64,000 bases of DNA from Pseudoxanthomonas sp. JBR18. Lineage in GTDB: Bacteria; Pseudomonadota; Gammaproteobacteria; Xanthomonadales; Xanthomonadaceae. Both the position numbers and the translations under genes were made by a program. The notes under the pieces were generated by a model. The model saw only the letters and a list, made by a program, of their open reading frames with translations, was not told the origin of the DNA and made no database searches. This document shows, one piece after another, positions 1-64,000 of the stretch (its first letter is position 1; every line of letters begins with the position of its first letter). The stretch spans positions 558,001 through 622,000 of the forward strand of contig NZ_CP116339.1 of the NCBI RefSeq assembly GCF_028198165.1, given 5' to 3'.

Positions 1-162
1 GTGCTGGACCGCTTCGTGTTCACCACGCTCGATGAAGTGCGTCGCATGGCCGAGGACTGGCGCCATCGATACAACCACCAGCGACCACATCGGTCGCTCG
101 GCGGGTTGCCGCCCATGCGATTCGCAATGGCACAATCAACAACTACCTCTGCTTCTGAGTGA
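1..162 (+). pseudogene. IS3-family transposase (OrfB), C-terminal remnant
   Basis: The frame is open from the window edge and encodes 53 residues ending in a stop. It reads like the tail of an IS3-family DDE transposase: a VLDRF..LDEVRRMAEDWRHRYNHQRPH stretch (shown in parts) with the Y-N-x-x-R-P-H-x-S-L-G-G signature that follows the catalytic Glu. The catalytic D-D-E residues are not in the window, so the upstream part is either outside it or lost. It abuts a second, different IS3 tail, which suggests nested or decayed insertions. Whether the element is intact to the left cannot be judged here. Confidence 0.75.
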
Positions 163-455
163 CTCGAAGAAACGAGGACGCTTCAGAATGGGCCGAGCGC
201 AAAGGCATCGTCCTGGACTTCATCGAGCCCGGCCGGCCGATGCAGAACGGCTTCATCGAACGCTTCAACGGCAGCTTCCGCCGCGGCGTGCTGGACATGC
301 ACGTCTTCCGAAATCTCATCGAGGTACGCGAGCACGCCGAACGGTGGCTGGCCGACTACAACAACGAGATTCCCCACGACAGCCTCGACGGGCTCACCCC
401 CGTCGAATTCCGACTTCAGAACGACCCGGCAACCTCTAATTTAGCCTGGCACTGA
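159..455 (+). pseudogene. IS3-family transposase, second truncated C-terminal fragment
   Basis: This 98-residue frame contains the last part of a DDE integrase core: IEPGRPMQNGFIERFNGSFR, in which the Glu before RFNG is the probable third catalytic acid, followed by the ADYNNEIPHDSL tail. The N-terminal half (helix-turn-helix and the two catalytic Asp residues) is missing. The apparent GTG start overlaps the stop of the preceding fragment and is not a real start. Both fragments carry the homologous transposase tail yet differ in sequence, so they derive from two different IS3 elements. The encoded enzyme would be inactive. Confidence 0.8.
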
Positions 456-597
456 TTTACGGGGAGTCGACATACTCTGGCCTCGGCTCTCAATACTCCA
501 AGGCATGGTGCTTGTCTCCAGCAATGAGCGCCAAACGCGTCCACCATGTCTACGCGCGCTTGCCGCCGATGTTTCACGTCCTTACACACGGATGGCG

Positions 598-1056
598 CTA
601 CTCGTTTCTTCTCGAAGCGCGAAATGAATAACTCGACGGTTCCACCTTAAACAGAATATCCGAAAGCCGGGTTTCGAACGGGATGCGATCCTTCCGCAGG
701 CTAGAGCGCATGGCTCGACAGAGGTTTGCATAAGCAAGGACCTCCTGTTCCTTCTCTAACGTGCCGCCCTGAAGCCAAAAGCGCTCCAAGGCCTCCAACA
801 CCTCGGCATCGCCACACACACAGATCCTCGCTTTGGCGTCGTTTAGGACCCCAAGCTCAGTTAACTCATCTATCGTTCTTCCGATCCGGCGGGCAGCGAC
901 CAGATGCGAGGTTGCCCTGAGAAAGTCGCTGTAAGCATCTAAACGCATCCGCGCCCACTCATCGTTCCGACTTTTACGTTCGGCTAGCGAATGACCGACT
1001 GCGGCACCGATCAAGCCACCTATCAGCGACAGCAGCGCTCCGAATATTGCAGGCAT
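598..1056 (-). CDS. Small membrane-anchored protein of unknown function
   Basis: It encodes 152 residues. The first 22 form a glycine/alanine-rich hydrophobic segment (FGALLSLIGGLIGAAVG) that is probably a membrane anchor. The rest is a charged, mostly helical cytoplasmic or periplasmic domain ending in an Arg-rich tail. The ATG is preceded by AAGGATGAAAG, a good ribosome binding site, which supports a real gene. I do not recognise the family. It lies between the IS3 remnants and a hexamer tract in a patch that looks accessory. Confidence 0.6.
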   Translation of the reverse strand: MPAIFGALLSLIGGLIGAAVGHSLAERKSRNDEWARMRLDAYSDFLRATSHLVAARRIGRTIDELTELGVLNDAKARICVCGDAEVLEALERFWLQGGTLEKEQEVLAYANLCRAMRSSLRKDRIPFETRLSDILFKVEPSSYSFRASRRNE

Positions 1057-1108
1057 CTTTCATCCTTGATCCCAGCTATGAAGAAGCGATAGTAGCTCGC
1101 TTGCACAA

Positions 1109-1171
<63 letters not shown>

Positions 1172-1191
1172 CGGATCTTGATCTTCAGCAC

Positions 1192-1391
1192 CTTAAAGCG
1201 CGCCGAGCACCGGAGGATGGCGGGGCCGAAAAGGCGCCCTTGTCTGAGCGCAGCGAGTTTGGGCGCCGTGCCCCACCAGCCGAGGAGCGCGGGGGACCGA
1301 TGCGCAGCATCGGCGTGCGTCAGGCGCTTGCGGTTTTGGCTACTCTTGCCAAGACAAAAGTACCTCGTGCGCGTCTCGCGAAAGCTCTTGC
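1192..1391 (+). repeat. Dispersed structured repeat, copy 1
   Basis: It starts at TTAAAGCGCGCCGAGCACCG and ends at GCGAAAGCTCTTG. It is homologous over its whole length to 11085-11283 (same orientation) and 11378-11578 (opposite orientation). Shared blocks include GAGCGnAGCGAGTTTGGGCG and AGCGGTTTTG-like linkers. Hairpin arms are partly conserved, including CCGATGC-gca-GCATCGG near 1298-1314. This copy is the most degenerate of the three. It has no credible coding potential. Confidence 0.9.
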
Positions 1392-1483
1392 TTCGGCTCA
1401 GAGAGCCACAAAGTAAACTTGCCCCCGTTACTCTGGATACCTCAGGCTCTGGCTGCCATTCTCGCGCAACCACAGCACTTCAA

Positions 1484-2542
1484 TCAATCCTCTTTATTAG
1501 ATGTTCGCCTCTTTCGAAACTTAGGCGAATTTAGCGTTGAGGTGAAATTATTTGAATCTTCATCAACGTTGATGCCTGAATCCACGTACCCATTAGACTT
1601 CACAATAGAAATTGCATCCACGAGATCCCTCTTGGCCTCCGCACTATGCTCTAGGGTCATCCTAATATGATCCACGACACGCACTTCAAGCCCTTCCTTA
1701 GCGATTTTCTTTGAGAAGTCCTCAACCCCTTCACACTCAGAAACTAAATTTATAAACCTCGAGAGCCCGATATCAGCCTCTTTGTTGAAGTATTTAAACC
1801 AATTATTAGCGCGTATCAGCGCATTAATTCTCGCCCTTTTGAGGCGCCCTTCCTCAGAAGATATCAGAGCTTGAGAATTGTCAACCGTCTTCGACAACAC
1901 CGCCTCAAGGTAATTCTTCATCGTCTCGTTTATTTGAGACAACTGATTCACCTGCTCAGTGAGGGCGGTTAATTGTTGAGATTCCGATTGCCTAGCAAGC
2001 AAGTCACGAAATAAGCCAGCCCACTGATCTCTTAGCCAAGACTCGATGTCGTCATATCTTTCAAAAGTCTTGACCTGATTATTCCTCGGCTTCGCCAATA
2101 TCTCCTCAATCAGGCGAAATATATTGACCGAGTCCACGTGCGCATAGTTGATCGACTCCAGCCCCTTGTTGCGTTGATAGGTCAGATACTCAGCATACAC
2201 ACCGGACTCGATGAAAATATATATCGGAACATCACGCCTGGCCGCGGTCTCATACTCTGTTTTTGTAATGCTTTCGTAGCGCTCATAGAAACCCTTACTC
2301 CCTGCAGCATCAGCGCCAGACTCAGACCCGTATCTACCGCCGATAATCAAAACAAAAAGATCTGAACTCTCAGCCTCTCTGTAGCACGACTCATCTAAAG
2401 CGCGGTCATGCGCATACGCGATGTCGCCTTTCTCCGAAAGAATCGGCTCGTAACCAAGTGATTTTATAAAAACATCAAGCGAGGCCCGGACGTACTTAAG
2501 ATCAAAATATGTTGAGCTTACAAAAACCCTTGGCTTTGCCAT
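1484..2542 (-). CDS. DUF4062-domain protein, possible defence-related effector
   Basis: The protein has 352 residues. Residues 1-80 carry the DUF4062 signature: RVFVSSTYFDLKYVR, LGYEPILSE and SSDLFVLIIGGRYG. DUF4062 is commonly the N-terminal domain of STAND-type and other multidomain proteins, many of them in defence islands. Here no ATPase or protease domain follows. A Gln/Asn-rich probable coiled coil (about 180-235) and a helical C-terminus make up the rest. Base composition is clearly more AT-rich than any neighbour, and codons such as ATA, AGA and TTA are frequent, pointing to recent transfer. It lies beside IS remnants and repeats. A defence role is inferred only from the domain and setting. 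Confidence 0.75.
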   Translation of the reverse strand: MAKPRVFVSSTYFDLKYVRASLDVFIKSLGYEPILSEKGDIAYAHDRALDESCYREAESSDLFVLIIGGRYGSESGADAAGSKGFYERYESITKTEYETAARRDVPIYIFIESGVYAEYLTYQRNKGLESINYAHVDSVNIFRLIEEILAKPRNNQVKTFERYDDIESWLRDQWAGLFRDLLARQSESQQLTALTEQVNQLSQINETMKNYLEAVLSKTVDNSQALISSEEGRLKRARINALIRANNWFKYFNKEADIGLSRFINLVSECEGVEDFSKKIAKEGLEVRVVDHIRMTLEHSAEAKRDLVDAISIVKSNGYVDSGINVDEDSNNFTSTLNSPKFRKRRTSNKED

Positions 2543-2579
2543 TACCCCGCCCCGGTTATCTATTCAGGCAAAAATTAAC

Positions 2580-3386
2580 TCACCCGCACTTCGAATACCC
2601 ACAATTCAAACACGTCTGACACCCATCCATGATCACCATCGCCTTGGTGCTGCACTTGTGGCACATGCTGGCGCTGGGCGGGAAGCTGGCGCCGTCGCCG
2701 GTGACTTCCACGTCCTCGACGTGGTCGGCGGTGCTGGTGGGGATCGGCGCGGCGGCGGCCGGGGCGGCTACGACGTCAGTGTTTTTTTTTGAGCGGTCCT
2801 CGTACTGCTTGCGCTTTTCGGCTAGCAGGGCCTTCTGGTGCTCGGACATTTCCGGGTCGTGCAGCAGGCCGATGGACTTCATGTGTTCTTCCACAATCGC
2901 GCCCAGCTCGGCCACCAGGGAGGGCATGTACACGCCGCCGGCCTTGAAGTAGCCACCGCGCGGGTCGAACACGGCCTTCATCTCGTCCACCACGAAGGTT
3001 ACGTCACCGCCCTTGCGGAACACGGCCGACATGATGCGGGTCAGGGCGACGATCCACTGGAAGTGCTCCATCGACTTGGAGTTGATGAAGATCTCGAAGG
3101 GACGGCGGTGCTCGTGCTCGGTGCCGGCGTTGAGCACGATGTCGTTGATGGTCACGTAGAAGGCGTGCTCCACCATGGGCGACTTGATCTTGTAGGTGCT
3201 GCCGATCAGCACGTCCGGGCGCTCGATGCGCTCGTGCATCTGGATGACTTCGGCCACCGGCAGTTCGGCCTCGGCGCTGGCGCGGCTGACGGATGCGGCG
3301 GGCACGGCCGGAGCGGCGTCGCGCGCCTTGTCTTCCGGGGTGAGCACGCTGTAGCCCTTGATTTTCTTGTCGATCTTGACGGCCAT
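2580..3386 (-). CDS. nrdJb: Class II ribonucleotide reductase, C-terminal subunit NrdJb
   Basis: The 268-residue protein matches the separate C-terminal half of split B12-dependent ribonucleotide reductases. Features are a TSCPD-type domain (about 60-180) and a C-terminal cysteine cluster, CHKCS...CQTCLNCGYSKCG. Those cysteines are expected to bind Zn and/or act as the redox shuttle that re-reduces the active site of NrdJa. I chose the internal ATG at 3386 (MAVKIDKK) because the upstream extension is low-complexity and an AGGA-type site precedes this ATG. It lies downstream of nrdJa on the same strand, separated by a histone-like gene, and probably shares its transcript. Confidence 0.88.
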   Translation of the reverse strand: MAVKIDKKIKGYSVLTPEDKARDAAPAVPAASVSRASAEAELPVAEVIQMHERIERPDVLIGSTYKIKSPMVEHAFYVTINDIVLNAGTEHEHRRPFEIFINSKSMEHFQWIVALTRIMSAVFRKGGDVTFVVDEMKAVFDPRGGYFKAGGVYMPSLVAELGAIVEEHMKSIGLLHDPEMSEHQKALLAEKRKQYEDRSKKNTDVVAAPAAAAPIPTSTADHVEDVEVTGDGASFPPSASMCHKCSTKAMVIMDGCQTCLNCGYSKCG

Positions 3387-3499
3387 GGCCTTCGGTCCTG
3401 AATTGCGAATGTGGAATGCGGGAGGGACACCGCGCCGCGCCGGGCGCACCCGATGCGGCGTGGAAGGGCCCGCCGCGCGCGGCAGGCCCTGGGGGTGGA

Positions 3500-3994
3500 T
3501 CAGACGGTTTTCTTGGCCGTCTTCTTGGCGGGGGCCGGCTTGGCCGGGGCCTTTTTGGCCGGCGCAGGCTTGGCCGGGGCCTTCTTGACCGCCGGCTTGG
3601 CCACGGCCTGTGTCGCGGCGGCCTTCTTGACCGGGGCCTTGGCGACCTTGGCAGGAGCCTTCTTGGCCGGTACGCGCTTGGCGCCCACGCCCTTGGCCTT
3701 GAGGGCGGCGGCCTCGGCCTTGGCCGATGCGCTGGCGACGGTCAGCTTTTCCTTGGTGGTGGCCACGGTCTTCTTGACCGCCTTGGAAGCCTTGGCGGTG
3801 CGCTTGTTGACGGCCTTCTTGGCCAGGGCGAGCTTGTGGCTGACGGTCTTGCTGGCCTTGGCCGCGCGCTTGGCGAGCTTGTCGGCGGTCGCGCTGGCCG
3901 AGTCGGCCACGGTGGTGGCCAGTTCGGTGGTCTTGCCCTTTACGCTGCCGGCGGCGTCGGACAGCGTGGCGGTGATATCCGTTCCCTTGCTCAT
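3500..3994 (-). CDS. Histone H1-like Lys/Ala/Pro-rich DNA-binding protein
   Basis: The protein has 164 residues. Its N-terminal third is moderately charged, and its C-terminal half is built from KKAPAK, KPAPAKKAPAK and similar repeats, ending KKTAKKTV. This composition resembles bacterial histone H1-like proteins (AlgP/Hc1 type) that bind DNA non-specifically. The start is placed at MSKGTDITATL (3994) rather than 12 codons upstream because of the typical N-terminus. It is sandwiched between nrdJa and nrdJb on the same strand, so nucleotide synthesis and a DNA-packaging protein may be co-expressed. The repeat section is likely to vary in length between strains. Confidence 0.8.
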   Translation of the reverse strand: MSKGTDITATLSDAAGSVKGKTTELATTVADSASATADKLAKRAAKASKTVSHKLALAKKAVNKRTAKASKAVKKTVATTKEKLTVASASAKAEAAALKAKGVGAKRVPAKKAPAKVAKAPVKKAAATQAVAKPAVKKAPAKPAPAKKAPAKPAPAKKTAKKTV

Positions 3995-4115
3995 GTGCCC
4001 TCCAAAGGGCTGGAAGTTGATGACGACCACGATGCTAGTGCAGCGACAGTGAAGCGCGGGCGGTGCCCGCCCCGGCCCCAGCGCTGCGCGAGGGGCGGGA
4101 CACGAGGGACCTCAG

Positions 4116-4159
4116 AACTTGCCGTGACCCTTCTTAAAACTTGCCGTAATACCCTTCTT
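4116..4159. repeat. Near-tandem duplication of the nrdJa 3' end
   Basis: AACTTGCCGTGACCCTTCTT (4116-4135) is repeated, with two extra bases, as AACTTGCCGTAATACCCTTC..TT (4138-4159). The second copy is the terminal coding sequence of nrdJa (EGYYGKF-stop) and the first lies just past the stop. Read one frame over, the downstream copy would give GHGKF-stop. Confidence 0.85.
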
Positions 4160-6287
4160 TCAGCGCGTCGAACAGGTTGGCGGCGGTGTGCATCTCGCCG
4201 TCGTACTCGATCTGCTCGTTGCCCTTGACCTCCACGATGGAGCCGTCTTCCAGCTCGAAGCGGTAGGTGGTGTTTTCCAGGTCGGCTTCCTTGACCAGCA
4301 CGCCCTGGAAGGCGGCCGGGTTGAAGCGGAAGGTGGTGCAGCCCTTCAGGCCCTGCTGATAGGCGTAGCGGTAGATGTCCTTGAACGACTCGTAGGGGTA
4401 GTCGGTGGGGACGTTGGCGGTCTTGGAGATGGAGCTGTCCACCCACTTCTGCGCGGCGGCCTGGACGTCCACGTGTTCCTTGGGATGGATGTCGTCGGCG
4501 GCGATGAAGTAATCGGGTAGCTTGGCCTCAGCCTCCTCGGAGAACGGCATGGCCTTGGCGTTGATCAGCTCGCGGTAGGCCAGCAGCTCGAAGGAGAACA
4601 CGTCCACCTTCTCCTTGGACTTCTTGCCCTCGCGGATCACGTTGCGGCTGTAGTGATGGGCGAAGGAGGGCTCGATGCCGTTGGAGGCGTTGTTGGCCAG
4701 GCTCAGGGAGATGGTGCCGGTCGGGGCAATGGAGCTGTGGTGGGTGAAGCGCGCGCCGACATCGGCCAGCTCGTCCACCAGTTCCGGGGCCACGGTGGCA
4801 ATGCGCTGCATGTAGCGGCTGTACTTGGCGTGCAGCACCTTGCCTTCGATCTCCTGGCCGACCTTCCAGCCGTCCTGGGCCATCTCCGGGCGCTGGCGCA
4901 GCATGGCGGCGGTGACCTGGAAGCGCTCTTCCATGATCGGGGCGGCGCCCTTTTCCTTGGCCAGGGACAGGCCGGTTTCCCAGCCGGCCACGGCCATGTC
5001 GCGGGCGATCTGTTCGGTGAACTCGCACGACTCGGCGCTGCCGTACTTCATGCGCAGCATGGTCAGGGTGGAGCCCAGGCCGAGGAAACCCATGCCGTGG
5101 CGGCGCTTGCGCATGATCTCCTGGCGCTGCTGCTCCAGCGGCAGGCCGTTGACCTCCACCACGTTGTCGAGCATGCGGGTGAACACGCGCACGACTTCCT
5201 TGTATTCCTCCCAGTCGAAACGCGCCTGGTCGGTGAACGGGTCGCGCACGAAGCCGGTGAGGTTGATCGAGCCCAGCAGGCAGGCGCCGTACGGCGGCAG
5301 CGGCTGCTCGCCGCAGGGGTTGGTGGCGCGGATGTTCTCGCACCACCAGTTGTTGTTCATCTCGTTGACCTTGTCGATCAGGATGAAGCCCGGCTCGGCG
5401 TAGTCGTAGGTGGAGACCATGATCATGTCCCACAGGTGGCGGGCGCGGATCTGCCCGTACACCTTGCAGGCCACCAGGCCGTCGTCGCGGGTGACGTAGG
5501 TCTCGGCGTTGGGCCACTCGCGCCAGACCACCTGCTCGGCGCTGGTCAGGTCGATGTCGGCCTCTTCCTTCTTGTTGACCGGGAACACCAGCGGCCAGTC
5601 GGTGTCGTTTTCCACGGCCTGCATGAAGCCATCGGTGATCAGCAGCGAGAGGTTGAACTGGCGCAGGCGCCCGTCCTCGCGCTTGGCGCGGATGAAGTCC
5701 TTCACGTCCGGGTGGGACACATCGAAGGTGCCCATCTGCGCGCCGCGACGGCCACCGGCGCTGGACACGGTGAAGCACATCTTGTCGAAGATATCCATGA
5801 AGGACATCGGGCCGGAGGTGTAGGCGCCGGCGCCGGCGACGAAGGCGCCCTTGGGCCGCAGGGTGGAGAACTCGTAGCCGATGCCGCAGCCGGCCTTCAG
5901 CGTGAGGCCGGCCTCGTGGACCTTCTCCAGGATGCCGTCCATCGAGTCGGTGATGGTGCCCGACACGGTGCAGTTGATGGTGCTGGTGGCCGGCTTGTGC
6001 TCCAGCGCGCCGGCGTTGGAGGTGATGCGGCCGGCGGGGATGGCGCCGCGGCGCAGCGCCCACAGGAAGCGCTCGTACCAGTAGGTGCGCTTTTCGACCG
6101 TGGGCTCGGCATCGGCCAGGGCGCGGGCCACGCGCTGGTAGGTGCCGTCGATGTCGGCATCGATGGCCACGCCGGCCTTGCTCTTCAGGCGGTACTTCTT
6201 GTCCCAGATGTCCTGGGACGCGGGCTGCATCGGGATGACGCGGGCCGCGTGTTCTTTCTTGACCGCCTCAAGGCGCACCGTGCTCAT
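4134..6287 (-). CDS. nrdJa: Adenosylcobalamin-dependent (class II) ribonucleotide reductase, catalytic subunit NrdJa
   Basis: The 717-residue protein reduces ribonucleotides to deoxyribonucleotides using adenosylcobalamin, independent of oxygen. Visible family features are the first active-site Cys in STINCTVSG (C106), the glycine-rich SSAGGRRGAQMG segment, the thiyl/catalytic NPCGEQPLPPYG motif (C325, E327), and the PTGTISL loop near the C-terminus. The protein stops at EGYYGKF; the Cys-rich tail is supplied by separate nrdJb. The ATG at 6287 overlaps the stop of a possible 62-codon upstream frame by ATGA. A sigma-70-type promoter lies about 285 bp upstream, giving a long leader. No typical B12-riboswitch core was recognised in that leader. 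Confidence 0.93.
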   Translation of the reverse strand: MSTVRLEAVKKEHAARVIPMQPASQDIWDKKYRLKSKAGVAIDADIDGTYQRVARALADAEPTVEKRTYWYERFLWALRRGAIPAGRITSNAGALEHKPATSTINCTVSGTITDSMDGILEKVHEAGLTLKAGCGIGYEFSTLRPKGAFVAGAGAYTSGPMSFMDIFDKMCFTVSSAGGRRGAQMGTFDVSHPDVKDFIRAKREDGRLRQFNLSLLITDGFMQAVENDTDWPLVFPVNKKEEADIDLTSAEQVVWREWPNAETYVTRDDGLVACKVYGQIRARHLWDMIMVSTYDYAEPGFILIDKVNEMNNNWWCENIRATNPCGEQPLPPYGACLLGSINLTGFVRDPFTDQARFDWEEYKEVVRVFTRMLDNVVEVNGLPLEQQRQEIMRKRRHGMGFLGLGSTLTMLRMKYGSAESCEFTEQIARDMAVAGWETGLSLAKEKGAAPIMEERFQVTAAMLRQRPEMAQDGWKVGQEIEGKVLHAKYSRYMQRIATVAPELVDELADVGARFTHHSSIAPTGTISLSLANNASNGIEPSFAHHYSRNVIREGKKSKEKVDVFSFELLAYRELINAKAMPFSEEAEAKLPDYFIAADDIHPKEHVDVQAAAQKWVDSSISKTANVPTDYPYESFKDIYRYAYQQGLKGCTTFRFNPAAFQGVLVKEADLENTTYRFELEDGSIVEVKGNEQIEYDGEMHTAANLFDALKEGYYGKF

Positions 6288-6472
6288 GGGTTGGAGCTCT
6301 CCCTAGTGAAAATGATGCCGCCGCGCGTGGGACGCACGGGAGGCGTGTTGATGGTGGTGCCGGGGCGTGGACCGCGGCTGCAGGGCGGCGTGCCGTGCCT
6401 CAGGGGCGGGCATGTGCAGGTGATGTCGATTGTGTTGGCGGGCTGGAATCCCGCGACCACCACCTGCTGCAT
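6284..6472 (-). CDS. Possible small upstream ORF coupled to nrdJa
   Basis: A 62-codon frame starts with ATG at 6472, preceded by GGGGAG at good spacing. Its TGA overlaps the nrdJa ATG in the ATGA arrangement typical of translational coupling. The product (MQQVVVAGFQPANTIDITCT...) has several Cys and Pro residues and resembles nothing I know. The frame lies wholly within the probable nrdJa leader transcript. It could be a regulatory ORF, a small protein or chance in GC-rich DNA. Confidence 0.35.
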   Translation of the reverse strand: MQQVVVAGFQPANTIDITCTCPPLRHGTPPCSRGPRPGTTINTPPVRPTRGGIIFTRESSNP

Positions 6473-6494
6473 GCGCCGTCTCCCCTGTGGCGCT

Positions 6495-6560
6495 GGGGTT
6501 CCCAAGCAAAACCCTACCGCTTGGGGCCGTCACGCGACCCCTTCGCTACATCTTGGGGCC
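6495..6560 (-). promoter_or_regulatory. Candidate structured leader element of nrdJa
   Basis: Within the probable 5' untranslated region, the plus strand shows CTTGGGGCC twice (6520-6528, 6552-6560) and one complementary GGTTCCCAAG stretch (6497-6506). The CCCAAG arm can pair with either CTTGGG copy, so two mutually exclusive hairpins are possible. This is the layout expected of a leader switch, but no ligand class was recognised. Confidence 0.4.
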
Positions 6561-6571
6561 GCAGGCCGAGG

Positions 6572-6600
6572 AAGTTAGCCCTGCCACGGGGGCGTGTCAA
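6572..6600 (-). promoter_or_regulatory. Sigma-70-type promoter for nrdJa
   Basis: Read on the minus strand, a perfect TTGACA (6600-6595) is followed by 17 bp and TAACTT (6577-6572), the best -35/-10 pair in the 6.29-6.79 kb gap. Transcription would begin near 6565. Apart from this promoter, the leader and a small CCCC-cgaaa-GGGG hairpin near 6650, I see nothing else in the gap. Confidence 0.6.
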
Positions 6601-6791
6601 CCGCGAAAAAGCCGTTCTGCGTGGAACCGTCAAAACCCGGTTCCATGACCCCCGAAAGGGGTGGGATCGGGCGTTTTCATTGAGGATTTAAGGGCTGGAC
6701 ATCACACTCGTTCAGGTTCGCCCATGCGGCGGTGCGCCATGGGCGGGCCACGATGCGGCGCCTTCGACTCCATCCACTTCCAAGCCACGCC

Positions 6792-8252
6792 ATGCGTCCC
6801 TTTCCGACCCTGCTCGCCCTGACCGCTGCCGCTGCCTTTGGCGGCTTTGTCGCCCTCGGCCTGTACCAGACCGTCGAACATCCCGCCCAGGCCCGCGAAG
6901 ACGCCCCGCCGACCAGCTCGGTGCTGCCGGCGGCGGCCGGTGCCGCCCTGCCGTCGGCCGTGGATGGCGAGCCGATGCCCTCGCTGGCGCCGATGCTCAA
7001 GCGGGTCACCCCGGCGGTGGTCAGCGTGTACAGCCGGCAGACCGTGCGCGTGGCCAGTCCGCTGGGGCCGTTCGGCCAGTTGTTCGGGATTCCTGACATC
7101 CCGCGCGAGCGGGTGCAGCGCGCGTTGGGTTCGGGCGTGATCATCGATGCCAAGCGCGGCCTGATCCTCACCAACCACCACGTGGTGGAAAACGCCGACG
7201 GCGTGTCGGTCACCCTCAACGACGGGCGCACGGTGGAGGCCGAGTTCCTGGGCTCGGACCCGGACACCGACGTGGCCCTGATCCGCATCCCGCCCAAGGA
7301 CCTGACCCAGATCCCGCTGGGCGACAGCGACCAGCTGCAGGTCGGCGATTTCGTGGTGGCGGTGGGCAACCCGTACGGGCTGGGGCAGACGGTGACCTCG
7401 GGCATTGTCTCGGCGGTGGGCCGCAGCGGCATCCCGGTGGCCGGCTTCCAGAACTTCATCCAGACCGACGCGTCGATCAACCCGGGCAATTCCGGCGGCG
7501 CGCTGGTCAACCTGAAAGGCCAGTTGGTGGGCATCAATACCGCCAGCTTCAATCCTTCAGGCTCGATGGCCGGCAACATCGGCCTGGGGTTCGCCATCCC
7601 GATCGACCTGGCCCGCAACATCGCCGAGCAGCTCTACACCAACAAGGGCGTGGTCAAGCGCGGCACGCTGGGGGTGACCACCCAGGACGTGACCCAGAAG
7701 CTGGCCGACGCGCTGGGCATGGACGCGCCGCGTGGCGCACTGGTGACCGGCATCTATCCCGATTCGGCCGCCGCCGCCGCGGGCATGCAGCCCGGCGATG
7801 TGGTGCTGCAGGCCAACGGCCAGCGCATCGACAACGGTGGGGCCCTGCACAACTTCGAGGGCCTGCAGGGCGTGGGCAGCAAGGTGACCCTGAGCCTGCG
7901 TCGCGACGGCAAGCCGCTCACCCTCACCGCCACGCTCAAGGAACAGCTGCGCGAAGCCAATGGCGCGGACCTGGACGCGCGCCTGGCCGGAGCGACCTTC
8001 GACGAACTGGACGAAGCCACGCGCCAGCAGTTGCGCGGCATGGGCGCCAACGGCGGGGTGCAGGTCAGCCAGGTGCAGCCGCGCAGCCGCGCGTGGAACA
8101 ACGGACTGCGCCAGGGCGACATCGTGTTCGCCGGCAGTGGCGGCAACTTCAGCGACCTGGCGGGCTTCCGCGCGAGCTTGCGCGACACGCCGCGCCAGCT
8201 GGTGTTGCGAGTGCTGCGTAATGGCGAAGACGGCCAGTTGCTGATGCGCTGA
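6792..8252 (+). CDS. DegP/DegQ-like periplasmic serine endoprotease (HtrA family)
   Basis: The 486-residue protein has an N-terminal hydrophobic signal or anchor (PTLLALTAAAAFGGFVAL), a trypsin-like domain with His130 (TNHHVV), Asp160 (DTDVAL) and Ser234 (GNSGGAL), and two PDZ domains (about 285-375 and 400-480). HtrA proteases degrade or refold damaged envelope proteins in the periplasm. I chose MRPFPTLL as the start because the signal sequence follows directly; further ATGs upstream would add an Arg-rich extension. There is no convincing ribosome binding site. The gene is divergent from nrdJa and stands alone, ending at a GC hairpin. DegP, DegQ and MucD cannot be separated from sequence alone. 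Confidence 0.9.
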   Translation: MRPFPTLLALTAAAAFGGFVALGLYQTVEHPAQAREDAPPTSSVLPAAAGAALPSAVDGEPMPSLAPMLKRVTPAVVSVYSRQTVRVASPLGPFGQLFGIPDIPRERVQRALGSGVIIDAKRGLILTNHHVVENADGVSVTLNDGRTVEAEFLGSDPDTDVALIRIPPKDLTQIPLGDSDQLQVGDFVVAVGNPYGLGQTVTSGIVSAVGRSGIPVAGFQNFIQTDASINPGNSGGALVNLKGQLVGINTASFNPSGSMAGNIGLGFAIPIDLARNIAEQLYTNKGVVKRGTLGVTTQDVTQKLADALGMDAPRGALVTGIYPDSAAAAAGMQPGDVVLQANGQRIDNGGALHNFEGLQGVGSKVTLSLRRDGKPLTLTATLKEQLREANGADLDARLAGATFDELDEATRQQLRGMGANGGVQVSQVQPRSRAWNNGLRQGDIVFAGSGGNFSDLAGFRASLRDTPRQLVLRVLRNGEDGQLLMR

Positions 8253-8257
8253 AGCTG

Positions 8258-8283
8258 CGGCCGCGCCCTTGTAGGCGCGGCCG
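8258..8283. terminator. GC-rich hairpin after the HtrA gene
   Basis: CGGCCGCGCC and GGCGCGGCCG form a 10-bp stem around a six-base loop (CTTGTA), six bases after the stop codon. There is no T-run, so termination is only probable. The element also resembles GTAG-type REP hairpins of this family. Confidence 0.5.
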
Positions 8284-8360
8284 AACTAACAGGGCGTTCA
8301 TGCGGTCGTGCGGTAGATTCAAAACGTACCGTTGCATCCACAGACACGGAGAAGACCACC

Positions 8361-8765
8361 ATGAGCGATCCCAACCCCACCCTCGGCACCGCTGCCCACA
8401 GCGCCGCCGCCTCCACCGCCGCCGATCAGATGAAGACCAACCTGGGCGAGGCCGGTTCGCACCTGAAGTCCGCGGCCACGGCAGCCAGCGAAGCCCTGCG
8501 CGGCGCCGCCGGCGTGGCCGGTGACGAACTCAAGCTGGGCAAGGCGCAGCTGAAGTCCGAGCTGTCCGACAGTGCCCTGGCCGGCATCAGCGCCGCGGAA
8601 TTTGGCGGCGAAGCCGCGCGCGAGCAGATGGACGCGCTGATGGACAAGGGCCGCGACCTGATCGACAGCGCCGCCGAAGTGATTCGCGAGCGTCCGCTGA
8701 CTGCTTTCGGCGTGGCCCTTGCCACCGGTTGGGTGATCGCCAAGCTGGGTCGTCGCGGCGACTGA
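8361..8765 (+). CDS. DUF883/ElaB-YqjD-type tail-anchored protein
   Basis: The protein has 134 residues. A helical, Ala- and Lys-rich N-terminal region is followed by a DKGRDLIDSAAEVIRERP linker and a short C-terminal hydrophobic segment, LTAFGVALATGWVIAKLG. Such proteins are anchored to the inner membrane by the C-terminal segment; the E. coli homologues YqjD and ElaB associate with ribosomes in stationary phase. GGAGAAG precedes the ATG. It heads a four-gene set with two closely following membrane genes and a permease, matching the yqjD-yqjE order. Confidence 0.85.
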   Translation: MSDPNPTLGTAAHSAAASTAADQMKTNLGEAGSHLKSAATAASEALRGAAGVAGDELKLGKAQLKSELSDSALAGISAAEFGGEAAREQMDALMDKGRDLIDSAAEVIRERPLTAFGVALATGWVIAKLGRRGD

Positions 8766-8790
8766 TCCGACGCCGACGCGAGGGGAACGC

Positions 8791-9312
8791 GTGAGCGACA
8801 CCGAGCATCAAGAACAAGCCCCGGGCGGGGCGACGCCATCGCTGGAAGACAGCCTGCGCCAGGTCGGCCGCTCCGGAAAGGCAGGGCTGACTTCGGCGCT
8901 GGACACTGCCCGTGCGCTGCGCAAGCTGGCCCTGGCCGACTTCGCACTGGCGCGCGTGGCACTGGCCCGCGCGATGGTGTGGATGTCAGTGGCCGCGGTC
9001 TTCGGCGTGTGCAGCTGGTTGTTGCTGATGGGCGTGCTGATTGCCCTGCTGCAGCACAACGGATTTTCATGGCTGGCCTCGGTGTCCATTGCCGCAGGGT
9101 TGAGCCTGTTTATGACGATCCTCGGCGTGGTGCAGACCTTGCGCTACTTCGAGTTCACTCGCATGGAAGCCACCCGCCGCCAGCTCAAGGCGATGGGGAT
9201 TGGCGATGATGACGAGGATGAAGACGAAGACACCCCTGGTGTGAGCGGCACGCCAGTCCCGCAGGCGGCCGCACCCACGCCGGCCGGCGTAGCCGAGGGA
9301 GGCCGTCCATGA
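8791..9312 (+). CDS. YqjE-type phage holin-like family membrane protein
   Basis: The 173-residue protein starts at GTG. It has a charged N-terminus, two transmembrane helices (about 63-90 and 95-120: SVAAVFGVCSWLLLMGVLIA and a following glycine-rich segment) and an acidic tail (DDDEDEDEDT). This matches the holin-X/YqjE family that follows yqjD-like genes in many proteobacteria. The name reflects topology, not lytic function. Its stop overlaps the next ATG by ATGA, indicating translational coupling. Confidence 0.78.
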   Translation: MSDTEHQEQAPGGATPSLEDSLRQVGRSGKAGLTSALDTARALRKLALADFALARVALARAMVWMSVAAVFGVCSWLLLMGVLIALLQHNGFSWLASVSIAAGLSLFMTILGVVQTLRYFEFTRMEATRRQLKAMGIGDDDEDEDEDTPGVSGTPVPQAAAPTPAGVAEGGRP

Positions 9313-9857
9313 AGTTCGCCAAGCTGAAGCATCGCGTGGTCCGCGCCGAAACACTGGTCGAGGGCCGGCGCCAGCAGACCATCGACAATGCCGGCGCGCT
9401 GTTGAGCCACTGGAAGCGCAGTTGGACGCCCTGGCGCATCGTCCTGGTGGGTCTGGGCGTGGGTTATTTGACCGGCAGCTCGCATCCTTCGCGGGTCATG
9501 GGCGCGACCAAATGGCTGCGCGTGGTGAGCATGGTGTCCGGCATGTTCACCACGCTGCAGGCGTCGATGGCCGCCTGGCAGGCCGACCAGGCCGCGGACA
9601 AGGCCGACGAGGCCGCCGACAGCGCCCAGGACGCCGCGCAGGCCACCCAGAGCACTCAAGCCGCCGCCGGTGTCGCCGCCGCGCAGGCCGCCCGCCACGC
9701 CGCCAGCACTGGCGCGGGCCCGGCACGTGACGTCCCGCAACGCGCCGCGCCAGGGCCGGGCAATGCCCCGCCTGTGGACGAGCACGGGGAAACCGAACGC
9801 TGGACCGCCCATCCGCCGCAGCCGGCGGAAGCCGCCACTCACCTCTCCGAGCGGTGA
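9309..9857 (+). CDS. Hypothetical membrane-associated protein downstream of yqjE
   Basis: The protein has 182 residues. The N-terminal third is basic with weak hydrophobic stretches (WRIVLVGLGVGYLTG). A coiled-coil-like region rich in Ala, Gln and Asp (AADKADEAADSAQDAAQA) and a Pro-rich disordered tail follow. It overlaps the genes on both sides by four bases (ATGA and GTGA), so it is firmly part of the same operon. Its place matches that of YqjK in enterobacteria, but I see no convincing similarity. Function unknown. Confidence 0.65.
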   Translation: MKFAKLKHRVVRAETLVEGRRQQTIDNAGALLSHWKRSWTPWRIVLVGLGVGYLTGSSHPSRVMGATKWLRVVSMVSGMFTTLQASMAAWQADQAADKADEAADSAQDAAQATQSTQAAAGVAAAQAARHAASTGAGPARDVPQRAAPGPGNAPPVDEHGETERWTAHPPQPAEAATHLSER

Positions 9858-10954
9858 ACGCCCTGGACGCAGATCTGGCGGACCCCGAGGCCGACCCGGC
9901 GCCCGCGCCGCCCCCGCCCCGCCCGCGCGGTCCTTTGTCACTGGTGATCCTGGCGTTCCTGGCCTGCGGCTTTACCCTGTGGGTAGCGCAGGCGGTGATC
10001 CTGCCGGTGCTGCTGGCGTGCTTCCTGGCGCTGGTGGGCAATCCGATGATCCGCGGCCTGCAGCGGCTGTACCTGCCCCGCTTCGTCGGAGCGGTCCTGG
10101 TGTTGGTGCTCGGCCTGGCGGCGGCCGGCGCGCTGGCCTACCAGCTAGTGCCGCCCGCCGCCGCCTGGGCCAAGGCCGCCCCACGTGAACTGCGCCAACT
10201 GGCGCCCAAGCTGCGTGCGCTGACCAAGCCGGTCTACGACGCCAACGAGGCCGCCGAGAACTTCGCCCGCGCCGCCGCCGGCGACACCGGGCGCCGCCCG
10301 CAGGTGATGCGCACGGCCGAAGATCCCTTCCGCAAGCTGACCACCACCCCACGCATGCTGGCCTCGGTGCTGGCGGTGGTGCTGCTGACGTTCTTTTTCA
10401 TGGTCTACGGCGAGAACCTGCAGCGGCATGCCATCGCGCTGCTGCCCAAGCGCCAGCAGCAGAAGCTCACCGTGGGCATCCTGCAATCGATCGAACGTTC
10501 GGTCTCACGCTACGTGCTGACCATCACCATCATCAACGCGGTGGTCGGCCTGCTGTTCGCCGGGGCGCTGTACCTGCTGGAATTCCCCATCGCCGACGCG
10601 CTGTTGTGGGGCACGCTGGTGGCCATCCTCAACTTCGCCCCGTACGTGGGTCCGCTGGCCGGCATGGTGATGATGCTGGTGGTGGGCCTGACCACGTTCG
10701 ACGACGCCTGGACCTCGCTGCTGCCAGCGGCGATCTACCTGGGCCTGCACACGCTGGAAGGCCAGTTGGTCACCCCGATCATCCTGGGCCGGCAGATGCG
10801 CTTGTCGCCCTTGATCCTGATCCTGGCGCTGATGGTGTTCGGCTCGCTGTGGGGGATCATCGGTCTGCTGCTGGCGGTGCCGATGTTGGTGTGCATCAAG
10901 TTGGTGCTGGCGCAGGTGCAGGGGTTGGAGGGTTGGGCGCGGTTGATGGAGTAG
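9854..10954 (+). CDS. AI-2E family transporter (PerM-like permease)
   Basis: The 366-residue protein has a Pro-rich cytoplasmic N-terminus and seven to eight predicted membrane helices: two near 30-90, one near 165, and a cluster from 215 to 360. It includes the family's conserved segments near PYVGPLAGM and HTLEGQLVTPIILG. The family includes E. coli TqsA and YdiK; substrates are mostly unknown and AI-2 export should not be assumed. A GTG start overlaps the preceding stop, making it the last gene of the set. A dispersed-repeat block follows. Confidence 0.85.
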   Translation: MNALDADLADPEADPAPAPPPPRPRGPLSLVILAFLACGFTLWVAQAVILPVLLACFLALVGNPMIRGLQRLYLPRFVGAVLVLVLGLAAAGALAYQLVPPAAAWAKAAPRELRQLAPKLRALTKPVYDANEAAENFARAAAGDTGRRPQVMRTAEDPFRKLTTTPRMLASVLAVVLLTFFFMVYGENLQRHAIALLPKRQQQKLTVGILQSIERSVSRYVLTITIINAVVGLLFAGALYLLEFPIADALLWGTLVAILNFAPYVGPLAGMVMMLVVGLTTFDDAWTSLLPAAIYLGLHTLEGQLVTPIILGRQMRLSPLILILALMVFGSLWGIIGLLLAVPMLVCIKLVLAQVQGLEGWARLME

Positions 10955-11000
10955 GCGCCGCTTCCGAGCGGCCCTGACCAGCACAAGGCTTGTCCCTTGC

Positions 11001-11065
11001 GGTTGCGGTTGCGGTTGCGGTTGCTCGTCAGCCTTTGACGTTGCCTTTGCCTTTGCCTTTGACGT
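11001..11065. repeat. Hexamer tracts (GGTTGC)x4 and (TTGCCT)x3
   Basis: Four perfect GGTTGC units (11001-11024) are followed by imperfect TTGACG/TTGCCT units (about 11034-11064). They stand in the same position relative to repeat copy 2 as the TGTTGC tract does to copy 1. The unit differs but the phase and the TTGC core are shared. Confidence 0.85.
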
Positions 11066-11084
11066 TGGCTCCACCTGACCGAGC

Positions 11085-11283
11085 CGTAAAGCGCGCCGAG
11101 CACCGCAGCGAAGCAGGGCCGAAGAGGCGCCCTGTTTGAGCGAAGCGAGTTTGGGCGCCGTGCCCTGCTTTGCGAGGAGCACAGGGGATCGACGCGTAGC
11201 GTCGACGCGCGTCCGGCGAGAAGCGGTTTTGCTTCCTTTTGCCGCGACAAAAGGAAGTCGCGCCCGAGGGCGCGAAAGCTCTT
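11085..11283 (+). repeat. Dispersed structured repeat, copy 2
   Basis: Homologous to 1192-1391 and, inverted, to 11378-11578. It shows four hairpins in order: AGCAGGGC/GCCCTGCT (11112-11119 with 11162-11169) enclosing GGCGCCC/GGGCGCC (11126-11132 with 11153-11159); TCGACGC-gta-GCGTCGA (11189-11205); CTTCCTTTTG-ccgcga-CAAAAGGAAG (11232-11257); TCGCGCCC-ga-GGGCGCGA (11258-11275). The arms differ from the other copies but still pair. Confidence 0.9.
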
Positions 11284-11377
11284 GATCCTGCTTGCAGCTT
11301 CAAGCCCGCGCGGCGGAATCATCGCCATTTCGGCCAAGGACTCAAAAGCATCGCGCCCATGGCGCGACAGATGCAAA

Positions 11378-11578
11378 GCTTTCGCGCTTGCAGCACGAGT
11401 GACTTTTGTCGCGGCAAAAGTCACCAAAACCGCTACTCGCCGGACACTCGCCGCCGCTACGCGGCGGTCCCCTGCGCTTCTCGGAAGTCAGGGCACGTCG
11501 CCCAAACTCGCTGCGCTCAGACAAGGGCGACTCTTCGGCCCTGACTTCCTGCGATGCTCGGCTCGCTTTACGGCTCAG
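11378..11578 (-). repeat. Dispersed structured repeat, copy 3 (inverted)
   Basis: The reverse complement aligns with copies 1 and 2. Its hairpins are GGAAGTCAGGGC/GCCCTGACTTCC enclosing GTCGCCC/GGGCGAC, CCGCCGC-gta-GCGGCGG, GTGACTTTTG-ccgcga-CAAAAGTCAC, and a last stem with one G-T pair. Degenerate CTTTGCTT-type hexamers flank it at 11585-11645, on the side expected from the other copies. With copy 2 it makes a large imperfect inverted repeat around a roughly 95-bp centre. Together these repeats and tracts account for most of the gene-free stretch 10955-11681. Confidence 0.9.
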
Positions 11579-11681
11579 ACAGTTGGAGCACAAAGCAAAA
11601 CAAAGCAGAAGCAAAGCGACGGCAAGCCACAGCAAAAAGCGGTATCGGGCCTGCCTGCGCCCGGCAGGCTAAAATACTGCG

Positions 11682-12401
11682 ATGAATTTCGATATCCGCG
11701 CCGTCACCCTGGACCTGGACGACACCCTGTGGCCGTTCGCGCCGATCGGGGCGCGCATTGAGCAGGCCCTGCACACCTGGCTGGAAACCCATAGCCCGGC
11801 CACCGCCGCGCAGTTCCCCATCGAGGTGATGCGCGAGGTCCGCGAACAGGTATTTGCCGACAATCCGCACCTGCTGCACGACCTGTCGGCCATGCGCCGG
11901 CTCACCCTGGAACACGCCCTGCGCGAGAGCGGTGCCGACCTGGCCCTGCTGGACCCGGCCTACGAGGTGTTCTATGCCGAACGCAATCGCGTGGCGTGCT
12001 ACCCCGACGCGGTGCACGCCCTGGAACGCATCGCCGCGCGCCTGCCGGTGGCGGCGCTGACCAACGGCAATGCCGACCTGGCGCGCTGCGGGCTGGACCA
12101 ACACTTCGTGTTCCAGCTGGGCGCACGCGAGCACGGCGCGGCCAAGCCGGAGGCCAGCATCTTCCATGCGGCGTGCGCGCAGTTGGCATTGCCACCAGAG
12201 CAGGTGCTGCACGTAGGCGACCACATGCTGATGGACGTGGCCGGCGCGGCGCGCGCGGGCCTGCGCGCGTGCTGGCTCAACCGCATCGGCGCACAGTGGA
12301 GCATCGACGACGTGCAGCCGGACCTGGAGTTCACCACCCTCACCGCGCTGGCCGACTGGCTCGACGCCCACCTGGATACCAAGGACACCGCTGCCGCATG
12401 A
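11682..12401 (+). CDS. HAD-superfamily phosphatase (YigB-like)
   Basis: The 239-residue protein has all HAD motifs: DLDDT with nucleophile Asp11 and acid/base Asp13, LTNGNAD (motif II), a Lys in AAKPEASIF (motif III) and GDHMLMDVAGA (motif IV). An all-helical cap lies between motifs I and II, as in subclass I phosphatases. E. coli YigB dephosphorylates 5-amino-6-ribitylamino-uracil phosphate in riboflavin synthesis and also FMN; this is the closest assignment I can make, but substrate is uncertain. It overlaps the following aminopeptidase gene by ATGA. Confidence 0.82.
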   Translation: MNFDIRAVTLDLDDTLWPFAPIGARIEQALHTWLETHSPATAAQFPIEVMREVREQVFADNPHLLHDLSAMRRLTLEHALRESGADLALLDPAYEVFYAERNRVACYPDAVHALERIAARLPVAALTNGNADLARCGLDQHFVFQLGAREHGAAKPEASIFHAACAQLALPPEQVLHVGDHMLMDVAGAARAGLRACWLNRIGAQWSIDDVQPDLEFTTLTALADWLDAHLDTKDTAAA

Positions 12402-13774
12402 GCCAGACCGCCTTCATCGAGGACACCGCCACCGCCTGCCTGCCGCTGCACGTGTTGCAGCGCGAGCAGTTCCAGGACTGGTGTGCCACCCAGCCCGGCG
12501 CGACCGTGGCCTGGCTGCAGGCGCAGGGCTTCAACGCGGCGCCGGGCACGCTGGCGCTGCTGCCCGGCGCCGATGGCCTGGCGGGCGCGGTGCTGGCCAT
12601 CGGCGATGCCGCCGATCCGCTGTCCTATGGCCATGCGCCGATGGGCCTGCCGCCGGGCAGCTGCTGGCAGGTCGAGGGCAACGGGCTCTCCGACGAGGCG
12701 CGCGCCGCGCTTGAACTGGGCTGGGGCCTGGGTGCGTATCGCTTCGACCGTTACAAGACTCCGCCGCGCGCACCGGCGCTGCTCCAAGTCGCCGCTGGCG
12801 CCAGCCGCACCCGGGCGCTGCTGGCCGCGTGCCTGCGGGTGCGCGACCTGGTCAACACGCCCACCGAAGACATGGGCCCGGCCGACCTGGAAGCGGTGGT
12901 CCGCCAGATCGGCGCCGACCACGCCGCGCAGGTGGAGGTGATCGAAGGCGCCGACTTGCTGGCGCACAACTTCCCGGCCATCCACGCGGTCGGCCGCGCC
13001 TCGCATCGCGCGCCGCGGCTGATCGCGCTGCGCTGGGGCGCCGAAGACGCGCCCAAGGTCACCCTGGTCGGCAAGGGCGTGTGCTTCGACACCGGCGGGC
13101 TGGACATCAAGCCGGCCGACGGCATGCGCAACATGAAGAAGGACATGGGCGGCGCGGCGCATGCGATCGCCCTGGCCGAGCTGGTCATGGACCAGCGGTT
13201 GCCGGTGCGGCTGACCCTGTTGGTGCCGGCGGTGGAGAACGCCATCGGCCCGGACGCCTTCCGTCCCGGTGAGGTGATCGCCACCCGTGCCGGCATCAGC
13301 GTGGAGATCGACAACACCGACGCCGAGGGCCGGGTGATCCTGTGCGATGCGCTGGCCTATGCCGGCGAGGACCAGCCCGAGCTGCTGTTGGACTTCGCCA
13401 CGCTCACCGGCGCGGCGCGCATCGCGCTGGGGCCGGAGCTGCCGGTGTTGTTCTCCAACGACGATGCGCTGGCCAACGCCTGGCTGGCGGCGGGCGAGCA
13501 GACCCGCGATCCGCTGTGGCGCCTGCCGCTATGGCGTCCCTACCTGCGCTACCTCACCAGCCATGTGGCCGACCTGGCCAATGCCGGCTCGCGCATGGCC
13601 GGCGCGGTGACCGCAGCGCTGTACCTGGAGCGCTTCGTCCCGGCCGGGACGCCGTGGGCGCATCTGGACGTGTATGCATGGAACGACGGCGATCGCCCGG
13701 GCCGCCCGGCCGGCGGCGAGGCCATGGCCCTGCGTGCGGCCTTCGAGATGCTGCGCGCCCGTTACGCGGGCTGA
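12398..13774 (+). CDS. M17-family leucyl aminopeptidase
   Basis: The 458-residue cytosolic metallopeptidase has the M17 catalytic core from about 190 on: VGKGVCFDTGGLDIKPA (metal-binding Lys/Asp), MKKDMGGAA, and NTDAEGRVILCDAL, which supplies metal-binding Asp/Glu and the catalytic Arg. Two metal ions activate water to cleave N-terminal residues from peptides. It is slightly shorter than E. coli PepA and has a divergent N-terminal domain, closer to PepB-like members. The ATG overlaps the HAD gene stop, so the two are translationally coupled. Confidence 0.88.
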   Translation: MSQTAFIEDTATACLPLHVLQREQFQDWCATQPGATVAWLQAQGFNAAPGTLALLPGADGLAGAVLAIGDAADPLSYGHAPMGLPPGSCWQVEGNGLSDEARAALELGWGLGAYRFDRYKTPPRAPALLQVAAGASRTRALLAACLRVRDLVNTPTEDMGPADLEAVVRQIGADHAAQVEVIEGADLLAHNFPAIHAVGRASHRAPRLIALRWGAEDAPKVTLVGKGVCFDTGGLDIKPADGMRNMKKDMGGAAHAIALAELVMDQRLPVRLTLLVPAVENAIGPDAFRPGEVIATRAGISVEIDNTDAEGRVILCDALAYAGEDQPELLLDFATLTGAARIALGPELPVLFSNDDALANAWLAAGEQTRDPLWRLPLWRPYLRYLTSHVADLANAGSRMAGAVTAALYLERFVPAGTPWAHLDVYAWNDGDRPGRPAGGEAMALRAAFEMLRARYAG

Positions 13775-13852
13775 TCGTCCACGGCGACGCGCAAGGATTT
13801 TTGGAAAGCTCAGCCGCCCCCGGCGGGGCATTCGGGAACGGCGCGATCCGAC

Positions 13853-15568
13853 TCAGCTGGCGCCCGTGCTACTGGAAGGAGTCACCAGGGTGTGGACCGA
13901 ATGACCGCTCTCAACCCGGTTACGGCCACGCGCCTTGGCTCGGTACAAGGCCCGGTCGGCGTGGCTGACCAAGCTCTCCGGGTCGCCACCGTCGGCCGGG
14001 AAACAAGCCAGGCCGATGGACACCGTCACCGCCGGCAGATCCTTGCCCAGATGCTGGACGCGCAAGGCATGCACGGCCTCGCGGATCTGCTCTGCCCGCT
14101 CCAGGGCCGCCTGCGGTGAGGCTTCGGGCAGGATCAGGGTGAACTCTTCGCCACCGTAACGGCAGGCGATGTCTTCCTGGCGCGAGAGCGTCTGCAGGAG
14201 TTGACCGAAACCGGCCAGCAGCGCGTCGCCGCCCGGATGGCCATGGGTGTCGTTGAAGCGCTTGAAGTGGTCCACATCCAGCATCATCACCGCCAGCGGC
14301 AAGTTGCGGCGCTCGCAGCGGGCCAGCTCACGCGACAAAGATTCCTCCAGATAGCGACGATTGAACAAGCCGGTCAGCGGTTCACGGATGGACTGGATGC
14401 GCAGGCGGTCCTGCAACTGCAGATTGGACAGCGCCATGGCCAGCTGTTCGGCGACGGTTTCGATCAGCTGGACGCGGCCCAGAAACTCGCCGTCGTTGGC
14501 CGATACATACAGGAAGCCCAACTGATTGCCCTGTGCATTGAGCGGGATGCAGGCGGTGGCTCCTTCGGTGGATTCGATGTGCTTGCAGCGCACCGTATCG
14601 GCTGGACCGTGGGCCAACTGCGACTGGCCGCGACGCAAGGCCCAGCAGTGCTCGTGTGGCAGCATCTGCGCGCTGGGCACCACATGCTCGCCCCATTGCG
14701 CCATGGCTTCGGCGTAATCCTGCGAAGCGCGGATGCGGTAGATCGTGCCGCCGGTGCCAGGCAGCAGCCGCGTCATCAGCTGGATGGTCAGGTCCAGCGC
14801 TTCTTCGGGCCGCACGCAGCTTTGCAGCATGCTGGCGAAATGACTCAGCTCACGCAGGTCGGCGCCGGTGTGCTCCAGCTCCTCCACCGTGCTGATCAAG
14901 CGCGCGTTGCTGGCGATGGTTTCGCGTTCGGCCTGGTCGCGGCCGCGGATTTCGCGCAGCATCAAGACATACACCATCGCGATCACCGCGATGCCGGCAG
15001 GAATCCCCGCCAGGGCCAGGGCCCTGAGCAGCATCGCGCTACGGTCACTGGAAGCCGCACGTCCCCGCAACAGCTCGCGCTCGGCCTGGCGGGCCGTTCG
15101 CATCTGGATACGGATGGCGTCGGAGGTGGCCTGGGCGTTGGCCCCGATGGCCTGCTGTGCGGCGGTCTGTCCCTGGGTCTGATAGACGTCCAGCACCTGG
15201 TCGGTCTGGCGCAGGCGCTGATCGATCAGGGCGCGCAGATCGCGGACCCGCCCAAGTTGCTCGGGATTGTCCCGGATCAGCCGTTCAAGTTCGGCGAACT
15301 GATCCGGCAGCTGGCTTTTCCCCAGCCGATAGCTCGCCAGGTAGTCCACCTGCCCGGTCAGCAGGAAGCCCCGCTGGGCCGACTCGGCATCGCGCAGTCG
15401 CGCTTCGATTTCGTCGATCCGTGCAATCACTTCGTTGGTGTGCGACACCCACCGGGCATCCTCGGCGAAGCGCTCGGTGCCACGCAGGATGCCCAGACCG
15501 ACGACCACGAAGATGGCCGTGGCCAGCAGCGGGCCAACCTGATTGGTGATACGACGAAGAGAGATCAT
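13853..15568 (-). CDS. Membrane diguanylate cyclase with CHASE3, GAF and GGDEF domains
   Basis: The 571-residue protein has a first transmembrane helix (12-28), a periplasmic CHASE3-like domain (about 38-175, with AESAQRGFLLTG), a second helix (182-204), a GAF domain (about 240-385) and a GGDEF domain (about 395-555). The active site is GGEEF (472-476). An inhibitory RxxD site is present as RQED (463-466), five residues before it, so cyclase activity with product inhibition by c-di-GMP is expected. The periplasmic ligand is unknown. It is transcribed alone, convergent with the aminopeptidase gene. Confidence 0.92.
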   Translation of the reverse strand: MISLRRITNQVGPLLATAIFVVVGLGILRGTERFAEDARWVSHTNEVIARIDEIEARLRDAESAQRGFLLTGQVDYLASYRLGKSQLPDQFAELERLIRDNPEQLGRVRDLRALIDQRLRQTDQVLDVYQTQGQTAAQQAIGANAQATSDAIRIQMRTARQAERELLRGRAASSDRSAMLLRALALAGIPAGIAVIAMVYVLMLREIRGRDQAERETIASNARLISTVEELEHTGADLRELSHFASMLQSCVRPEEALDLTIQLMTRLLPGTGGTIYRIRASQDYAEAMAQWGEHVVPSAQMLPHEHCWALRRGQSQLAHGPADTVRCKHIESTEGATACIPLNAQGNQLGFLYVSANDGEFLGRVQLIETVAEQLAMALSNLQLQDRLRIQSIREPLTGLFNRRYLEESLSRELARCERRNLPLAVMMLDVDHFKRFNDTHGHPGGDALLAGFGQLLQTLSRQEDIACRYGGEEFTLILPEASPQAALERAEQIREAVHALRVQHLGKDLPAVTVSIGLACFPADGGDPESLVSHADRALYRAKARGRNRVESGHSVHTLVTPSSSTGAS

Positions 15569-15669
15569 GAAAACGTCATTGCAAAGCGTGTGCCAATTTT
15601 AGGGCGGGGCCGGCGCGCTGGGCTCGGAACAAACCGGCGCTGCATCACTGTTTCCGCAGAAAAACGCTT

Positions 15670-16272
15670 TCAGAGCCAGCCCTTCTGCCGGGCCAGGCGA
15701 TAGGCCTCGATGCGATTGCCGACCCCCAGCTTGCTGATCGCTTCGGACAGGTAGTTGCGCACGGTGCCATGCGAGAGGTGCAGGCGGATGGCGATCTCCG
15801 CGGCGGTCAGGCCCTCGCCGGCCAGGCGCAGGGCCTGGCGCTCGCGCTCGCTCAGAGGGTCGGTTTCCGACCAGGCTTCCAGCGCGAGTTCCGGGGCGAT
15901 GGCGCGGCCACCGCGATGCACGCTGCGCAGCGCATCGGCCAGGTGCTCGGGCGGCGCGTCCTTGAGCAAGTAGCCGGCCACGCCGGCATCCAGCGCGCGG
16001 CGCAGGAAGCCCGGTCGGGCGAAGGTGGTCACGATCACCACGCGCGTGGGCAGTGCATGGCGCTGCACCCGCTGGGCCAGTTCCAGCCCGGACAGGCCAG
16101 GCATCTCGATGTCGGTGACCAGCACGTCCGGCCGCAGGCGCTGCAGTTCACGCCAGGCCGCCTCGCCATCGGCCGCCGCCGCCAGCACGTCGATGTCTGC
16201 TTCCAGGCCCAACAGTGCAGCCAGTGCGCCGCGGACCATGGCCTGGTCTTCGGCCAGCAGGACGCGGATCAC
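15670..16272 (-). CDS. NarL/FixJ-family response regulator (DesR-like)
   Basis: The 200-residue protein has a receiver domain with acidic pocket E8/D9, phosphoacceptor Asp54 (VTDIEMPG) and the conserved Lys in GYLLKDAPP, followed by a LuxR-type helix-turn-helix (about 135-195, LSERERQALRLAGEGLTAAE and SHGTVRNYLSEAISKLG). It follows the DesK-like kinase gene on the same strand and is the obvious partner. It probably controls the ABC exporter encoded upstream, as in Bacillus YvfRS-TU-type clusters. A REP pair separates it from the kinase gene. Confidence 0.9.
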   Translation of the reverse strand: MIRVLLAEDQAMVRGALAALLGLEADIDVLAAAADGEAAWRELQRLRPDVLVTDIEMPGLSGLELAQRVQRHALPTRVVIVTTFARPGFLRRALDAGVAGYLLKDAPPEHLADALRSVHRGGRAIAPELALEAWSETDPLSERERQALRLAGEGLTAAEIAIRLHLSHGTVRNYLSEAISKLGVGNRIEAYRLARQKGWL

Positions 16273-16334
16273 GGGGTGTTTTGGGTCGGCGGCATGGTCA
16301 GGATTCTAGAGCGCGAATGCGCGGCTTGCGGCTT

Positions 16335-16405
16335 CCGTGGGAGTCGCCATGGCGACGATGAGCTTCAGCCGGGTAGCTTCATCGCCGCGATGGCGGCTCC
16401 CACGG
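16335..16405. repeat. Inverted REP pair (BIME-like)
   Basis: CCGTGGGAGTCGCCATGGCG (starting 16335) is matched in opposite orientation by the arm ending CGATGGCGGCTCCCACGG at 16405, around a short spacer. This is the GTGGGAGCCGCCAT-type REP common in Xanthomonadaceae and Pseudomonas. It overlaps the end of the kinase gene, so the last dozen or so codons of that gene derive from the repeat. Confidence 0.85.
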
Positions 16406-17558
16406 CATGGTTTGCGGCAACCGATGCAGGCCTTGGCACCCGCGCAAGGACCGTGGTGCCGCTGCCGCGCGCGCCTTCGACCTGCAGCGTGCCGCCCAGC
16501 GCCTGCACGCGGGCGCGCATGCCGTCCAGGCCGTTGCCCGGCACCATGTCCCCCCCGCGGCCGTCGTCGTGGATGCGCAGCGACAGGGCCGCGTCGTCGC
16601 CTGCCACGGCGATCTGCACCGAGCGCGCCTGTGCGTGCCGCTGCACGTTGGTCACTGCCTCGCGCAGGACCAGGGCGAAGGCGGTTTCCACCGCGGGCGG
16701 TAGCGGCACGTCGTCGACGTGGTAGCGCAACGCCACGCCACAGGATTCCAGCAGCAGCCGTGCTGAAGCCAACTCGGCCGCCAGCTCGGCCGACCGGATG
16801 CCGCTGACCGCGCGCCGCACCTGGGCCAGTGCCTCGCGCGAGACACCGCTGACCTCGAGCATCTCGCGTCGTGCGGCGTCCGGATCGCGTTCGACCAGGC
16901 GCACGGCCAGGTCGGACTTCAACGCCACCAGCGAGAGCGTGTGGCCGAGCAGATCGTGCAGGTCGCGGCCGATGCGCTCGCGCTCGGCCACCGCGGCCAG
17001 GCGTCGCACCTCTTCGTGGCTCAGGCGCAGGGCGGCATCCTTGTGCCGGTTGAGCTGTTGCACGCCGATCACCGCACCAGTCCCCAGGACCGAAATCGGC
17101 AACCACACCAGCATCTGCCACGGATACCCCAGCCACAAGGCACAGGCCAGGAATGCCAGGTTGAGCAGGATCAGCAGACCGAGATAGCGGCGCAGCGAAT
17201 GCGGCCCGTCGATGGACAAGCTCAGGCAGCCGAACACGAAGTAGCTGATGCCCGAGGGATACACCGGCAGCAGGGCCGTGCTCATCACGATCATCGCCAG
17301 CGCATAGCGATTGCTGGTGCGCCGCGAACGCAGCAGGGTCATCGCATACAGGAACAGGAACGTGGGATAGGACAGCAGCGTCCACCCTGCCCAGGACAGG
17401 TTATAGCCGCCATTTCCGAACAGCGGCACCACGAACACCCAGGCCGACCACAGCAGGTGCACCGCCTCGGTCCAGGGCGACTTGCCCTGGCGCATGCGCT
17501 CGGCGGCATCGGAATCGGCGTCCGGGGTGAGCCAGGCGGGCAGCGAGCGGCGGATCAT
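16365..17558 (-). CDS. DesK-like sensor histidine kinase (HisKA_3)
   Basis: The protein has 397 residues from the ATG at 17558 (MIRRSLPAW); an ATG 17 codons upstream is possible. Five to six membrane helices (about 30-165) precede a DHp domain with ERIGRDLHDLLGH, where His201 is the phosphorylation site, and an HATPase domain with an N-box (EAVTNVQRHA) and DDGRGG. Architecture and size match DesK-type thermosensor/lipid sensors. The final residues (about AIAAMKLPG) are encoded inside a REP element, so the native C-terminus may be altered. Gene order: ABC ATPase, permease, kinase, regulator. Confidence 0.88.
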   Translation of the reverse strand: MIRRSLPAWLTPDADSDAAERMRQGKSPWTEAVHLLWSAWVFVVPLFGNGGYNLSWAGWTLLSYPTFLFLYAMTLLRSRRTSNRYALAMIVMSTALLPVYPSGISYFVFGCLSLSIDGPHSLRRYLGLLILLNLAFLACALWLGYPWQMLVWLPISVLGTGAVIGVQQLNRHKDAALRLSHEEVRRLAAVAERERIGRDLHDLLGHTLSLVALKSDLAVRLVERDPDAARREMLEVSGVSREALAQVRRAVSGIRSAELAAELASARLLLESCGVALRYHVDDVPLPPAVETAFALVLREAVTNVQRHAQARSVQIAVAGDDAALSLRIHDDGRGGDMVPGNGLDGMRARVQALGGTLQVEGARGSGTTVLARVPRPASVAANHAVGAAIAAMKLPG

Positions 17559-17624
17559 GGCGAAGGACTCACGGGCATGCGCCGATCTTGCCAGCCAGAT
17601 GCAGGCCACGCGCGCGCGTCGTGC

Positions 17625-18383
17625 TCACGCGCGCTGCAGCCGGCGCCGGGCCAGGCCTAAGCAGGCGGCGGTCACCACGATCAGCACCAGCACATGCAGC
17701 CAGGCCGGGTGCCCCGCGTCTTGCCCCACCACCTTCAGCGCCAGCTGGCCCAGGTGCCAGGCCGGCCAGAGCGGCGCGATCTGGCCGAAGAAGGGCGGCA
17801 ATATCGACAGCGGCAACCACAGGCCCGACAGCAGCGCCAGGGGCAGGTAGACCAGATTGACCACCGCCGGTGCGCCACTGCCGCTGACCAGCGTGCCGAT
17901 CAGCAGACCCAGCGCGCAGAACGGCAGCACGCCCAGCACATCGATCGCCAGCAACGTGGCCATCTGCGCCAGCGACAACTGCACGCCGCCCAGCATGCGC
18001 CCGGCCAGCATCAGCAGCACGCCGATGCAGGTGGCAAACAACATCGCCATGACCATCTTGGCGGCCAGCGGCGCGCCGGCCGGGACCGGCAATGCGCGTT
18101 TGAGGGTCAGCAGGCCGCGTTCGCGATCCAGCGCCAGGCTGACGCCGAAGCCGAACAGCCCCGGCCCCATCACCCCGAATACGCTGTAGCTGGCCATCAG
18201 GTAGCGGCTGGCTTCGGGGTTGGCGCGATTGAGCAGCACGCCGAACAGCAGGTAGAACATCAGCGGAAAGATCAGTGTCGGCAGCGCGAACGAGGGCGTG
18301 CGCAACAGGCGCAGGCATTCGTAGCGCGCCTCGTGCAGGTATAGGCGCAGCGTGGAGGGTGCGTTGGGGACGGTGGCGTTCAT
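17625..18383 (-). CDS. ABC-2 type exporter permease
   Basis: The 252-residue protein has six predicted membrane helices in the ABC-2 pattern, including PSFALPTLIFPLMFYLLFG and a VLGVLPFCALGLLIGTLV segment. It would form the membrane channel for the ATPase encoded just upstream, whose stop overlaps its ATG at 18380-18383. Such exporters next to DesKR-like systems often handle lipids, peptides or antibiotics; no substrate can be read from the sequence. The start is fixed by the overlap and by similarity at the N-terminus (LHEARYECLRLLRTPSFALP). Confidence 0.88.
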   Translation of the reverse strand: MNATVPNAPSTLRLYLHEARYECLRLLRTPSFALPTLIFPLMFYLLFGVLLNRANPEASRYLMASYSVFGVMGPGLFGFGVSLALDRERGLLTLKRALPVPAGAPLAAKMVMAMLFATCIGVLLMLAGRMLGGVQLSLAQMATLLAIDVLGVLPFCALGLLIGTLVSGSGAPAVVNLVYLPLALLSGLWLPLSILPPFFGQIAPLWPAWHLGQLALKVVGQDAGHPAWLHVLVLIVVTAACLGLARRRLQRA

Positions 18384-19282
18384 GCGGCTTCCCGGGTGAT
18401 GGCGAGAAATGCGTCGGCCAGGCCGGCGCGTTGGATTTCCAGGTCGCACAGCTGTGGATCGTCCCGCAGCAAGCGGGCGACCACCGCTTCGGCCGGTTCG
18501 GCGTGGATCTCCAGCACCGCGCCGTCGCGACGCGCGGCGCGCACGCCGGGCCAGTCCAGCACCGCTTCGGGATCGATCGCAGTCTGCGCGCGGATGCAGC
18601 GCTGCAGCACCCGGGCACGGATCTGGGCCACGCTGCCCTGGGCCACGATGCGCCCGGCCTGCAGGACCACCACCTCGTCGGCCAGGGCCTCGGCTTCCTC
18701 CAGGTAGTGCGTGGTCAGCAGCACCGCGCAGCCGGCGGCGGCCAGCGTGCGGATGGCGGCCCATAGCTGCTGCCGCGCCTCGATGTCCAGGCCCGTCGTG
18801 GGCTCGTCGAGAAACAACACCTGCGGGTGGCCACAGATGGCCAAGGCGAACTGCACCCGCCGCTGCTGCCCTCCGGAGAGTTGGCCATAGCGGCGCCGCA
18901 GCAGCCCATCGAGCCCGGCCATGCCTATGCAGTCGGCCACACTCAGCGGCGTGGCGTAGTAACCGCGCGCCTGGGCAAGCAGTTCGCCCACGCACAGGGT
19001 GTCGGGCAGCGCGGCCTGCTGCAGCATCACCCCGACCGCCCGGCGCGCGGCCAGTTGATCGGGAGGCCGGCCGCACAGACGCACCTGCCCGGCATCGGGC
19101 TGTTGCAGGCCCAACAGCACGGATACCGCCGTACTCTTGCCCGCGCCGTTGGGGCCCAACAGCGCGAGTACGCGCCCGGGTTCCAACGCCAGGTCCAGCC
19201 CGTGGAGGGCCAGCTGCGCGCCGTAGCGTTTGTGGACCGCGGACAGGCGGGCCGGTGAAGCGATCATCTCGATCGGGGACAT
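18380..19282 (-). CDS. ABC exporter ATP-binding protein
   Basis: The 300-residue protein shows Walker A (GPNGAGKSTAV), Q-loop, the signature YGQLSGGQQRRVQFALAI, Walker B (VLFLDEPTTGLD) and the H-loop His (TTHYLEEAEAL). A C-terminal extension of about 80 residues is typical of DrrA/CcmA-type drug exporter ATPases. It is the first gene of the ABC exporter/two-component operon. The divergent MacA-like gene starts 217 bp away, and the shared intergenic region contains a TGACA-gc-TGTCA palindrome. Confidence 0.9.
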   Translation of the reverse strand: MSPIEMIASPARLSAVHKRYGAQLALHGLDLALEPGRVLALLGPNGAGKSTAVSVLLGLQQPDAGQVRLCGRPPDQLAARRAVGVMLQQAALPDTLCVGELLAQARGYYATPLSVADCIGMAGLDGLLRRRYGQLSGGQQRRVQFALAICGHPQVLFLDEPTTGLDIEARQQLWAAIRTLAAAGCAVLLTTHYLEEAEALADEVVVLQAGRIVAQGSVAQIRARVLQRCIRAQTAIDPEAVLDWPGVRAARRDGAVLEIHAEPAEAVVARLLRDDPQLCDLEIQRAGLADAFLAITREAA

Positions 19283-19368
19283 GGACGTATCTGCGGTTAC
19301 CGGACGATGCGGTTAGCCTGCGTCCCGGGGAAGGGGTGACATCAGTGCAGGCCATCATCCAATCGAGA

Positions 19369-19380
19369 TGACAGCTGTCA
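19369..19380. promoter_or_regulatory. Palindromic candidate operator TGACA-GC-TGTCA
   Basis: A perfect 12-bp palindrome sits in the 216-bp gap between two divergent exporter operons. A related palindrome, TGACA-T-TGTCA, lies at 24174-24184 upstream of the hydrolase gene. Both could bind the DesR-like regulator encoded nearby, but the half-site spacing differs by one base. No other feature is visible in this gap. Confidence 0.45.
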
Positions 19381-19498
19381 CTGGCCCGCGCACGGGCCGC
19401 TGCGCATCCTGATGCCCGACATGTTGTGACTTCCGGCAACTTGGTGCGAACCATCCGGTCGGTCACATTCCTGCTTCGACGACGTCATCCATGGACCT

Positions 19499-20743
19499 AT
19501 GAACGCTTCCGCCGAACTGTTGAAAGAGCTTCGCATCGACCGCGGCAAGGCGCCGCCCCCACCCTCGCGCAAGGGGCTGTGGATCACGCTCGTCGTCCTG
19601 GTGGTGCTGGCGCTGCTGGCGGCCATCGCCTGGTGGATGCTGGGCCGGGCCAAGCCGGTCCCGGTGCGCACCGCAACGGTGGTGGCCATGGGCAGCGGCG
19701 GGTCGCAGTCCGCCTCGGTGCTCGATGCCACCGGCTATGTGGTGGCGCGTCGCATCGCCACGGTCTCGGCGCAGATCACCGGGCGCGTGGAAGAGGTGAT
19801 GATCGAGGAAGGCCAGCACGTGGATGAAGGCCAGGTCCTGGCGCGCCTGGACCCGATCAACGCCGATGCCGAGCAGCGCCTGGCGCGTTCGCAGATGGCC
19901 TCGGCGCAGAGCCAGGTGCAGAACGTGCAGGCCCAGCTCACCCAGGCGCAGGCCGAGGCCGGACGCCTGCAGTCGCTGGTCGAGCAGCAGTTGGTCTCGC
20001 GCTCGCAGTACGACCAGCAGGTCGCCACGCGCGATGCGCTGCGCGCCCAGCTGGAAACCGCGCGCCGCAACGTGCAGGTCGCGCGCGACCAGCTGAAGAT
20101 CTCCGACATCGGCAAGGACTACACCGTGGTGCGCGCGCCGTTCTCCGGGGTGATCACGGCCAAGGCCGCCCAGCCTGGCGAGATCGTCTCGCCGCTGTCG
20201 GCCGGCGGCGGCTTCACCCGCACCGGCATCGGCACCATCGTGGACATGGACTCGCTGGAGGTCGAAGTGGACGTCGGCGAGGCCTACATCGGCCGCGTGC
20301 AGCCCAAGATGCCGGTGGAAGCCACGCTCAACGCCTACCCGGACTGGAAGATCCCGGCCGAGGTCATCGCGGTGATCCCCACCGCCGACCGCGGCAAGGC
20401 CACGGTCAAGGTGCGCATCGCGTTGAAGGTGAAGGATCCGCGCATCGTCCCGGAGATGGGCGTGAACGTGAGCTTCCTGGAAGCCGCACCGAAGCAACAG
20501 GACGCCACCCCGCCGGGTGTGCGCGTGCCGGCCGCCGCGGTCACCGAGCGCGATGGCGCGCCGGCCGCATTCGTGGTGAACGCAGACAAGGTGGAGCAGC
20601 GCACGCTCAAGGCGGGTGCCACGCTCGCCAACGACCGCCAGATCCTCGGCGGCCTGCAGGCGGGCGAGACCGTGGTCCTCGACCCACCGCCGACACTCAA
20701 GGATGGCGACGCGGTGGATACCACCGCCGGCGCCGGCACGTAA
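19499..20743 (+). CDS. MacA/HlyD-type periplasmic adaptor protein
   Basis: The 414-residue protein has an N-terminal membrane anchor (27-48), a biotinyl-lipoyl-like half (GRVEEVMIEEGQHVDEGQVL), a helical hairpin of about 75 residues rich in Gln and Ala (about 125-200), the returning lipoyl half (VVRAPFSGVITAK) and beta-barrel domains. Adaptors of this kind link inner-membrane MacB-like ABC exporters to an outer-membrane channel. An ATPase gene and two FtsX-like permease genes follow in the same direction. No outer-membrane TolC-like gene lies nearby. Confidence 0.88.
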   Translation: MNASAELLKELRIDRGKAPPPPSRKGLWITLVVLVVLALLAAIAWWMLGRAKPVPVRTATVVAMGSGGSQSASVLDATGYVVARRIATVSAQITGRVEEVMIEEGQHVDEGQVLARLDPINADAEQRLARSQMASAQSQVQNVQAQLTQAQAEAGRLQSLVEQQLVSRSQYDQQVATRDALRAQLETARRNVQVARDQLKISDIGKDYTVVRAPFSGVITAKAAQPGEIVSPLSAGGGFTRTGIGTIVDMDSLEVEVDVGEAYIGRVQPKMPVEATLNAYPDWKIPAEVIAVIPTADRGKATVKVRIALKVKDPRIVPEMGVNVSFLEAAPKQQDATPPGVRVPAAAVTERDGAPAAFVVNADKVEQRTLKAGATLANDRQILGGLQAGETVVLDPPPTLKDGDAVDTTAGAGT

Positions 20744-20896
20744 CCATCGCGCCATTGCGCGGCGCCAGGATGTCGAGGCGCCGCATGCTCGACCGTCGTT
20801 CGTAACGCAGCAGTCGCGCCGGAGTCGGACCTTCCGTGCGCATGCCGTCCTTCCGATCGGGCCCGTCCACCCGAGCAGACCGCACGAGGCAACGCC

Positions 20897-21586
<690 letters not shown>

Positions 21587-21596
21587 GGAGCCGGCC

Positions 21597-22763
21597 ATGA
21601 AATACCTGCACCTGGTCTGGGCCGCGCTGCTGCGGCGCAAGACCCGCACGATCCTCACGCTGGTCTCGATCCTGGCGGCGTTCCTGCTGTTCGGCCTGCT
21701 CAACGGCGTGCGCGAAAGCTTCGCCCAGGCCGGCCAGAGCGCGCTGGGCGCCAAGCGTCTGCAGACCGGTTCGCGCCTGTCCTTCATCGATACCTTGCCG
21801 CTCTCGCTCAACGACCGCATCGCGCGGGTCGACGGGGTGACCAAGGTGACCTACGCCAACTGGTTCGGCGGCGCCTACCAAGACGCGCGCAACCAGATCT
21901 TCAGCTTTGCGGTGGCACCCAACTATCTGGACCTGTATCCGGAGATCGAGGTCGATCCGGCCCAGCGCGAAGCTTTCGCCAACACCCGCACCGGCATCCT
22001 GGTCGGGCAGGCGCTGATGAAGCGCTTCAACTGGAAGGTCGGGCAGAAGATCCCGCTGATCTCGACCATCTTCCCCAACAGTGACGGCAGCAAGAACTGG
22101 GCATTCGACATCGTCGGCGTCATGCGCGGCGCCGAGAGCAGCACCTCGGGCTGGGACGACCAGATGATCCTGATGCACTACAAGTACTTCGAGGAGTCCT
22201 CGCCCTACGTCGACGGCGACGTGGGCTGGTACGTGGCCGGCGTGGCCGATCCCAACCAGGCCGATCGCGTGGCCAAGGCCATCGACGCGCTGTCGGTCAA
22301 CTCCGACCACGAGACCAAGACCCAGACCGAATCGGCAGCGATGGCCTCGTGGATGAAGCAGACCGCCGACATCGGCCTGATCGTCGGCTCGATCATGGGC
22401 GCGGTGTTCTTCACCCTGCTGCTGCTGACCGGCAACACCATGGCCCTGGCCGTGCGCGAGCGCACCGCCGAGCTGGCGGTGCTCAAGGTGCTGGGCTTCC
22501 GCGATGGCGCGGTGCTGTCCCTGGTGCTGGCCGAGTCGGTGCTGCAGGTGGTGCTGGGCGGGGTGATCGGACTGGGCATCGCCGCTCTGCTGGGTCCGAT
22601 CCTGACTGCCGGCAGCGGCGGGATGCTCAACCTGCCGCCGGTGGGCCTGCACAGCTGGGCGCTGGGCCTGTCGCTGATGGTGGGCATCGGCCTGCTGGTC
22701 GGCCTGCTGCCCGCGCTGCGCGCCGGGCGTTTGAACATCGTCGATGCCCTGGCCGGGCGCTGA
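21597..22763 (+). CDS. FtsX-like ABC permease (MacB periplasmic core domain), first of two
   Basis: The 388-residue protein has one N-terminal helix (about 15-38), a large periplasmic MacB core domain (about 40-255), and three C-terminal helices (about 260-385) in the FtsX arrangement, with ALAVRERTAELAVLKVLGF just before the third helix. Two half-size permeases with one ATPase suggest a heterodimeric transporter. GGAGCC precedes the ATG. Stop and next start are separated by 11 bp. Confidence 0.88.
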   Translation: MKYLHLVWAALLRRKTRTILTLVSILAAFLLFGLLNGVRESFAQAGQSALGAKRLQTGSRLSFIDTLPLSLNDRIARVDGVTKVTYANWFGGAYQDARNQIFSFAVAPNYLDLYPEIEVDPAQREAFANTRTGILVGQALMKRFNWKVGQKIPLISTIFPNSDGSKNWAFDIVGVMRGAESSTSGWDDQMILMHYKYFEESSPYVDGDVGWYVAGVADPNQADRVAKAIDALSVNSDHETKTQTESAAMASWMKQTADIGLIVGSIMGAVFFTLLLLTGNTMALAVRERTAELAVLKVLGFRDGAVLSLVLAESVLQVVLGGVIGLGIAALLGPILTAGSGGMLNLPPVGLHSWALGLSLMVGIGLLVGLLPALRAGRLNIVDALAGR

Positions 22764-22774
22764 GGAGACCTGAC

Positions 22775-24100
22775 ATGCGCTTCCTGAAATCCTTTGCTCG
22801 CGGCGTGGGGCTGTTCGTCGTCGTGCTGATCGGCCTGGCGGCCTGGCTGGGCCTGCCGTGGTTCGTGCTGCTGGCGCTGGCGGTGGTGTTCGCCGCATGG
22901 ATGCTGCTGACCCGACGCGGTCGCCAGGCCGGCTCGGTCACCCAAGTCGGGCTGAGCACGCTGCGCGAGCGCATCGGCTCCTCGGCGGTGATCGTGGTCG
23001 GCATCGCCGGCGTGGTCGCGGTGCTGGTGGCACTGCTGGCCATGGCCGAGGGCTATCGCGCCACGCTGCGCGCCAGCGGCAGCGAGGACACGGCCATCGT
23101 GCTGCGCGGCGCGTCCTCGGCCGAGGTGATGTCCACGCTCTCGCACGACGCGGTCAACCAGATTGCGCAGGCGCCGGGCGTGGCACGCAGTGCCGACAAC
23201 CAGCCGCTGGTCTCGCCCGAACTGGTGGTCGCGGCCAACCTGCCACTGCGCAAGGGAGGGCCGGACGAAACCGGCAGCGTGCAATTGCGCGGCGTCGGCC
23301 CGGCCGCCTGGACCGTGCGCCCCAACGTCAAGGTCGTGGAGGGCGGCAAGTTCACGCCCGGGCGGCGCGAACTGATGGCCGGCGTCGGTGCCCAGCGCCA
23401 GTTCAAGGGGCTGGAACCGGGCAAGCAGATCCGCCTGGGCAGCCAGCTGTGGACGGTGACCGGCATCTTCCGCGCCGGCGATGCCAGCGACTCGGAGCTG
23501 TGGGCTGATGCCGAAGTGGTGGCCACCACCTATCGCCGCGGCAGCACCCGTGCCTCGGTCACCGCCAAGCTGACCAGCCCGCAGGCCTTCGCCGGATTCA
23601 AGGCGGCGCTGGCCGCCAACCCGCAGCTGGACGTGGAGGCCGACACCACGCTGGACTACTACAGCAAGCAGTCCCAGCAGATGACCACCGTCATCCGCAT
23701 CATCGGCATGGTGGTGGGCGCGATCATGGGCATCGGCGCGGTGTTCGGCGCGCTCAACACCATGTTCGCCACCGTCGCCGCGCGCGCCCGCGAAATCGCC
23801 ACCCTGCGCGCCATCGGCTTCCGCGGCCTGCCGGTGGTGGTGGCGGTGATGCTGGAGACCATGCTGCTGGCCCTGCTGGGCGGCGTGCTCGGCGGCGTGC
23901 TGGCCTGGGTGATCTTCAACGGCTTCACCGCCTCGACCCTGGCCGGCGGCGTGGGCCAGCTGACCTTCGCCTTCGACGTGTCTCCGGCGGTGCTGTGGAC
24001 CGGCATCAAGTGGGCGCTGGCGATCGGCTTCGTCGGCGGTCTGTTCCCCGCCCTGCGCGCCGCGCGTCAGCCGATCACCGTGGCCCTGCGCGAGGTGTAA
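22775..24100 (+). CDS. FtsX-like ABC permease, second of two
   Basis: The 441-residue protein resembles its upstream neighbour in topology but has an extra pair of N-terminal helices (VGLFVVVLIGLAAWLGLPWF and following). A MacB-like periplasmic core (about 95-300) and a C-terminal FtsX helix bundle with AAREIATLRAIGFRGLP-type signature follow (written from parts). GGAGACC precedes the ATG. It probably pairs with the first permease to make an asymmetric MacB-type exporter. Substrate unknown. Confidence 0.87.
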   Translation: MRFLKSFARGVGLFVVVLIGLAAWLGLPWFVLLALAVVFAAWMLLTRRGRQAGSVTQVGLSTLRERIGSSAVIVVGIAGVVAVLVALLAMAEGYRATLRASGSEDTAIVLRGASSAEVMSTLSHDAVNQIAQAPGVARSADNQPLVSPELVVAANLPLRKGGPDETGSVQLRGVGPAAWTVRPNVKVVEGGKFTPGRRELMAGVGAQRQFKGLEPGKQIRLGSQLWTVTGIFRAGDASDSELWADAEVVATTYRRGSTRASVTAKLTSPQAFAGFKAALAANPQLDVEADTTLDYYSKQSQQMTTVIRIIGMVVGAIMGIGAVFGALNTMFATVAARAREIATLRAIGFRGLPVVVAVMLETMLLALLGGVLGGVLAWVIFNGFTASTLAGGVGQLTFAFDVSPAVLWTGIKWALAIGFVGGLFPALRAARQPITVALREV

Positions 24101-24173
24101 GCCACCCTCGCCGCGCGCCTGCCAGGCACACGCCCTGGCAGGCGCCACCGGTCGGCGCAGGTTGCAGGTGTCA

Positions 24174-24184
24174 TGACATTGTCA
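24174..24184. promoter_or_regulatory. Palindromic candidate operator TGACA-T-TGTCA
   Basis: A perfect 5-1-5 palindrome, embedded in GTGTCATGACATTGTCATG, lies 69 bp before the lipoprotein hydrolase start. It matches the half-sites of the palindrome at 19369-19380. Nothing else is seen in this 152-bp gap. Confidence 0.45.
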
Positions 24185-24252
24185 TGCCGGTGCGATAGCA
24201 CCATCACCGGCACATCGCTAGCCTGCCGGGCCATCCTGTCGTCTCCACGCCG

Positions 24253-25366
24253 ATGTCCCGCCTGTTCCTGCTGGTCTGCGCCTGCTGCATTGTGCTGGCC
24301 GCCTGCATCCCGCCCACGTCCACCTCGCTGAGTGAACGCCTCGTCGCCCCCGGCGGCGTGTCTCCACTGCTGGATGGCGCACGCGTGGAAAGCCTGATGG
24401 CGCGGCTGCCCACCCGCAGCGGCCGACTGGCGGGCGCGGGCGATGTCCCGATCTTCTGGCGGGCGCTGGATCCGGGCGACTACGCGCTGGAGTACCGCTA
24501 CACCGGCAATCCCGATGGCACCGCGATGCAGCAGGTGGCCTTCGGCATCGGCTTCAAGACCCCTGGCACGCACCTGGCGCCGCGCGGCACCGTGATCCTG
24601 CTGCACGGCTGGATGATGGATGGCGACTCGCTAATGCCCTGGGCGCTGCAGTTGGCCCAGGCCGGGTATCGCACCATCACCCTGGATCTGCGCAACCACG
24701 GTCGCTCCGGCCGTGGACCCACCGGCTATGGCACGCGCGAGGGTGAGGACGTGGCCAAGGTGGTCGGCGAGCTGCGCGCGCGCGGTGAGATCAGCGGGCC
24801 GCTGTATCTGTTCGGCGTGTCCTATGGCGCGGCCACGGCGATCTTTGCCGCGCACGACCTGGGCCATCAGGTGGCGGGCGTGGTGGCGATGGAGTCCTTC
24901 GCCAACGCCGGACGCGGCATCCGCGACATGGTCCCGCACATGCTCAGCGCGCGCCCTGACACCTGGAAGACGGCCGCCGCGACCCTGATCGCACAGGCCA
25001 CCTACGGCCGCCAGGACCTGGATGCGGTGATCGCCGCAGCCGATGCACAACTCAACCTGGATCTGGACAGCGTGGACGTGACCAAGGCCCTGCGCGCCAC
25101 CCCAGCCTGCGTGCTGCTCATCCACGGGCGCAACGACCACCACATCCCGGTCGCGCATGGCCGCACGCTCGCCGAGGCCGCGCCACGACCGTTACATCGA
25201 GGTTCCGGGTGAAACCCATCTGAGCCTGCCGATGCGCCTGGATCGCCTGGCGCCCACGGTGGATGCATGGTTCGCGCAGACCGCCGATGCGCCATCGCAG
25301 TGCCCGCGCGCAGGCACCACGCTGCCCGCTCCCGCCTCCGGCCTGGTGGCGCGCGCCGCGCGCTGA
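24253..25366 (+). pseudogene. Alpha/beta hydrolase lipoprotein, frameshifted near the C-terminus
   Basis: The main frame has a lipoprotein signal with lipobox VLAAC (Cys18), an oxyanion region HGWMMDGDS, nucleophile Ser190 in GVSYGAA and acid Asp295 in HGRNDHH. It then stops at 25212 after an abnormal PRPLHRGSG tail. The +1 frame from about 25181 continues with RYIEVPGETHLSLPMRLDR, supplying the expected catalytic His, and ends at 25366. Removing one C in the CGCGCCACGAC stretch (25179-25189) restores a full-length hydrolase. As given, the product would lack the catalytic His. This may be a real mutation or a sequencing error. It would act in the periplasm on an ester or amide. Confidence 0.85.
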
Positions 25367-25407
25367 TGACAGCCACGCCGTGCCGCGAGCGCGGCGCGGC
25401 GCGGTGG

Positions 25408-26022
25408 CTAGACGCTGGCGCGATCGATCAATCCCTGTTGCGCGGCGAGGTCCAGATCGGGGGGCGTATCCAGGTCCATGCACAGCTGTGGCGCCACGAC
25501 CATGCCGGCGCACGCGGGCGGCATGGCGTTGAGGAGTTCGCGCAGCCCGGCATCGCCATGGGGATCGGCCTGGCGCAGCTGCGCCAGGGACACCACGGCG
25601 GGGATGCCGATCCGCGCGCCGTGGACGATGCCAGCACAGCCTGCCGGCGCCTGCGCGGCGGCGTGCAGGAGCGCGGTCAAATGGTCGATCTCCAGTGCGG
25701 GCTGATCGCAGGCCAGCAGCATGCACCCGGTGGCAGGGTCCTGCTCTTCGGCCAGTGCGGCACGCGCGGCCAGGACGCTGCTGGACAGGCCATCGCGCCA
25801 GCGCGGGTTGACCACCACCTGCACATCGTCGGCCTGGACCAGGCCGACGATCTCGGCGGCGCGTGCGCCGACCACCAGTAACAGGCGCCGGGGTGAGGTG
25901 GCCCGTGCCAGGCGCAACGCACGGCTCACCAGCGTTTCGCCGTTACGTCGGATCAACTGCTTGGGACGTCCCAGGCGGCGGCTGCCACCGGCTGCGAGCA
26001 CGATGGCGACATGACCGCTCAC
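25408..26022 (-). CDS. mocA: Molybdenum cofactor cytidylyltransferase-like (MocA/MobA family)
   Basis: The 204-residue NTP-transferase has the nucleotide-binding signature LAAGGSRRLGRPKQLI at its N-terminus, VVGARAAE, and the LLACDQPAL motif that binds metal and substrate. MocA adds CMP to molybdopterin to make the cytosine dinucleotide cofactor used by xanthine-dehydrogenase-type enzymes. The GTG start at 26022 overlaps the xdhC stop by GTGA. No molybdenum hydroxylase gene lies in the window. Confidence 0.82.
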   Translation of the reverse strand: MSGHVAIVLAAGGSRRLGRPKQLIRRNGETLVSRALRLARATSPRRLLLVVGARAAEIVGLVQADDVQVVVNPRWRDGLSSSVLAARAALAEEQDPATGCMLLACDQPALEIDHLTALLHAAAQAPAGCAGIVHGARIGIPAVVSLAQLRQADPHGDAGLRELLNAMPPACAGMVVAPQLCMDLDTPPDLDLAAQQGLIDRASV

Positions 26023-27026
26023 GCCACGCGCCCGTGGTGCCAGGCCTGCAGCTGCGCGGCGATGCTCAGGGCGATGGCCTGTGCCCCGCGCCCCCCCAGG
26101 TCCAGGCCCACCGGCGAGCGCAGGCGCTTGCCCAGGGCCGACACCGCCGCGGCTGGCAGCAGCCGGAACAGGTCGTCCCGGCGACGGCGCGGACCGAGCA
26201 GGCCGATGAAGGGAATATCGGACGCCGCCAGCGCCTCCAGCGCCTCGCGATCCAGTTCGAAATTGTGGTGCATCACCAGCGCTGCATCGGCGCCGGCGAC
26301 CGATGGCTGCATCACGCCGGCCGCAGGTGTCCTGGCTTCCCAGTGATCGGGCATCGGGGTGACGCCGGTGTCCGGCGACCAACGCGGACGACGCTCGACC
26401 AGGGTGATGACCCAGCCGGCGTCGCGCAGCAACGGCAACAGCCAGGGGGTCTCCGGCCCGGCGCCGAACAGCACCATGCGCGGGGGCGCCTTGAGCAACA
26501 GACGCACGCCGGCCTGGACCTGGCCCGGCACCGGCGTGCTTGGGAGACGCCAGTCGGTCTGGCCCAGTCCCAGCGCGATGCGCTGCTCGCCAACGCTGCG
26601 CAGTGTCAGCTCCAGGTCCGTCCCGTCGCGCCACGCCTCCACCGCGCGCGTCCAGCCCGGTAGCCAGGCCAGCGGCAGCAGCGCCAGCAGCAACCGGCCA
26701 CGGCACCCCACCGCCGAGCCGGAGAGCAGATCCTCATCTGCACGGGTGTCCAGTTCCATCCAATCGACTTGACCAGCCTGTGCGGCGGCCAGCGCCCTGG
26801 TCTCGATCTCCGGTTCCAGGCAGCCGCCGCTCAGCCAGCCCACCTGACCGCCCTGCCCGTCGAACAGTGCCATCGCCCCGGCCCGCACATAGGTCGAGCC
26901 CTCGGTGTCCACCACCAGGGCCAGCGCCGCGTGGGCATCGTCGGCCGACGCGGCCGCTTCCATCACGGTGCGATGTACGTCGGCCACCGGGGCGATGGGA
27001 ATCACGTCGTCCTTCATGGGCCGCAT
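26019..27026 (-). CDS. XdhC/CoxI-family molybdenum enzyme maturation factor
   Basis: The 335-residue protein has an N-terminal XdhC_CoxI domain (about 18-85; VVDTEGSTYVRAGAMALF and LSGGCLEPEIE) and a C-terminal Rossmann-type domain (about 185-325; VLFGAGPETPWLLPLLRDAG). XdhC binds molybdenum cofactor, supports its sulfuration and inserts it into molybdenum hydroxylases. AGGAGG stands correctly before the ATG at 27026. Translational coupling to mocA fits a joint role in cofactor supply. Confidence 0.86.
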   Translation of the reverse strand: MRPMKDDVIPIAPVADVHRTVMEAAASADDAHAALALVVDTEGSTYVRAGAMALFDGQGGQVGWLSGGCLEPEIETRALAAAQAGQVDWMELDTRADEDLLSGSAVGCRGRLLLALLPLAWLPGWTRAVEAWRDGTDLELTLRSVGEQRIALGLGQTDWRLPSTPVPGQVQAGVRLLLKAPPRMVLFGAGPETPWLLPLLRDAGWVITLVERRPRWSPDTGVTPMPDHWEARTPAAGVMQPSVAGADAALVMHHNFELDREALEALAASDIPFIGLLGPRRRRDDLFRLLPAAAVSALGKRLRSPVGLDLGGRGAQAIALSIAAQLQAWHHGRVA

Positions 27027-27067
27027 GGTGCCCTCCTGGACTTGAGAGCCTTGTGATGCTGCCAGCC

Positions 27068-27967
27068 TCAGACCCGCAGGCGACGGGTGCGCAACAGGGT
27101 ATCGCCGATGAACGCCACCAGCCCGACCCAGATCAGGACGAAGCCGATGGCACGCGCCGCGCCGAAGGGCTCCCCGAACACCACCACCCCAAGCAGCAGT
27201 TGCAACGTCGGCGCGATGTACTGCAACAGCCCCACCAATGACAACGGAATGCGCCGCACGCCATAGGCGAAGCCGACCAGCGGCCCGGCCGTGATCACGC
27301 CCCCCAGGACCAGCAGCAGGTCCGTGCCCAGGCCCCAGCCGGCATGGAAACCGCCCCCGTGCCCGGTCTCGCCCCAGGCCACCAGCCCGAGCGCCGGCAG
27401 CAGCAGGTACAGGCTTTCCAGGCCCAGGCCCGGCACCGCGTCCACCTGCACCAGCTTGCGCAGCAGGCCGTAGGCACCAAAGGAGGTCGCCAGGCCGATC
27501 GCGATCCACGGTGCTCGTCCGGTCTGCCAGGTCAGCCATGCCACGCCCAGCCCGGCCAGCACCACCGACACCCATTGCAGCCGGGTCAGCCGCTCGCCCA
27601 GCACCAGGACCCCCAGCAGCACGCTCACCAGCGGATTGATGAAGTAACCCAGGCTGCTTTCCACCACATGGCCGTTGTTCACCGCCCAGATGTACAGCCC
27701 CCAGTTGAAGCTGATCAACACGCTGCTGGCCGCCAGCGTGGGCAGCGCACGCGGCTGGGCGGCGATCCGCCGCAGCCACCCACCCCCTTGGCACAGCGTC
27801 AGCCATCCGACCACCAGCACGGCGCTCCACACCACCCGGTGGGCGATGATCTGCAGTGCCGGCACCTCGCGCAGCAGGTGCCAGTACAGCGGAAACAGGC
27901 CCCAGGCGACGAACGCAGCGACGGTCGCCGCGACGCCGCGCCGGTCCACGGCCGCGACCGCCGTCAT
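27068..27967 (-). CDS. rarD: EamA-family transporter RarD
   Basis: The 299-residue protein has ten hydrophobic segments and the RarD-type N-terminus (GLFPLYWHLLREVPALQIIAHR, shown in parts) with the WGLYIWAVN and SLGYFINPL segments diagnostic of the subfamily. RarD proteins are drug/metabolite permeases of mostly unknown substrate. Its ATG overlaps the stop of another EamA gene, so the two form a pair. Confidence 0.88.
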   Translation of the reverse strand: MTAVAAVDRRGVAATVAAFVAWGLFPLYWHLLREVPALQIIAHRVVWSAVLVVGWLTLCQGGGWLRRIAAQPRALPTLAASSVLISFNWGLYIWAVNNGHVVESSLGYFINPLVSVLLGVLVLGERLTRLQWVSVVLAGLGVAWLTWQTGRAPWIAIGLATSFGAYGLLRKLVQVDAVPGLGLESLYLLLPALGLVAWGETGHGGGFHAGWGLGTDLLLVLGGVITAGPLVGFAYGVRRIPLSLVGLLQYIAPTLQLLLGVVVFGEPFGAARAIGFVLIWVGLVAFIGDTLLRTRRLRV

Positions 27968-28872
27968 TTCCTGCGCACCTTGGCCAGGCTGATCACCACC
28001 ACGCCGGCCAGGATCACCACCATCGCTCCCAGGTCATGCGCGGTGAAGCGCTCGCCCAACAGCCAGGCCCCCAACGCCACCGCGATCACCGGATTGACGT
28101 AGGCGTAGCTGCCAGCCAGTGCCGGACGCACGTGGTGCAGCAGCCATACATAGGCGGTGAAGGCCACGATCGAACCGAACACGGCCAGATAGCCCACGGC
28201 CAGCACGCCCTGCAGCGGCGGCGGCCAATGCGGGAACCCCTCGCCGCGCAACGCGCCGACCAGCATCAGCAGGATCCCGCCACAGAGCATCTGCGCGGCG
28301 GCGGTCATCACCGGCGTCGGCAGGTCGCGCCCGCGCGACCACACCGAGCCGAACGCCCAGGCCGCCGGCGCGACCAACAGGCACAGCAGACCCATCGGAC
28401 TGCCGGTGAGCGTGCCCCCCGCATTGAGCCAGACCACGCCGGCAAAGCCGAGCACGATGCCAACCCATTCGGCCCGCGTCGCGCGCTGCCCGCGCAGCAG
28501 GCCGAACAGCCCCATCCACACCGGCATCGAGGCCACCGCCACGGCCGCCAGCCCGGAAGAGACCGTGGTTTCGGCCAACACCACCAGGCCGTTGCCCATG
28601 CCCAGCAGCAGCGCACCCATGATCGCCACGTTGCGCCACTGCGCCCGGGTCGGCCCAGCCACGCCACGCCAGCGCAGGACCGCGAACGTCAGGCTGCCGG
28701 CGACCACGAAGCGCAGCCCGGAGGTCACCAGCAGCGGCGGCATGTGGTGCTCCAGCGCCACCCGGATCCCCAGGTAGGTCGACCCCCAGACCACGTACAC
28801 CAGCAACAACGCCGTCAGCACGGCAAGACCAGCGTGGCGGGACGGGGCGGTGCTGGAATCGGGGGGCGACAT
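27964..28872 (-). CDS. EamA/DMT-family permease (YedA-like)
   Basis: The 302-residue protein has ten predicted helices. The N-terminal VVWGSTYLGIRVALEHHMPPLL and the C-terminal SYAYVNPVIAVALGAWLLGE are typical of YedA-type metabolite exporters. The ATG at 28872 is placed just before the first helix, after a short polar leader. It is translationally coupled to rarD. Substrate unknown; amino acids or pigments are exported by some relatives. Confidence 0.86.
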   Translation of the reverse strand: MSPPDSSTAPSRHAGLAVLTALLLVYVVWGSTYLGIRVALEHHMPPLLVTSGLRFVVAGSLTFAVLRWRGVAGPTRAQWRNVAIMGALLLGMGNGLVVLAETTVSSGLAAVAVASMPVWMGLFGLLRGQRATRAEWVGIVLGFAGVVWLNAGGTLTGSPMGLLCLLVAPAAWAFGSVWSRGRDLPTPVMTAAAQMLCGGILLMLVGALRGEGFPHWPPPLQGVLAVGYLAVFGSIVAFTAYVWLLHHVRPALAGSYAYVNPVIAVALGAWLLGERFTAHDLGAMVVILAGVVVISLAKVRRK

Positions 28873-28997
28873 GGGGGCGGCCGGCGTGGGGGCCGCACAG
28901 TCTAGGGGAGCCGCAGGCCCCTCGACCGGCGCGCAAGGCCAGGACACCTGGAAAGTGGCGTTGCACGACTGCACCCCACTTCGGGAACCCCAATGCA

Positions 28998-29023
28998 CGA
29001 CGGGCGCCCTCAGGCGCCCGTCG
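28998..29023. terminator. Strong hairpin downstream of prc
   Basis: CGACGGGCGCC and GGCGCCCGTCG form a perfect 11-bp stem with a CTCA loop, 24 bp past the prc stop on the minus strand. There is no T-run, so it may act with Rho or as an mRNA-stabilising hairpin. Confidence 0.55.
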
Positions 29024-29047
29024 CGACGTGCTTGCGGTGTGCGAGGC

Positions 29048-31258
29048 TCAGTCGGCCCAGCTGCCCGGCGCGGTGGACTCGGGCAGGACCACGGCCGACA
29101 GCTTCTGGTCCTGATCCAGGACCTGGATGGCGTCTCCCAGGATCGCAGCGGACTCATGCAGCAGCGGGTCCGGACGCTCATCGGCCAGCTTCTCGCGCTG
29201 GGCATCCTTGACGATGTCGCGCTCGCTCGCGCCCAGCCCGTCGTCAGCCAGGTCGCCGGCCAGCGGGTCCAGCGGCAGGCCAAGCGTCTTGCGCTCTTCC
29301 TGGCGCTCCTTGCGCTGGGTCTGCTGCTTGTCGCGCTCGCCACGGCGATCGGCCTCGTTGAGCGAGACGTACTTCTTGGCCGCCTCGGCGCGGAAGGTCG
29401 CCACGTCCTCGGACCACCACTGGTACTCCTTGTCGGTCTTGACCCGGGTGTCGTGCATGGCTTCCAGCTTGGGCAGGATCGGCGCGAAATTGCCGTACTG
29501 GGTGTGCTGGACCGGGGCGATCTTGGTCCACGGCAAGGCGTTGTCGTAGGTGTCCTCACCGTATTCGGTCGCATCCACCGTCACCGGGAAGGCGATGTCC
29601 GGCACCACACCCTTGTGCTGGGTGCTGCCACCGGCCACCCGGAAGAACTGGGCGATGGTCAACTTCAGCTGGCCGAAGCGCTGCCCGCCTTCGTTGGCCG
29701 GCCACCGGTCCAGGTCGATCAGGTTCTGCACGGTGCCCTTGCCGAAGCTGGTCTCGCCAATCACCAGGCCACGGCCGTAGTCCTGGATGGCGCCGGCGAA
29801 GATTTCCGAGGCCGAGGCCGACCCACGGTTGATCAGCACCGCCAGCGGACCATCCCAGGACACGCCCGGGGTGGTGTCGCCACTGACCGAGACACGGCCG
29901 CCGGATTCACGCACCTGGACCACCGGGCCCTGGTCGATGAACAGCCCGGTCAGGTCGACCGCCTCGTCCAGCGAACCGCCGCCGTTGTTGCGCAGGTCCA
30001 TCACCACGCCGTCGAGGTGCTGCTTCTTGAAGCCGTCCAGCAGCTTGCGCACGTCGCGCGTGGCCGAGGTGTAGTTGTTCGGATCGCGACGACGCCCCTC
30101 GAAGTCCTGATAGAACGCCGGCAGCTTGACCACGCCGATGCGGCGCTCGGGCTCATCGCCGCTGGCTGGCAGGGTCATGATCTCGCTCTTGGCGGCCTGC
30201 TCGGCCAGCTTCACCTTGTCGCGCACGATGGTGACCATGCTGTGCGCGCCGTCCAGGCCGCCCTCGGGCGGGATGAACTCCAGGCGCACGCGGGTGCCCT
30301 TCTTGCCGCGGATCAGGTCGACCACGTCGTCGGTGCGCCAGCCGATCACGTCGGTGATCGCACCATCGCTGCCCTGCCCCACGCCGACGATGCGCGAGCC
30401 AGGCTGCAGCTTCTTGGACAGGTCGGCCGGGCCGCCGGGGACGATTTCGCGGATCACCACGGTGTCGTCCTGGCGCTGCAGCACCGCGCCGATGCCCTCC
30501 AGGGACAGCGACATCTGCTGGTTGAAGTTCTCGGCGGTCTTGGGCGTGAAGTAATCGGTATGCGGGTCGATCGCCGAGGTATAGGCGTTCATGAAGGACT
30601 GGAAGACGTCCTCGCTATCCAGCTCGTCCACACTGCGCTGGATGTTGGCGTAGCGCTTGTCCAGGGTCTGGGCGATGGCGTCGGGCTTTTTGCCGGCCAG
30701 CTTCAGGCGCAGCCAGTCGTTCATCACCGACTTGTACCAGATGTCGTCCAGCTCCTTGCCGTTGGCAGCCCACGGCGCCTTCTCGCGGTCGTAGTACCAA
30801 CGCGCGTCAGTGTTGAAATCGAAGTTCTGGTGCTTGACCAGATTGCGCGCGTAGGCGACGCGCTCGGCGACGCGCTTGCGGTACACGGCGAAGATGTCGT
30901 ACGCCGGCGCCAGCTGGCCACTCTTGATGGCGTCGTCCAGCTTGGTCTCGTAGGGCATGAAGCCCTGGATGTCCTGCGCGGTGAAGAACTGCTTGCTGCC
31001 ATCCAGCGCGTCCAGGTAACGCTTGTAGATGTCCGCCGAGAGCGCATCGTCCAGCTGCCGCGGCCGGTAGGCGTAGCGGCTGTCCGAAAGCAGTCCGTAC
31101 ACCAGCTTGGAGGTGGTCTGCTGGTCGGCCGTGGGGCCCATCGGCACCACGCTGGTGTCGGTGGGGGCCGCCGGTTTGGCGGTGTCGGCCTGCGCGATGA
31201 GCACGGCGGGAACCGTCAGGGCGAGGGCCAACAGGGTGTAGGAGAGCTTGGCTTTCAT
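29048..31258 (-). CDS. prc: Carboxy-terminal processing (tail-specific) protease Prc
   Basis: The 736-residue periplasmic protease has a cleavable signal (first 22 residues), an N-terminal helical domain, a PDZ domain (about 250-340) and an S41 catalytic domain. Ser482 (GSASASEIFAG), Asp493 and Lys507 (SFGKGTVQ) have the spacing of the E. coli Prc Ser-Lys centre. A long charged C-terminal region (about 600-736) is typical of Prc rather than of short CtpA proteins. It trims C-termini of envelope proteins, including lipid- and peptidoglycan-related substrates. Transcribed singly. Confidence 0.93.
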   Translation of the reverse strand: MKAKLSYTLLALALTVPAVLIAQADTAKPAAPTDTSVVPMGPTADQQTTSKLVYGLLSDSRYAYRPRQLDDALSADIYKRYLDALDGSKQFFTAQDIQGFMPYETKLDDAIKSGQLAPAYDIFAVYRKRVAERVAYARNLVKHQNFDFNTDARWYYDREKAPWAANGKELDDIWYKSVMNDWLRLKLAGKKPDAIAQTLDKRYANIQRSVDELDSEDVFQSFMNAYTSAIDPHTDYFTPKTAENFNQQMSLSLEGIGAVLQRQDDTVVIREIVPGGPADLSKKLQPGSRIVGVGQGSDGAITDVIGWRTDDVVDLIRGKKGTRVRLEFIPPEGGLDGAHSMVTIVRDKVKLAEQAAKSEIMTLPASGDEPERRIGVVKLPAFYQDFEGRRRDPNNYTSATRDVRKLLDGFKKQHLDGVVMDLRNNGGGSLDEAVDLTGLFIDQGPVVQVRESGGRVSVSGDTTPGVSWDGPLAVLINRGSASASEIFAGAIQDYGRGLVIGETSFGKGTVQNLIDLDRWPANEGGQRFGQLKLTIAQFFRVAGGSTQHKGVVPDIAFPVTVDATEYGEDTYDNALPWTKIAPVQHTQYGNFAPILPKLEAMHDTRVKTDKEYQWWSEDVATFRAEAAKKYVSLNEADRRGERDKQQTQRKERQEERKTLGLPLDPLAGDLADDGLGASERDIVKDAQREKLADERPDPLLHESAAILGDAIQVLDQDQKLSAVVLPESTAPGSWAD

Positions 31259-31419
31259 TCAGTGGACTCGCGGCGCGGACGCCGACTGTGACGTGTATGG
31301 GGAATGGCTGGACGTATCGACAACGTCACAGTGCCGAAAGTTGCGCGCACTGTCACCTGCGATTCCAGCCTAGCGGGGCATTGGTAGCGAAACGTGAACG
31401 AGACCTGCGCCCGAGCCTC

Positions 31420-31456
31420 GAAACAAAACGCCGCCGGACCTCGGGGCCGGCGGCGT
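31420..31456 (-). terminator. Rho-independent terminator of lipA
   Basis: On the minus strand, ACGCCGCCGG pairs with CCGGCGGCGT around a nine-base loop, followed by TTTGTTTCG. It lies 33 bp after the lipA stop and separates lipA from prc. Confidence 0.85.
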
Positions 31457-31488
31457 CACGATCACGCAGCGGAAGGGCGTAGGCACGT

Positions 31489-32496
31489 TCAGCCGGCGAC
31501 ACCCGCGCCCATGGCCTGCTGGTCGGCATGGTAGGACGAGCGCACCATCGGCCCGGACGCGACGTGGCTGAAGCCCAGCTCGTAGCCGTAGCGCTCCAGC
31601 GCCTTGTAGTCCTCAGGCGTCCAGTAGTGCAGGACCGGATGGTGGTGCGCGGTGGGCTGCAGGTACTGACCGATGGTGATCATGTCCACATCGTGCGCGC
31701 GCAGGTCGCGCATCGTGGCCTGGATCTGTTCGAACGTTTCGCCCAGGCCCAGCATGATGCCGGACTTGGTGGGGATGTCCGGATGCTGCGCCTTGAAGTT
31801 CTTCAGCAGGGTCAGCGACCATTGGTAGTCGGCACCGGGACGCACGTTGCGATACAGGTCCGGCACGGTCTCGATGTTGTGGTTGAACACATCCGGCGGG
31901 TTCTGCGCCAGGATCTCCAGCGCGCGCTCCATCCGGCCCTTGCCGCGGAAATCCGGGGTCAGGACCTCGATGCGCGTGCCCGGCGAGCGCTCGCGGATCG
32001 CGGTGATGCAGTCGACGAAATGCTGGGCACCGCCATCACGCAGGTCGTCGCGATCCACGCTGGTGACCACGACGTACTTCAAACCCATGTCGGCCACGGT
32101 GTTGCCCAGGCTGGCCGGCTCGTTGGCATCAGGCGGCTTGGGACGACCGTGGGCCACGTCGCAGAACGAGCAGCGCCGGGTGCAGACCTCGCCCAGGATC
32201 ATGAAGGTCGCCGTGCCGTGGCCGAAGCACTCGTGGATGTTCGGGCAGCTGGCTTCCTCGCAGACGGTCACCAGGCGGTTCTCGCGGAGCTTGGCCTTGA
32301 GGTTGGCGACCGCGTTGCCGGAGGGGATCCGAACGCGGATCCAGGAGGGCTTGCGCAGCGCCGGCGCGTCGGCGAACTGAACCGGCGACCTGCCGATCTT
32401 GTCGCCACCGAGCTGCTTGGAGCCCGCTTCCAGCGAAGCGGTCGGTGCGGCCGTCACGACCTGCAGCGGGATCTGGCGGGGAGTGGTGGTATCCAT
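31489..32496 (-). CDS. lipA: Lipoyl synthase
   Basis: The 335-residue radical-SAM enzyme inserts two sulfur atoms into octanoyl chains on lipoyl domains. Both cluster motifs are complete: C79-x4-C84-x5-C90 (auxiliary cluster, consumed as the sulfur source) and C105-x3-C109-x2-C112 (radical-SAM cluster). The family's RSSYHADQQ tail near the C-terminus is present. lipB does not lie next to it. A terminator lies on each side, so lipA is monocistronic. Confidence 0.96.
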
Positions 32497-32629
32497 GCGG
32501 TCATTCTATCGCCTGCCCCCTGGCGATGGGCCCGCCGGCGTCCCGTCGAGCGGAACGCAGCGATGACAACGGTGCGGGCTTGAACCGCAGCGGCAGGCCG
32601 CCATGGCTGCAGCCGAGCCATCGACGGGC

Positions 32630-32666
32630 AATAAAAAGCCCGCAATGGCTTTCACCAGTTGCGGGC
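32630..32666 (-). terminator. Rho-independent terminator between the AsmA-like gene and lipA
   Basis: Read on the minus strand, GCCCGCAA pairs with TTGCGGGC around a 13-base loop and is followed by TTTTTATT. It lies 103 bp past the stop of the 729-codon gene and 134 bp before lipA. Confidence 0.85.
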
Positions 32667-32768
32667 CTGCTCCCTCCCCCACGTCGGGATGCGGGTCAAT
32701 CCTGCGCCCGCTCCTTGAACAATGCACGCTGCACTGCAAAACAAATTGCGACTGAAACTGAACGCCCG

Positions 32769-34958
32769 CTACGGCAGGTAGGAAGGTTGGGCCTCATACC
32801 AGCGTTTGGCGCCAAGTACATGGAATTGGTGGTGCCCGTCGCGCAACTCGACGGCGGTGCCCAGCACCCCCCAGCGCGCGTACAGATCCCCTTCGGCCTG
32901 GCGCTGGTCGCGCAGGCGGAAGCGTCCGATCAGGTCGAATCGGTCGTTGCTGGCATCGATCTGGTCCAGGACCAGGGCATCGCGCCGCCAACGCACTTTT
33001 GCCTTGGCCTGCACCGTGCCGTCATCGACAAGCTTGACCATCCACTTGGGGTAATCGTGGTCCTGGGAGAACAGGTCCAGCAGAAAGCCTACGTCCTTCA
33101 TCCGGGTCTGCACTTGGCCTGCGACCGACAGCCGCCCATCGTCGACGTCCAACCGCGCGCGCGGCAGGTCCACCTGTGCCCACCAGCCGGCGCGGGCATT
33201 GCTGCGCTGGGTGAAGCTGACGTTGCGCAGGGCCACCTGGCTGCCATCGACCTCGAAGCGCTGGCGCGCCAGGTCGGCGCGCTTGAGGCGCAGGTCGACG
33301 TCCACGTCGGCGCGCAGCGCCAGCCCGGCGGCCGTGACCTGAGCATGCCGGCCCGCCACGCGCACCCGGCCACTTGCGGCGTTGCCCGAAGCATCCAGCG
33401 CCAGGGTCCCGCTCAGCGTGCCGGCGCCGTCATCGAACCGCATGTGATCGTTGGGCAAAAAGCGGTTGTACGCGCGCAGGTCCGGCACCCGCGCATCGGT
33501 GAAGTCCAGCCGCGCCTTGAGCGATTGCCGGGCCTTGGCCAGGTCCGGGTCGCTTTCGGTCCGCAGGCGCAGGTCGTCGCCGCGGATATAGGGCTGCGAC
33601 AAGGCATCCAGGGCGGCCACGCTGAACTCGGTCATACGCACGTCCACGCGCGAGCGCTTGCGCCCGTCGGCCTCCTCGGTCAGCGCTGCCTTGGCGCTGG
33701 CCGTGCCGGTAATCCGCTGCCCCAGCACGTCCGCGCGCGCGTCGATGTGGGGAATCTCCAGCCGACTGCCCGGGGCCAGCACCCCGTGATCCAGGGTGAC
33801 ATCGCCCTGCACCCGCCCGGCGCCCTGCAGCGACAGCCACGGCACGTCGATAAACAGGGCGGTGATCCACTTCAGCGAACTGAACTGCCACTGGCCGGTG
33901 ACCCGCCCCGAGGTGCGCGGCAACAAGGTCCGGAAGTTGTCCAGGGGAATCTGGGTCCCATCGGCGCGCAGGTCCGCGTCGATGGCCAACACACCGTCGG
34001 GCTGGGGCGGCAGCGTCGCCTTCAGATGCAGGTCGCGATCGACCGAAAGCTGCGCGGCCAGGGTGCTGCGATGCGACTTTCCCTGGAGGTCGATGAGGGT
34101 CACCGGCATGCGCCAGGACAGGACACCACCGGAAGCCAGCGCCGCTTGCTCCAGCGCCAGGCTGCCCTGCACATGCCCCTGTCCCGGCTGCAGGGTGAGC
34201 GCCAGGCGCCCGGTGTCGGTCTGGTGCGCGGACAGGGCCGGGGTCGCGCCCTCCACGGTCACCGCGATTCGCGTGTAGCGCAGCTTCTGCGCACCCTTTG
34301 CCTGCGAGCGGGCGACCGGTGTCATCCCGAAGTCCGCCTTCAGGGAGGCGTCCTGCAGCAAGGCCACCTGGTCGCGCGCCAGCCGCAGTTGCTCGAAATG
34401 GGCGGTGGAAGCGAGCAGTTCGGCCGGACCGCCGCGCAGGCGCTTGGTGAACCCGACCTTTGCCCTGCCCTGCCCTTGAACGGTCAGGGCGCCCACCTGC
34501 CCTCCACGGATGCTGTCGCTGGTGATCGCCGGGAAATTCAGCAACCAGCCGCCCGGGCGCACCGGTGGCGGTGGCATTTCCTGCGCGACGCGTTCCACCC
34601 GGCCGGTCACCTCATCGGCGCGCACCCGCGGCACATAGACCTCCTTGTGCAGCAGGTTGAGCAGCGACACATGCCCGCTGGCACGCGCGGCCTGGATCGA
34701 CCACACCGTGCGGCCGACGTGGCCGCGCATGGAGACCTTCCACAGCACCACCTCACCGGGCCACCAGGTCAGCGCCGGACCCCAGTGCATGGCGAATTTG
34801 TCCGGCTTGCGGTTGACACTCCAGGGACCCAGCGCGGTATTGAGGAACAGGTTGCCGGCGAGCAGGTAGAGCACGTACAGCGCCAGCAACGCCAGGGCGA
34901 TGCGGCGCAACCAGCGCGGGACGGGACGGCGCGAAGCCGCCTGTATCGGACGATCCAT
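32769..34958 (-). CDS. Large AsmA/YdbH-like envelope protein of unknown function
   Basis: The 729-residue protein has one N-terminal transmembrane helix (about 20-43, IALALLALYVLYLLAGNLFL). The rest is a long, periplasmic, beta-rich region with many repeated patterns of alternating hydrophobic residues, as in AsmA-like, TamB-like and YdbH-like bridge proteins that move phospholipid across the periplasm. I see no catalytic motif. Residues 370-520 resemble the low-complexity beta-strand part of that clan most closely. The assignment rests on architecture alone and is tentative. Confidence 0.6.
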   Translation of the reverse strand: MDRPIQAASRRPVPRWLRRIALALLALYVLYLLAGNLFLNTALGPWSVNRKPDKFAMHWGPALTWWPGEVVLWKVSMRGHVGRTVWSIQAARASGHVSLLNLLHKEVYVPRVRADEVTGRVERVAQEMPPPPVRPGGWLLNFPAITSDSIRGGQVGALTVQGQGRAKVGFTKRLRGGPAELLASTAHFEQLRLARDQVALLQDASLKADFGMTPVARSQAKGAQKLRYTRIAVTVEGATPALSAHQTDTGRLALTLQPGQGHVQGSLALEQAALASGGVLSWRMPVTLIDLQGKSHRSTLAAQLSVDRDLHLKATLPPQPDGVLAIDADLRADGTQIPLDNFRTLLPRTSGRVTGQWQFSSLKWITALFIDVPWLSLQGAGRVQGDVTLDHGVLAPGSRLEIPHIDARADVLGQRITGTASAKAALTEEADGRKRSRVDVRMTEFSVAALDALSQPYIRGDDLRLRTESDPDLAKARQSLKARLDFTDARVPDLRAYNRFLPNDHMRFDDGAGTLSGTLALDASGNAASGRVRVAGRHAQVTAAGLALRADVDVDLRLKRADLARQRFEVDGSQVALRNVSFTQRSNARAGWWAQVDLPRARLDVDDGRLSVAGQVQTRMKDVGFLLDLFSQDHDYPKWMVKLVDDGTVQAKAKVRWRRDALVLDQIDASNDRFDLIGRFRLRDQRQAEGDLYARWGVLGTAVELRDGHHQFHVLGAKRWYEAQPSYLP

Positions 34959-35030
34959 CGGGTGCAGGATGCCCGATGCCCCTGTGCACTGCGTGTCCTC
35001 GCCCGCAGCGCCCCGGCCAAACGCTCAGGC

Positions 35031-36104
35031 TCAGGCGGCCTGCGAGACCTTGCGCGCGCGACGTGCCTTCACCGCCACGGCCAGGCGCTCGAGGACGGCG
35101 ACCGAATCGTCCCAGCCGATACAGCCGTCGGTGATGCTCTGCCCGTAGGTCAGCGACTGTCCGTCGACCAGGTCCTGACGCCCGGCCACCAGGTGGCTTT
35201 CGACCATCACCCCGACGATGCGGCGCTCACCGGCCTCGAGCTGTCCGGCGATATCGTCGATCACCCTGGGCTGGTTCTCCGGCTTCTTGCTGCTGTTGGC
35301 GTGGCTAGCATCGACCATCAGCCGCGGTGCCAGGCCGTTCTTCTCCAGCACCTCGCTGGCCGCCTGCACGCCGGCCGCGTCATAGTTGGGCACCTTGCCG
35401 CCGCGCAGGATGACGTGGCAATCCGGGTTGCCGGTGGTCGAGGCGATCGCCGACTGCCCGTCCTTGGTGACGGCCAGGAAATGATGCGGATGCGAGGCCG
35501 CGCCCACCGCGTCCACGGCGATCTTCACATCGCCGCTGGTGCCGTTCTTGAAGCCCACCGGGCAGGACAGGCCGCTGGCCATCTCGCGGTGGATCTGGCT
35601 TTCGGTGGTGCGCGCACCAATCGCGCCCCAGGCCACCAGGTCGGAAATGTACTGCGGGGAAATCACGTCCAGGTATTCGCAACCGGCCGGCAGGCCCAGC
35701 AGGTTGATCTGGCGCAGCAGGCTGCGCGCGGTGGCCAGGCCTTCGTTGATGCGGAAGCTGCCATCCAGGCGCGGGTCGTTGATCAGACCCTTCCAGCCCA
35801 CGGTGGTGCGCGGCTTCTCGAAATACACACGCATGATGATTTCCAGTTCGCCGCCCAGCGCATCGCGCAGCGGGCGCAGGCGACGCGCGTATTCCAGGGC
35901 AGCGGCCGGATCATGGATCGAGCATGGCCCGATCACCACCGCTAGGCGATCGTCACGCCCATGCAGGATCTCGTGCAGTGCGGTGCGGGCGGCGGCCACG
36001 GTATCGGAGGCGACGTCGTCGCAGGGGAATTCGGCGATCAGCTCGGCGGGCGTATGCAACGGCTCGATTTTGCGGATGCGCAGGTCGGAAGTGAGCGGGG
36101 CCAT
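35031..36104 (-). CDS. aroG: 3-deoxy-7-phosphoheptulonate (DAHP) synthase, class I AroG type
   Basis: The 357-residue enzyme condenses phosphoenolpyruvate and erythrose-4-phosphate, the first step of aromatic amino acid synthesis. Class I alpha motifs are present: GPCSIHDP, EKPRTTVGWKGLINDP, GARTTESQIHRE, GFKNGTSGD, DASHANSSKKPENQ. Length matches E. coli AroF/G/H. Feedback specificity cannot be read securely. Upstream on the same strand lie a leader peptide rich in Tyr, Phe and Trp codons and an intrinsic terminator, so expression is very probably controlled by attenuation. Confidence 0.94.
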   Translation of the reverse strand: MAPLTSDLRIRKIEPLHTPAELIAEFPCDDVASDTVAAARTALHEILHGRDDRLAVVIGPCSIHDPAAALEYARRLRPLRDALGGELEIIMRVYFEKPRTTVGWKGLINDPRLDGSFRINEGLATARSLLRQINLLGLPAGCEYLDVISPQYISDLVAWGAIGARTTESQIHREMASGLSCPVGFKNGTSGDVKIAVDAVGAASHPHHFLAVTKDGQSAIASTTGNPDCHVILRGGKVPNYDAAGVQAASEVLEKNGLAPRLMVDASHANSSKKPENQPRVIDDIAGQLEAGERRIVGVMVESHLVAGRQDLVDGQSLTYGQSITDGCIGWDDSVAVLERLAVAVKARRARKVSQAA

Positions 36105-36156
36105 CTCGGTATCTCGTGTCGGGTACGGCGTGGATTGCGGTGGAGCGGACTGGCAA

Positions 36157-36187
36157 CAAAAAAGCCGCCAGTGTCGCTGGCGGCTTT
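36157..36187 (-). terminator. Attenuator terminator in the aroG leader
   Basis: On the minus strand AAAGCCGCCAG pairs with CTGGCGGCTTT around a five-base loop and runs straight into TTTTTTG. It lies 24 bp past the leader-peptide stop and 53 bp before the aroG ATG, so termination here would block aroG. Confidence 0.9.
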
Positions 36188-36210
36188 CGGGATGCGTCTG
36201 AAGGGTCTCT

Positions 36211-36294
36211 TCAGGGTGAACGCGCTCCTTCCTCCGCCGTGGGCGTCGGAAACCAAAAGTAATAGCGGGCGCGGTGTGCGTTCATGGGCAGCAT
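36211..36294 (-). CDS. Aromatic-rich leader peptide of the aroG attenuator
   Basis: A 27-codon frame (ATG at 36294; an in-frame ATG at 36285 gives 24 codons) contains the run Tyr-Tyr-Phe-Trp-Phe at 36250-36264 in the context RARYYFWFPTP. It stops 24 bp before an intrinsic terminator in front of the DAHP synthase gene. Five consecutive aromatic codons in so short a frame are the hallmark of a transcription-attenuation leader such as trpL or pheL: stalling at scarce aromatic tRNAs would favour an antiterminator. TGGAAAG upstream may be the ribosome site. The start is uncertain; the peptide itself needs no further function. Confidence 0.88.
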   Translation of the reverse strand: MLPMNAHRARYYFWFPTPTAEEGARSP

Positions 36295-36317
36295 TGATAA
36301 CACGACTTTCCAGCGCG

Positions 36318-36336
36318 TGCCAATGTTTCATTGGCA
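36318..36336. promoter_or_regulatory. Palindromic candidate operator upstream of the aroG leader
   Basis: TGCCAATG-TTT-CATTGGCA is a perfect 8-3-8 inverted repeat, 24 bp before the leader ATG. Its inner TTGGCA (minus strand) with TTATCA 17 bp on (36300-36295) could be a promoter, so a bound regulator would cover the -35 region. It matches neither TyrR nor TrpR boxes as I know them. Confidence 0.5.
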
Positions 36337-36354
36337 ACTCACCGGATCCTGCGC

Positions 36355-36388
36355 AAAAAAAGAAGCCCCGCCGAGGCGGGGCTTCTTT
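36355..36388 (-). terminator. Rho-independent terminator of groESL
   Basis: AAGAAGCCCCGCC pairs with GGCGGGGCTTCTT, and on the minus strand the stem is followed by a run of seven T. It lies about 30 bp past the groEL stop. Confidence 0.93.
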
Positions 36389-36419
36389 CATGCAGCAGCA
36401 GCCAGGCTGCGCGGCGGGC

Positions 36420-38078
<1,659 letters not shown>

Positions 38079-38118
38079 CTAATGCGAATGATTGGGAAAC
38101 GGGAATGACGCGCCGGGC

Positions 38119-38409
38119 TCAGCCCAGGGTCGCGAAGATGTCGTCTTCCTTCACCACCAGGTAGTCGGTGCCGTCCAGCTTCACTTCCGTGCCGCTGTAC
38201 TTGCCGAACAGGACCTTGTCGCCCACCTTGACCTGCGGCGCGCGCACGCTGCCGTTGTCCAGGGTCTTGCCGGCGCCGACGGCGACGACTTCGCCCTTGA
38301 TCGGCTTCTCGGTGGCCGAGTCCGGAATCACGATGCCGCCCGCGGACAGCTTTTCTTCTTCCATACGCTTGATGACCACACGGTCGAACAGCGGCTTGAT
38401 GTTGCTCAT
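38119..38409 (-). CDS. groES: Co-chaperonin GroES (Hsp10)
   Basis: The 96-residue protein begins [19 protein letters not shown] and contains the mobile loop [19 protein letters not shown] (about 17-35) and the DTxxx-type roof loop. It caps the GroEL ring. AGAGGA precedes the ATG. The upstream region holds a CIRCE inverted repeat and a sigma-32-like promoter, so the operon is expected to be under both HrcA repression and heat-shock sigma control. Confidence 0.98.
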
Positions 38410-38456
38410 GTCAATCCTCTTAAGTGATTGATTGGACTAGGAAATGGCCGGCGATG

Positions 38457-38483
38457 TTAGCACTCTGCCGTAGCGAGTGCCAG
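38457..38483 (-). promoter_or_regulatory. CIRCE element (HrcA operator)
   Basis: TTAGCACTC-N9-GAGTGCCAG matches the consensus TTAGCACTC-N9-GAGTGCTAA with a perfect left arm and two mismatches at the outer end of the right arm. It is 48 bp upstream of groES. HrcA bound here would block groESL transcription. Confidence 0.93.
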
Positions 38484-38537
38484 CAGCGCTGGCGACAAAA
38501 ACCCGGCATCGGCAAGGATGCGAGGGGCTGACTGGGC

Positions 38538-38566
38538 AGATTGGGCGGTCGCGACGCCCTTTCAAG
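38538..38566 (-). promoter_or_regulatory. Sigma-32-type heat-shock promoter of groESL
   Basis: On the minus strand CTTGAAA (38566-38560) is followed by 14 bp and CCCAATCT (38545-38538), close to the sigma-32 consensus CTTGAA...CCCCATnT. The CIRCE lies about 55-80 bp downstream, within the transcribed leader. Confidence 0.75.
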
Positions 38567-38637
38567 GCCGGCGCCGCAGATTTTTTCAATCGAGCAAGGC
38601 AGAAACGCGAGGCTTGCGCGTACGGCGCACATAAAAG

Positions 38638-38668
38638 AAGAGCACGCATGTGCGGCATGCGTGCTCTT
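38638..38668 (-). terminator. Perfect 13-bp hairpin with T-rich tail on the minus strand
   Basis: AAGAGCACGCATG pairs with CATGCGTGCTCTT around TGCGG. On the minus strand CTTTTAT follows. No annotated minus-strand gene lies upstream, so it may end an unrecognised transcript from 38.7-38.95 kb or insulate the groESL promoter. Confidence 0.65.
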
Positions 38669-38810
38669 CAAGGGAATGGTAAGGGATTCCTATCCGTCGA
38701 GTCCTGACTTGCGCCAACTCCCCCCGCCGACGTCCTGTCTGTGCCGGCTTCCGTGCCGACGGACATAGAGATACCAACCCCTGACACGCGGCGCAAAGCC
38801 TGAACTCACG

Positions 38811-38842
38811 CAAAACCCCGCTTGACTAGTGACCTGCGGGGT
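38811..38842 (-). terminator. Possible terminator hairpin between groES and the XRE gene
   Basis: ACCCCGC and GCGGGGT form a seven-bp stem around 14 bases, followed on the minus strand by TTTTG. With the hairpin at 38638 it suggests a small minus-strand transcript, but no clear promoter was found. Confidence 0.4.
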
Positions 38843-38888
38843 CATGAATCCCTACACACGCCGTGCTGATTGGAACTAGCAAGCAAAG

Positions 38889-38986
38889 GGTGACCAATAG
38901 CGGACAACGTATGCCTATTTTTGGTCACCACGTTAGTATTGTTGTCAATTTCCATTCCGCTCCTTTCAACGTTTGGCTATGGTCAC
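38889..38986. promoter_or_regulatory. Three GGTCAC half-sites upstream of the XRE regulator
   Basis: GGTGACCAA (38889-38897) and TTGGTCACC (38921-38929) are perfect inverted 9-mers, and TGGTCAC recurs at 38980-38986, 38 bp before the XRE start. The layout suits autoregulatory operators for the encoded repressor. The rest of the 614-bp gap 38410-39023 holds only the groESL control sites and hairpins listed separately. Confidence 0.55.
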
Positions 38987-39023
38987 AAAAGTTTCTGGAT
39001 GGCGATCGCCACGGAGAGGTTTG

Positions 39024-39443
39024 ATGGATGCACCCGAGCGAATCCGCATGGCACGTCGCCTTGCGGGACTTTCGCAAAGTCAGTTGGCAGAAGCGGTGGG
39101 GGTGCAGCGAAGCGCAGTCAGCCACTGGGAGTCGCCGAAGGGAAAGAGCCCCAGCGTGTCCCACTTGCGCGAGGTCGCCCTGGCGACCGGCACGCAGTTC
39201 GAATGGCTGGCGACCGGACGCGGCGGCATGACGCTTTCGCGCGAGGTGGAACTGGATTCGATCGCCACCGCCGAGGCGATCCTGGTGGAAGATCCATTGG
39301 AGTTCCGCCTGGTGCGCGCCTTCCGCGAAGCGCCGCTCAAAGCACGCCTGTCATTGCTGGAAGTCATGGAAACCCTGGCCTCGCAGCGCACCGGTCGGGT
39401 GCGGCCGCGCGGCGCTGGCCGCACGAGCGAATCGCGCAGCTGA
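39024..39443 (+). CDS. XRE-family (Cro/CI-type) transcriptional regulator
   Basis: The 139-residue protein has a helix-turn-helix domain at about 6-62 (RMARRLAGLSQSQLAEAVGV and RSAVSHWESPKGKSPS) and a C-terminal helical region without a known sensor fold. GGAGAGG stands seven bases before the ATG at 39024, which decides the start over an in-frame upstream codon. Repeated GGTCAC half-sites upstream are probable operators. It precedes dsbD by 90 bp in the same direction, but the regulon is unknown. Confidence 0.88.
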   Translation: MDAPERIRMARRLAGLSQSQLAEAVGVQRSAVSHWESPKGKSPSVSHLREVALATGTQFEWLATGRGGMTLSREVELDSIATAEAILVEDPLEFRLVRAFREAPLKARLSLLEVMETLASQRTGRVRPRGAGRTSESRS

Positions 39444-39533
39444 CCTCGCGCGCGGCGACAGGCGCCTGGATGCAACAGCGTATTGCCCGCCTGGTGGCGC
39501 TCGCGGAGCCGCCGCTCCGCTAAGCTGCGCGCC

Positions 39534-41789
39534 ATGTCACTGATCCTTCGTCTGGCCGGCGTGCTGGCCCTGCTACTTCCGACCCTGTCCGCCACAGCCG
39601 CCGATCCGGCCAGCCTGCTCCCCGTCGATCAGGCCTTCGTGCTCCGCGCCGACGCCACCGACCAGGGCATCGCCGTCCATTGGAAGATCGCCAAGGGCTA
39701 CTACCTCTACCGTCACCGCACCTCGGTGTCCGCCGAGGGCGCGGGCTTCCAGGCCGGCGCGCTGCAGCTGCCGGACGGTGACAAGCACACCGACGAGTTC
39801 TTCGGCCCGGTGGAGACCTATCGCACGCAACTGGATGCCCTGCTCCCCGGTCAGGCCTCCAGCGACGGCACGGTGGCGCTGACGGTTCGCTACCAGGGCT
39901 GCGCCGACGCCGGGGTGTGCTACCCCCCGCAATCGCGCACGCTGCAGGTCCCGGTGCATGCGGCCGCCGGCAATGCCGGCAGCGGCCTGGGTCTGGGCGC
40001 AGCGCGTACGAGCTCCCTGCTCGGCACCACGCCTGGCGTCGCCGGCGCTACCGATGCGACGCCGCTGCCCGAGGCGCAGGCTTTCGGATTCGAAGCCATC
40101 GCCTACGATGGAAATCAGCTGCTGCTGCGCTTCACCCCGGCCAAGGGGTATTACCTGTATCGCGACCGCACCTCGCTGTCGCTGACCGGTAGCGACGCGC
40201 TGGAGCTCGGCCGGCCGACCTGGCCGGCCGGCCAGGCACATCACGACGAGCACTTTGGCGATGTCGCGGTGTACTTCGATCAGGTCGAGGTTCCCGTGCC
40301 GGTCCTGCGCACGCGCCCCGAGGCCGCCAAGGCCGCGCTCCACGTCATCTTCCAGGGGTGCCAGACCAATGGCATCTGCTATCCACCGATGACCCGCTCG
40401 GTGGACCTGTCGATCCCTGCCGGCACGGTCACCCCTGCCGCCGAGCGTGCCGCCCTGCAGCAGGCCGCGCCCATCCCCCTCGAGGGCGATGCCGGCCCAG
40501 CGACGCCGGCTGAAGTCCCCCGCTCGACGCCGCCACCGGACGTGCTGGCGCGCGCCCAACAAAGCGGCGGCGCCTCGACCTGGCTGCTGGCCTTGCTGGC
40601 CGCGTTGCTGGGCGGACTGATCCTCAATGTGATGCCTTGCGTCCTGCCCGTCCTGTCGCTCAAGGCGCTGTCGCTGGCCGAAGGCGGCCGCGGCCACGCC
40701 CACGCCCGAGCCAGCGCGCTGAGCTACGCCGCTGGCGTCATGTTGAGCTTCCTGCTGGTCGGCGGTATCGCGCTTGGGCTGCGCGCCACCGGACAGGCCC
40801 TGGGTTGGGGCTTCCAGCTGCAGCAGCCGCTGGTGATCGGCGCGCTGGTCTATGTGATGTTCGCCGTGGGCCTGAGCCTGTCGGGCGTGTTCGCGGTGGG
40901 CTATGGCCTGGCCGGCACCGGCCGCGGATTGACCGAGCGTGGCGGCCTGGGCGGGGATTTCTTCACCGGCGTGCTGGCCGTGGTCGTGGCCAGCCCGTGC
41001 ACGGCGCCGTTCATGGGCACGGCGCTGGCCTTTGCCTTCGCCGCGCCCCTGCCGCTGGCCCTGGCGGTGTTTGCCGCACTGGGCCTGGGAATGGCGCTGC
41101 CCTTCCTGCTGATCGGCCTGGTGCCGGCGCTGGCCGGGAGCCTGCCGCGTCCAGGGGCCTGGATGGAAACACTCAAGCAGGTCCTGGCCTTCCCCATGTA
41201 CCTGACCGCGGTGTGGATGCTGTGGGTCCTGGGCCAGCAGCGCGGCGTGGATGCGGTCGCACTGGCGCTGGCCGGGCTGGTGGTGCTGGCGCTAGGCCTG
41301 TGGGCGTTTGAGCGCGTGCGCTTCCAGACCGCGCCGCTGCGCCGCACGCTGGCGGTGGCGATCGTGCTGGCCTCGATCGTGCCGCTGGCGCTGCTGCACC
41401 GCGTCGCGCCGCCGGCCCGGGAGACCGCCAGCGCAGCCGATGGCGTGGAGACCTTCTCGCCGGACCGGCTGGCCGAACTGCGCACGCAGGGCAAGGTCGT
41501 GTTCGTGGACATGACCGCCGACTGGTGCGTGACCTGCAAGGCCAACGAGAAAGCCGTGCTCGATCGGGACGCCTTCCGCCAGGCCATGCAGCAGGCCGAC
41601 GCCGTGTTGATGCGTGGCGACTGGACCAATGTCGACCCGCAGATCACCGCCTTCCTGCAGGCCCATCACGCCGTGGGCGTCCCGCTCTACGTGGTGTTCC
41701 CGCGCGGCGGGGGCGAGGGCGAAGTGCTGCCGACCGTGCTGACCCCGGCCCTGGTCCAGGACGCCCTGAAGCGCGCTTCGGCCCCCTGA
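39534..41789 (+). CDS. dsbD: Thiol:disulfide interchange protein DsbD with duplicated N-terminal domain
   Basis: The 751-residue protein passes electrons from cytosolic thioredoxin to the periplasm. After a signal peptide come two tandem nDsbD-like domains (about 25-145 and 180-305), each with a GYYLYR segment and a C-x-x-x-x-x-C pair (YQGCADAGVCYPP; FQGCQTNGICYPP). Eight membrane helices (about 345-625) with MPCVLPVL and VVASPCTAPFMG follow, then a thioredoxin-like domain with C665-VT-C668 (ADWCVTCKANE). E. coli DsbD has only one N-terminal domain and is about 565 residues long. Its stop overlaps the next ATG. Confidence 0.93.
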   Translation: MSLILRLAGVLALLLPTLSATAADPASLLPVDQAFVLRADATDQGIAVHWKIAKGYYLYRHRTSVSAEGAGFQAGALQLPDGDKHTDEFFGPVETYRTQLDALLPGQASSDGTVALTVRYQGCADAGVCYPPQSRTLQVPVHAAAGNAGSGLGLGAARTSSLLGTTPGVAGATDATPLPEAQAFGFEAIAYDGNQLLLRFTPAKGYYLYRDRTSLSLTGSDALELGRPTWPAGQAHHDEHFGDVAVYFDQVEVPVPVLRTRPEAAKAALHVIFQGCQTNGICYPPMTRSVDLSIPAGTVTPAAERAALQQAAPIPLEGDAGPATPAEVPRSTPPPDVLARAQQSGGASTWLLALLAALLGGLILNVMPCVLPVLSLKALSLAEGGRGHAHARASALSYAAGVMLSFLLVGGIALGLRATGQALGWGFQLQQPLVIGALVYVMFAVGLSLSGVFAVGYGLAGTGRGLTERGGLGGDFFTGVLAVVVASPCTAPFMGTALAFAFAAPLPLALAVFAALGLGMALPFLLIGLVPALAGSLPRPGAWMETLKQVLAFPMYLTAVWMLWVLGQQRGVDAVALALAGLVVLALGLWAFERVRFQTAPLRRTLAVAIVLASIVPLALLHRVAPPARETASAADGVETFSPDRLAELRTQGKVVFVDMTADWCVTCKANEKAVLDRDAFRQAMQQADAVLMRGDWTNVDPQITAFLQAHHAVGVPLYVVFPRGGGEGEVLPTVLTPALVQDALKRASAP

Positions 41790-42418
41790 TGGCCCGCCCC
41801 GGCGCCCGCTTGCTGATGGTGGCGGTGGTCGCTGGCGTGGCCGGCATCGCGGCTGGCGTGTGGACACAGGCCGGCTGGCATCGCACCGACACCGGGCAGC
41901 GTGCCCTGCAGGCGGCACTGGACGCCAGCGCTCCGGCGCCACCGCCGGGCGTGACGCCCGCGCGGCGCGGCGACCCGATGCCTTCCCTGCGGCTGCCCGA
42001 TCTGGAGGGCCGGCCCATCGAGTTGCGGAGGCTGGCACCGGGCCGCCCGCTGCTGATCAACGTGTGGGCCAGCTGGTGCGCACCGTGCATCAAGGAAATG
42101 CCCGAACTGGACCGTTTTGCCCGCAGCCAGGACGCCCACGGTGTTCAGGTGGTCGGCCTGGCCCTGGACCGGCCCGAGGCGGTGCGCGCGTTCCTGGAGC
42201 GCGTCGCGGTGCGCTACCCCATCGTGCTGGACACGCCGGGCCCCGCCGACGCGAGCGTGTGGCTGGGCAACCGCGCCGGTGTCCTGCCCTACAGCGTGCT
42301 GGTCGGGCGCGACGGCCGGATCCTCAAGCAGCAGGTCGGTCCGTTCGCCGACGGTGCGCTTTCCAGCTGGGTCGGCGCTACGGCGACATCGCCCGGGCAA
42401 ATTCAAACGCGCGATTAA
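41789..42418 (+). CDS. Membrane-anchored TlpA/ResA-like thioredoxin
   Basis: The 209-residue protein has an N-terminal anchor (about 8-27) and a thioredoxin fold with C97-AP-C100 in NVWASWCAPCIKEMPEL. The cis-Pro region is VLPYSVLV. Its ATG overlaps the dsbD stop (TGATG), so it is probably reduced by DsbD and acts as a periplasmic disulfide reductase, for example in cytochrome c maturation. The CxxC and the following Lys-Glu fit TlpA-like reductants. Confidence 0.9.
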   Translation: MARPGARLLMVAVVAGVAGIAAGVWTQAGWHRTDTGQRALQAALDASAPAPPPGVTPARRGDPMPSLRLPDLEGRPIELRRLAPGRPLLINVWASWCAPCIKEMPELDRFARSQDAHGVQVVGLALDRPEAVRAFLERVAVRYPIVLDTPGPADASVWLGNRAGVLPYSVLVGRDGRILKQQVGPFADGALSSWVGATATSPGQIQTRD

Positions 42419-42667
42419 ATCACTGAAAAGTTCGGCGAACTGGACAGCATTGCCGGCTTCCTCCAGACTGCCGCCTTCTTCGCGGAGCGCTTGATGATCC
42501 ACCCGCCGTCCCGGTCGATGCCTCCGGCAGCACATCGCCTGCCCATGCGCCGCACCGTCGGCCGCCCCGACATCACCGCACCCGACCGGACACGCCCGTT
42601 TCCACACGCCGGTCATCGCGCCGTCGCTCCAATTTTTCGCACCAACGCATAACCACAGAGGCCTTTC

Positions 42668-43156
42668 ATGGACCTGCGCAAGATCAAGAAACTCATCGAC
42701 CTGCTGGAAGAATCCAATCTCGCCGAAATCGAGATCAAGGAAGGCGAAGAATCCGTCCGCCTGGCCCGCGTCCCGCAGGGCAGCTTCGCTGCGCCGGCCG
42801 CGGCCCCGATGACCTATGCCGTCCCCACCGCCGCGCAGGCCGAAGGCAAGCCGATGCCGATGAGCTCGCCCACCGAGGCCTCCACCGGTGGCACGGCCAA
42901 GGCCGCCAGCGGGCTGCCCGATGGCCATGTGGTGCGCTCGCCGATGGTCGGCACCTTCTATGCCTCCCCGTCGCCGGACAAGCCGGCCTTCGTGACCGTC
43001 GGCCAGCAGGTCAAGGCCGGCGAGACCCTGGCCATCATCGAGGCGATGAAGATGTTCAATCCGATCGAGGCCGACCAATCGGGCACCGTGGTCGCCATCC
43101 TGGGCGAGAGCGGCCAGCCGGTCGAATTCGACCAGCCGCTGTTCGTGATCGGCTAA
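42668..43156 (+). CDS. accB: Biotin carboxyl carrier protein of acetyl-CoA carboxylase
   Basis: The 162-residue protein begins [20 protein letters not shown], as AccB proteins do. It has a Pro/Ala-rich linker (about 40-85) and a biotinyl domain whose acceptor is Lys128 in EAMKM. It carries CO2 on biotin between AccC and the carboxyltransferase. The 249 bp upstream (42419-42667) hold no recognised gene; in many proteobacteria aroQ occupies this place. AGAGGCC precedes the ATG. Confidence 0.97.
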
Positions 43157-43166
43157 GGCGCTGGCC

Positions 43167-44534
<1,368 letters not shown>

Positions 44535-44562
44535 TCGGCGCCTCGGCGCTGGTGGTTTACGA

Positions 44563-44593
44563 CAGGGCCGCGTCCTCCCCGGACGCGGCCCTG
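44563..44593. terminator. Hairpin terminator between accC and the convergent gene
   Basis: CAGGGCCGCGTCC and GGACGCGGCCCTG form a perfect 13-bp stem with a TCCCC loop. CTTGGTTGG follows on the plus strand. It is symmetric and may serve both converging transcripts. Confidence 0.75.
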
Positions 44594-44608
44594 CTTGGTT
44601 GGATTCCC

Positions 44609-44980
44609 TTACCGCGTCGGATCGGGCGCCGGCTGCTGGGTTCCGGGCACCGGCACGGTGCCGGCCGCGGATGTCGGGTCGACGATCATCATCGTCTCGG
44701 TCGACCCATCGGGCCACACGATCTGGAAGGTCGCGCCCGCCGGCAGCGTGGAGAACGGCATGCCGCTCTGCGCGCGGTACACCGCGGCGACCTGGCCGGC
44801 GCCATTGCGGCGCGCCTGCGGTTCCTGCTTCACCGAGGTCAGCTTCACCTGCGACAGCTGCTGATAGCGCAGGTCCGAGGCATCGATGACCACCACGCCG
44901 ATCGCCGTGGCCGAATACGCCACGAACAATGCCGGCCACAGCCAATGGCGCGCCTTGTGCAACCTCTGGCGGATCTTCAT
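44609..44980 (-). CDS. Small membrane-anchored protein of unknown function
   Basis: The 123-residue protein has an N-terminal transmembrane helix (about 14-33, LWPALFVAYSATAIGVVVID) and a periplasmic domain with YRAQSGMPFSTLPAGATFQI and WPDGSTETMMIV segments, ending in a Pro-rich tail. I do not recognise the family. It overlaps the upstream 310-codon gene by four bases, so the two are coupled and probably functionally linked. Confidence 0.7.
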   Translation of the reverse strand: MKIRQRLHKARHWLWPALFVAYSATAIGVVVIDASDLRYQQLSQVKLTSVKQEPQARRNGAGQVAAVYRAQSGMPFSTLPAGATFQIVWPDGSTETMMIVDPTSAAGTVPVPGTQQPAPDPTR

Positions 44981-45909
44981 GAGGTTTCCCCCTCGGTCTG
45001 GATCAAGGTGTTCACCAGTTCATCCATCTTGTCAGCTCCCTGCCCCGGTACGGCGGCATCGAACACGAAATTCGAAAAATTCTGCGTGGCATCGCGCGAG
45101 CAGATCCCGGCATTGGCGCAGTAGCCGGTCATCAGCGCGCTGTCCGCGCCACAGTCCAATCCAAGCCGGCATGCCGCAAGCTGCCAGGCCAACAACGCAA
45201 ACTGGTCGCCGGCGACGAAACCGCGATAGGCCGCATCCCCGTTGGCTGCCGCGCCCATCGCCGGCGCGATGGCGGCGAAGGCCTGCGGATCGCGCGACGC
45301 CAGTACCCGCTGCACCAGCCCACGCCGATAGTCGGCCGAGTCCTGCAGCGGACGGCCCAGCGCCAGCAGCGATGCCTCGCTGGCCAGACTTCCCGCGCGC
45401 GCGGCCTGCACGCGCTCGTCCAGCACCGCCTGCGCCCCCAGTCCATCGGCGGGCGAGAAGCCGGCGCAGCGCCGCGCCACCCGTGCCCGGGCGCGGACCA
45501 TGGCGGCCACGCCGGCATCGGTGCTGGTCTCCAGGCGCCTGCTGTCCGCCGCATAGCCCGAAGGATCCTGCGCATAGGCCGCGCAGTAGTCGTAGACGCG
45601 ACTGAGGGTCCAGGCCGCCTGTGCATCGCCCTGCTCGGCGGCACCGGCCAGGGTGCGTGCGTACTGGTAGAAATCGCGCTGCGCGTCGAACCCCGAGGCG
45701 GCGGTCGGCACGGCCAAGGCATTGCTGCGCTCGGCCAGGAATCCATCGCCCACCCGCATTGCCGGGATGTCTGCGACCTGGGGATCGCGGTGCGCGGTGC
45801 GTGTCGTGACCCGCCCCCCCAGGCCCTCGCCCCCATGCCACGCGAACGCCGCCAGCGCGAGCGCCGGGAGCGACAACCACCACAGCAGACGAGAGCGGGC
45901 GAGCGGCAT
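44977..45909 (-). CDS. Hypothetical membrane-anchored periplasmic protein
   Basis: The 310-residue protein (ATG at 45909, MPLARSRLLWWLSLPAL) has a signal-anchor helix at its N-terminus. A mostly helical domain follows, with an AAEQGDAQAAWTLSRVYDYC stretch resembling a Sel1/TPR-type helix pair and paired Cys residues near the C-terminus (CRLGLDCGAD; CANAGICSRD). I know no family for the whole protein. An in-frame codon 21 triplets upstream would give a Gly/Pro-rich extension and is less likely. Confidence 0.68.
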   Translation of the reverse strand: MPLARSRLLWWLSLPALALAAFAWHGGEGLGGRVTTRTAHRDPQVADIPAMRVGDGFLAERSNALAVPTAASGFDAQRDFYQYARTLAGAAEQGDAQAAWTLSRVYDYCAAYAQDPSGYAADSRRLETSTDAGVAAMVRARARVARRCAGFSPADGLGAQAVLDERVQAARAGSLASEASLLALGRPLQDSADYRRGLVQRVLASRDPQAFAAIAPAMGAAANGDAAYRGFVAGDQFALLAWQLAACRLGLDCGADSALMTGYCANAGICSRDATQNFSNFVFDAAVPGQGADKMDELVNTLIQTEGETS

Positions 45910-46114
45910 GCGGTCGGAAGGATCCAGAGAGCCACGGCCCGGCCCGAGGGCGCGCCATGGCGAAGGCGGCATTCTATCGCAGGGCCTGCCACCCGCGGCC
46001 GCGTCTGTGCTCGCGCTGGACCTGCGCGCTGAACCGCGATGCGCTGCACGACACCCGGCACGTCATGGCCGAGTCGTCTAGGATGCCCGCTCCTCGAAGC
46101 CGACCGACCGCGCC

Positions 46115-47038
46115 ATGCCCTTCCTCGAACTCTCCGTCCCCTGCTCCGAGGCCCAGCAGCCCCGCTACGAGCACGCACTCGAAGACGTCGGCGCCCTGTC
46201 GGTGACCCTGGTCGACGCCGACGCCGAGACCAGCAATGAGCGCGCGATCCTTGAGCCGGGCGTGGGCGAGACCCCGCTGTGGAATGCGCTGGTGCTCACT
46301 GCGCTGTTTCCCGCCGAGGCCGATGCCCTGGTCCTGCTGGCGGCCCTGGAGTCCTTCGATCCCGGGCTGGACTGGACCGGTGCCTCGTTTCGCGCGGTCG
46401 AAGACCAGGACTGGGAGCGCGCCTGGCTGGACCAGTTCCAACCGATGCGCTTCGGCGCGCGGACCTTCATCGTGCCGTGGAACCACGCACTGCCGGACGA
46501 GGCGCAGGATCAGGCGGCCGCGGTGGTCCGGCTCGATCCCGGCCTGGCGTTCGGCTCGGGCACCCACCCGACCACGGCACTGTGCCTGACATGGCTGGAC
46601 GAGCTGGCCGCGGCGGGCCGGCTCGAGCGGCAGCCGGTGCTCGACTTCGGCTGCGGCTCGGGGATCCTGGCGCTGGCCGCCCTGAAACTCGGCGCCGCCC
46701 AGGCCATCGGCGTGGACAACGATCCGCAGGCCCTGCTGGCCACGCACGACAACGCCGAGCGCAACGGCGTCCAGGACCGGTTGCAGGTGTTCCTGCCGCA
46801 GGACGAACCGGTGCAGCGCTATCCGGTCGTGGTCGCCAACATCCTGGCCTCGGCCCTGGACGCGCTGGCCGAGACGCTGGCCGCGCGAGTCGCGCCCGGC
46901 GGACGCATCGCCTTGAGCGGCATCCTGCACGGACAGGAAGACGCCCTGCTCACGCGCTATGCCGCCTGGTTCGACGACTTGCGTGCCACCCGGCAGGACG
47001 ACTGGATGCGGATCGACGGCGTGCGTCGCGACGCGTGA
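46115..47038 (+). CDS. prmA: Ribosomal protein L11 methyltransferase
   Basis: The 307-residue enzyme trimethylates lysines and the N-terminus of ribosomal protein L11. An N-terminal substrate-binding domain (about 1-95) is followed by a class I methyltransferase fold with [12 protein letters not shown] and SAM-binding [17 protein letters not shown], then VANILASAL, the motif IV equivalent. Length and N-terminus ([10 protein letters not shown]) match PrmA. It heads a group with a zinc-ribbon protein, fis and, further on, purHD. Confidence 0.94.
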
Positions 47039-47084
47039 GTCAGCCGGCTGTCGCCCACGCGCGCGGCCATGGTTGAATACGCCG

Positions 47085-47972
47085 ATGCCGGACCTCTGCC
47101 CGCACTGCCAGCACCCGCTCGCTGCCACAGCGGGCATGGCGCCAACGCATTGCCCCCACTGCGGGCATGCCCTTCCACACGAGTCGGCCCGTGGTCCCAG
47201 TCTGGCCAGCCTGCTGCGCCCGGATACCGATGCCACCTCACCTGTGCCTGCGCCGCGCGTGCAGGCGCCACCCGCGGCCTCCCCCGAGCCGCAGGCCAAC
47301 ATCATCGACCACGGGGGGACCGTGCCAACTGCTTCTTTCGAAGACACGACCGAAAACGCACCTGCCCTGGACCCAGCCGCGCCAGCGACGCAGACGACGG
47401 CATCGCCTGAAGCAGGCACCGACGAGGCGGCGCTTTCCCCGCCAACGGCGGAACCGGCGCCCACCGTGCCCAGCTTCACCCGGGCACGCACCAGACCGCC
47501 GCCGCGCCGCGTGCCGGCGTGGCAGTGGGGCGCGCTGGTCGTGCTCACCTTGTTGCTGGGGCTGCAGCTGTTGATCGCCAACACCTCGCACCTGGCTCAG
47601 GACGCGCGTTGGCGACCGGTGTTGGCGTCGATGTGTGGCCTGCTGCGCTGCACGCTTCCCACCTGGCACGACCCGCAGGCCTACACCATGCTCGCGCGCG
47701 ATGTGCGTCCCGTGCCCGGGCGCACCGGCGTCCTGCAGGTCCGCGCGACCTTCCGCAACGACGCGGCATGGCCACAGCAGTGGCCATCGGTCGGCCTGTC
47801 CCTGTCCGATGCCGATGGACGCGTGGCCGGCGCGCGGATCCTGGTGCCCGATGATTACCTGGACAAGGATCAGGAAAGCACAACGCTTGCGCCAGGACAG
47901 AGCGGCCAGCTCGCCGTCCAGGTGCACGAACCACGCGGAGGCGTCGTCGCCTTCGCGTTCGACTTTCAATGA
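47085..47972 (+). CDS. Zinc-ribbon and DUF3426 membrane protein
   Basis: The 295-residue protein has an N-terminal zinc ribbon with two CPHC pairs (CPHCQHPL and HCPHCGHAL). A long Pro/Thr/Ala-rich disordered linker (about 40-145), one transmembrane helix (about 147-166, WGALVVLTLLLGLQLLIAN) and a C-terminal DUF3426 domain (about 175-295) follow. DUF3426 proteins are widespread beside prmA and fis in gammaproteobacteria; the ribbon is MJ0042-like. The exact role is unknown. Confidence 0.85.
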   Translation: MPDLCPHCQHPLAATAGMAPTHCPHCGHALPHESARGPSLASLLRPDTDATSPVPAPRVQAPPAASPEPQANIIDHGGTVPTASFEDTTENAPALDPAAPATQTTASPEAGTDEAALSPPTAEPAPTVPSFTRARTRPPPRRVPAWQWGALVVLTLLLGLQLLIANTSHLAQDARWRPVLASMCGLLRCTLPTWHDPQAYTMLARDVRPVPGRTGVLQVRATFRNDAAWPQQWPSVGLSLSDADGRVAGARILVPDDYLDKDQESTTLAPGQSGQLAVQVHEPRGGVVAFAFDFQ

Positions 47973-48106
47973 ATGCGACAGATTTGGAAGTTGGGTGATG
48001 CGCGTGGGGCGACCACGCGCTAGACTCCCTCCCCCGCCGCGTTCCGCCACAAGCGTCGATCGCTGGCCGGGCCTCCACTCCGCTGCATCCAGATCCCGGG
48101 GACGCC

Positions 48107-48379
48107 TTGAACGCCGCTTCGACCCGCCAGGACTCCAGTCGTGGCACGCCCAAGTCGCCGTTGCGCGAACACGTTGCACAGTCGGTGCGTCGTTACCTGC
48201 GCGACCTCAATGGCTGCGATGCAGACGATGTCTACGAGATCGTCCTGCGCGAGATGGAAATCCCGCTGTTCGTCGAAGTGCTCAATCACTGCGAAGGCAA
48301 CCAGAGCCGCGCCGCCGCGCTGCTGGGCATCCACCGCGCCACTCTGCGCAAGAAGCTCAAGGACTACGGCCTGGCGTGA
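48107..48379 (+). CDS. fis: Fis-family DNA-binding protein
   Basis: The 90-residue protein has the classical Fis C-terminus: [20 protein letters not shown] and [20 protein letters not shown] form the helix-turn-helix. Fis bends DNA and controls rRNA promoters and chromosome structure. It follows the DUF3426 gene in the same direction. In E. coli fis is preceded by dusB; here the gene order is the one found in Xanthomonadaceae. A short hairpin follows the stop. Confidence 0.93.
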
Positions 48380-48387
48380 AGCCCTGT

Positions 48388-48409
48388 CGCAATGCCCCTG
48401 GGCATTGCG
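48388..48409. terminator. Hairpin between fis and the convergent gene
   Basis: CGCAATGCCC and GGGCATTGCG form a near-perfect inverted repeat with a very short loop in the 39-bp gap between two converging stops. It may end both transcripts, though it has no T-run. Confidence 0.55.
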
Positions 48410-48418
48410 CATCGGCCG

Positions 48419-48985
48419 CTATGCGCCGCCTGCCACCAGCACCAACGCCATCACCAGGCACAACGCCTGCAGGCAGGTACAGGCCATCTGCCAGGACAGC
48501 CAGCGCTTGAGACGCGGCCAGGGCGCCACCAGCAACGGCAAGGGCTCAGGCGTCCCGCCGACCTCGGCCAGCATCAGGTCCACCGACAGCGCCACGTCAT
48601 CCACCGCGTCATGCGCCTGGATGGCTTCGCGAAACAAGGCACCGGCCACGTCGGTCCCGAACTGCACTCCCAGCGCGCATCCGAACTGCATCAGCCCGAG
48701 CGCGGCGCTGAACACCAGTGCCCAGCCCACCGCCCCCGACAAGGGGGCCACGCCGGCCAGCGACGGCAACAGCAGCGCCGCGGCGGCCAGGGCCAGCAGC
48801 AGCGCCGACAGCGAGCGCAACGGTGCGGACAAGCGCAGCCAGGCCAGCATGACCTGGGGAGAGGCGGCAGGCGCTGGCGCGGACGCCAGCACGGCAAGCG
48901 ATTGACTCGCCGGCCGGGGCGATGGCGCGCCCTGAGACGAGGCCCCCTGGATCCGGTCGGCGCTGTGCTTGTTGAGTCCTGGCAT
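48419..48985 (-). CDS. Hypothetical membrane protein
   Basis: The 188-residue protein (ATG at 48985, [11 protein letters not shown]) has a polar, Ser/Pro-rich N-terminal 45 residues and three probable transmembrane helices: [40 protein letters not shown], and a last one at the C-terminus ([17 protein letters not shown]). No family recognised. It lies alone between fis and purH on the opposite strand. Confidence 0.65.
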
Positions 48986-49179
48986 CGCATTCCCCCTGGC
49001 AGCGGGCCGGTCGGCCGCCACTCCGCGCGAGCCTAGCGCTTCGCGCGCAAAAAGCCATGGCGCGGTGCGCGTCGCGTGCCCTGCGTCTCATTCCCGCCAT
49101 GGCGGGGCCTGCGCCACCGCGCCGGGCCCGGCTCGCTCGGGCCTTACACTATGCGGCCGCTCCGTCACCCTCCGCTCCC

Positions 49180-50766
<1,587 letters not shown>

Positions 50767-50903
50767 TTCCGGCTGCGCCGGCATCAATCCCAAAGTTCGC
50801 TGCGCAAACTTCGGGCCCCGGCCTTGCGTTTCCACACCCCTATTCGCGCCATAGGCGCGAATCGCCCCCTCACTCAGGGGGCTCCACTTTCGGAGACATT
50901 GCG

Positions 50904-52193
50904 ATGAAAGTCCTCGTCATCGGTGCAGGCGGCCGCGAACACGCCCTGGCCTGGAAGCTGGCCCAGTCTCCTCGTGTCAGTGAGGTGCTGGTCGCGCCTG
51001 GCAACGCCGGCACCGCTACGGAAGATCGCTGCCGCAATGTGCCGGTCAAGGTGACCGACATCGCTGGCTTGCTGAAGCTCGCCCAGGACGAAAACGTGGG
51101 GCTGACCGTGGTTGGTCCGGAAGTGCCGCTGGTGGCCGGGGTGGTCGACGCCTTCCGCGATGCGGGCTTGCGCATCTTCGGGCCGACCGCCGCCGCCGCA
51201 CAGCTGGAAGGCAGCAAGGCCTTCGCCAAGGACTTCCTCGCCCGCCACGGCATCCCCACCGCGTTCTACCAAGTGCATACCGAGCTCGATGCCGCGCTGG
51301 CCTACGTGCGCGACAAGGGCGCGCCGATCGTGATCAAGGCCGATGGTCTGGCCGCGGGCAAGGGGGTGGTGGTGGCCATGACCCTGGCGGAAGCCGAAGC
51401 CGCCGTGCGCGACATGCTCTCGGGCAATGCGTTCGGCGATGCTGGCGCGCGCGTGGTGATCGAGGAATTCCTCGATGGCGAGGAAGCCAGCTTCATCTCC
51501 ATGGTCGATGGCGTGACCGCACTGCCGATGGCCACCAGCCAGGACCACAAACGCGTCGGCGACGGCGATACCGGCCCCAACACCGGCGGCATGGGCGCGT
51601 ACTCGCCCGCGCCGGTGGTCACCCCCGAGGTCCACGCGCGCGTCATGCGCGAGGTGGTCAACCCGACCGTGGCCGGCATGGCGGCCGATGGCGTGCCGTT
51701 CACCGGCTTCCTCTATGCCGGGCTGATGATCGATGCCAGCGGCGCGCCGAAAGTCATTGAGTTCAACGTGCGCTTCGGCGACCCGGAAACCCAGCCGGTG
51801 ATGCTGCGCCTGCAGTCGGACCTGGTGGACCTGGTGGACGCGGCCATCGACGGCAAGCTGGAGGTGACCGAGGCGCAGTGGGATCCGCGTCCGTCGCTGG
51901 GCGTGGTGATCGCCGCGGCGCCCTACCCCGAAACGCCGGTGACCGGCGAGATCATCACCGGCCTGGACACCGTGCCGGCCACGGCCAAGGTCTTCCACGC
52001 CGGGACCGCCTTGAATGCGGACGGCGACGTGATCAGTGCCGGCGGCCGCGTGCTGTGCGTGGCCGCGCTGGGCGACAGCGTGTCCGACGCGCAGCGCGCG
52101 GCGTATGCCGGTGTCGCAGCCATTGCCTGGCCCCATGCCTTCCATCGCACCGACATTGGCTGGCGCGCGGTCGCACGCGAACAGGCGCACTGA
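50904..52193 (+). CDS. purD: Phosphoribosylamine-glycine ligase
   Basis: The 429-residue ATP-grasp enzyme joins glycine to phosphoribosylamine in purine synthesis. It has the family N-terminus MKVLVIGAGGREHALAWKL, VVGPEVPLVAGVVDAF, the grasp loop IKADGLAAGKGVVVA and the metal-binding EFNVRFGDPETQ. CGGAGA precedes the ATG. It is probably cotranscribed with purH and ends at a strong hairpin. Confidence 0.97.
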   Translation: MKVLVIGAGGREHALAWKLAQSPRVSEVLVAPGNAGTATEDRCRNVPVKVTDIAGLLKLAQDENVGLTVVGPEVPLVAGVVDAFRDAGLRIFGPTAAAAQLEGSKAFAKDFLARHGIPTAFYQVHTELDAALAYVRDKGAPIVIKADGLAAGKGVVVAMTLAEAEAAVRDMLSGNAFGDAGARVVIEEFLDGEEASFISMVDGVTALPMATSQDHKRVGDGDTGPNTGGMGAYSPAPVVTPEVHARVMREVVNPTVAGMAADGVPFTGFLYAGLMIDASGAPKVIEFNVRFGDPETQPVMLRLQSDLVDLVDAAIDGKLEVTEAQWDPRPSLGVVIAAAPYPETPVTGEIITGLDTVPATAKVFHAGTALNADGDVISAGGRVLCVAALGDSVSDAQRAAYAGVAAIAWPHAFHRTDIGWRAVAREQAH

Positions 52194-52222
52194 GCGCCAC
52201 GCCCCCGCCGCTGGCTTGTGGA

Positions 52223-52246
52223 ACGACGCGCCTTCGGGCGCGTCGT
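52223..52246 (+). terminator. Terminator after purD
   Basis: ACGACGCGCC pairs with GGCGCGTCGT around four bases, followed by CGTTTCC, 30 bp after the purD stop. It separates purHD from the PQQ dehydrogenase group. Between it and 52533 I see no gene. Confidence 0.75.
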
Positions 52247-52401
52247 CGTTTCCTGGCGGGGGATCAGATGCCCTTCGGTCCGACCGTCCGGCAGGATCGA
52301 TTCCGCTTTTTGCGCGCCGGATGCTTTGCAGTGCAGCAAATGCACAACGCCGCAGTGCATCACGAATTTCCCTAAAACGCTGAAATAAAGGGTTTTTTCA
52401 A

Positions 52402-52433
52402 TTACTTCCCCCATGTGATCGGATACTCCCCCC
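52402..52433 (+). promoter_or_regulatory. Direct repeat TACTyCCCCC upstream of the PQQ dehydrogenase
   Basis: TACTTCCCCC (52403-52412) and TACTCCCCCC (52424-52433) are spaced 21 bp start to start, two turns of the helix, and end 100 bp before the xoxF-like ATG. This spacing is typical of activator sites. An AT-rich stretch with a T6 run lies just upstream. The binding protein is unknown. Confidence 0.45.
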
Positions 52434-52532
52434 GACTATGTTGGCAACACCGGTTTGACGGGACTAGGCTCGCCCCCACGCCATCGCGCCATGCATGGCG
52501 ACTAGCTGGTCCACATATCACCGGAGGGGTGT

Positions 52533-54545
52533 ATGTCCATGCTTTCCAACGCGTCTCGAATCGCCGCGCCGCTCATCCTGACGGCCGCCGCACTCTCCCT
52601 CGCCGCCTGCGGCAAACACGACGAGCAATCCACCGCACAGACCCCCACGGCAGCGCCGCCGGCCAGCAGTCCGCCGCCGGCCGCCGTGGTCGATACCGAT
52701 GCCGAGTTCCAGGCCAATGCTGCCAAACCCGAGAACTGGGGCGGGATCGGGCGGGACTTCGCATTGACCCGCCATAGTCCGCTGTCGGACATCAACACCG
52801 ACAACGTCAAGAACCTCAAGATGTCCTGGGAGATGAAGAGCGGCGCGACCCGTGGCCACGAGGGCCAGCCGCTGGTGATCGACGGGGTGATGTACACCGT
52901 CAGTGCCTATCCCAACATCGTGCATGCCATCGACGTCTCCCAGCCGGGCGAGCACAAGGAGCTGTGGAGCTATACCCCGGACCAGGACGAGCGCTCGGTC
53001 GCCGTTGCCTGTTGCGATACGGTCAACCGTGGCGGCTCCTACGCCGATGGCAAGTTCGTCTTCAACAGCCTGTCCGGCGAGGTCATCGCCCTGGACGCCA
53101 AGACCGGCAAGGTGGCCTGGAAATACAAGGGCGCCGACCCGGGCAAGGGCGAGACCATGACCATGGCGCCGATCATCGCCGACGGTAAGGTGATCGCCGG
53201 CATCTCGGGCAACGAGTTCGGCGTGCGGGGCCGCGTGGAAGCGCTCAACCTGGCCGACGGCAAGCCGGTGTGGACCTGCCATGCCACTGGCACCGACAAG
53301 GACATCTGCCTGGGCCCGGACTTCAACAAGGCCCACCCCGAATACGGCCAGCTGGGCGATCTGGGGGTCAAGACCTATCCGGACGACGAATGGCAGCGCG
53401 GCGGCGGCGCGGCATGGGGCTGGTACAGCTACGATCCCAAGCTGAAGCTGGTCTACATCGGCACCGGCAACCCCGGGCTGTGGAGCCCGAGCTATCGCTG
53501 CGGCGCCAAGCCGGTCACCCAGGAGGCCTGCAACAACGGCGACTGGGACAACAAGTGGTCGATGACCATCTTCGCCCGCAACGTGGATACCGGCGAGGCG
53601 GTGTGGGGCTACCAGATGACCCCGTTCGACCAGTGGGACTACGACGGCATCAACGAGCCGATCCTGGTGGACATGGACATCGACGGCAAGCAGGTGCCCT
53701 CGCTGGTGACCTTCAACCGCAATGGTCACGCCTACGTCCTGGACCGGCGTGACGGCACCCTGCTGCGCGCCCACACCTATGGCCCGGTGGACTGGGCCGA
53801 GCGCATCGACATGAAGACCGGTCGCCCGGTCAAGGTCGCGGCGCATTCGCCGCTGGAGGTGGGCAAGATGGTCTCGGCCTCGCCCTCGGCGATGGGCACC
53901 AAGGACCAGCAGCCGTGCTCGGTCGATCCCAAGCAGCCGAACATCTTCTTCTGCGGCACCAACAACTGGTACATGGAACTGACCCCGCAGGAACGCGGCC
54001 GCACCATGCAGGGCATGCCGTACGTGTTCGCCAACGTGGCGATGAAGCCGCACAAGCCCGGCGCGCTGGGCATCGTCAAGGCCTTCGACGTGCTGACCGG
54101 CAAGGAGAAGTGGAGCATCGAGGAGAAGTTCCCGACCTGGAGCGGCACCCTGGTGACCGATGGCGGGCTGGTGTTCTACGGCACGCTCGATGGCTGGTTC
54201 CGCGCGGTGGATGAGGAAACCGGCAAGAAGCTGTGGGAGACCAAGCTGCCCAGCGGCGTCATCGGCAACCCGATCGCCTACAAAGTCGGCAACGAGCAGT
54301 ACGTGGCGGTCTACTCGGGCATCGGCGGCTGGATCGGCCTGCCCATCGCCGGAGGTCTGGATCCCAGCGATCCGTATGGCGCCCTGGGCGCGGCGGGCCT
54401 GGCCTTCAAGAACGGGTTCGACAAGATCCCGCTCGGCGGCATGGTCCACGTGTTCCACCTGGGCACCGATGGCGTGCCGGACGGTGCAGCGTCCAAGGCC
54501 ACCGCCTCGACCCAGACCGCGAAGGGCACCACGCCCGCCTCCTGA
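52533..54545 (+). CDS. xoxF: XoxF-type (lanthanide) PQQ-dependent alcohol dehydrogenase, lipoprotein form
   Basis: The 670-residue periplasmic quinoprotein oxidises primary alcohols. It has the adjacent Cys pair C160-C161 (AVACCDTVNRGG) that contacts PQQ and repeated beta-propeller W-motifs. The active site reads DQWDYDG: catalytic Asp369 plus Asp371. The second Asp replaces the Ala of calcium-type MxaF and is the accepted marker of lanthanide-dependent XoxF enzymes. Unusually, a lipobox (LAAC, Cys26) and a Pro/Ala-rich tether (27-55) replace the ordinary cleavable signal. XoxJ-, cytochrome- and propeller-like genes follow. The natural substrate (methanol or another alcohol) cannot be read. 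Confidence 0.88.
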   Translation: MSMLSNASRIAAPLILTAAALSLAACGKHDEQSTAQTPTAAPPASSPPPAAVVDTDAEFQANAAKPENWGGIGRDFALTRHSPLSDINTDNVKNLKMSWEMKSGATRGHEGQPLVIDGVMYTVSAYPNIVHAIDVSQPGEHKELWSYTPDQDERSVAVACCDTVNRGGSYADGKFVFNSLSGEVIALDAKTGKVAWKYKGADPGKGETMTMAPIIADGKVIAGISGNEFGVRGRVEALNLADGKPVWTCHATGTDKDICLGPDFNKAHPEYGQLGDLGVKTYPDDEWQRGGGAAWGWYSYDPKLKLVYIGTGNPGLWSPSYRCGAKPVTQEACNNGDWDNKWSMTIFARNVDTGEAVWGYQMTPFDQWDYDGINEPILVDMDIDGKQVPSLVTFNRNGHAYVLDRRDGTLLRAHTYGPVDWAERIDMKTGRPVKVAAHSPLEVGKMVSASPSAMGTKDQQPCSVDPKQPNIFFCGTNNWYMELTPQERGRTMQGMPYVFANVAMKPHKPGALGIVKAFDVLTGKEKWSIEEKFPTWSGTLVTDGGLVFYGTLDGWFRAVDEETGKKLWETKLPSGVIGNPIAYKVGNEQYVAVYSGIGGWIGLPIAGGLDPSDPYGALGAAGLAFKNGFDKIPLGGMVHVFHLGTDGVPDGAASKATASTQTAKGTTPAS

Positions 54546-54566
54546 TCCGCACCGACGGATCGTTCG

Positions 54567-54593
54567 GAAGCGGCGGCCAGGCGCCGCCGCTTC
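54567..54593. terminator. Intergenic hairpin between the dehydrogenase and XoxJ-like genes
   Basis: GAAGCGGCGGC and GCCGCCGCTTC make a perfect 11-bp stem with a CAGGC loop in the 74-bp gap. There is no T-run, so it may stabilise the dehydrogenase mRNA or lower downstream expression rather than end the operon. Confidence 0.6.
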
Positions 54594-54619
54594 ACCCCCC
54601 ATTGTTCCAGGCTCGCACC

Positions 54620-56278
54620 ATGCGTACTCCCCATCTGATCCTGGCCGCCGGCGCGCTCGCGCTCGGCGCCTGTTCGCCATCCTCCTCTTCCTCCGACGCC
54701 GCCTCGACAGGCGCCAAGCAAGCCCCCGCAGCGGCCGCCTCGCCTGCCCTGGCGCAGACCGACACCAGCGGCCCGGCGCTGCGCATCTGCGCCGACCCGG
54801 GCAACATGCCACTGTCCAACCAGGCCGGCGAGGGTTACCAGAACAAGATCGCCCAGGTCCTGGGCAAGTCCATGGGCCTGCCGGTGAAGTACTACTGGCG
54901 CACCTACTACGAACGCGGCCTGGCCCGCGGCACCGTCAACAGCGGCAAGTGCGACGTGCTGATGGACATGCCGGCCGATTACGAGATGGGCCTGACCACC
55001 AAGCCCTACTTCCGCTCGACCTACGTGCTGGTCAGCAGCGGGGACGCTCCGCTCAAGCCCACCTCGCTGGATGATCCAGCCCTCAAGCAGGCCAGGATCG
55101 GCGTCTTCCAGAGTTCGCCCGCGCGTGGTGCGCTGTACGACCACGGCATCAAGGGCGAGGTGCAGTATCTGTTCTACGACTCGGCCCGCAATCCGGAAGA
55201 ACACCCCGCACGCCTGGTCGAACAGGTCGCCAAGGGCAAGCTGGACGCCGTCGAATCCTGGGGCCCGGTGGCCGGTTACTACGTCAAGCGCAACCAGCTG
55301 ACCATGGTGCCGCTCAATCGCATGAGCGATACGGTGCTCGAATATTCCATGTCGCTGGCCGTGAGCAAGGACAACAAGGCACTGCGCGACAGGCTGGACC
55401 AGGCCCTGGTCGAGAACCGCGATGCGATCCGCGCCATCCTCACCGAGTACGACGTCCCGCTGGTGGCCTGCGCCGACTGCGTGATTTCCGGCGAGGTGCC
55501 CACGCATGGGCCCTACGCGCCGCCTCCGCCGTTCCAGGACCAGCCGGTCTCCGATCCGCAGGTCCTGGCGCAGATGCAGGCGCGCATCCGTGCCGGCGCC
55601 TCGCCCGAGGCCGAGTTGGGCGCGGCGGTGGCCGCCAACGATCCGGACCGGGTGCGCTGGCTGCTGGCCCATGGCGCCAACGGCGACGCCCTGGACGATC
55701 AGGGCCGGCTGCCGCTGCAGCACGCCATCCGCCTGCGCGAGCTGGCCGTCGGCGATGCCCTGCTCAATGGCGGCGCCAAGCTGGAGGCACGCGACGGAGA
55801 TGGTTGGACACCGTTAATGACCGCACTGTGGACCGGCGATGCCGACACCGTCGACTGGCTGCTGCGCAAGCGGCCCAGGCTAAATGTGGTGTCCACCGAT
55901 GGCTGGACCCCGCTGTCGGTGGCCATCCATAACGGCGACGAAGCCCTGGTGGCCAAGCTGCTGGATGCCGGGGCGCCGCCGGCGCAGGTCAATCCTGCGG
56001 GCTTCACCCCGCTGATGTTCGCCGCGGTGGAAAACCAGCCTGGCACCGTGCAGCGGCTGCTGGAGGCCAAGGTGCCAGTCGACCACGCCAACCAGGCCGG
56101 CATCACCGCCCTGATGCTGGCCGTGGCCGCCCATCGCCAGGACCTGGCGCGCACGCTGATCGACGCCGGTGCCGACCCCAACCACCGCGATGAAAAGGGC
56201 GACAGCGCGCTCAGCCTGGCCCGCCAATCGGGCGATGCCGACTTGCTGGCCCTGGTCTCCGCGCAAATCCCCCACTGA
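54620..56278 (+). CDS. XoxJ/MxaJ-like binding protein fused to an ankyrin-repeat domain (lipoprotein)
   Basis: The 552-residue protein has a lipobox (LGAC, Cys18). A solute-binding-protein domain follows (about 50-300): LRICADPGNMPLSNQAGEGY, KYYWRTYYERG, GKCDVLMDMPADYEMGLTTK and PYFRSTYVL are hallmarks of the quinoprotein-dehydrogenase-associated family (MxaJ/XoxJ). A linker with a CADC pair and a Pro-rich hinge leads to about six ankyrin repeats (about 330-552, e.g. DGWTPLMTALWTGDADTV and ADPNHRDEKGDSALSL). MxaJ/XoxJ proteins are thought to help activate the dehydrogenase. An ankyrin fusion is not usual for the family. It follows the xoxF-like gene directly. Confidence 0.85.
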   Translation: MRTPHLILAAGALALGACSPSSSSSDAASTGAKQAPAAAASPALAQTDTSGPALRICADPGNMPLSNQAGEGYQNKIAQVLGKSMGLPVKYYWRTYYERGLARGTVNSGKCDVLMDMPADYEMGLTTKPYFRSTYVLVSSGDAPLKPTSLDDPALKQARIGVFQSSPARGALYDHGIKGEVQYLFYDSARNPEEHPARLVEQVAKGKLDAVESWGPVAGYYVKRNQLTMVPLNRMSDTVLEYSMSLAVSKDNKALRDRLDQALVENRDAIRAILTEYDVPLVACADCVISGEVPTHGPYAPPPPFQDQPVSDPQVLAQMQARIRAGASPEAELGAAVAANDPDRVRWLLAHGANGDALDDQGRLPLQHAIRLRELAVGDALLNGGAKLEARDGDGWTPLMTALWTGDADTVDWLLRKRPRLNVVSTDGWTPLSVAIHNGDEALVAKLLDAGAPPAQVNPAGFTPLMFAAVENQPGTVQRLLEAKVPVDHANQAGITALMLAVAAHRQDLARTLIDAGADPNHRDEKGDSALSLARQSGDADLLALVSAQIPH

Positions 56279-56328
56279 TCCCTGTCCCACGTCCTGCGCA
56301 AGCGAACAGCAACAGAAAAGGAATCTCC

Positions 56329-56949
56329 ATGTTCGACGCAACACGCAAAGCGTTCAAACCCCTGCTGGTCGTGCCGGCGATGGTCCTGGCGCTGGCCGCC
56401 TGCGGTGAAAAGGCCCAGCCGGCCGCCGCCACGCCGACGGCCTCGACGCCCGCCGTACCTGAAACGACCGCACCCGCGGCCTCGGCGCCGGCCGCGCCCG
56501 AGGCCAATGCCACCGCGACCGCAGCACCAGCCGCCGCGCCCACGCCGGTCCCGCACATCGACAACATCCAGGTGAATCCAACGCTGGTGGCCGAGGGCAA
56601 GAAGCTGTTCTTCACCGCAGGCTGCAACGCCTGCCACGGCGGCACCGGCGGAGGCGGCATGTGCCCGCCGCTGACCAACAAGGTCTGGGTCTACGGCAGC
56701 GACGACAGCACCCTGCACGCACTGATCAAGGAAGGTTCCCAGGCCATGCAGACCACCCACGGGCTCAAGCGCGTGGGCCACGAGAACGTGGTCGGCATCA
56801 TGCCCGCGTTCGGGCCGATCCTGAGCGATGAGGAGATCAACAAGATCATGGCCTTCATCCACTCCATCAATCCCGACGCCGGCAAGGGCCAGACGCCGAC
56901 GGCGGCGGGCGAGGCTGCGGCGCCGGCCGCTGCCGGCAGCGGCTCGTGA
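56329..56949 (+). CDS. Mono-haem cytochrome c lipoprotein, probable electron acceptor of the dehydrogenase
   Basis: The 206-residue protein has a lipobox (LAAC, Cys25), a Pro/Ala/Thr-rich tether of about 50 residues and a class I cytochrome c domain with haem site C99-NA-C102-H103 and probable axial Met158 (IMPAFGP). An Ala/Gly-rich tail ends the protein. In Xox systems a c-type cytochrome (XoxG) takes electrons from the reduced PQQ; this gene holds that position. AAAAGGAAT precedes the ATG. Its stop overlaps the next start (GTGA). Confidence 0.88.
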   Translation: MFDATRKAFKPLLVVPAMVLALAACGEKAQPAAATPTASTPAVPETTAPAASAPAAPEANATATAAPAAAPTPVPHIDNIQVNPTLVAEGKKLFFTAGCNACHGGTGGGGMCPPLTNKVWVYGSDDSTLHALIKEGSQAMQTTHGLKRVGHENVVGIMPAFGPILSDEEINKIMAFIHSINPDAGKGQTPTAAGEAAAPAAAGSGS

Positions 56950-57998
56950 GGGTCGACCTGCGACGCCCAGTCGGGCTGCTGGCCGCGGCCGGGCTTGCCT
57001 TGTTCGCCGGCTGCCAGCGGCCGGCGGCGGAGACATCGGCACCTGCCCCGGTCGCATCCACGCCTGCATCGACCGCGGACACCGCCCCGCCGCCGGCAAG
57101 CGCCGTGCACGCCTACGTGCCCAACCAGAAGAGCGGGACGATTTCGGTGATCGACACCGGCAGCGATACCGTGGCGCGCACGCTTTCGGCGGGCGGCACA
57201 CTGGGCAACCGCCTGCAGCAGATTGCACTGGGGCCCGACGGCAAGGCCTTGTACGTGGTCGATGCCGAGCACCATCGCCTGCTGCAACTGGACATCGCCA
57301 GCGACGCAGTCCAGCGCACGCTGGACATCGGCGAAGGGGCCGAGGGCGTGGACCTGTCGCCGGATGGCCGGCAGATCGCGGTGTGCGTGGAGCAGCAGAA
57401 CCAGGTGATGTTCGTCGACACCGCCAGCTTCAAGGTCACCGGGCGAGTGGACACCCAGGGCAAGGCGCCCGAGCACTGCGCGTGGACCCCCGACGGCGCC
57501 CAGGTCATCACCAGCAACGAGGCCTCCGACAACCTGGACGTGATCGACGTGGCCGCCGGCAAGTCGGTGGCCAGCATCGCGGTCAGCGGCCACCCGCGCG
57601 ACATCGCCTTCGCCGCCGATGGCAAGCGCGCCTACGTGGCGCAGGAGTCGGCCAACGTGGTGGACGAGGTTGACCTGGCGGCGCGCAAGAAGATCCGCAG
57701 CCTGCCGGCCGGCCTGCGCACGGCCGGCGTGGTGGTCGCCTCCGACGGAAGCCGGATCTACGCCTCCAACGGCGGGGCTGGCAGCGTAACCGTCACCGAT
57801 GGCGCCAGCGGCAAACTGCTGGCGGAGATCCCGGTCGGGCAACGTCCGTGGAACCCCGCCCTCACGCCCGACGGCGCCAAGCTCTATGTCGCCAACGGGC
57901 GCTCGGACAGCGTCAGCGTGATCGACACCGCCACGATGAAGGCCATCGCGCAGATCCCCGTGGGGCAGATGCCGTGGGGCGTGGTGATGGGCCGCTGA
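56946..57998 (+). CDS. YVTN-type beta-propeller lipoprotein of the PQQ dehydrogenase group
   Basis: The 350-residue protein starts at GTG within the preceding stop. It has a lipobox (FAGC, Cys23) and about seven repeats of the YVTN/YncE beta-propeller pattern (VPNQKSGTISVIDTGSDTV; PDGKALYVVDAEHH; VANGRSDSVSVIDTATMKA). A PQQ-dependent-catabolism-associated propeller family of this type often neighbours quinoprotein dehydrogenases. It may scaffold partners in the periplasm; no enzyme motif is visible. It is the last gene of the group, and its stop lies within a shared hairpin. Confidence 0.85.
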   Translation: MRVDLRRPVGLLAAAGLALFAGCQRPAAETSAPAPVASTPASTADTAPPPASAVHAYVPNQKSGTISVIDTGSDTVARTLSAGGTLGNRLQQIALGPDGKALYVVDAEHHRLLQLDIASDAVQRTLDIGEGAEGVDLSPDGRQIAVCVEQQNQVMFVDTASFKVTGRVDTQGKAPEHCAWTPDGAQVITSNEASDNLDVIDVAAGKSVASIAVSGHPRDIAFAADGKRAYVAQESANVVDEVDLAARKKIRSLPAGLRTAGVVVASDGSRIYASNGGAGSVTVTDGASGKLLAEIPVGQRPWNPALTPDGAKLYVANGRSDSVSVIDTATMKAIAQIPVGQMPWGVVMGR

Positions 57999-58023
57999 GC
58001 GCCGTGGCCTGGCGCGCGCTCAG
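57995..58023. terminator. Hairpin overlapping two converging stop codons
   Basis: CTGAGCGC (57995-58002) pairs with GCGCTCAG (58016-58023). The plus-strand stop (57996-57998) and the minus-strand stop (58020-58022) both lie in the arms. The gap is only 21 bp, so this is the only visible candidate for bidirectional termination. Confidence 0.55.
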
Positions 58024-58709
58024 TCCGCGCGCGCGTTGGCCAGCGCGTAACCGGCATTGGGGACGTGCTCGATCCAGTCCCCGCTGCCGCCAATGCGGAT
58101 CAGCTTGTGGCGCAGGCGGTGCACCAGCTGCTTGAGTGCATCGCGGTCGGCGCTGTCGCGATCGGACCAGACAAACCCGATGATCCGATCCGGGTCGACC
58201 GGGCGCCCACGGTGGTTCATCAACAGCCGCAGCAGGCGCAGTTCCAGGGTGGATAGCCGCGCCACCTCGCCGTGCTCGATGCGCATCTCGCTGCGCTCCG
58301 GATCCAGGGTCAACGCGCCACTGCTGAGCAGGGGCACTTCCCCCTCGCCTTCGCTGCCCCTGCGCAGCAGCGCACGCACGCGCGCCAGCAGCGCGCGCGG
58401 ACTGAAGGGCTTGCGCAGGTAATCGTCCGCGCCCAGGTCCAGCCCGCGCACTTCGTCCTCCTCCGAGGCGCGCACGGTCAGCATCATCACCGGCACCTCG
58501 CTGTGCCGGCGCAAGGCCTCCAGCACCGAGAACCCATCGCGGCGCGGCAGATTGACGTCCAGCACCACCAGCTCCGGGGCGTGCTTCTCGAACTGGCTCA
58601 GCGCGTGTTCGCCGTCGAACGCGCTCACCACCTCATAGCCGGCACTGCTGAGCGCGAACTGCAGCAGACCGACCAGTTCGACATCGTCGTCGACCACCAG
58701 GATGCGCAT
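58020..58709 (-). CDS. OmpR/PhoB-family response regulator
   Basis: The 229-residue protein has a receiver domain with DDD at 7-9, phosphoacceptor Asp51 (VVLDVNLP), the conserved Thr and Lys (LTVRA; YLRKPFSP) and a C-terminal winged helix (about 135-225; LSTLELRLLRLLMNHRGRPV and VHRLRHKLIRIG). The ATG overlaps the kinase stop by one base (TGATG). It is the last gene of an apparent sulfate-uptake operon, so control of sulfur uptake is plausible, but no target is evident. Confidence 0.9.
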   Translation of the reverse strand: MRILVVDDDVELVGLLQFALSSAGYEVVSAFDGEHALSQFEKHAPELVVLDVNLPRRDGFSVLEALRRHSEVPVMMLTVRASEEDEVRGLDLGADDYLRKPFSPRALLARVRALLRRGSEGEGEVPLLSSGALTLDPERSEMRIEHGEVARLSTLELRLLRLLMNHRGRPVDPDRIIGFVWSDRDSADRDALKQLVHRLRHKLIRIGGSGDWIEHVPNAGYALANARAD

Positions 58710-60757
58710 CAGGCAGGCTCCAGCGGCAGCACCACGCCAAAGCGCGCGCCCTGCCGATGACGGGGCTCGGCCAGGACCACCTCGCCGCCATGCTGCTCGA
58801 CCAGGGCGCGCACGATGGCCAGCCCCAGGCCGGTCCCGCGCTGGGAGGGCTCCTGGTCCGGCGCGCGCCGGAACGGCGCGAACAGGTCGGCGCGGTGGCG
58901 CAGCGGCGGCAGGCCCTGGCCTTCGTCCTCCACCCACAGTGAGACCGTCTCCTCGCCCCAGACCAGTTCGATCCAGATGGTGCTCTGGTCCGGCGCGAAT
59001 TTGTTAGCGTTGGCGAGCAGGTTGATGGCCACTTGCGACAGCCGCTGCGCATCGCCCATCAAGCGACGCGTGCTGTGCGGCAGGGACGCCATCACATGCT
59101 GGTCGCGCTGATCGGTCAAGGGCCGCATCAGTTCCACCGCATCGCGCACCAGCGCCGGCAGGTCGACGACCTCCCGACGCAGGCGCATCTGCCCGCTCTC
59201 CAGGCGCACGCTGTCCAGCAGGTTGTCCACCAGTTGCGACAGCCGCAGCGCGCCACGGTACTGCGCATCGACCAGCCGGATCGCGGTGGTGTCGCCGCCG
59301 GCGTGGACGTGCTCGCGCAGCATCTCCACCGAAGCGATCTGCGCGGCCAGCGGGGTCTGGAACTCATGGGACAGGTTGGCCAGGATGGCATCGCGCATGG
59401 CCCGCGCGGCCTCGGCGCTGGTCTCCTCGCGCACGATCGCCACCTGGCGCCCGTCCGGCGGCGCACTGGAGCGGATCACCAGGTTGCGCACGCGGCCACG
59501 CAACAGATAACGACCCGACGCCTGGGCCAGGCCATGCCGGCGCGCGTCGTGCATCGGGTCGGCCGCGTGGGTCGGACCCGCCTCGCTGGCCGCCTCCGGG
59601 GTCAGCACCGCTTCGTAGGGCTGGCCCACGACCTGGTCCTCCTCGCGCCCGACCAGGGCCAGGAAGCGGCGATTGGCGTACTGGATGCGGCGATCGACAC
59701 CCACCGCGATGATGCCGTCCTCCACCCCGTCCAGGATGGCGTCCAGCTCCTGTCGCTGGCGGCGCTCGCGCTCGGTGGAGGCCCGCAGCTGCAGGCGCAT
59801 CGAATCCAGGCTGCGGGCCAGGGCCACCGGCTCGGCCAGGTCGGTGGGCGGCACCACCACCGGGGTTTCCAGATCGCCCACGCCCAACCGCTCGGCCGCG
59901 CGCGCCACCTGGCCGAACGGCGAGGCGATGCGCCGCGCCAGCCACACCGCGATGCTGGCGGCAATCAAGGCCAGCAGCAGACTGCCCACGGCGAAGGCGG
60001 TCAGCCAACGTACGCCATCGCGTGCCACCACCTCGCGCGGCAGGGTCACCAGCAGCAGCGACTCAATGTCGCCATTGGGGCCGCGCACCGGCTCCAGCCG
60101 GGAAACGTCGCCCTGGCTGTCCGCTGCCAGGGTCTCGCCGATGCCGGTATTGCGCACGTGCCGCCACGAGGCCTGCAGGTTGGTCTGGTCCGCCGGGGCC
60201 ACCGCCTTGGCGTCGTTATCCTTGTCCAGCAGCATCACCCGTTCGCGCTGGCCGCCATGGCCGGCCAGCTCGGATGCATCCAGGCGCCGAGCCGCCACGA
60301 CCTGGCCGTGGTCCAGCTGCGCCATGGCCTGCCGCTGTACCAACCAGTGGTGCCCGCTGCCGTCGGCCACCAGCCCACTGGCCATGCCGTCCGGCGGCGC
60401 CTGCCCGACCTGGGCGAGCAGGCCGTCGCCACGCATGGCCAGCAGGTAATCCACGCGCCCGGTCTGGCGAAAGGCCTCCAGGAAATCCGCTACCGCCTGC
60501 ATCCGGCCCTTCTGCATTTCCGCGTGCAAGGTCGGGCGCTCGGACAGCAGCACCGCGACCACGGCCAGGTCGCGGCGCGCGTCCTCCAGTCGCGCCAGCG
60601 CATCGGCGCTGGCCTGCGCGACCTGCGCCTGGGCACGCTCGCGCAGCACCGCACGCAGCGTGCCCGCGCCGGTGGCCAGCAGCAGCGCGCACAGCAGCAG
60701 CGCCAGGCCGACATGGCTGAGCACGAGCAGGCGGGAAAGATTTCGGGGGCGGGGCAT
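58709..60757 (-). CDS. Sensor histidine kinase with periplasmic, HAMP and PAS domains
   Basis: The 682-residue kinase has a first membrane helix (about 9-32), a roughly 215-residue periplasmic sensor domain, a second helix (about 248-270), HAMP (about 272-325), PAS (about 345-395 with extension), a DHp domain with His464 (LANLSHEFQTPLA) and an HATPase domain with NLLANANKFAP, VEDEGQGLPP and RGTGLGLAIV. It lies 13 bp after cysW on the same strand and is coupled to the response regulator. The periplasmic part has no recognised fold. Confidence 0.9.
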   Translation of the reverse strand: MPRPRNLSRLLVLSHVGLALLLCALLLATGAGTLRAVLRERAQAQVAQASADALARLEDARRDLAVVAVLLSERPTLHAEMQKGRMQAVADFLEAFRQTGRVDYLLAMRGDGLLAQVGQAPPDGMASGLVADGSGHHWLVQRQAMAQLDHGQVVAARRLDASELAGHGGQRERVMLLDKDNDAKAVAPADQTNLQASWRHVRNTGIGETLAADSQGDVSRLEPVRGPNGDIESLLLVTLPREVVARDGVRWLTAFAVGSLLLALIAASIAVWLARRIASPFGQVARAAERLGVGDLETPVVVPPTDLAEPVALARSLDSMRLQLRASTERERRQRQELDAILDGVEDGIIAVGVDRRIQYANRRFLALVGREEDQVVGQPYEAVLTPEAASEAGPTHAADPMHDARRHGLAQASGRYLLRGRVRNLVIRSSAPPDGRQVAIVREETSAEAARAMRDAILANLSHEFQTPLAAQIASVEMLREHVHAGGDTTAIRLVDAQYRGALRLSQLVDNLLDSVRLESGQMRLRREVVDLPALVRDAVELMRPLTDQRDQHVMASLPHSTRRLMGDAQRLSQVAINLLANANKFAPDQSTIWIELVWGEETVSLWVEDEGQGLPPLRHRADLFAPFRRAPDQEPSQRGTGLGLAIVRALVEQHGGEVVLAEPRHRQGARFGVVLPLEPA

Positions 60758-60770
60758 GCGCGCGTGCTCC

Positions 60771-61616
60771 TCAGTTGCGCGGACGACGACGGTCCTGCAG
60801 ATGCTCGATCCAGGTCTTGGCCAACAGCGTCACCAGGCCCAGCATCGCCAGCAGCGAGGCCACGGCGAAGGCGGCGGTGAAGTCGTACTCGTTGTACAGA
60901 ACCTCCACGTGCAGCGGAATGGTATTGGTCAGGCCACGGATATGCCCGGATACCACCGACACCGCGCCGAACTCGCCCATCGCCCGCGCATTGCACAGCA
61001 GTACGCCGTACAGCAGGCTCCAGCGGATCGAAGGCAAGGTCACGTGGCGGAAGGTGGCCCAACCTCCAGCGCCCAGGGTGAAGGCGGCCAGCTCCGGGGC
61101 GGTGTCCTGCTCCTGCATGAAGGCGACCAGTTCGCGCGCCACGAACGGGAAGGTCACAAACAAGGTCGCCAGCACGATGCCGGGCACCGCGAACACCACC
61201 TTCCAGCCCGTGGCCGCCAGCAGCGGCGCAAACCAGCCCTGGCTGCCGAACAACAGCACCAGCAGCAGGCCGGCCACCACCGGCGAGACCGAGAACGGCA
61301 GGTCGATCAGCGTCACCAGCAGCGACTTGCCGCGGAAGGCAAAGCGCGACAGCGCCCAGCCGGCGACCACCCCGAACACCACGTTGAGCGGCACGGCGAT
61401 GGCGGCCACGGTGAGCGTGAGCCGGATCGCCGCACGCGCGTCAGGATTGGTCAGGGCGGCGACGAAGGTGTCCCAGCCGCCGGCCAGCGCCTGGCGAAAC
61501 ACCAGCACCAGCGGCAGGCCCAGGAACACCACCAGGAACAGCATCACCACGCAGATCAAGCTGCGGCGCAGCCACGGTGGGTCGCTGCGGGCCGGGGCAT
61601 GGTCCAGCTCGGCCAT
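60771..61616 (-). CDS. cysW: Sulfate/thiosulfate ABC transporter permease CysW
   Basis: The 281-residue protein has six membrane helices and the permease EAA-like loop (FTLGAGGWATFRHVTLPSIR). MGEFGAVSVVSGHI and the NTIPLHVEVLYNEYD segment are typical of CysW. It pairs with CysT to form the membrane channel for sulfate. Only one base separates it from cysT. The ATPase gene cysA, which commonly follows, is absent; a kinase gene is found instead. Confidence 0.94.
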   Translation of the reverse strand: MAELDHAPARSDPPWLRRSLICVVMLFLVVFLGLPLVLVFRQALAGGWDTFVAALTNPDARAAIRLTLTVAAIAVPLNVVFGVVAGWALSRFAFRGKSLLVTLIDLPFSVSPVVAGLLLVLLFGSQGWFAPLLAATGWKVVFAVPGIVLATLFVTFPFVARELVAFMQEQDTAPELAAFTLGAGGWATFRHVTLPSIRWSLLYGVLLCNARAMGEFGAVSVVSGHIRGLTNTIPLHVEVLYNEYDFTAAFAVASLLAMLGLVTLLAKTWIEHLQDRRRPRN

Positions 61617-61617
61617 G

Positions 61618-62499
61618 TCAGCCCTCTCCCTTGCGCCGACGCCCGCTCCAGCGCTGGGCCAGGTTGATCAGCAGCAGCATCAGGAACGAGATCACCAGCA
61701 TGGCCACCGCCAGCACGGTGGCGCTGGCGTAGTCGTACTGCTCCAGGTGCACCACGATCAGCAGCGGCGCGATCTCCGAGACCATGGGAATGTTGCCGGC
61801 GATGAAGATCACCGAGCCGTATTCGCCAATCGCGCGCGAGAAGGCCAGGGTGAAGCCGGTCAGGGCCGCCGGCAGCAGTTGGCGGATCAACACCCAACGC
61901 AGCACCTGGGCCCGACTGGCGCCCAACGTGGCGGCGGCCTCTTCCAGCGCCGGGTCCAGGTCCTGCAGCGCCGGCTGCACGGTGCGCACCACGAACGGCA
62001 GGCCGACGAACACCAGCGCCAGCGCGATGCCCGCCGGCTTGAACGCCACGTCGAGCCCAATCGCGGCCAGTGGCGCGCCCAGCCAGCCCGAAGGCGCATA
62101 CAGGGTGGCCAGTGCGATGCCGGCCACCGCGGTGGGCAAGGCAAACGGCAGGTCGATCATCGCATCGAGCAGGCGGCGCCCGGGAAAGCGATAGCGCACC
62201 AGCACCCAGGCGGTGAGCGTGCCGAACACCAGGTTGACCAGCGCCGCGCCCAGCGCCAGGCCGAAGCTGAGCCTGTAGGCGGCCAGCGCGCGCTCACTGG
62301 TGGCGATGCGCCACACCTCGGCCCAGGGAATCCCGGCCACCTTGATCAGGGCCGCGGCGATGGGCAGCACCACGATCAGCCCCAGCCAGGCCAGGGTCAG
62401 GCCCAGGGTCAGGCCAAAGCCGGGATGCACGCGGTGCACGCCTCGCCCACCGGCGCGCGAGGCGCCAGGGACGTCGGAGGAAACGGCAGTGATGTTCAT
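61618..62499 (-). CDS. cysT: Sulfate/thiosulfate ABC transporter permease CysT (CysU)
   Basis: The 293-residue protein has an N-terminal cytoplasmic extension with GFGLTLGLTLAWLGLIVVLP as first helix and six helices in all. The EAA-like loop is AATLGASRAQVLRWVLIRQLLP and SRAIGEYGSVIFIAGN is the CysT signature. It forms the sulfate channel with CysW. It follows the sulfate-binding protein gene by 30 bp. Confidence 0.94.
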   Translation of the reverse strand: MNITAVSSDVPGASRAGGRGVHRVHPGFGLTLGLTLAWLGLIVVLPIAAALIKVAGIPWAEVWRIATSERALAAYRLSFGLALGAALVNLVFGTLTAWVLVRYRFPGRRLLDAMIDLPFALPTAVAGIALATLYAPSGWLGAPLAAIGLDVAFKPAGIALALVFVGLPFVVRTVQPALQDLDPALEEAAATLGASRAQVLRWVLIRQLLPAALTGFTLAFSRAIGEYGSVIFIAGNIPMVSEIAPLLIVVHLEQYDYASATVLAVAMLVISFLMLLLINLAQRWSGRRRKGEG

Positions 62500-62529
62500 G
62501 GCGAGCGCGGCGGCCTGCAGAGCACGCGC

Positions 62530-63597
62530 CTAGGGCGCGCGCGCGGCGAAGATGCGATCGAACTGCCCGCCATCGGCGAAGTGCTCGGCCTGGGCCCGCT
62601 TCCAGCCACCAAACATCTCATCGACGGTGAACAGGCCCATCTGCGGGAATTCGGCCGCGTGCCGGGCCAGGACGTCGGCCTGGCGCGGACGGAAGTGGTG
62701 CTCGGCGGCCAGCTCCTGCCCTTGCGGCGAGTAGAGGTATTGCAGGTACTCGCGCGCCAGCGTCTCGGTGCCGTGCTGGCGCGCGACCTTGTCCACCACC
62801 GCCACGCTCGGCTCGGCCAGGATGCTGGTGCTGGGCCGCACGATCTCGTACTGGTCGCTGCCGAATTCCTGCAGCACCAGCAGCGCCTCGTTCTCCCAGG
62901 CCAGCAGCACATCGCCGATGCCGCGCTGGACGAAGGTCGTCGTCGCCCCGCGCGCGCCGGTGTCGAGCACCGGCACCGACTTGAACAGCCGGGTCATGTA
63001 GGCCTGCGCGTCGGCCTGGCTGCCGCCGCGCTTGAGCACCGAGCCCCACGCGGCCAGGTAGTTCCAACGCGCGCCACCGGAGGTCTTGGGATTGGGGGTG
63101 ACCACGGCCACGCCGTCGCGGCCCAGGTCGGTCCAGTCACGGATGTGCTTGGGATTGCCCCGGCGCACCACGAACACCACGGTCGAGGTGTACGGCGCAC
63201 TGTTGTCGGGCAGCCTGGACTGCCAGTTGGCATCGACCAGGCCGTGGTCGACCAGGGCATCCACGTCCGAGGCCAGCGCCAGGGTGACCACGTCGGCCTC
63301 CAGGCCGTCGATCACCGAACGCGCCTGCTTGCCCGAGCCGCCGTGGGACATGCGCAGCGTCGGCGCGCTGCCATGCTCAGCCTGGTAATGCTGGACGAAG
63401 GCCTTGTTGAAGGCCGCGTAGAACTCGCGGGTGGGGTCGTAGCTGACGTTGAGCAGGGTGACGTCGGCCGCCGCCTTGGTGGCCGGCTTGGCCGCTTCGC
63501 CAGGGGCCGGCGCATCCCCGCCGCAGGCGGACAGCACCAGGCTCAGACCGGCGCCAAGCGCGGCCAGGGAGAGGCGACGGATCAGGGGGAAGGTCAT
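62530..63597 (-). CDS. sbp: Sulfate-binding lipoprotein (Sbp/CysP family)
   Basis: The 355-residue protein has a lipobox (SACG, Cys at about 25) and the sulfate-binding-protein fold: [62 protein letters not shown] and [13 protein letters not shown]. It binds sulfate or thiosulfate in the periplasm and delivers it to CysTW. Most relatives in enterobacteria are soluble; here a lipid anchor is predicted. The ATG overlaps the upstream gene by four bases. Confidence 0.93.
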
Positions 63598-64000
63598 GGG
63601 GTATTCCTGTCGACAAGCGCCGCCTGCGCGGCAAGGGGAACAGCGGTGCGCCCGTGCAGCGCGCTGCTGGTGGGGGCCAACCCCAGGTCGGCTTCGTCGG
63701 GCTGCACGATCAGCCAGGTCCAGCGCCCGGCCAGCGCCTGGATCCAGGTCTGCTGACGCGGACCCAGGCCGGCACGCGGCCCCAGGTCCAGCACGGTCAA
63801 GGCGGCGGCGGGATCCAGGGCAGCGCCGGGGCCGGCATCGACCTTGGCCGTGGCCGTGGCCGTGGCCGTGGTGCCCAGGGTGGTGAAGGGAATCCGGCGC
63901 AGGGTCAGGGCATCGCGCCAGCGCTGCGGCGGCGCCGTCGCCGCCGGGGGCGGCAGGTGCCCGTCCAGGTCGCGCACCTCCACCCGCGCGCCCAGGCGCT
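63594..64000 (-). CDS. C-terminal part of an unrecognised gene upstream of sbp
   Basis: The frame is open to the window edge and ends with a TGA overlapping the sbp ATG, so it probably belongs to the same operon. The visible 134 residues include [18 protein letters not shown], a Thr-Ala repeat, and [21 protein letters not shown] recognise no family. An in-frame GTG at 63983 is unlikely to be the true start. Confidence 0.6.
63846..63869. repeat. In-frame hexamer repeat (GGCCGT)x4
   Basis: Four perfect GGCCGT units within the partial gene encode a Thr-Ala-Thr-Ala tract on the minus strand. It is a short slippage-prone coding repeat. Confidence 0.9.

Follow-up and report, generated by a model that had tools for sequence, protein, structure and literature searches.

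The window analysed here is a stretch of 64,000 nucleotides from Pseudoxanthomonas sp. JBR18 (NZ_CP116339.1, positions 558,001 to 622,000). Four consecutive genes on the + strand, at 52533–57998, encode a PQQ dehydrogenase, a XoxJ-like protein, a c-type cytochrome and a beta-propeller protein (Table 1). Inspection of the reading frames placed all four where the initial annotation had them, each with the lipobox and tether it had described. The propeller gene starts with GTG, and its first 4 bases are shared with the end of the cytochrome gene, including the stop codon. Residues of the second gene product are numbered from the ATG at 54620.

Table 1. Genes, domains and motifs of the xoxF1 gene cluster in the window.
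Feature	Position	Strand	Basis
xoxF1, PQQ methanol dehydrogenase, predicted lipoprotein precursor, 670 aa	52533..54545	+	TIGR03075, solved-chain scores, tree
XoxF lipobox Cys26 (LAAC), followed by 40-residue tether	52608..52610	+	pattern test
D369-Y370-D371 lanthanide signature; also E228, N313	53637..53645	+	motif and alignment
xoxJ-ankyrin fusion, predicted lipoprotein precursor, 552 aa	54620..56278	+	profile searches, AlphaFold model
XoxJ-ankyrin lipobox Cys18 (LGAC), 36-residue tether	54671..54673	+	pattern test
XoxJ/MxaJ-like periplasmic-binding domain, about residues 54-276	54779..55447	+	TIGR03871, 6onp, AlphaFold/Foldseek
Ankyrin-repeat domain, about residues 313-547	55556..56260	+	Pfam Ank_2, model
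c-type cytochrome, predicted lipoprotein precursor, single CNACH haem site (99-103)	56329..56949	+	Pfam Cytochrom_C, CxxCH
Cytochrome c lipobox Cys25 (LAAC), 61-residue tether	56401..56403	+	pattern test
YVTN/YncE-like beta-propeller, predicted lipoprotein precursor	56946..57998	+	profile searches
Propeller lipobox Cys23 (FAGC), 33-residue tether	57012..57014	+	pattern test

The dehydrogenase scored 586.1 bits against TIGR03075 (cut-off 480.05). Its closest solved relative is 7o6z, which we take to be the XoxF1 methanol dehydrogenase of Methylacidimicrobium thermophilum AP8, at 895 bits over 580 residues; 4mae gave 596 bits, and 4tqo, 6oc5 and 6dam gave 507, 506 and 488, respectively. The best match among ethanol dehydrogenases, 6zcv, reached 309 bits, and an ethanol-type (PedH/ExaA) assignment was rejected by score. 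A quick tree of 58 rows chosen among the XoxF sequences found, supported by SH-aLRT without bootstrap and including no PedH row, placed the protein inside a clade of 100% support with 7o6z at its base, apart from XoxF2, XoxF5 and MxaF. The dehydrogenase is XoxF1-type by both tree and score, in agreement with the XoxF type proposed initially.

The Asp-x-Asp signature noted earlier lies exactly at D369 and D371, and the active-site residues E228 and N313 are also present. TPFDQWDYDG, common to the window protein and 7o6z, occurs in all the XoxF1 sequences used for the tree, whereas most other rows have TPHDEWD[YF]DG; D-Y-D is present in all 120 listed relatives of the XoxF from locus L109 (see below). 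MxaF 4tqo has D-x-A where the window protein has D-x-D, and an MxaF assignment was rejected by score and tree. A calcium enzyme or a non-alcohol quinoprotein is thus very improbable, the tree separating the protein from both and nothing having been found in favour of either. The enzyme would be expected to use a lanthanide. XoxF1 is counted among the less studied XoxF clades in the part of PMC8999231 available.

The second gene proved to encode more than the XoxJ-like protein first recognised. Its N-terminal domain is indeed XoxJ, scoring 257.8 bits against the XoxJ/MoxJ family TIGR03871 (cut-off 212.15) and 127.6 bits against the MoxJ equivalog TIGR03870, below the cut-off of 258.1. However, the C-terminal half, missed initially, consists of about seven ankyrin repeats (Pfam Ank_2, 105.2 bits), and seven ankyrin helix pairs are seen in the AlphaFold model with pLDDT mostly >90. 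The solved match of the N-terminal domain is XoxJ 6onp, and Foldseek with the model returned 5sv6, 9ism_B and 6onp. Known XoxJ (6onp) and MxaJ (9ism_B, 5sv6) therefore resemble only this domain, to which the window protein adds the repeats and a predicted lipid anchor. A XoxJ-ankyrin gene also follows xoxF1 in three loci outside Xanthomonadaceae (L034, L109 and L110), and Methylacidimicrobium sp. AP8 likewise encodes such a protein (P0106). The fusion is a recognisable partner protein for XoxF1 operons.

The cytochrome has one CxxCH and scored 48.6 bits against Pfam Cytochrom_C. Like XoxG/MoxG cytochrome cL it is a single-CxxCH cytochrome in a xoxF operon, but it lies far below the cut-off of the corresponding family TIGR03872 (28.6 bits against 147.8), and its best solved matches are CcoP subunits of cbb3 oxidase. 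To our knowledge the electron acceptor of XoxF1 is not settled; position and fold class suggest this cytochrome as a candidate. The propeller reached 185.9 bits against TIGR03866 (PQQ_ABC_repeats; cut-off 287.3). The propellers of L034 and L110 may be a different protein, since they share only about 30% identity with that of the window and, in L110, about 1.1 kb separates the gene from the cytochrome gene before it.

All four products show a basic N-region, a hydrophobic stretch and a lipobox Cys, as judged by a sequence pattern of our own, with some rows settled by eye against the script; the four Cys residues are predicted to be acylated. The tethers that precede the folded domains are rich in Ala and Pro and consist to 70–82% of A, P, T, S, E and Q. 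A rough screen found a lipobox in 5 of the 41 likely genes of the window, three of which belong to the operon, indicating that the four-gene lipobox set is more than chance; the XoxJ-ankyrin gene was missed by this screen because its reading frame is open far upstream. Within the 31 loci of the lipidated group, the lipobox is kept in XoxF (30/31), XoxJ-ankyrin (30/30 genes found, 29 by script and that of L010 by eye), the cytochrome (27 of 28 found) and the propeller (28 of 28 found), so that the lipoprotein signals claimed for all four proteins hold across loci.

The contrast drawn initially with soluble XoxF enzymes was also borne out. A soluble periplasmic location is usual for XoxF rather than defining, and the window protein departs from it by its lipobox and tether, whereas relatives outside the lipidated group mostly have neither. 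A loose lipobox pattern matched 7 of 120 XoxF1 relatives, and in the two that were counted ~18–22 residues separate it from the core, compared with 43 in the window. XoxF1 of AP8 was purified from the supernatant after ultracentrifugation, according to the accessible text of PMC8546591, whereas the window protein bears a lipobox and a tether. By the same script, no lipobox was found in any of the four genes of L109 or L110, only that of the cytochrome in L034, and only that of the propeller in L111. The single lipoboxes of L034 and L111 hint that the four anchors were acquired piecemeal rather than in one step. L109, from a genome of another family (G785), has the identical four genes in identical order. 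Comparison of the lipidated Xanthomonadaceae loci with the three outside loci, with at most one lipobox in four, suggests that anchoring and tethers spread over the operon within this family. The matched change in all four proteins suggests that they act together at a membrane and points to a functional partnership; a lineage in which all four are lipoproteins makes the question of XoxF1 partners directly testable.

Of 395 genomes sampled from Xanthomonadaceae, 49 carry XoxF1. A comparison of gene order, as had been proposed, showed the full set of four genes in unchanged order at 26 of the 30 named loci; the exceptions are two contig ends (L014 and L021), loss of xoxJ (L022) and a remnant (L038). 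Later genes are missing at contig ends in L014, L021 and L112. We regard the cluster as a genuine and conserved variant of the XoxF1 system already known, lipidated as judged by its sequence. It is widespread in Xanthomonas, a largely plant-associated genus to which plant methanol is available, with damaged copies there in L021, L022, L029, L033 and L038, and occurs in only three genomes of the window's own genus against 20 listed without it; Pseudoxanthomonas strain GM95 is one isolate that carries it.

This patchy presence would suit a XoxF1-like quinoprotein that acts on another alcohol or aldehyde, as a detoxification or plant-volatile enzyme, rather than on methanol for growth. We know of no report of methylotrophy in the window's genus, and of C1 pathways the glutathione-linked formaldehyde dehydrogenase is the one that was searched for, and it was found (TIGR02818, 729.9 bits; cut-off 543.95). 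However, the score is 895 bits to 7o6z against 309 to the best ethanol-type enzyme and the active-site residues are kept, and we consider another substrate unlikely. The interpretation that we favour, and hold to be probable, is a methanol dehydrogenase operon of the XoxF1 type that depends on lanthanide and PQQ, with each of its four products anchored by lipid to the periplasmic side of the same membrane.

Which membrane this would be is a sub-question compatible with that interpretation. The residues at +2 after the lipobox Cys are G, S, G and Q in gene order, and Asp was found at +2 in none of the lipobox rows across loci, which by the E. coli rule indicates the outer membrane; that rule may not be the one followed in Xanthomonadaceae. 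The outer-membrane placement in the initial annotation followed this rule and was overstated, and the surface exposure proposed there was not supported. After cleavage the window XoxF would start with C-G-K, as would most relatives' cytochromes, and C-G-K also starts MexA of Pseudomonas, an inner-membrane lipoprotein in a genus where residues +3 and +4 matter. Moreover, the cytochrome's electrons have to be delivered to oxidases of the inner membrane. Retention in the inner membrane near the cytochrome oxidases, rather than in the outer membrane or at the surface, is thus given a chance only a little below even.

The initial annotation had overlooked the apparent absence of PQQ synthesis genes. 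No PqqC over the cut-off was found in the window's genome, nor PqqE over the cut-off in this genome or in G364, G388 and G012, weaker radical-SAM matches being present in all 14 genomes tested. In contrast, the PQQ importer PqqU gave a single strong match in the window's genome (568 bits, 45%), located 2.1 kb from a reading frame resembling a PQQ-propeller dehydrogenase. Hence, the window's XoxF1 probably runs on imported rather than home-made PQQ, and methanol oxidation is predicted only when PQQ is supplied. The genome resembles the PqqU-based PQQ scavenging described in PMC12124388, which, in the text available, names XoxF clades in general only and does not contain the word 'Xanthomonad'.

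In the favoured methanol dehydrogenase interpretation, the four genes would be transcribed as one operon and XoxF1, with PQQ imported via PqqU, would oxidise methanol, and probably other short alcohols or formaldehyde too. The XoxJ part of the fusion would bind XoxF1 in the way that MxaJ docks on MxaF, a structure titled as the MxaF/MxaJ complex being on record (9ism), and the ankyrin repeats would provide a scaffold that might hold the cytochrome or the propeller. Electrons would enter the respiratory chain through the anchored cytochrome, and the glutathione-linked dehydrogenase would take up the formaldehyde. More tentatively, and with somewhat less than even confidence, we propose that within Xanthomonadaceae the whole XoxF1 operon shifted from the free periplasm to the membrane, its products each acquiring a long tether as well as a lipid anchor, to give a two-dimensional electron-transfer complex on a periplasmic ankyrin-XoxJ scaffold that, in the window's sub-clade, depends on scavenged PQQ and scavenged lanthanide. 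Methanol oxidation in this sub-clade would then need two external cofactors.

The initial annotation knew of no described system of this form in Xanthomonadaceae. The system is not rare there, and the fusion is already named by annotation pipelines, but no study of it was found: full-text searches, with subscription papers mostly beyond reach, returned no description of a XoxF operon with lipidated products or of a fusion of XoxJ with ankyrin repeats in the accessible parts of texts including PMC5606694, PMC8546591, PMC8999231, PMC12482762, PMC10994693 and PMC12124388. The parts available mention XoxF1 of Dokdonella koreensis in a metaproteome (PMC8999231) and mxaFI in one Xanthomonadaceae bin (PMC10994693).

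The adjacent genes for a sensor kinase and a response regulator (58020–60757) were set aside as regulators of the operon because they are convergent with it and because tblastn (E 1e-15) gave no match to them in any of the 36 loci compared, many of which end sooner downstream. A functional link to the purine genes upstream was likewise set aside. In tblastn, purH-purD matches upstream of the operon were confined to L009 and L114 (one genome) and L113, all from the window's genus, and thus appear to reflect genomic position rather than function.

The four-lipoprotein XoxF-type unit proposed by the initial annotation was borne out: the window contains a putative lipidated, tethered XoxF1 operon. 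The spacing of the four genes, with intergenic distances of 74 and 50 bases followed by a 4-base overlap, is compatible with an operon. The genome of JBR18 is a single contig of 4.60 Mb, and the closest named relative found for the locus is Pseudoxanthomonas sp. GM95 (90% XoxF identity, 94% over the tree columns). Convergent with the xox operon, genes at 58020–63597 appear by eye to encode a response regulator and sensor kinase, then sulfate/ABC-type permeases and a binding protein that starts with a lipobox-like LSAC; they had no match among the compared xox loci.

Features of the xox operon (window coordinates) and of the PqqU match (coordinates of contig C1, JBR18 genome)
Feature	Coordinates	Strand	Remark
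xoxF	52533–54545	+	downstream of purD
XoxJ-like gene (XoxJ-ankyrin fusion)	54620–56278	+	
cytochrome c gene	56329–56949	+	product single-haem
propeller gene	56946–57998	+	
PqqU (PQQ importer) match	1640778–1642853		2.1 kb from 572-aa PQQ-propeller dehydrogenase-like ORF

The window XoxF scored 586.1 bits against TIGR03075 (cut-off 480.05) and includes E228, N313, D369 and D371 as well as two adjacent cysteines. Among solved structures, the best matches were 7o6z (895 bits), 4mae (596), 4tqo (507), 6oc5 (506) and 6dam (488), followed by other methanol dehydrogenases (475–429 bits) and the quinoprotein ethanol dehydrogenase 6zcv (309 bits). We take 7o6z to be the neodymium XoxF1 of Methylacidimicrobium thermophilum, 4mae XoxF2, 6oc5 and 6dam XoxF5, and 4tqo MxaF. 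A tree built from 58 chosen rows placed the window XoxF inside a 27-row XoxF1 clade and, within it, a 15-row Xanthomonadaceae sub-clade, each with 100% SH-aLRT support. The identity of 7o6z as M. thermophilum XoxF1 agrees with PMC8546591.

The second gene encodes a XoxJ/MxaJ domain (residues 54–276; TIGR03871, 257.8 bits, cut-off 212.15) fused to ankyrin repeats (residues 313–547). Its AlphaFold model (28 sequences) had a mean pLDDT of 85.8 and a pTM of 0.64, with pLDDT below 50 for the signal and tether (residues 1–49), and the best Foldseek matches were 5sv6 MxaJ, 9ism_B MxaJ and 6onp XoxJ, with ankyrin proteins next. Precomputed Pfam lists gave ankyrin domains in all of the best 120 of 608 homologues, among them proteins of Methylacidimicrobium sp. 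AP8 and M. cyclopophantes. Because hits close to the query in length are preferred, the search would miss plain XoxJ proteins. The fusion gene lies directly 3' of the XoxF1 gene in a Nevskia MAG (L034), in a genome of another family in the same order (L109) and in one of another class (L110). About 7.5 kb downstream of its XoxF1 operon, L109 has a second methanol-dehydrogenase-type gene and, adjoining it, a XoxJ-like ORF to which the query aligns with its XoxJ part only (both at 17972–19901). From these cases, the ankyrin fusion appears to be a signature of XoxF1 operons. Full-text literature searches found no description of a XoxJ-ankyrin partner.

Sampling 395 genomes of the family turned up XoxF1 (≥74% identity) in 49: 27 from genus g17, 16 from g7, three from the window's own genus (g1) and a single one from each of g13, g18 and g30. 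It was absent from at least 20 genomes of the window's genus, and eight other family genomes have a relative at 42–45% identity only. Scanning the genome collection yielded 30 loci. Most of the XoxF length was matched in those of Xanthomonas (26), Pseudoxanthomonas (one) and Lysobacter (one); the others were the Nevskia MAG and an X. vasicola locus (L038) matched only in part. The order of all four genes is conserved in 26 of the 30, a count that takes in L029 and L033, each with a frame-split gene (XoxJ-ankyrin and XoxF, respectively). Only XoxF pieces are present in L038, and the XoxF of L021, lacking a lipobox, appears out of frame in its N-terminal region. These four damaged copies suggest repeated loss in some Xanthomonas.

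The lipidated group consists of 31 loci (the window, L009–L033, L035–L037, L112 and L113), 14 of them in the tree. A lipobox is present on XoxF in 30/31 (exception L021), on XoxJ-ankyrin in 30/30 genes found (29 by script, L010 by eye), on the cytochrome in 27/28 found (exception L022) and on the propeller in 28/28 found. L022 (X. arboricola pv. juglandis, 8001–11460) has lost the XoxJ-ankyrin gene, with no match seen, and its cytochrome ORF has no lipobox. Median tethers over all lipobox rows were 40 (XoxF), 47 (XoxJ-ankyrin), 74 (cytochrome) and 32 (propeller) residues. With the same script, a lipobox was found on none of the four proteins in L109 and L110, on the cytochrome only in L034 (SAAGC) and on the propeller only in L111 (LAAC), a locus of the same family. 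The L034 and L110 propellers share only ~30% identity with that of the window, and in L110 the cytochrome and propeller genes are ~1.1 kb apart. The XoxF1 rows of the tree require at least two changes of lipid state, because L111 is not firmly placed at the sub-clade base. The anchors appear to be a derived trait that extends across the operon, and the lipidated, tethered operon is a new variant of the known XoxF1 methanol-oxidation system.

A loose lipobox pattern matched 7 of 120 listed relatives of the L109 XoxF; by eye, these resemble normal cleavable signals and have no tether. The TRH motif, found in 67 of the 120, starts 36–67 residues after Met (median 49), and 78 residues after Met in the window XoxF. 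Among the closer XoxJ-ankyrin homologues (P0005–P0076, n=72), 56 had a lipobox by script; of the 16 others, 13 start within the mature protein and P0014 is soluble-looking, whilst a lipobox could be seen by eye in P0045 and P0072. The further set (P0077–P0124, n=48, with P0096 a fragment) gave a single match, P0112, with an ordinary-looking signal.

Methanol entering the periplasm would be oxidized by XoxF1, on which XoxJ may dock; a precedent is the MxaF/MxaJ entry 9ism. Electrons would be passed on by the single-haem cytochrome, whose 61-residue tether might let it swing between dehydrogenase and oxidase, and formaldehyde can pass to a glutathione-linked formaldehyde dehydrogenase encoded in the genome (729.9 bits). 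That anchors occur in concert is the strongest argument for the four proteins being co-located and working together. From the sequences, the membrane may be either the outer or the inner one, and the surface-tethered electron-transfer complex of the initial annotation is unproven.

Of the 395 genomes of the family, 72 had a PqqC match, which exceeded the cut-off in 71; the XoxF1 and PqqC searches, of equal size and with shared handles, were treated as one draw. It is present in 44 of the 49 XoxF1 carriers, and a 45th (G030, 87% complete) has PqqE above the cut-off. Neither protein was found above the cut-off in JBR18, G364, G388 (L009) or G012 (L010), the last two equated with their loci by coordinates; in the XoxF tree, these four group together as one sub-clade. 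The PqqC search of JBR18 alone had no positive control of its own, and the family search supplied it. PqqE matches in the four genomes were weak (41–56 bits against a cut-off of 381), likewise in all 14 genomes tested, and the PqqE controls showed weak matches in 14/14 as well. The abstract of the PqqU study (PMC12124388) states that many Gram-negative bacteria having PQQ enzymes do not make PQQ. With E. coli PqqU as query, each of nine genomes tested, PqqC carriers included, gave one strong match (527–577 bits; next best 92). Further PQQ-type propeller proteins were noted by eye on C1 of JBR18 near 1369202, 1645139, 1954250 and 4160000, and one propeller protein of 809 aa, with a hydrophobic start, looks like a membrane glucose dehydrogenase.
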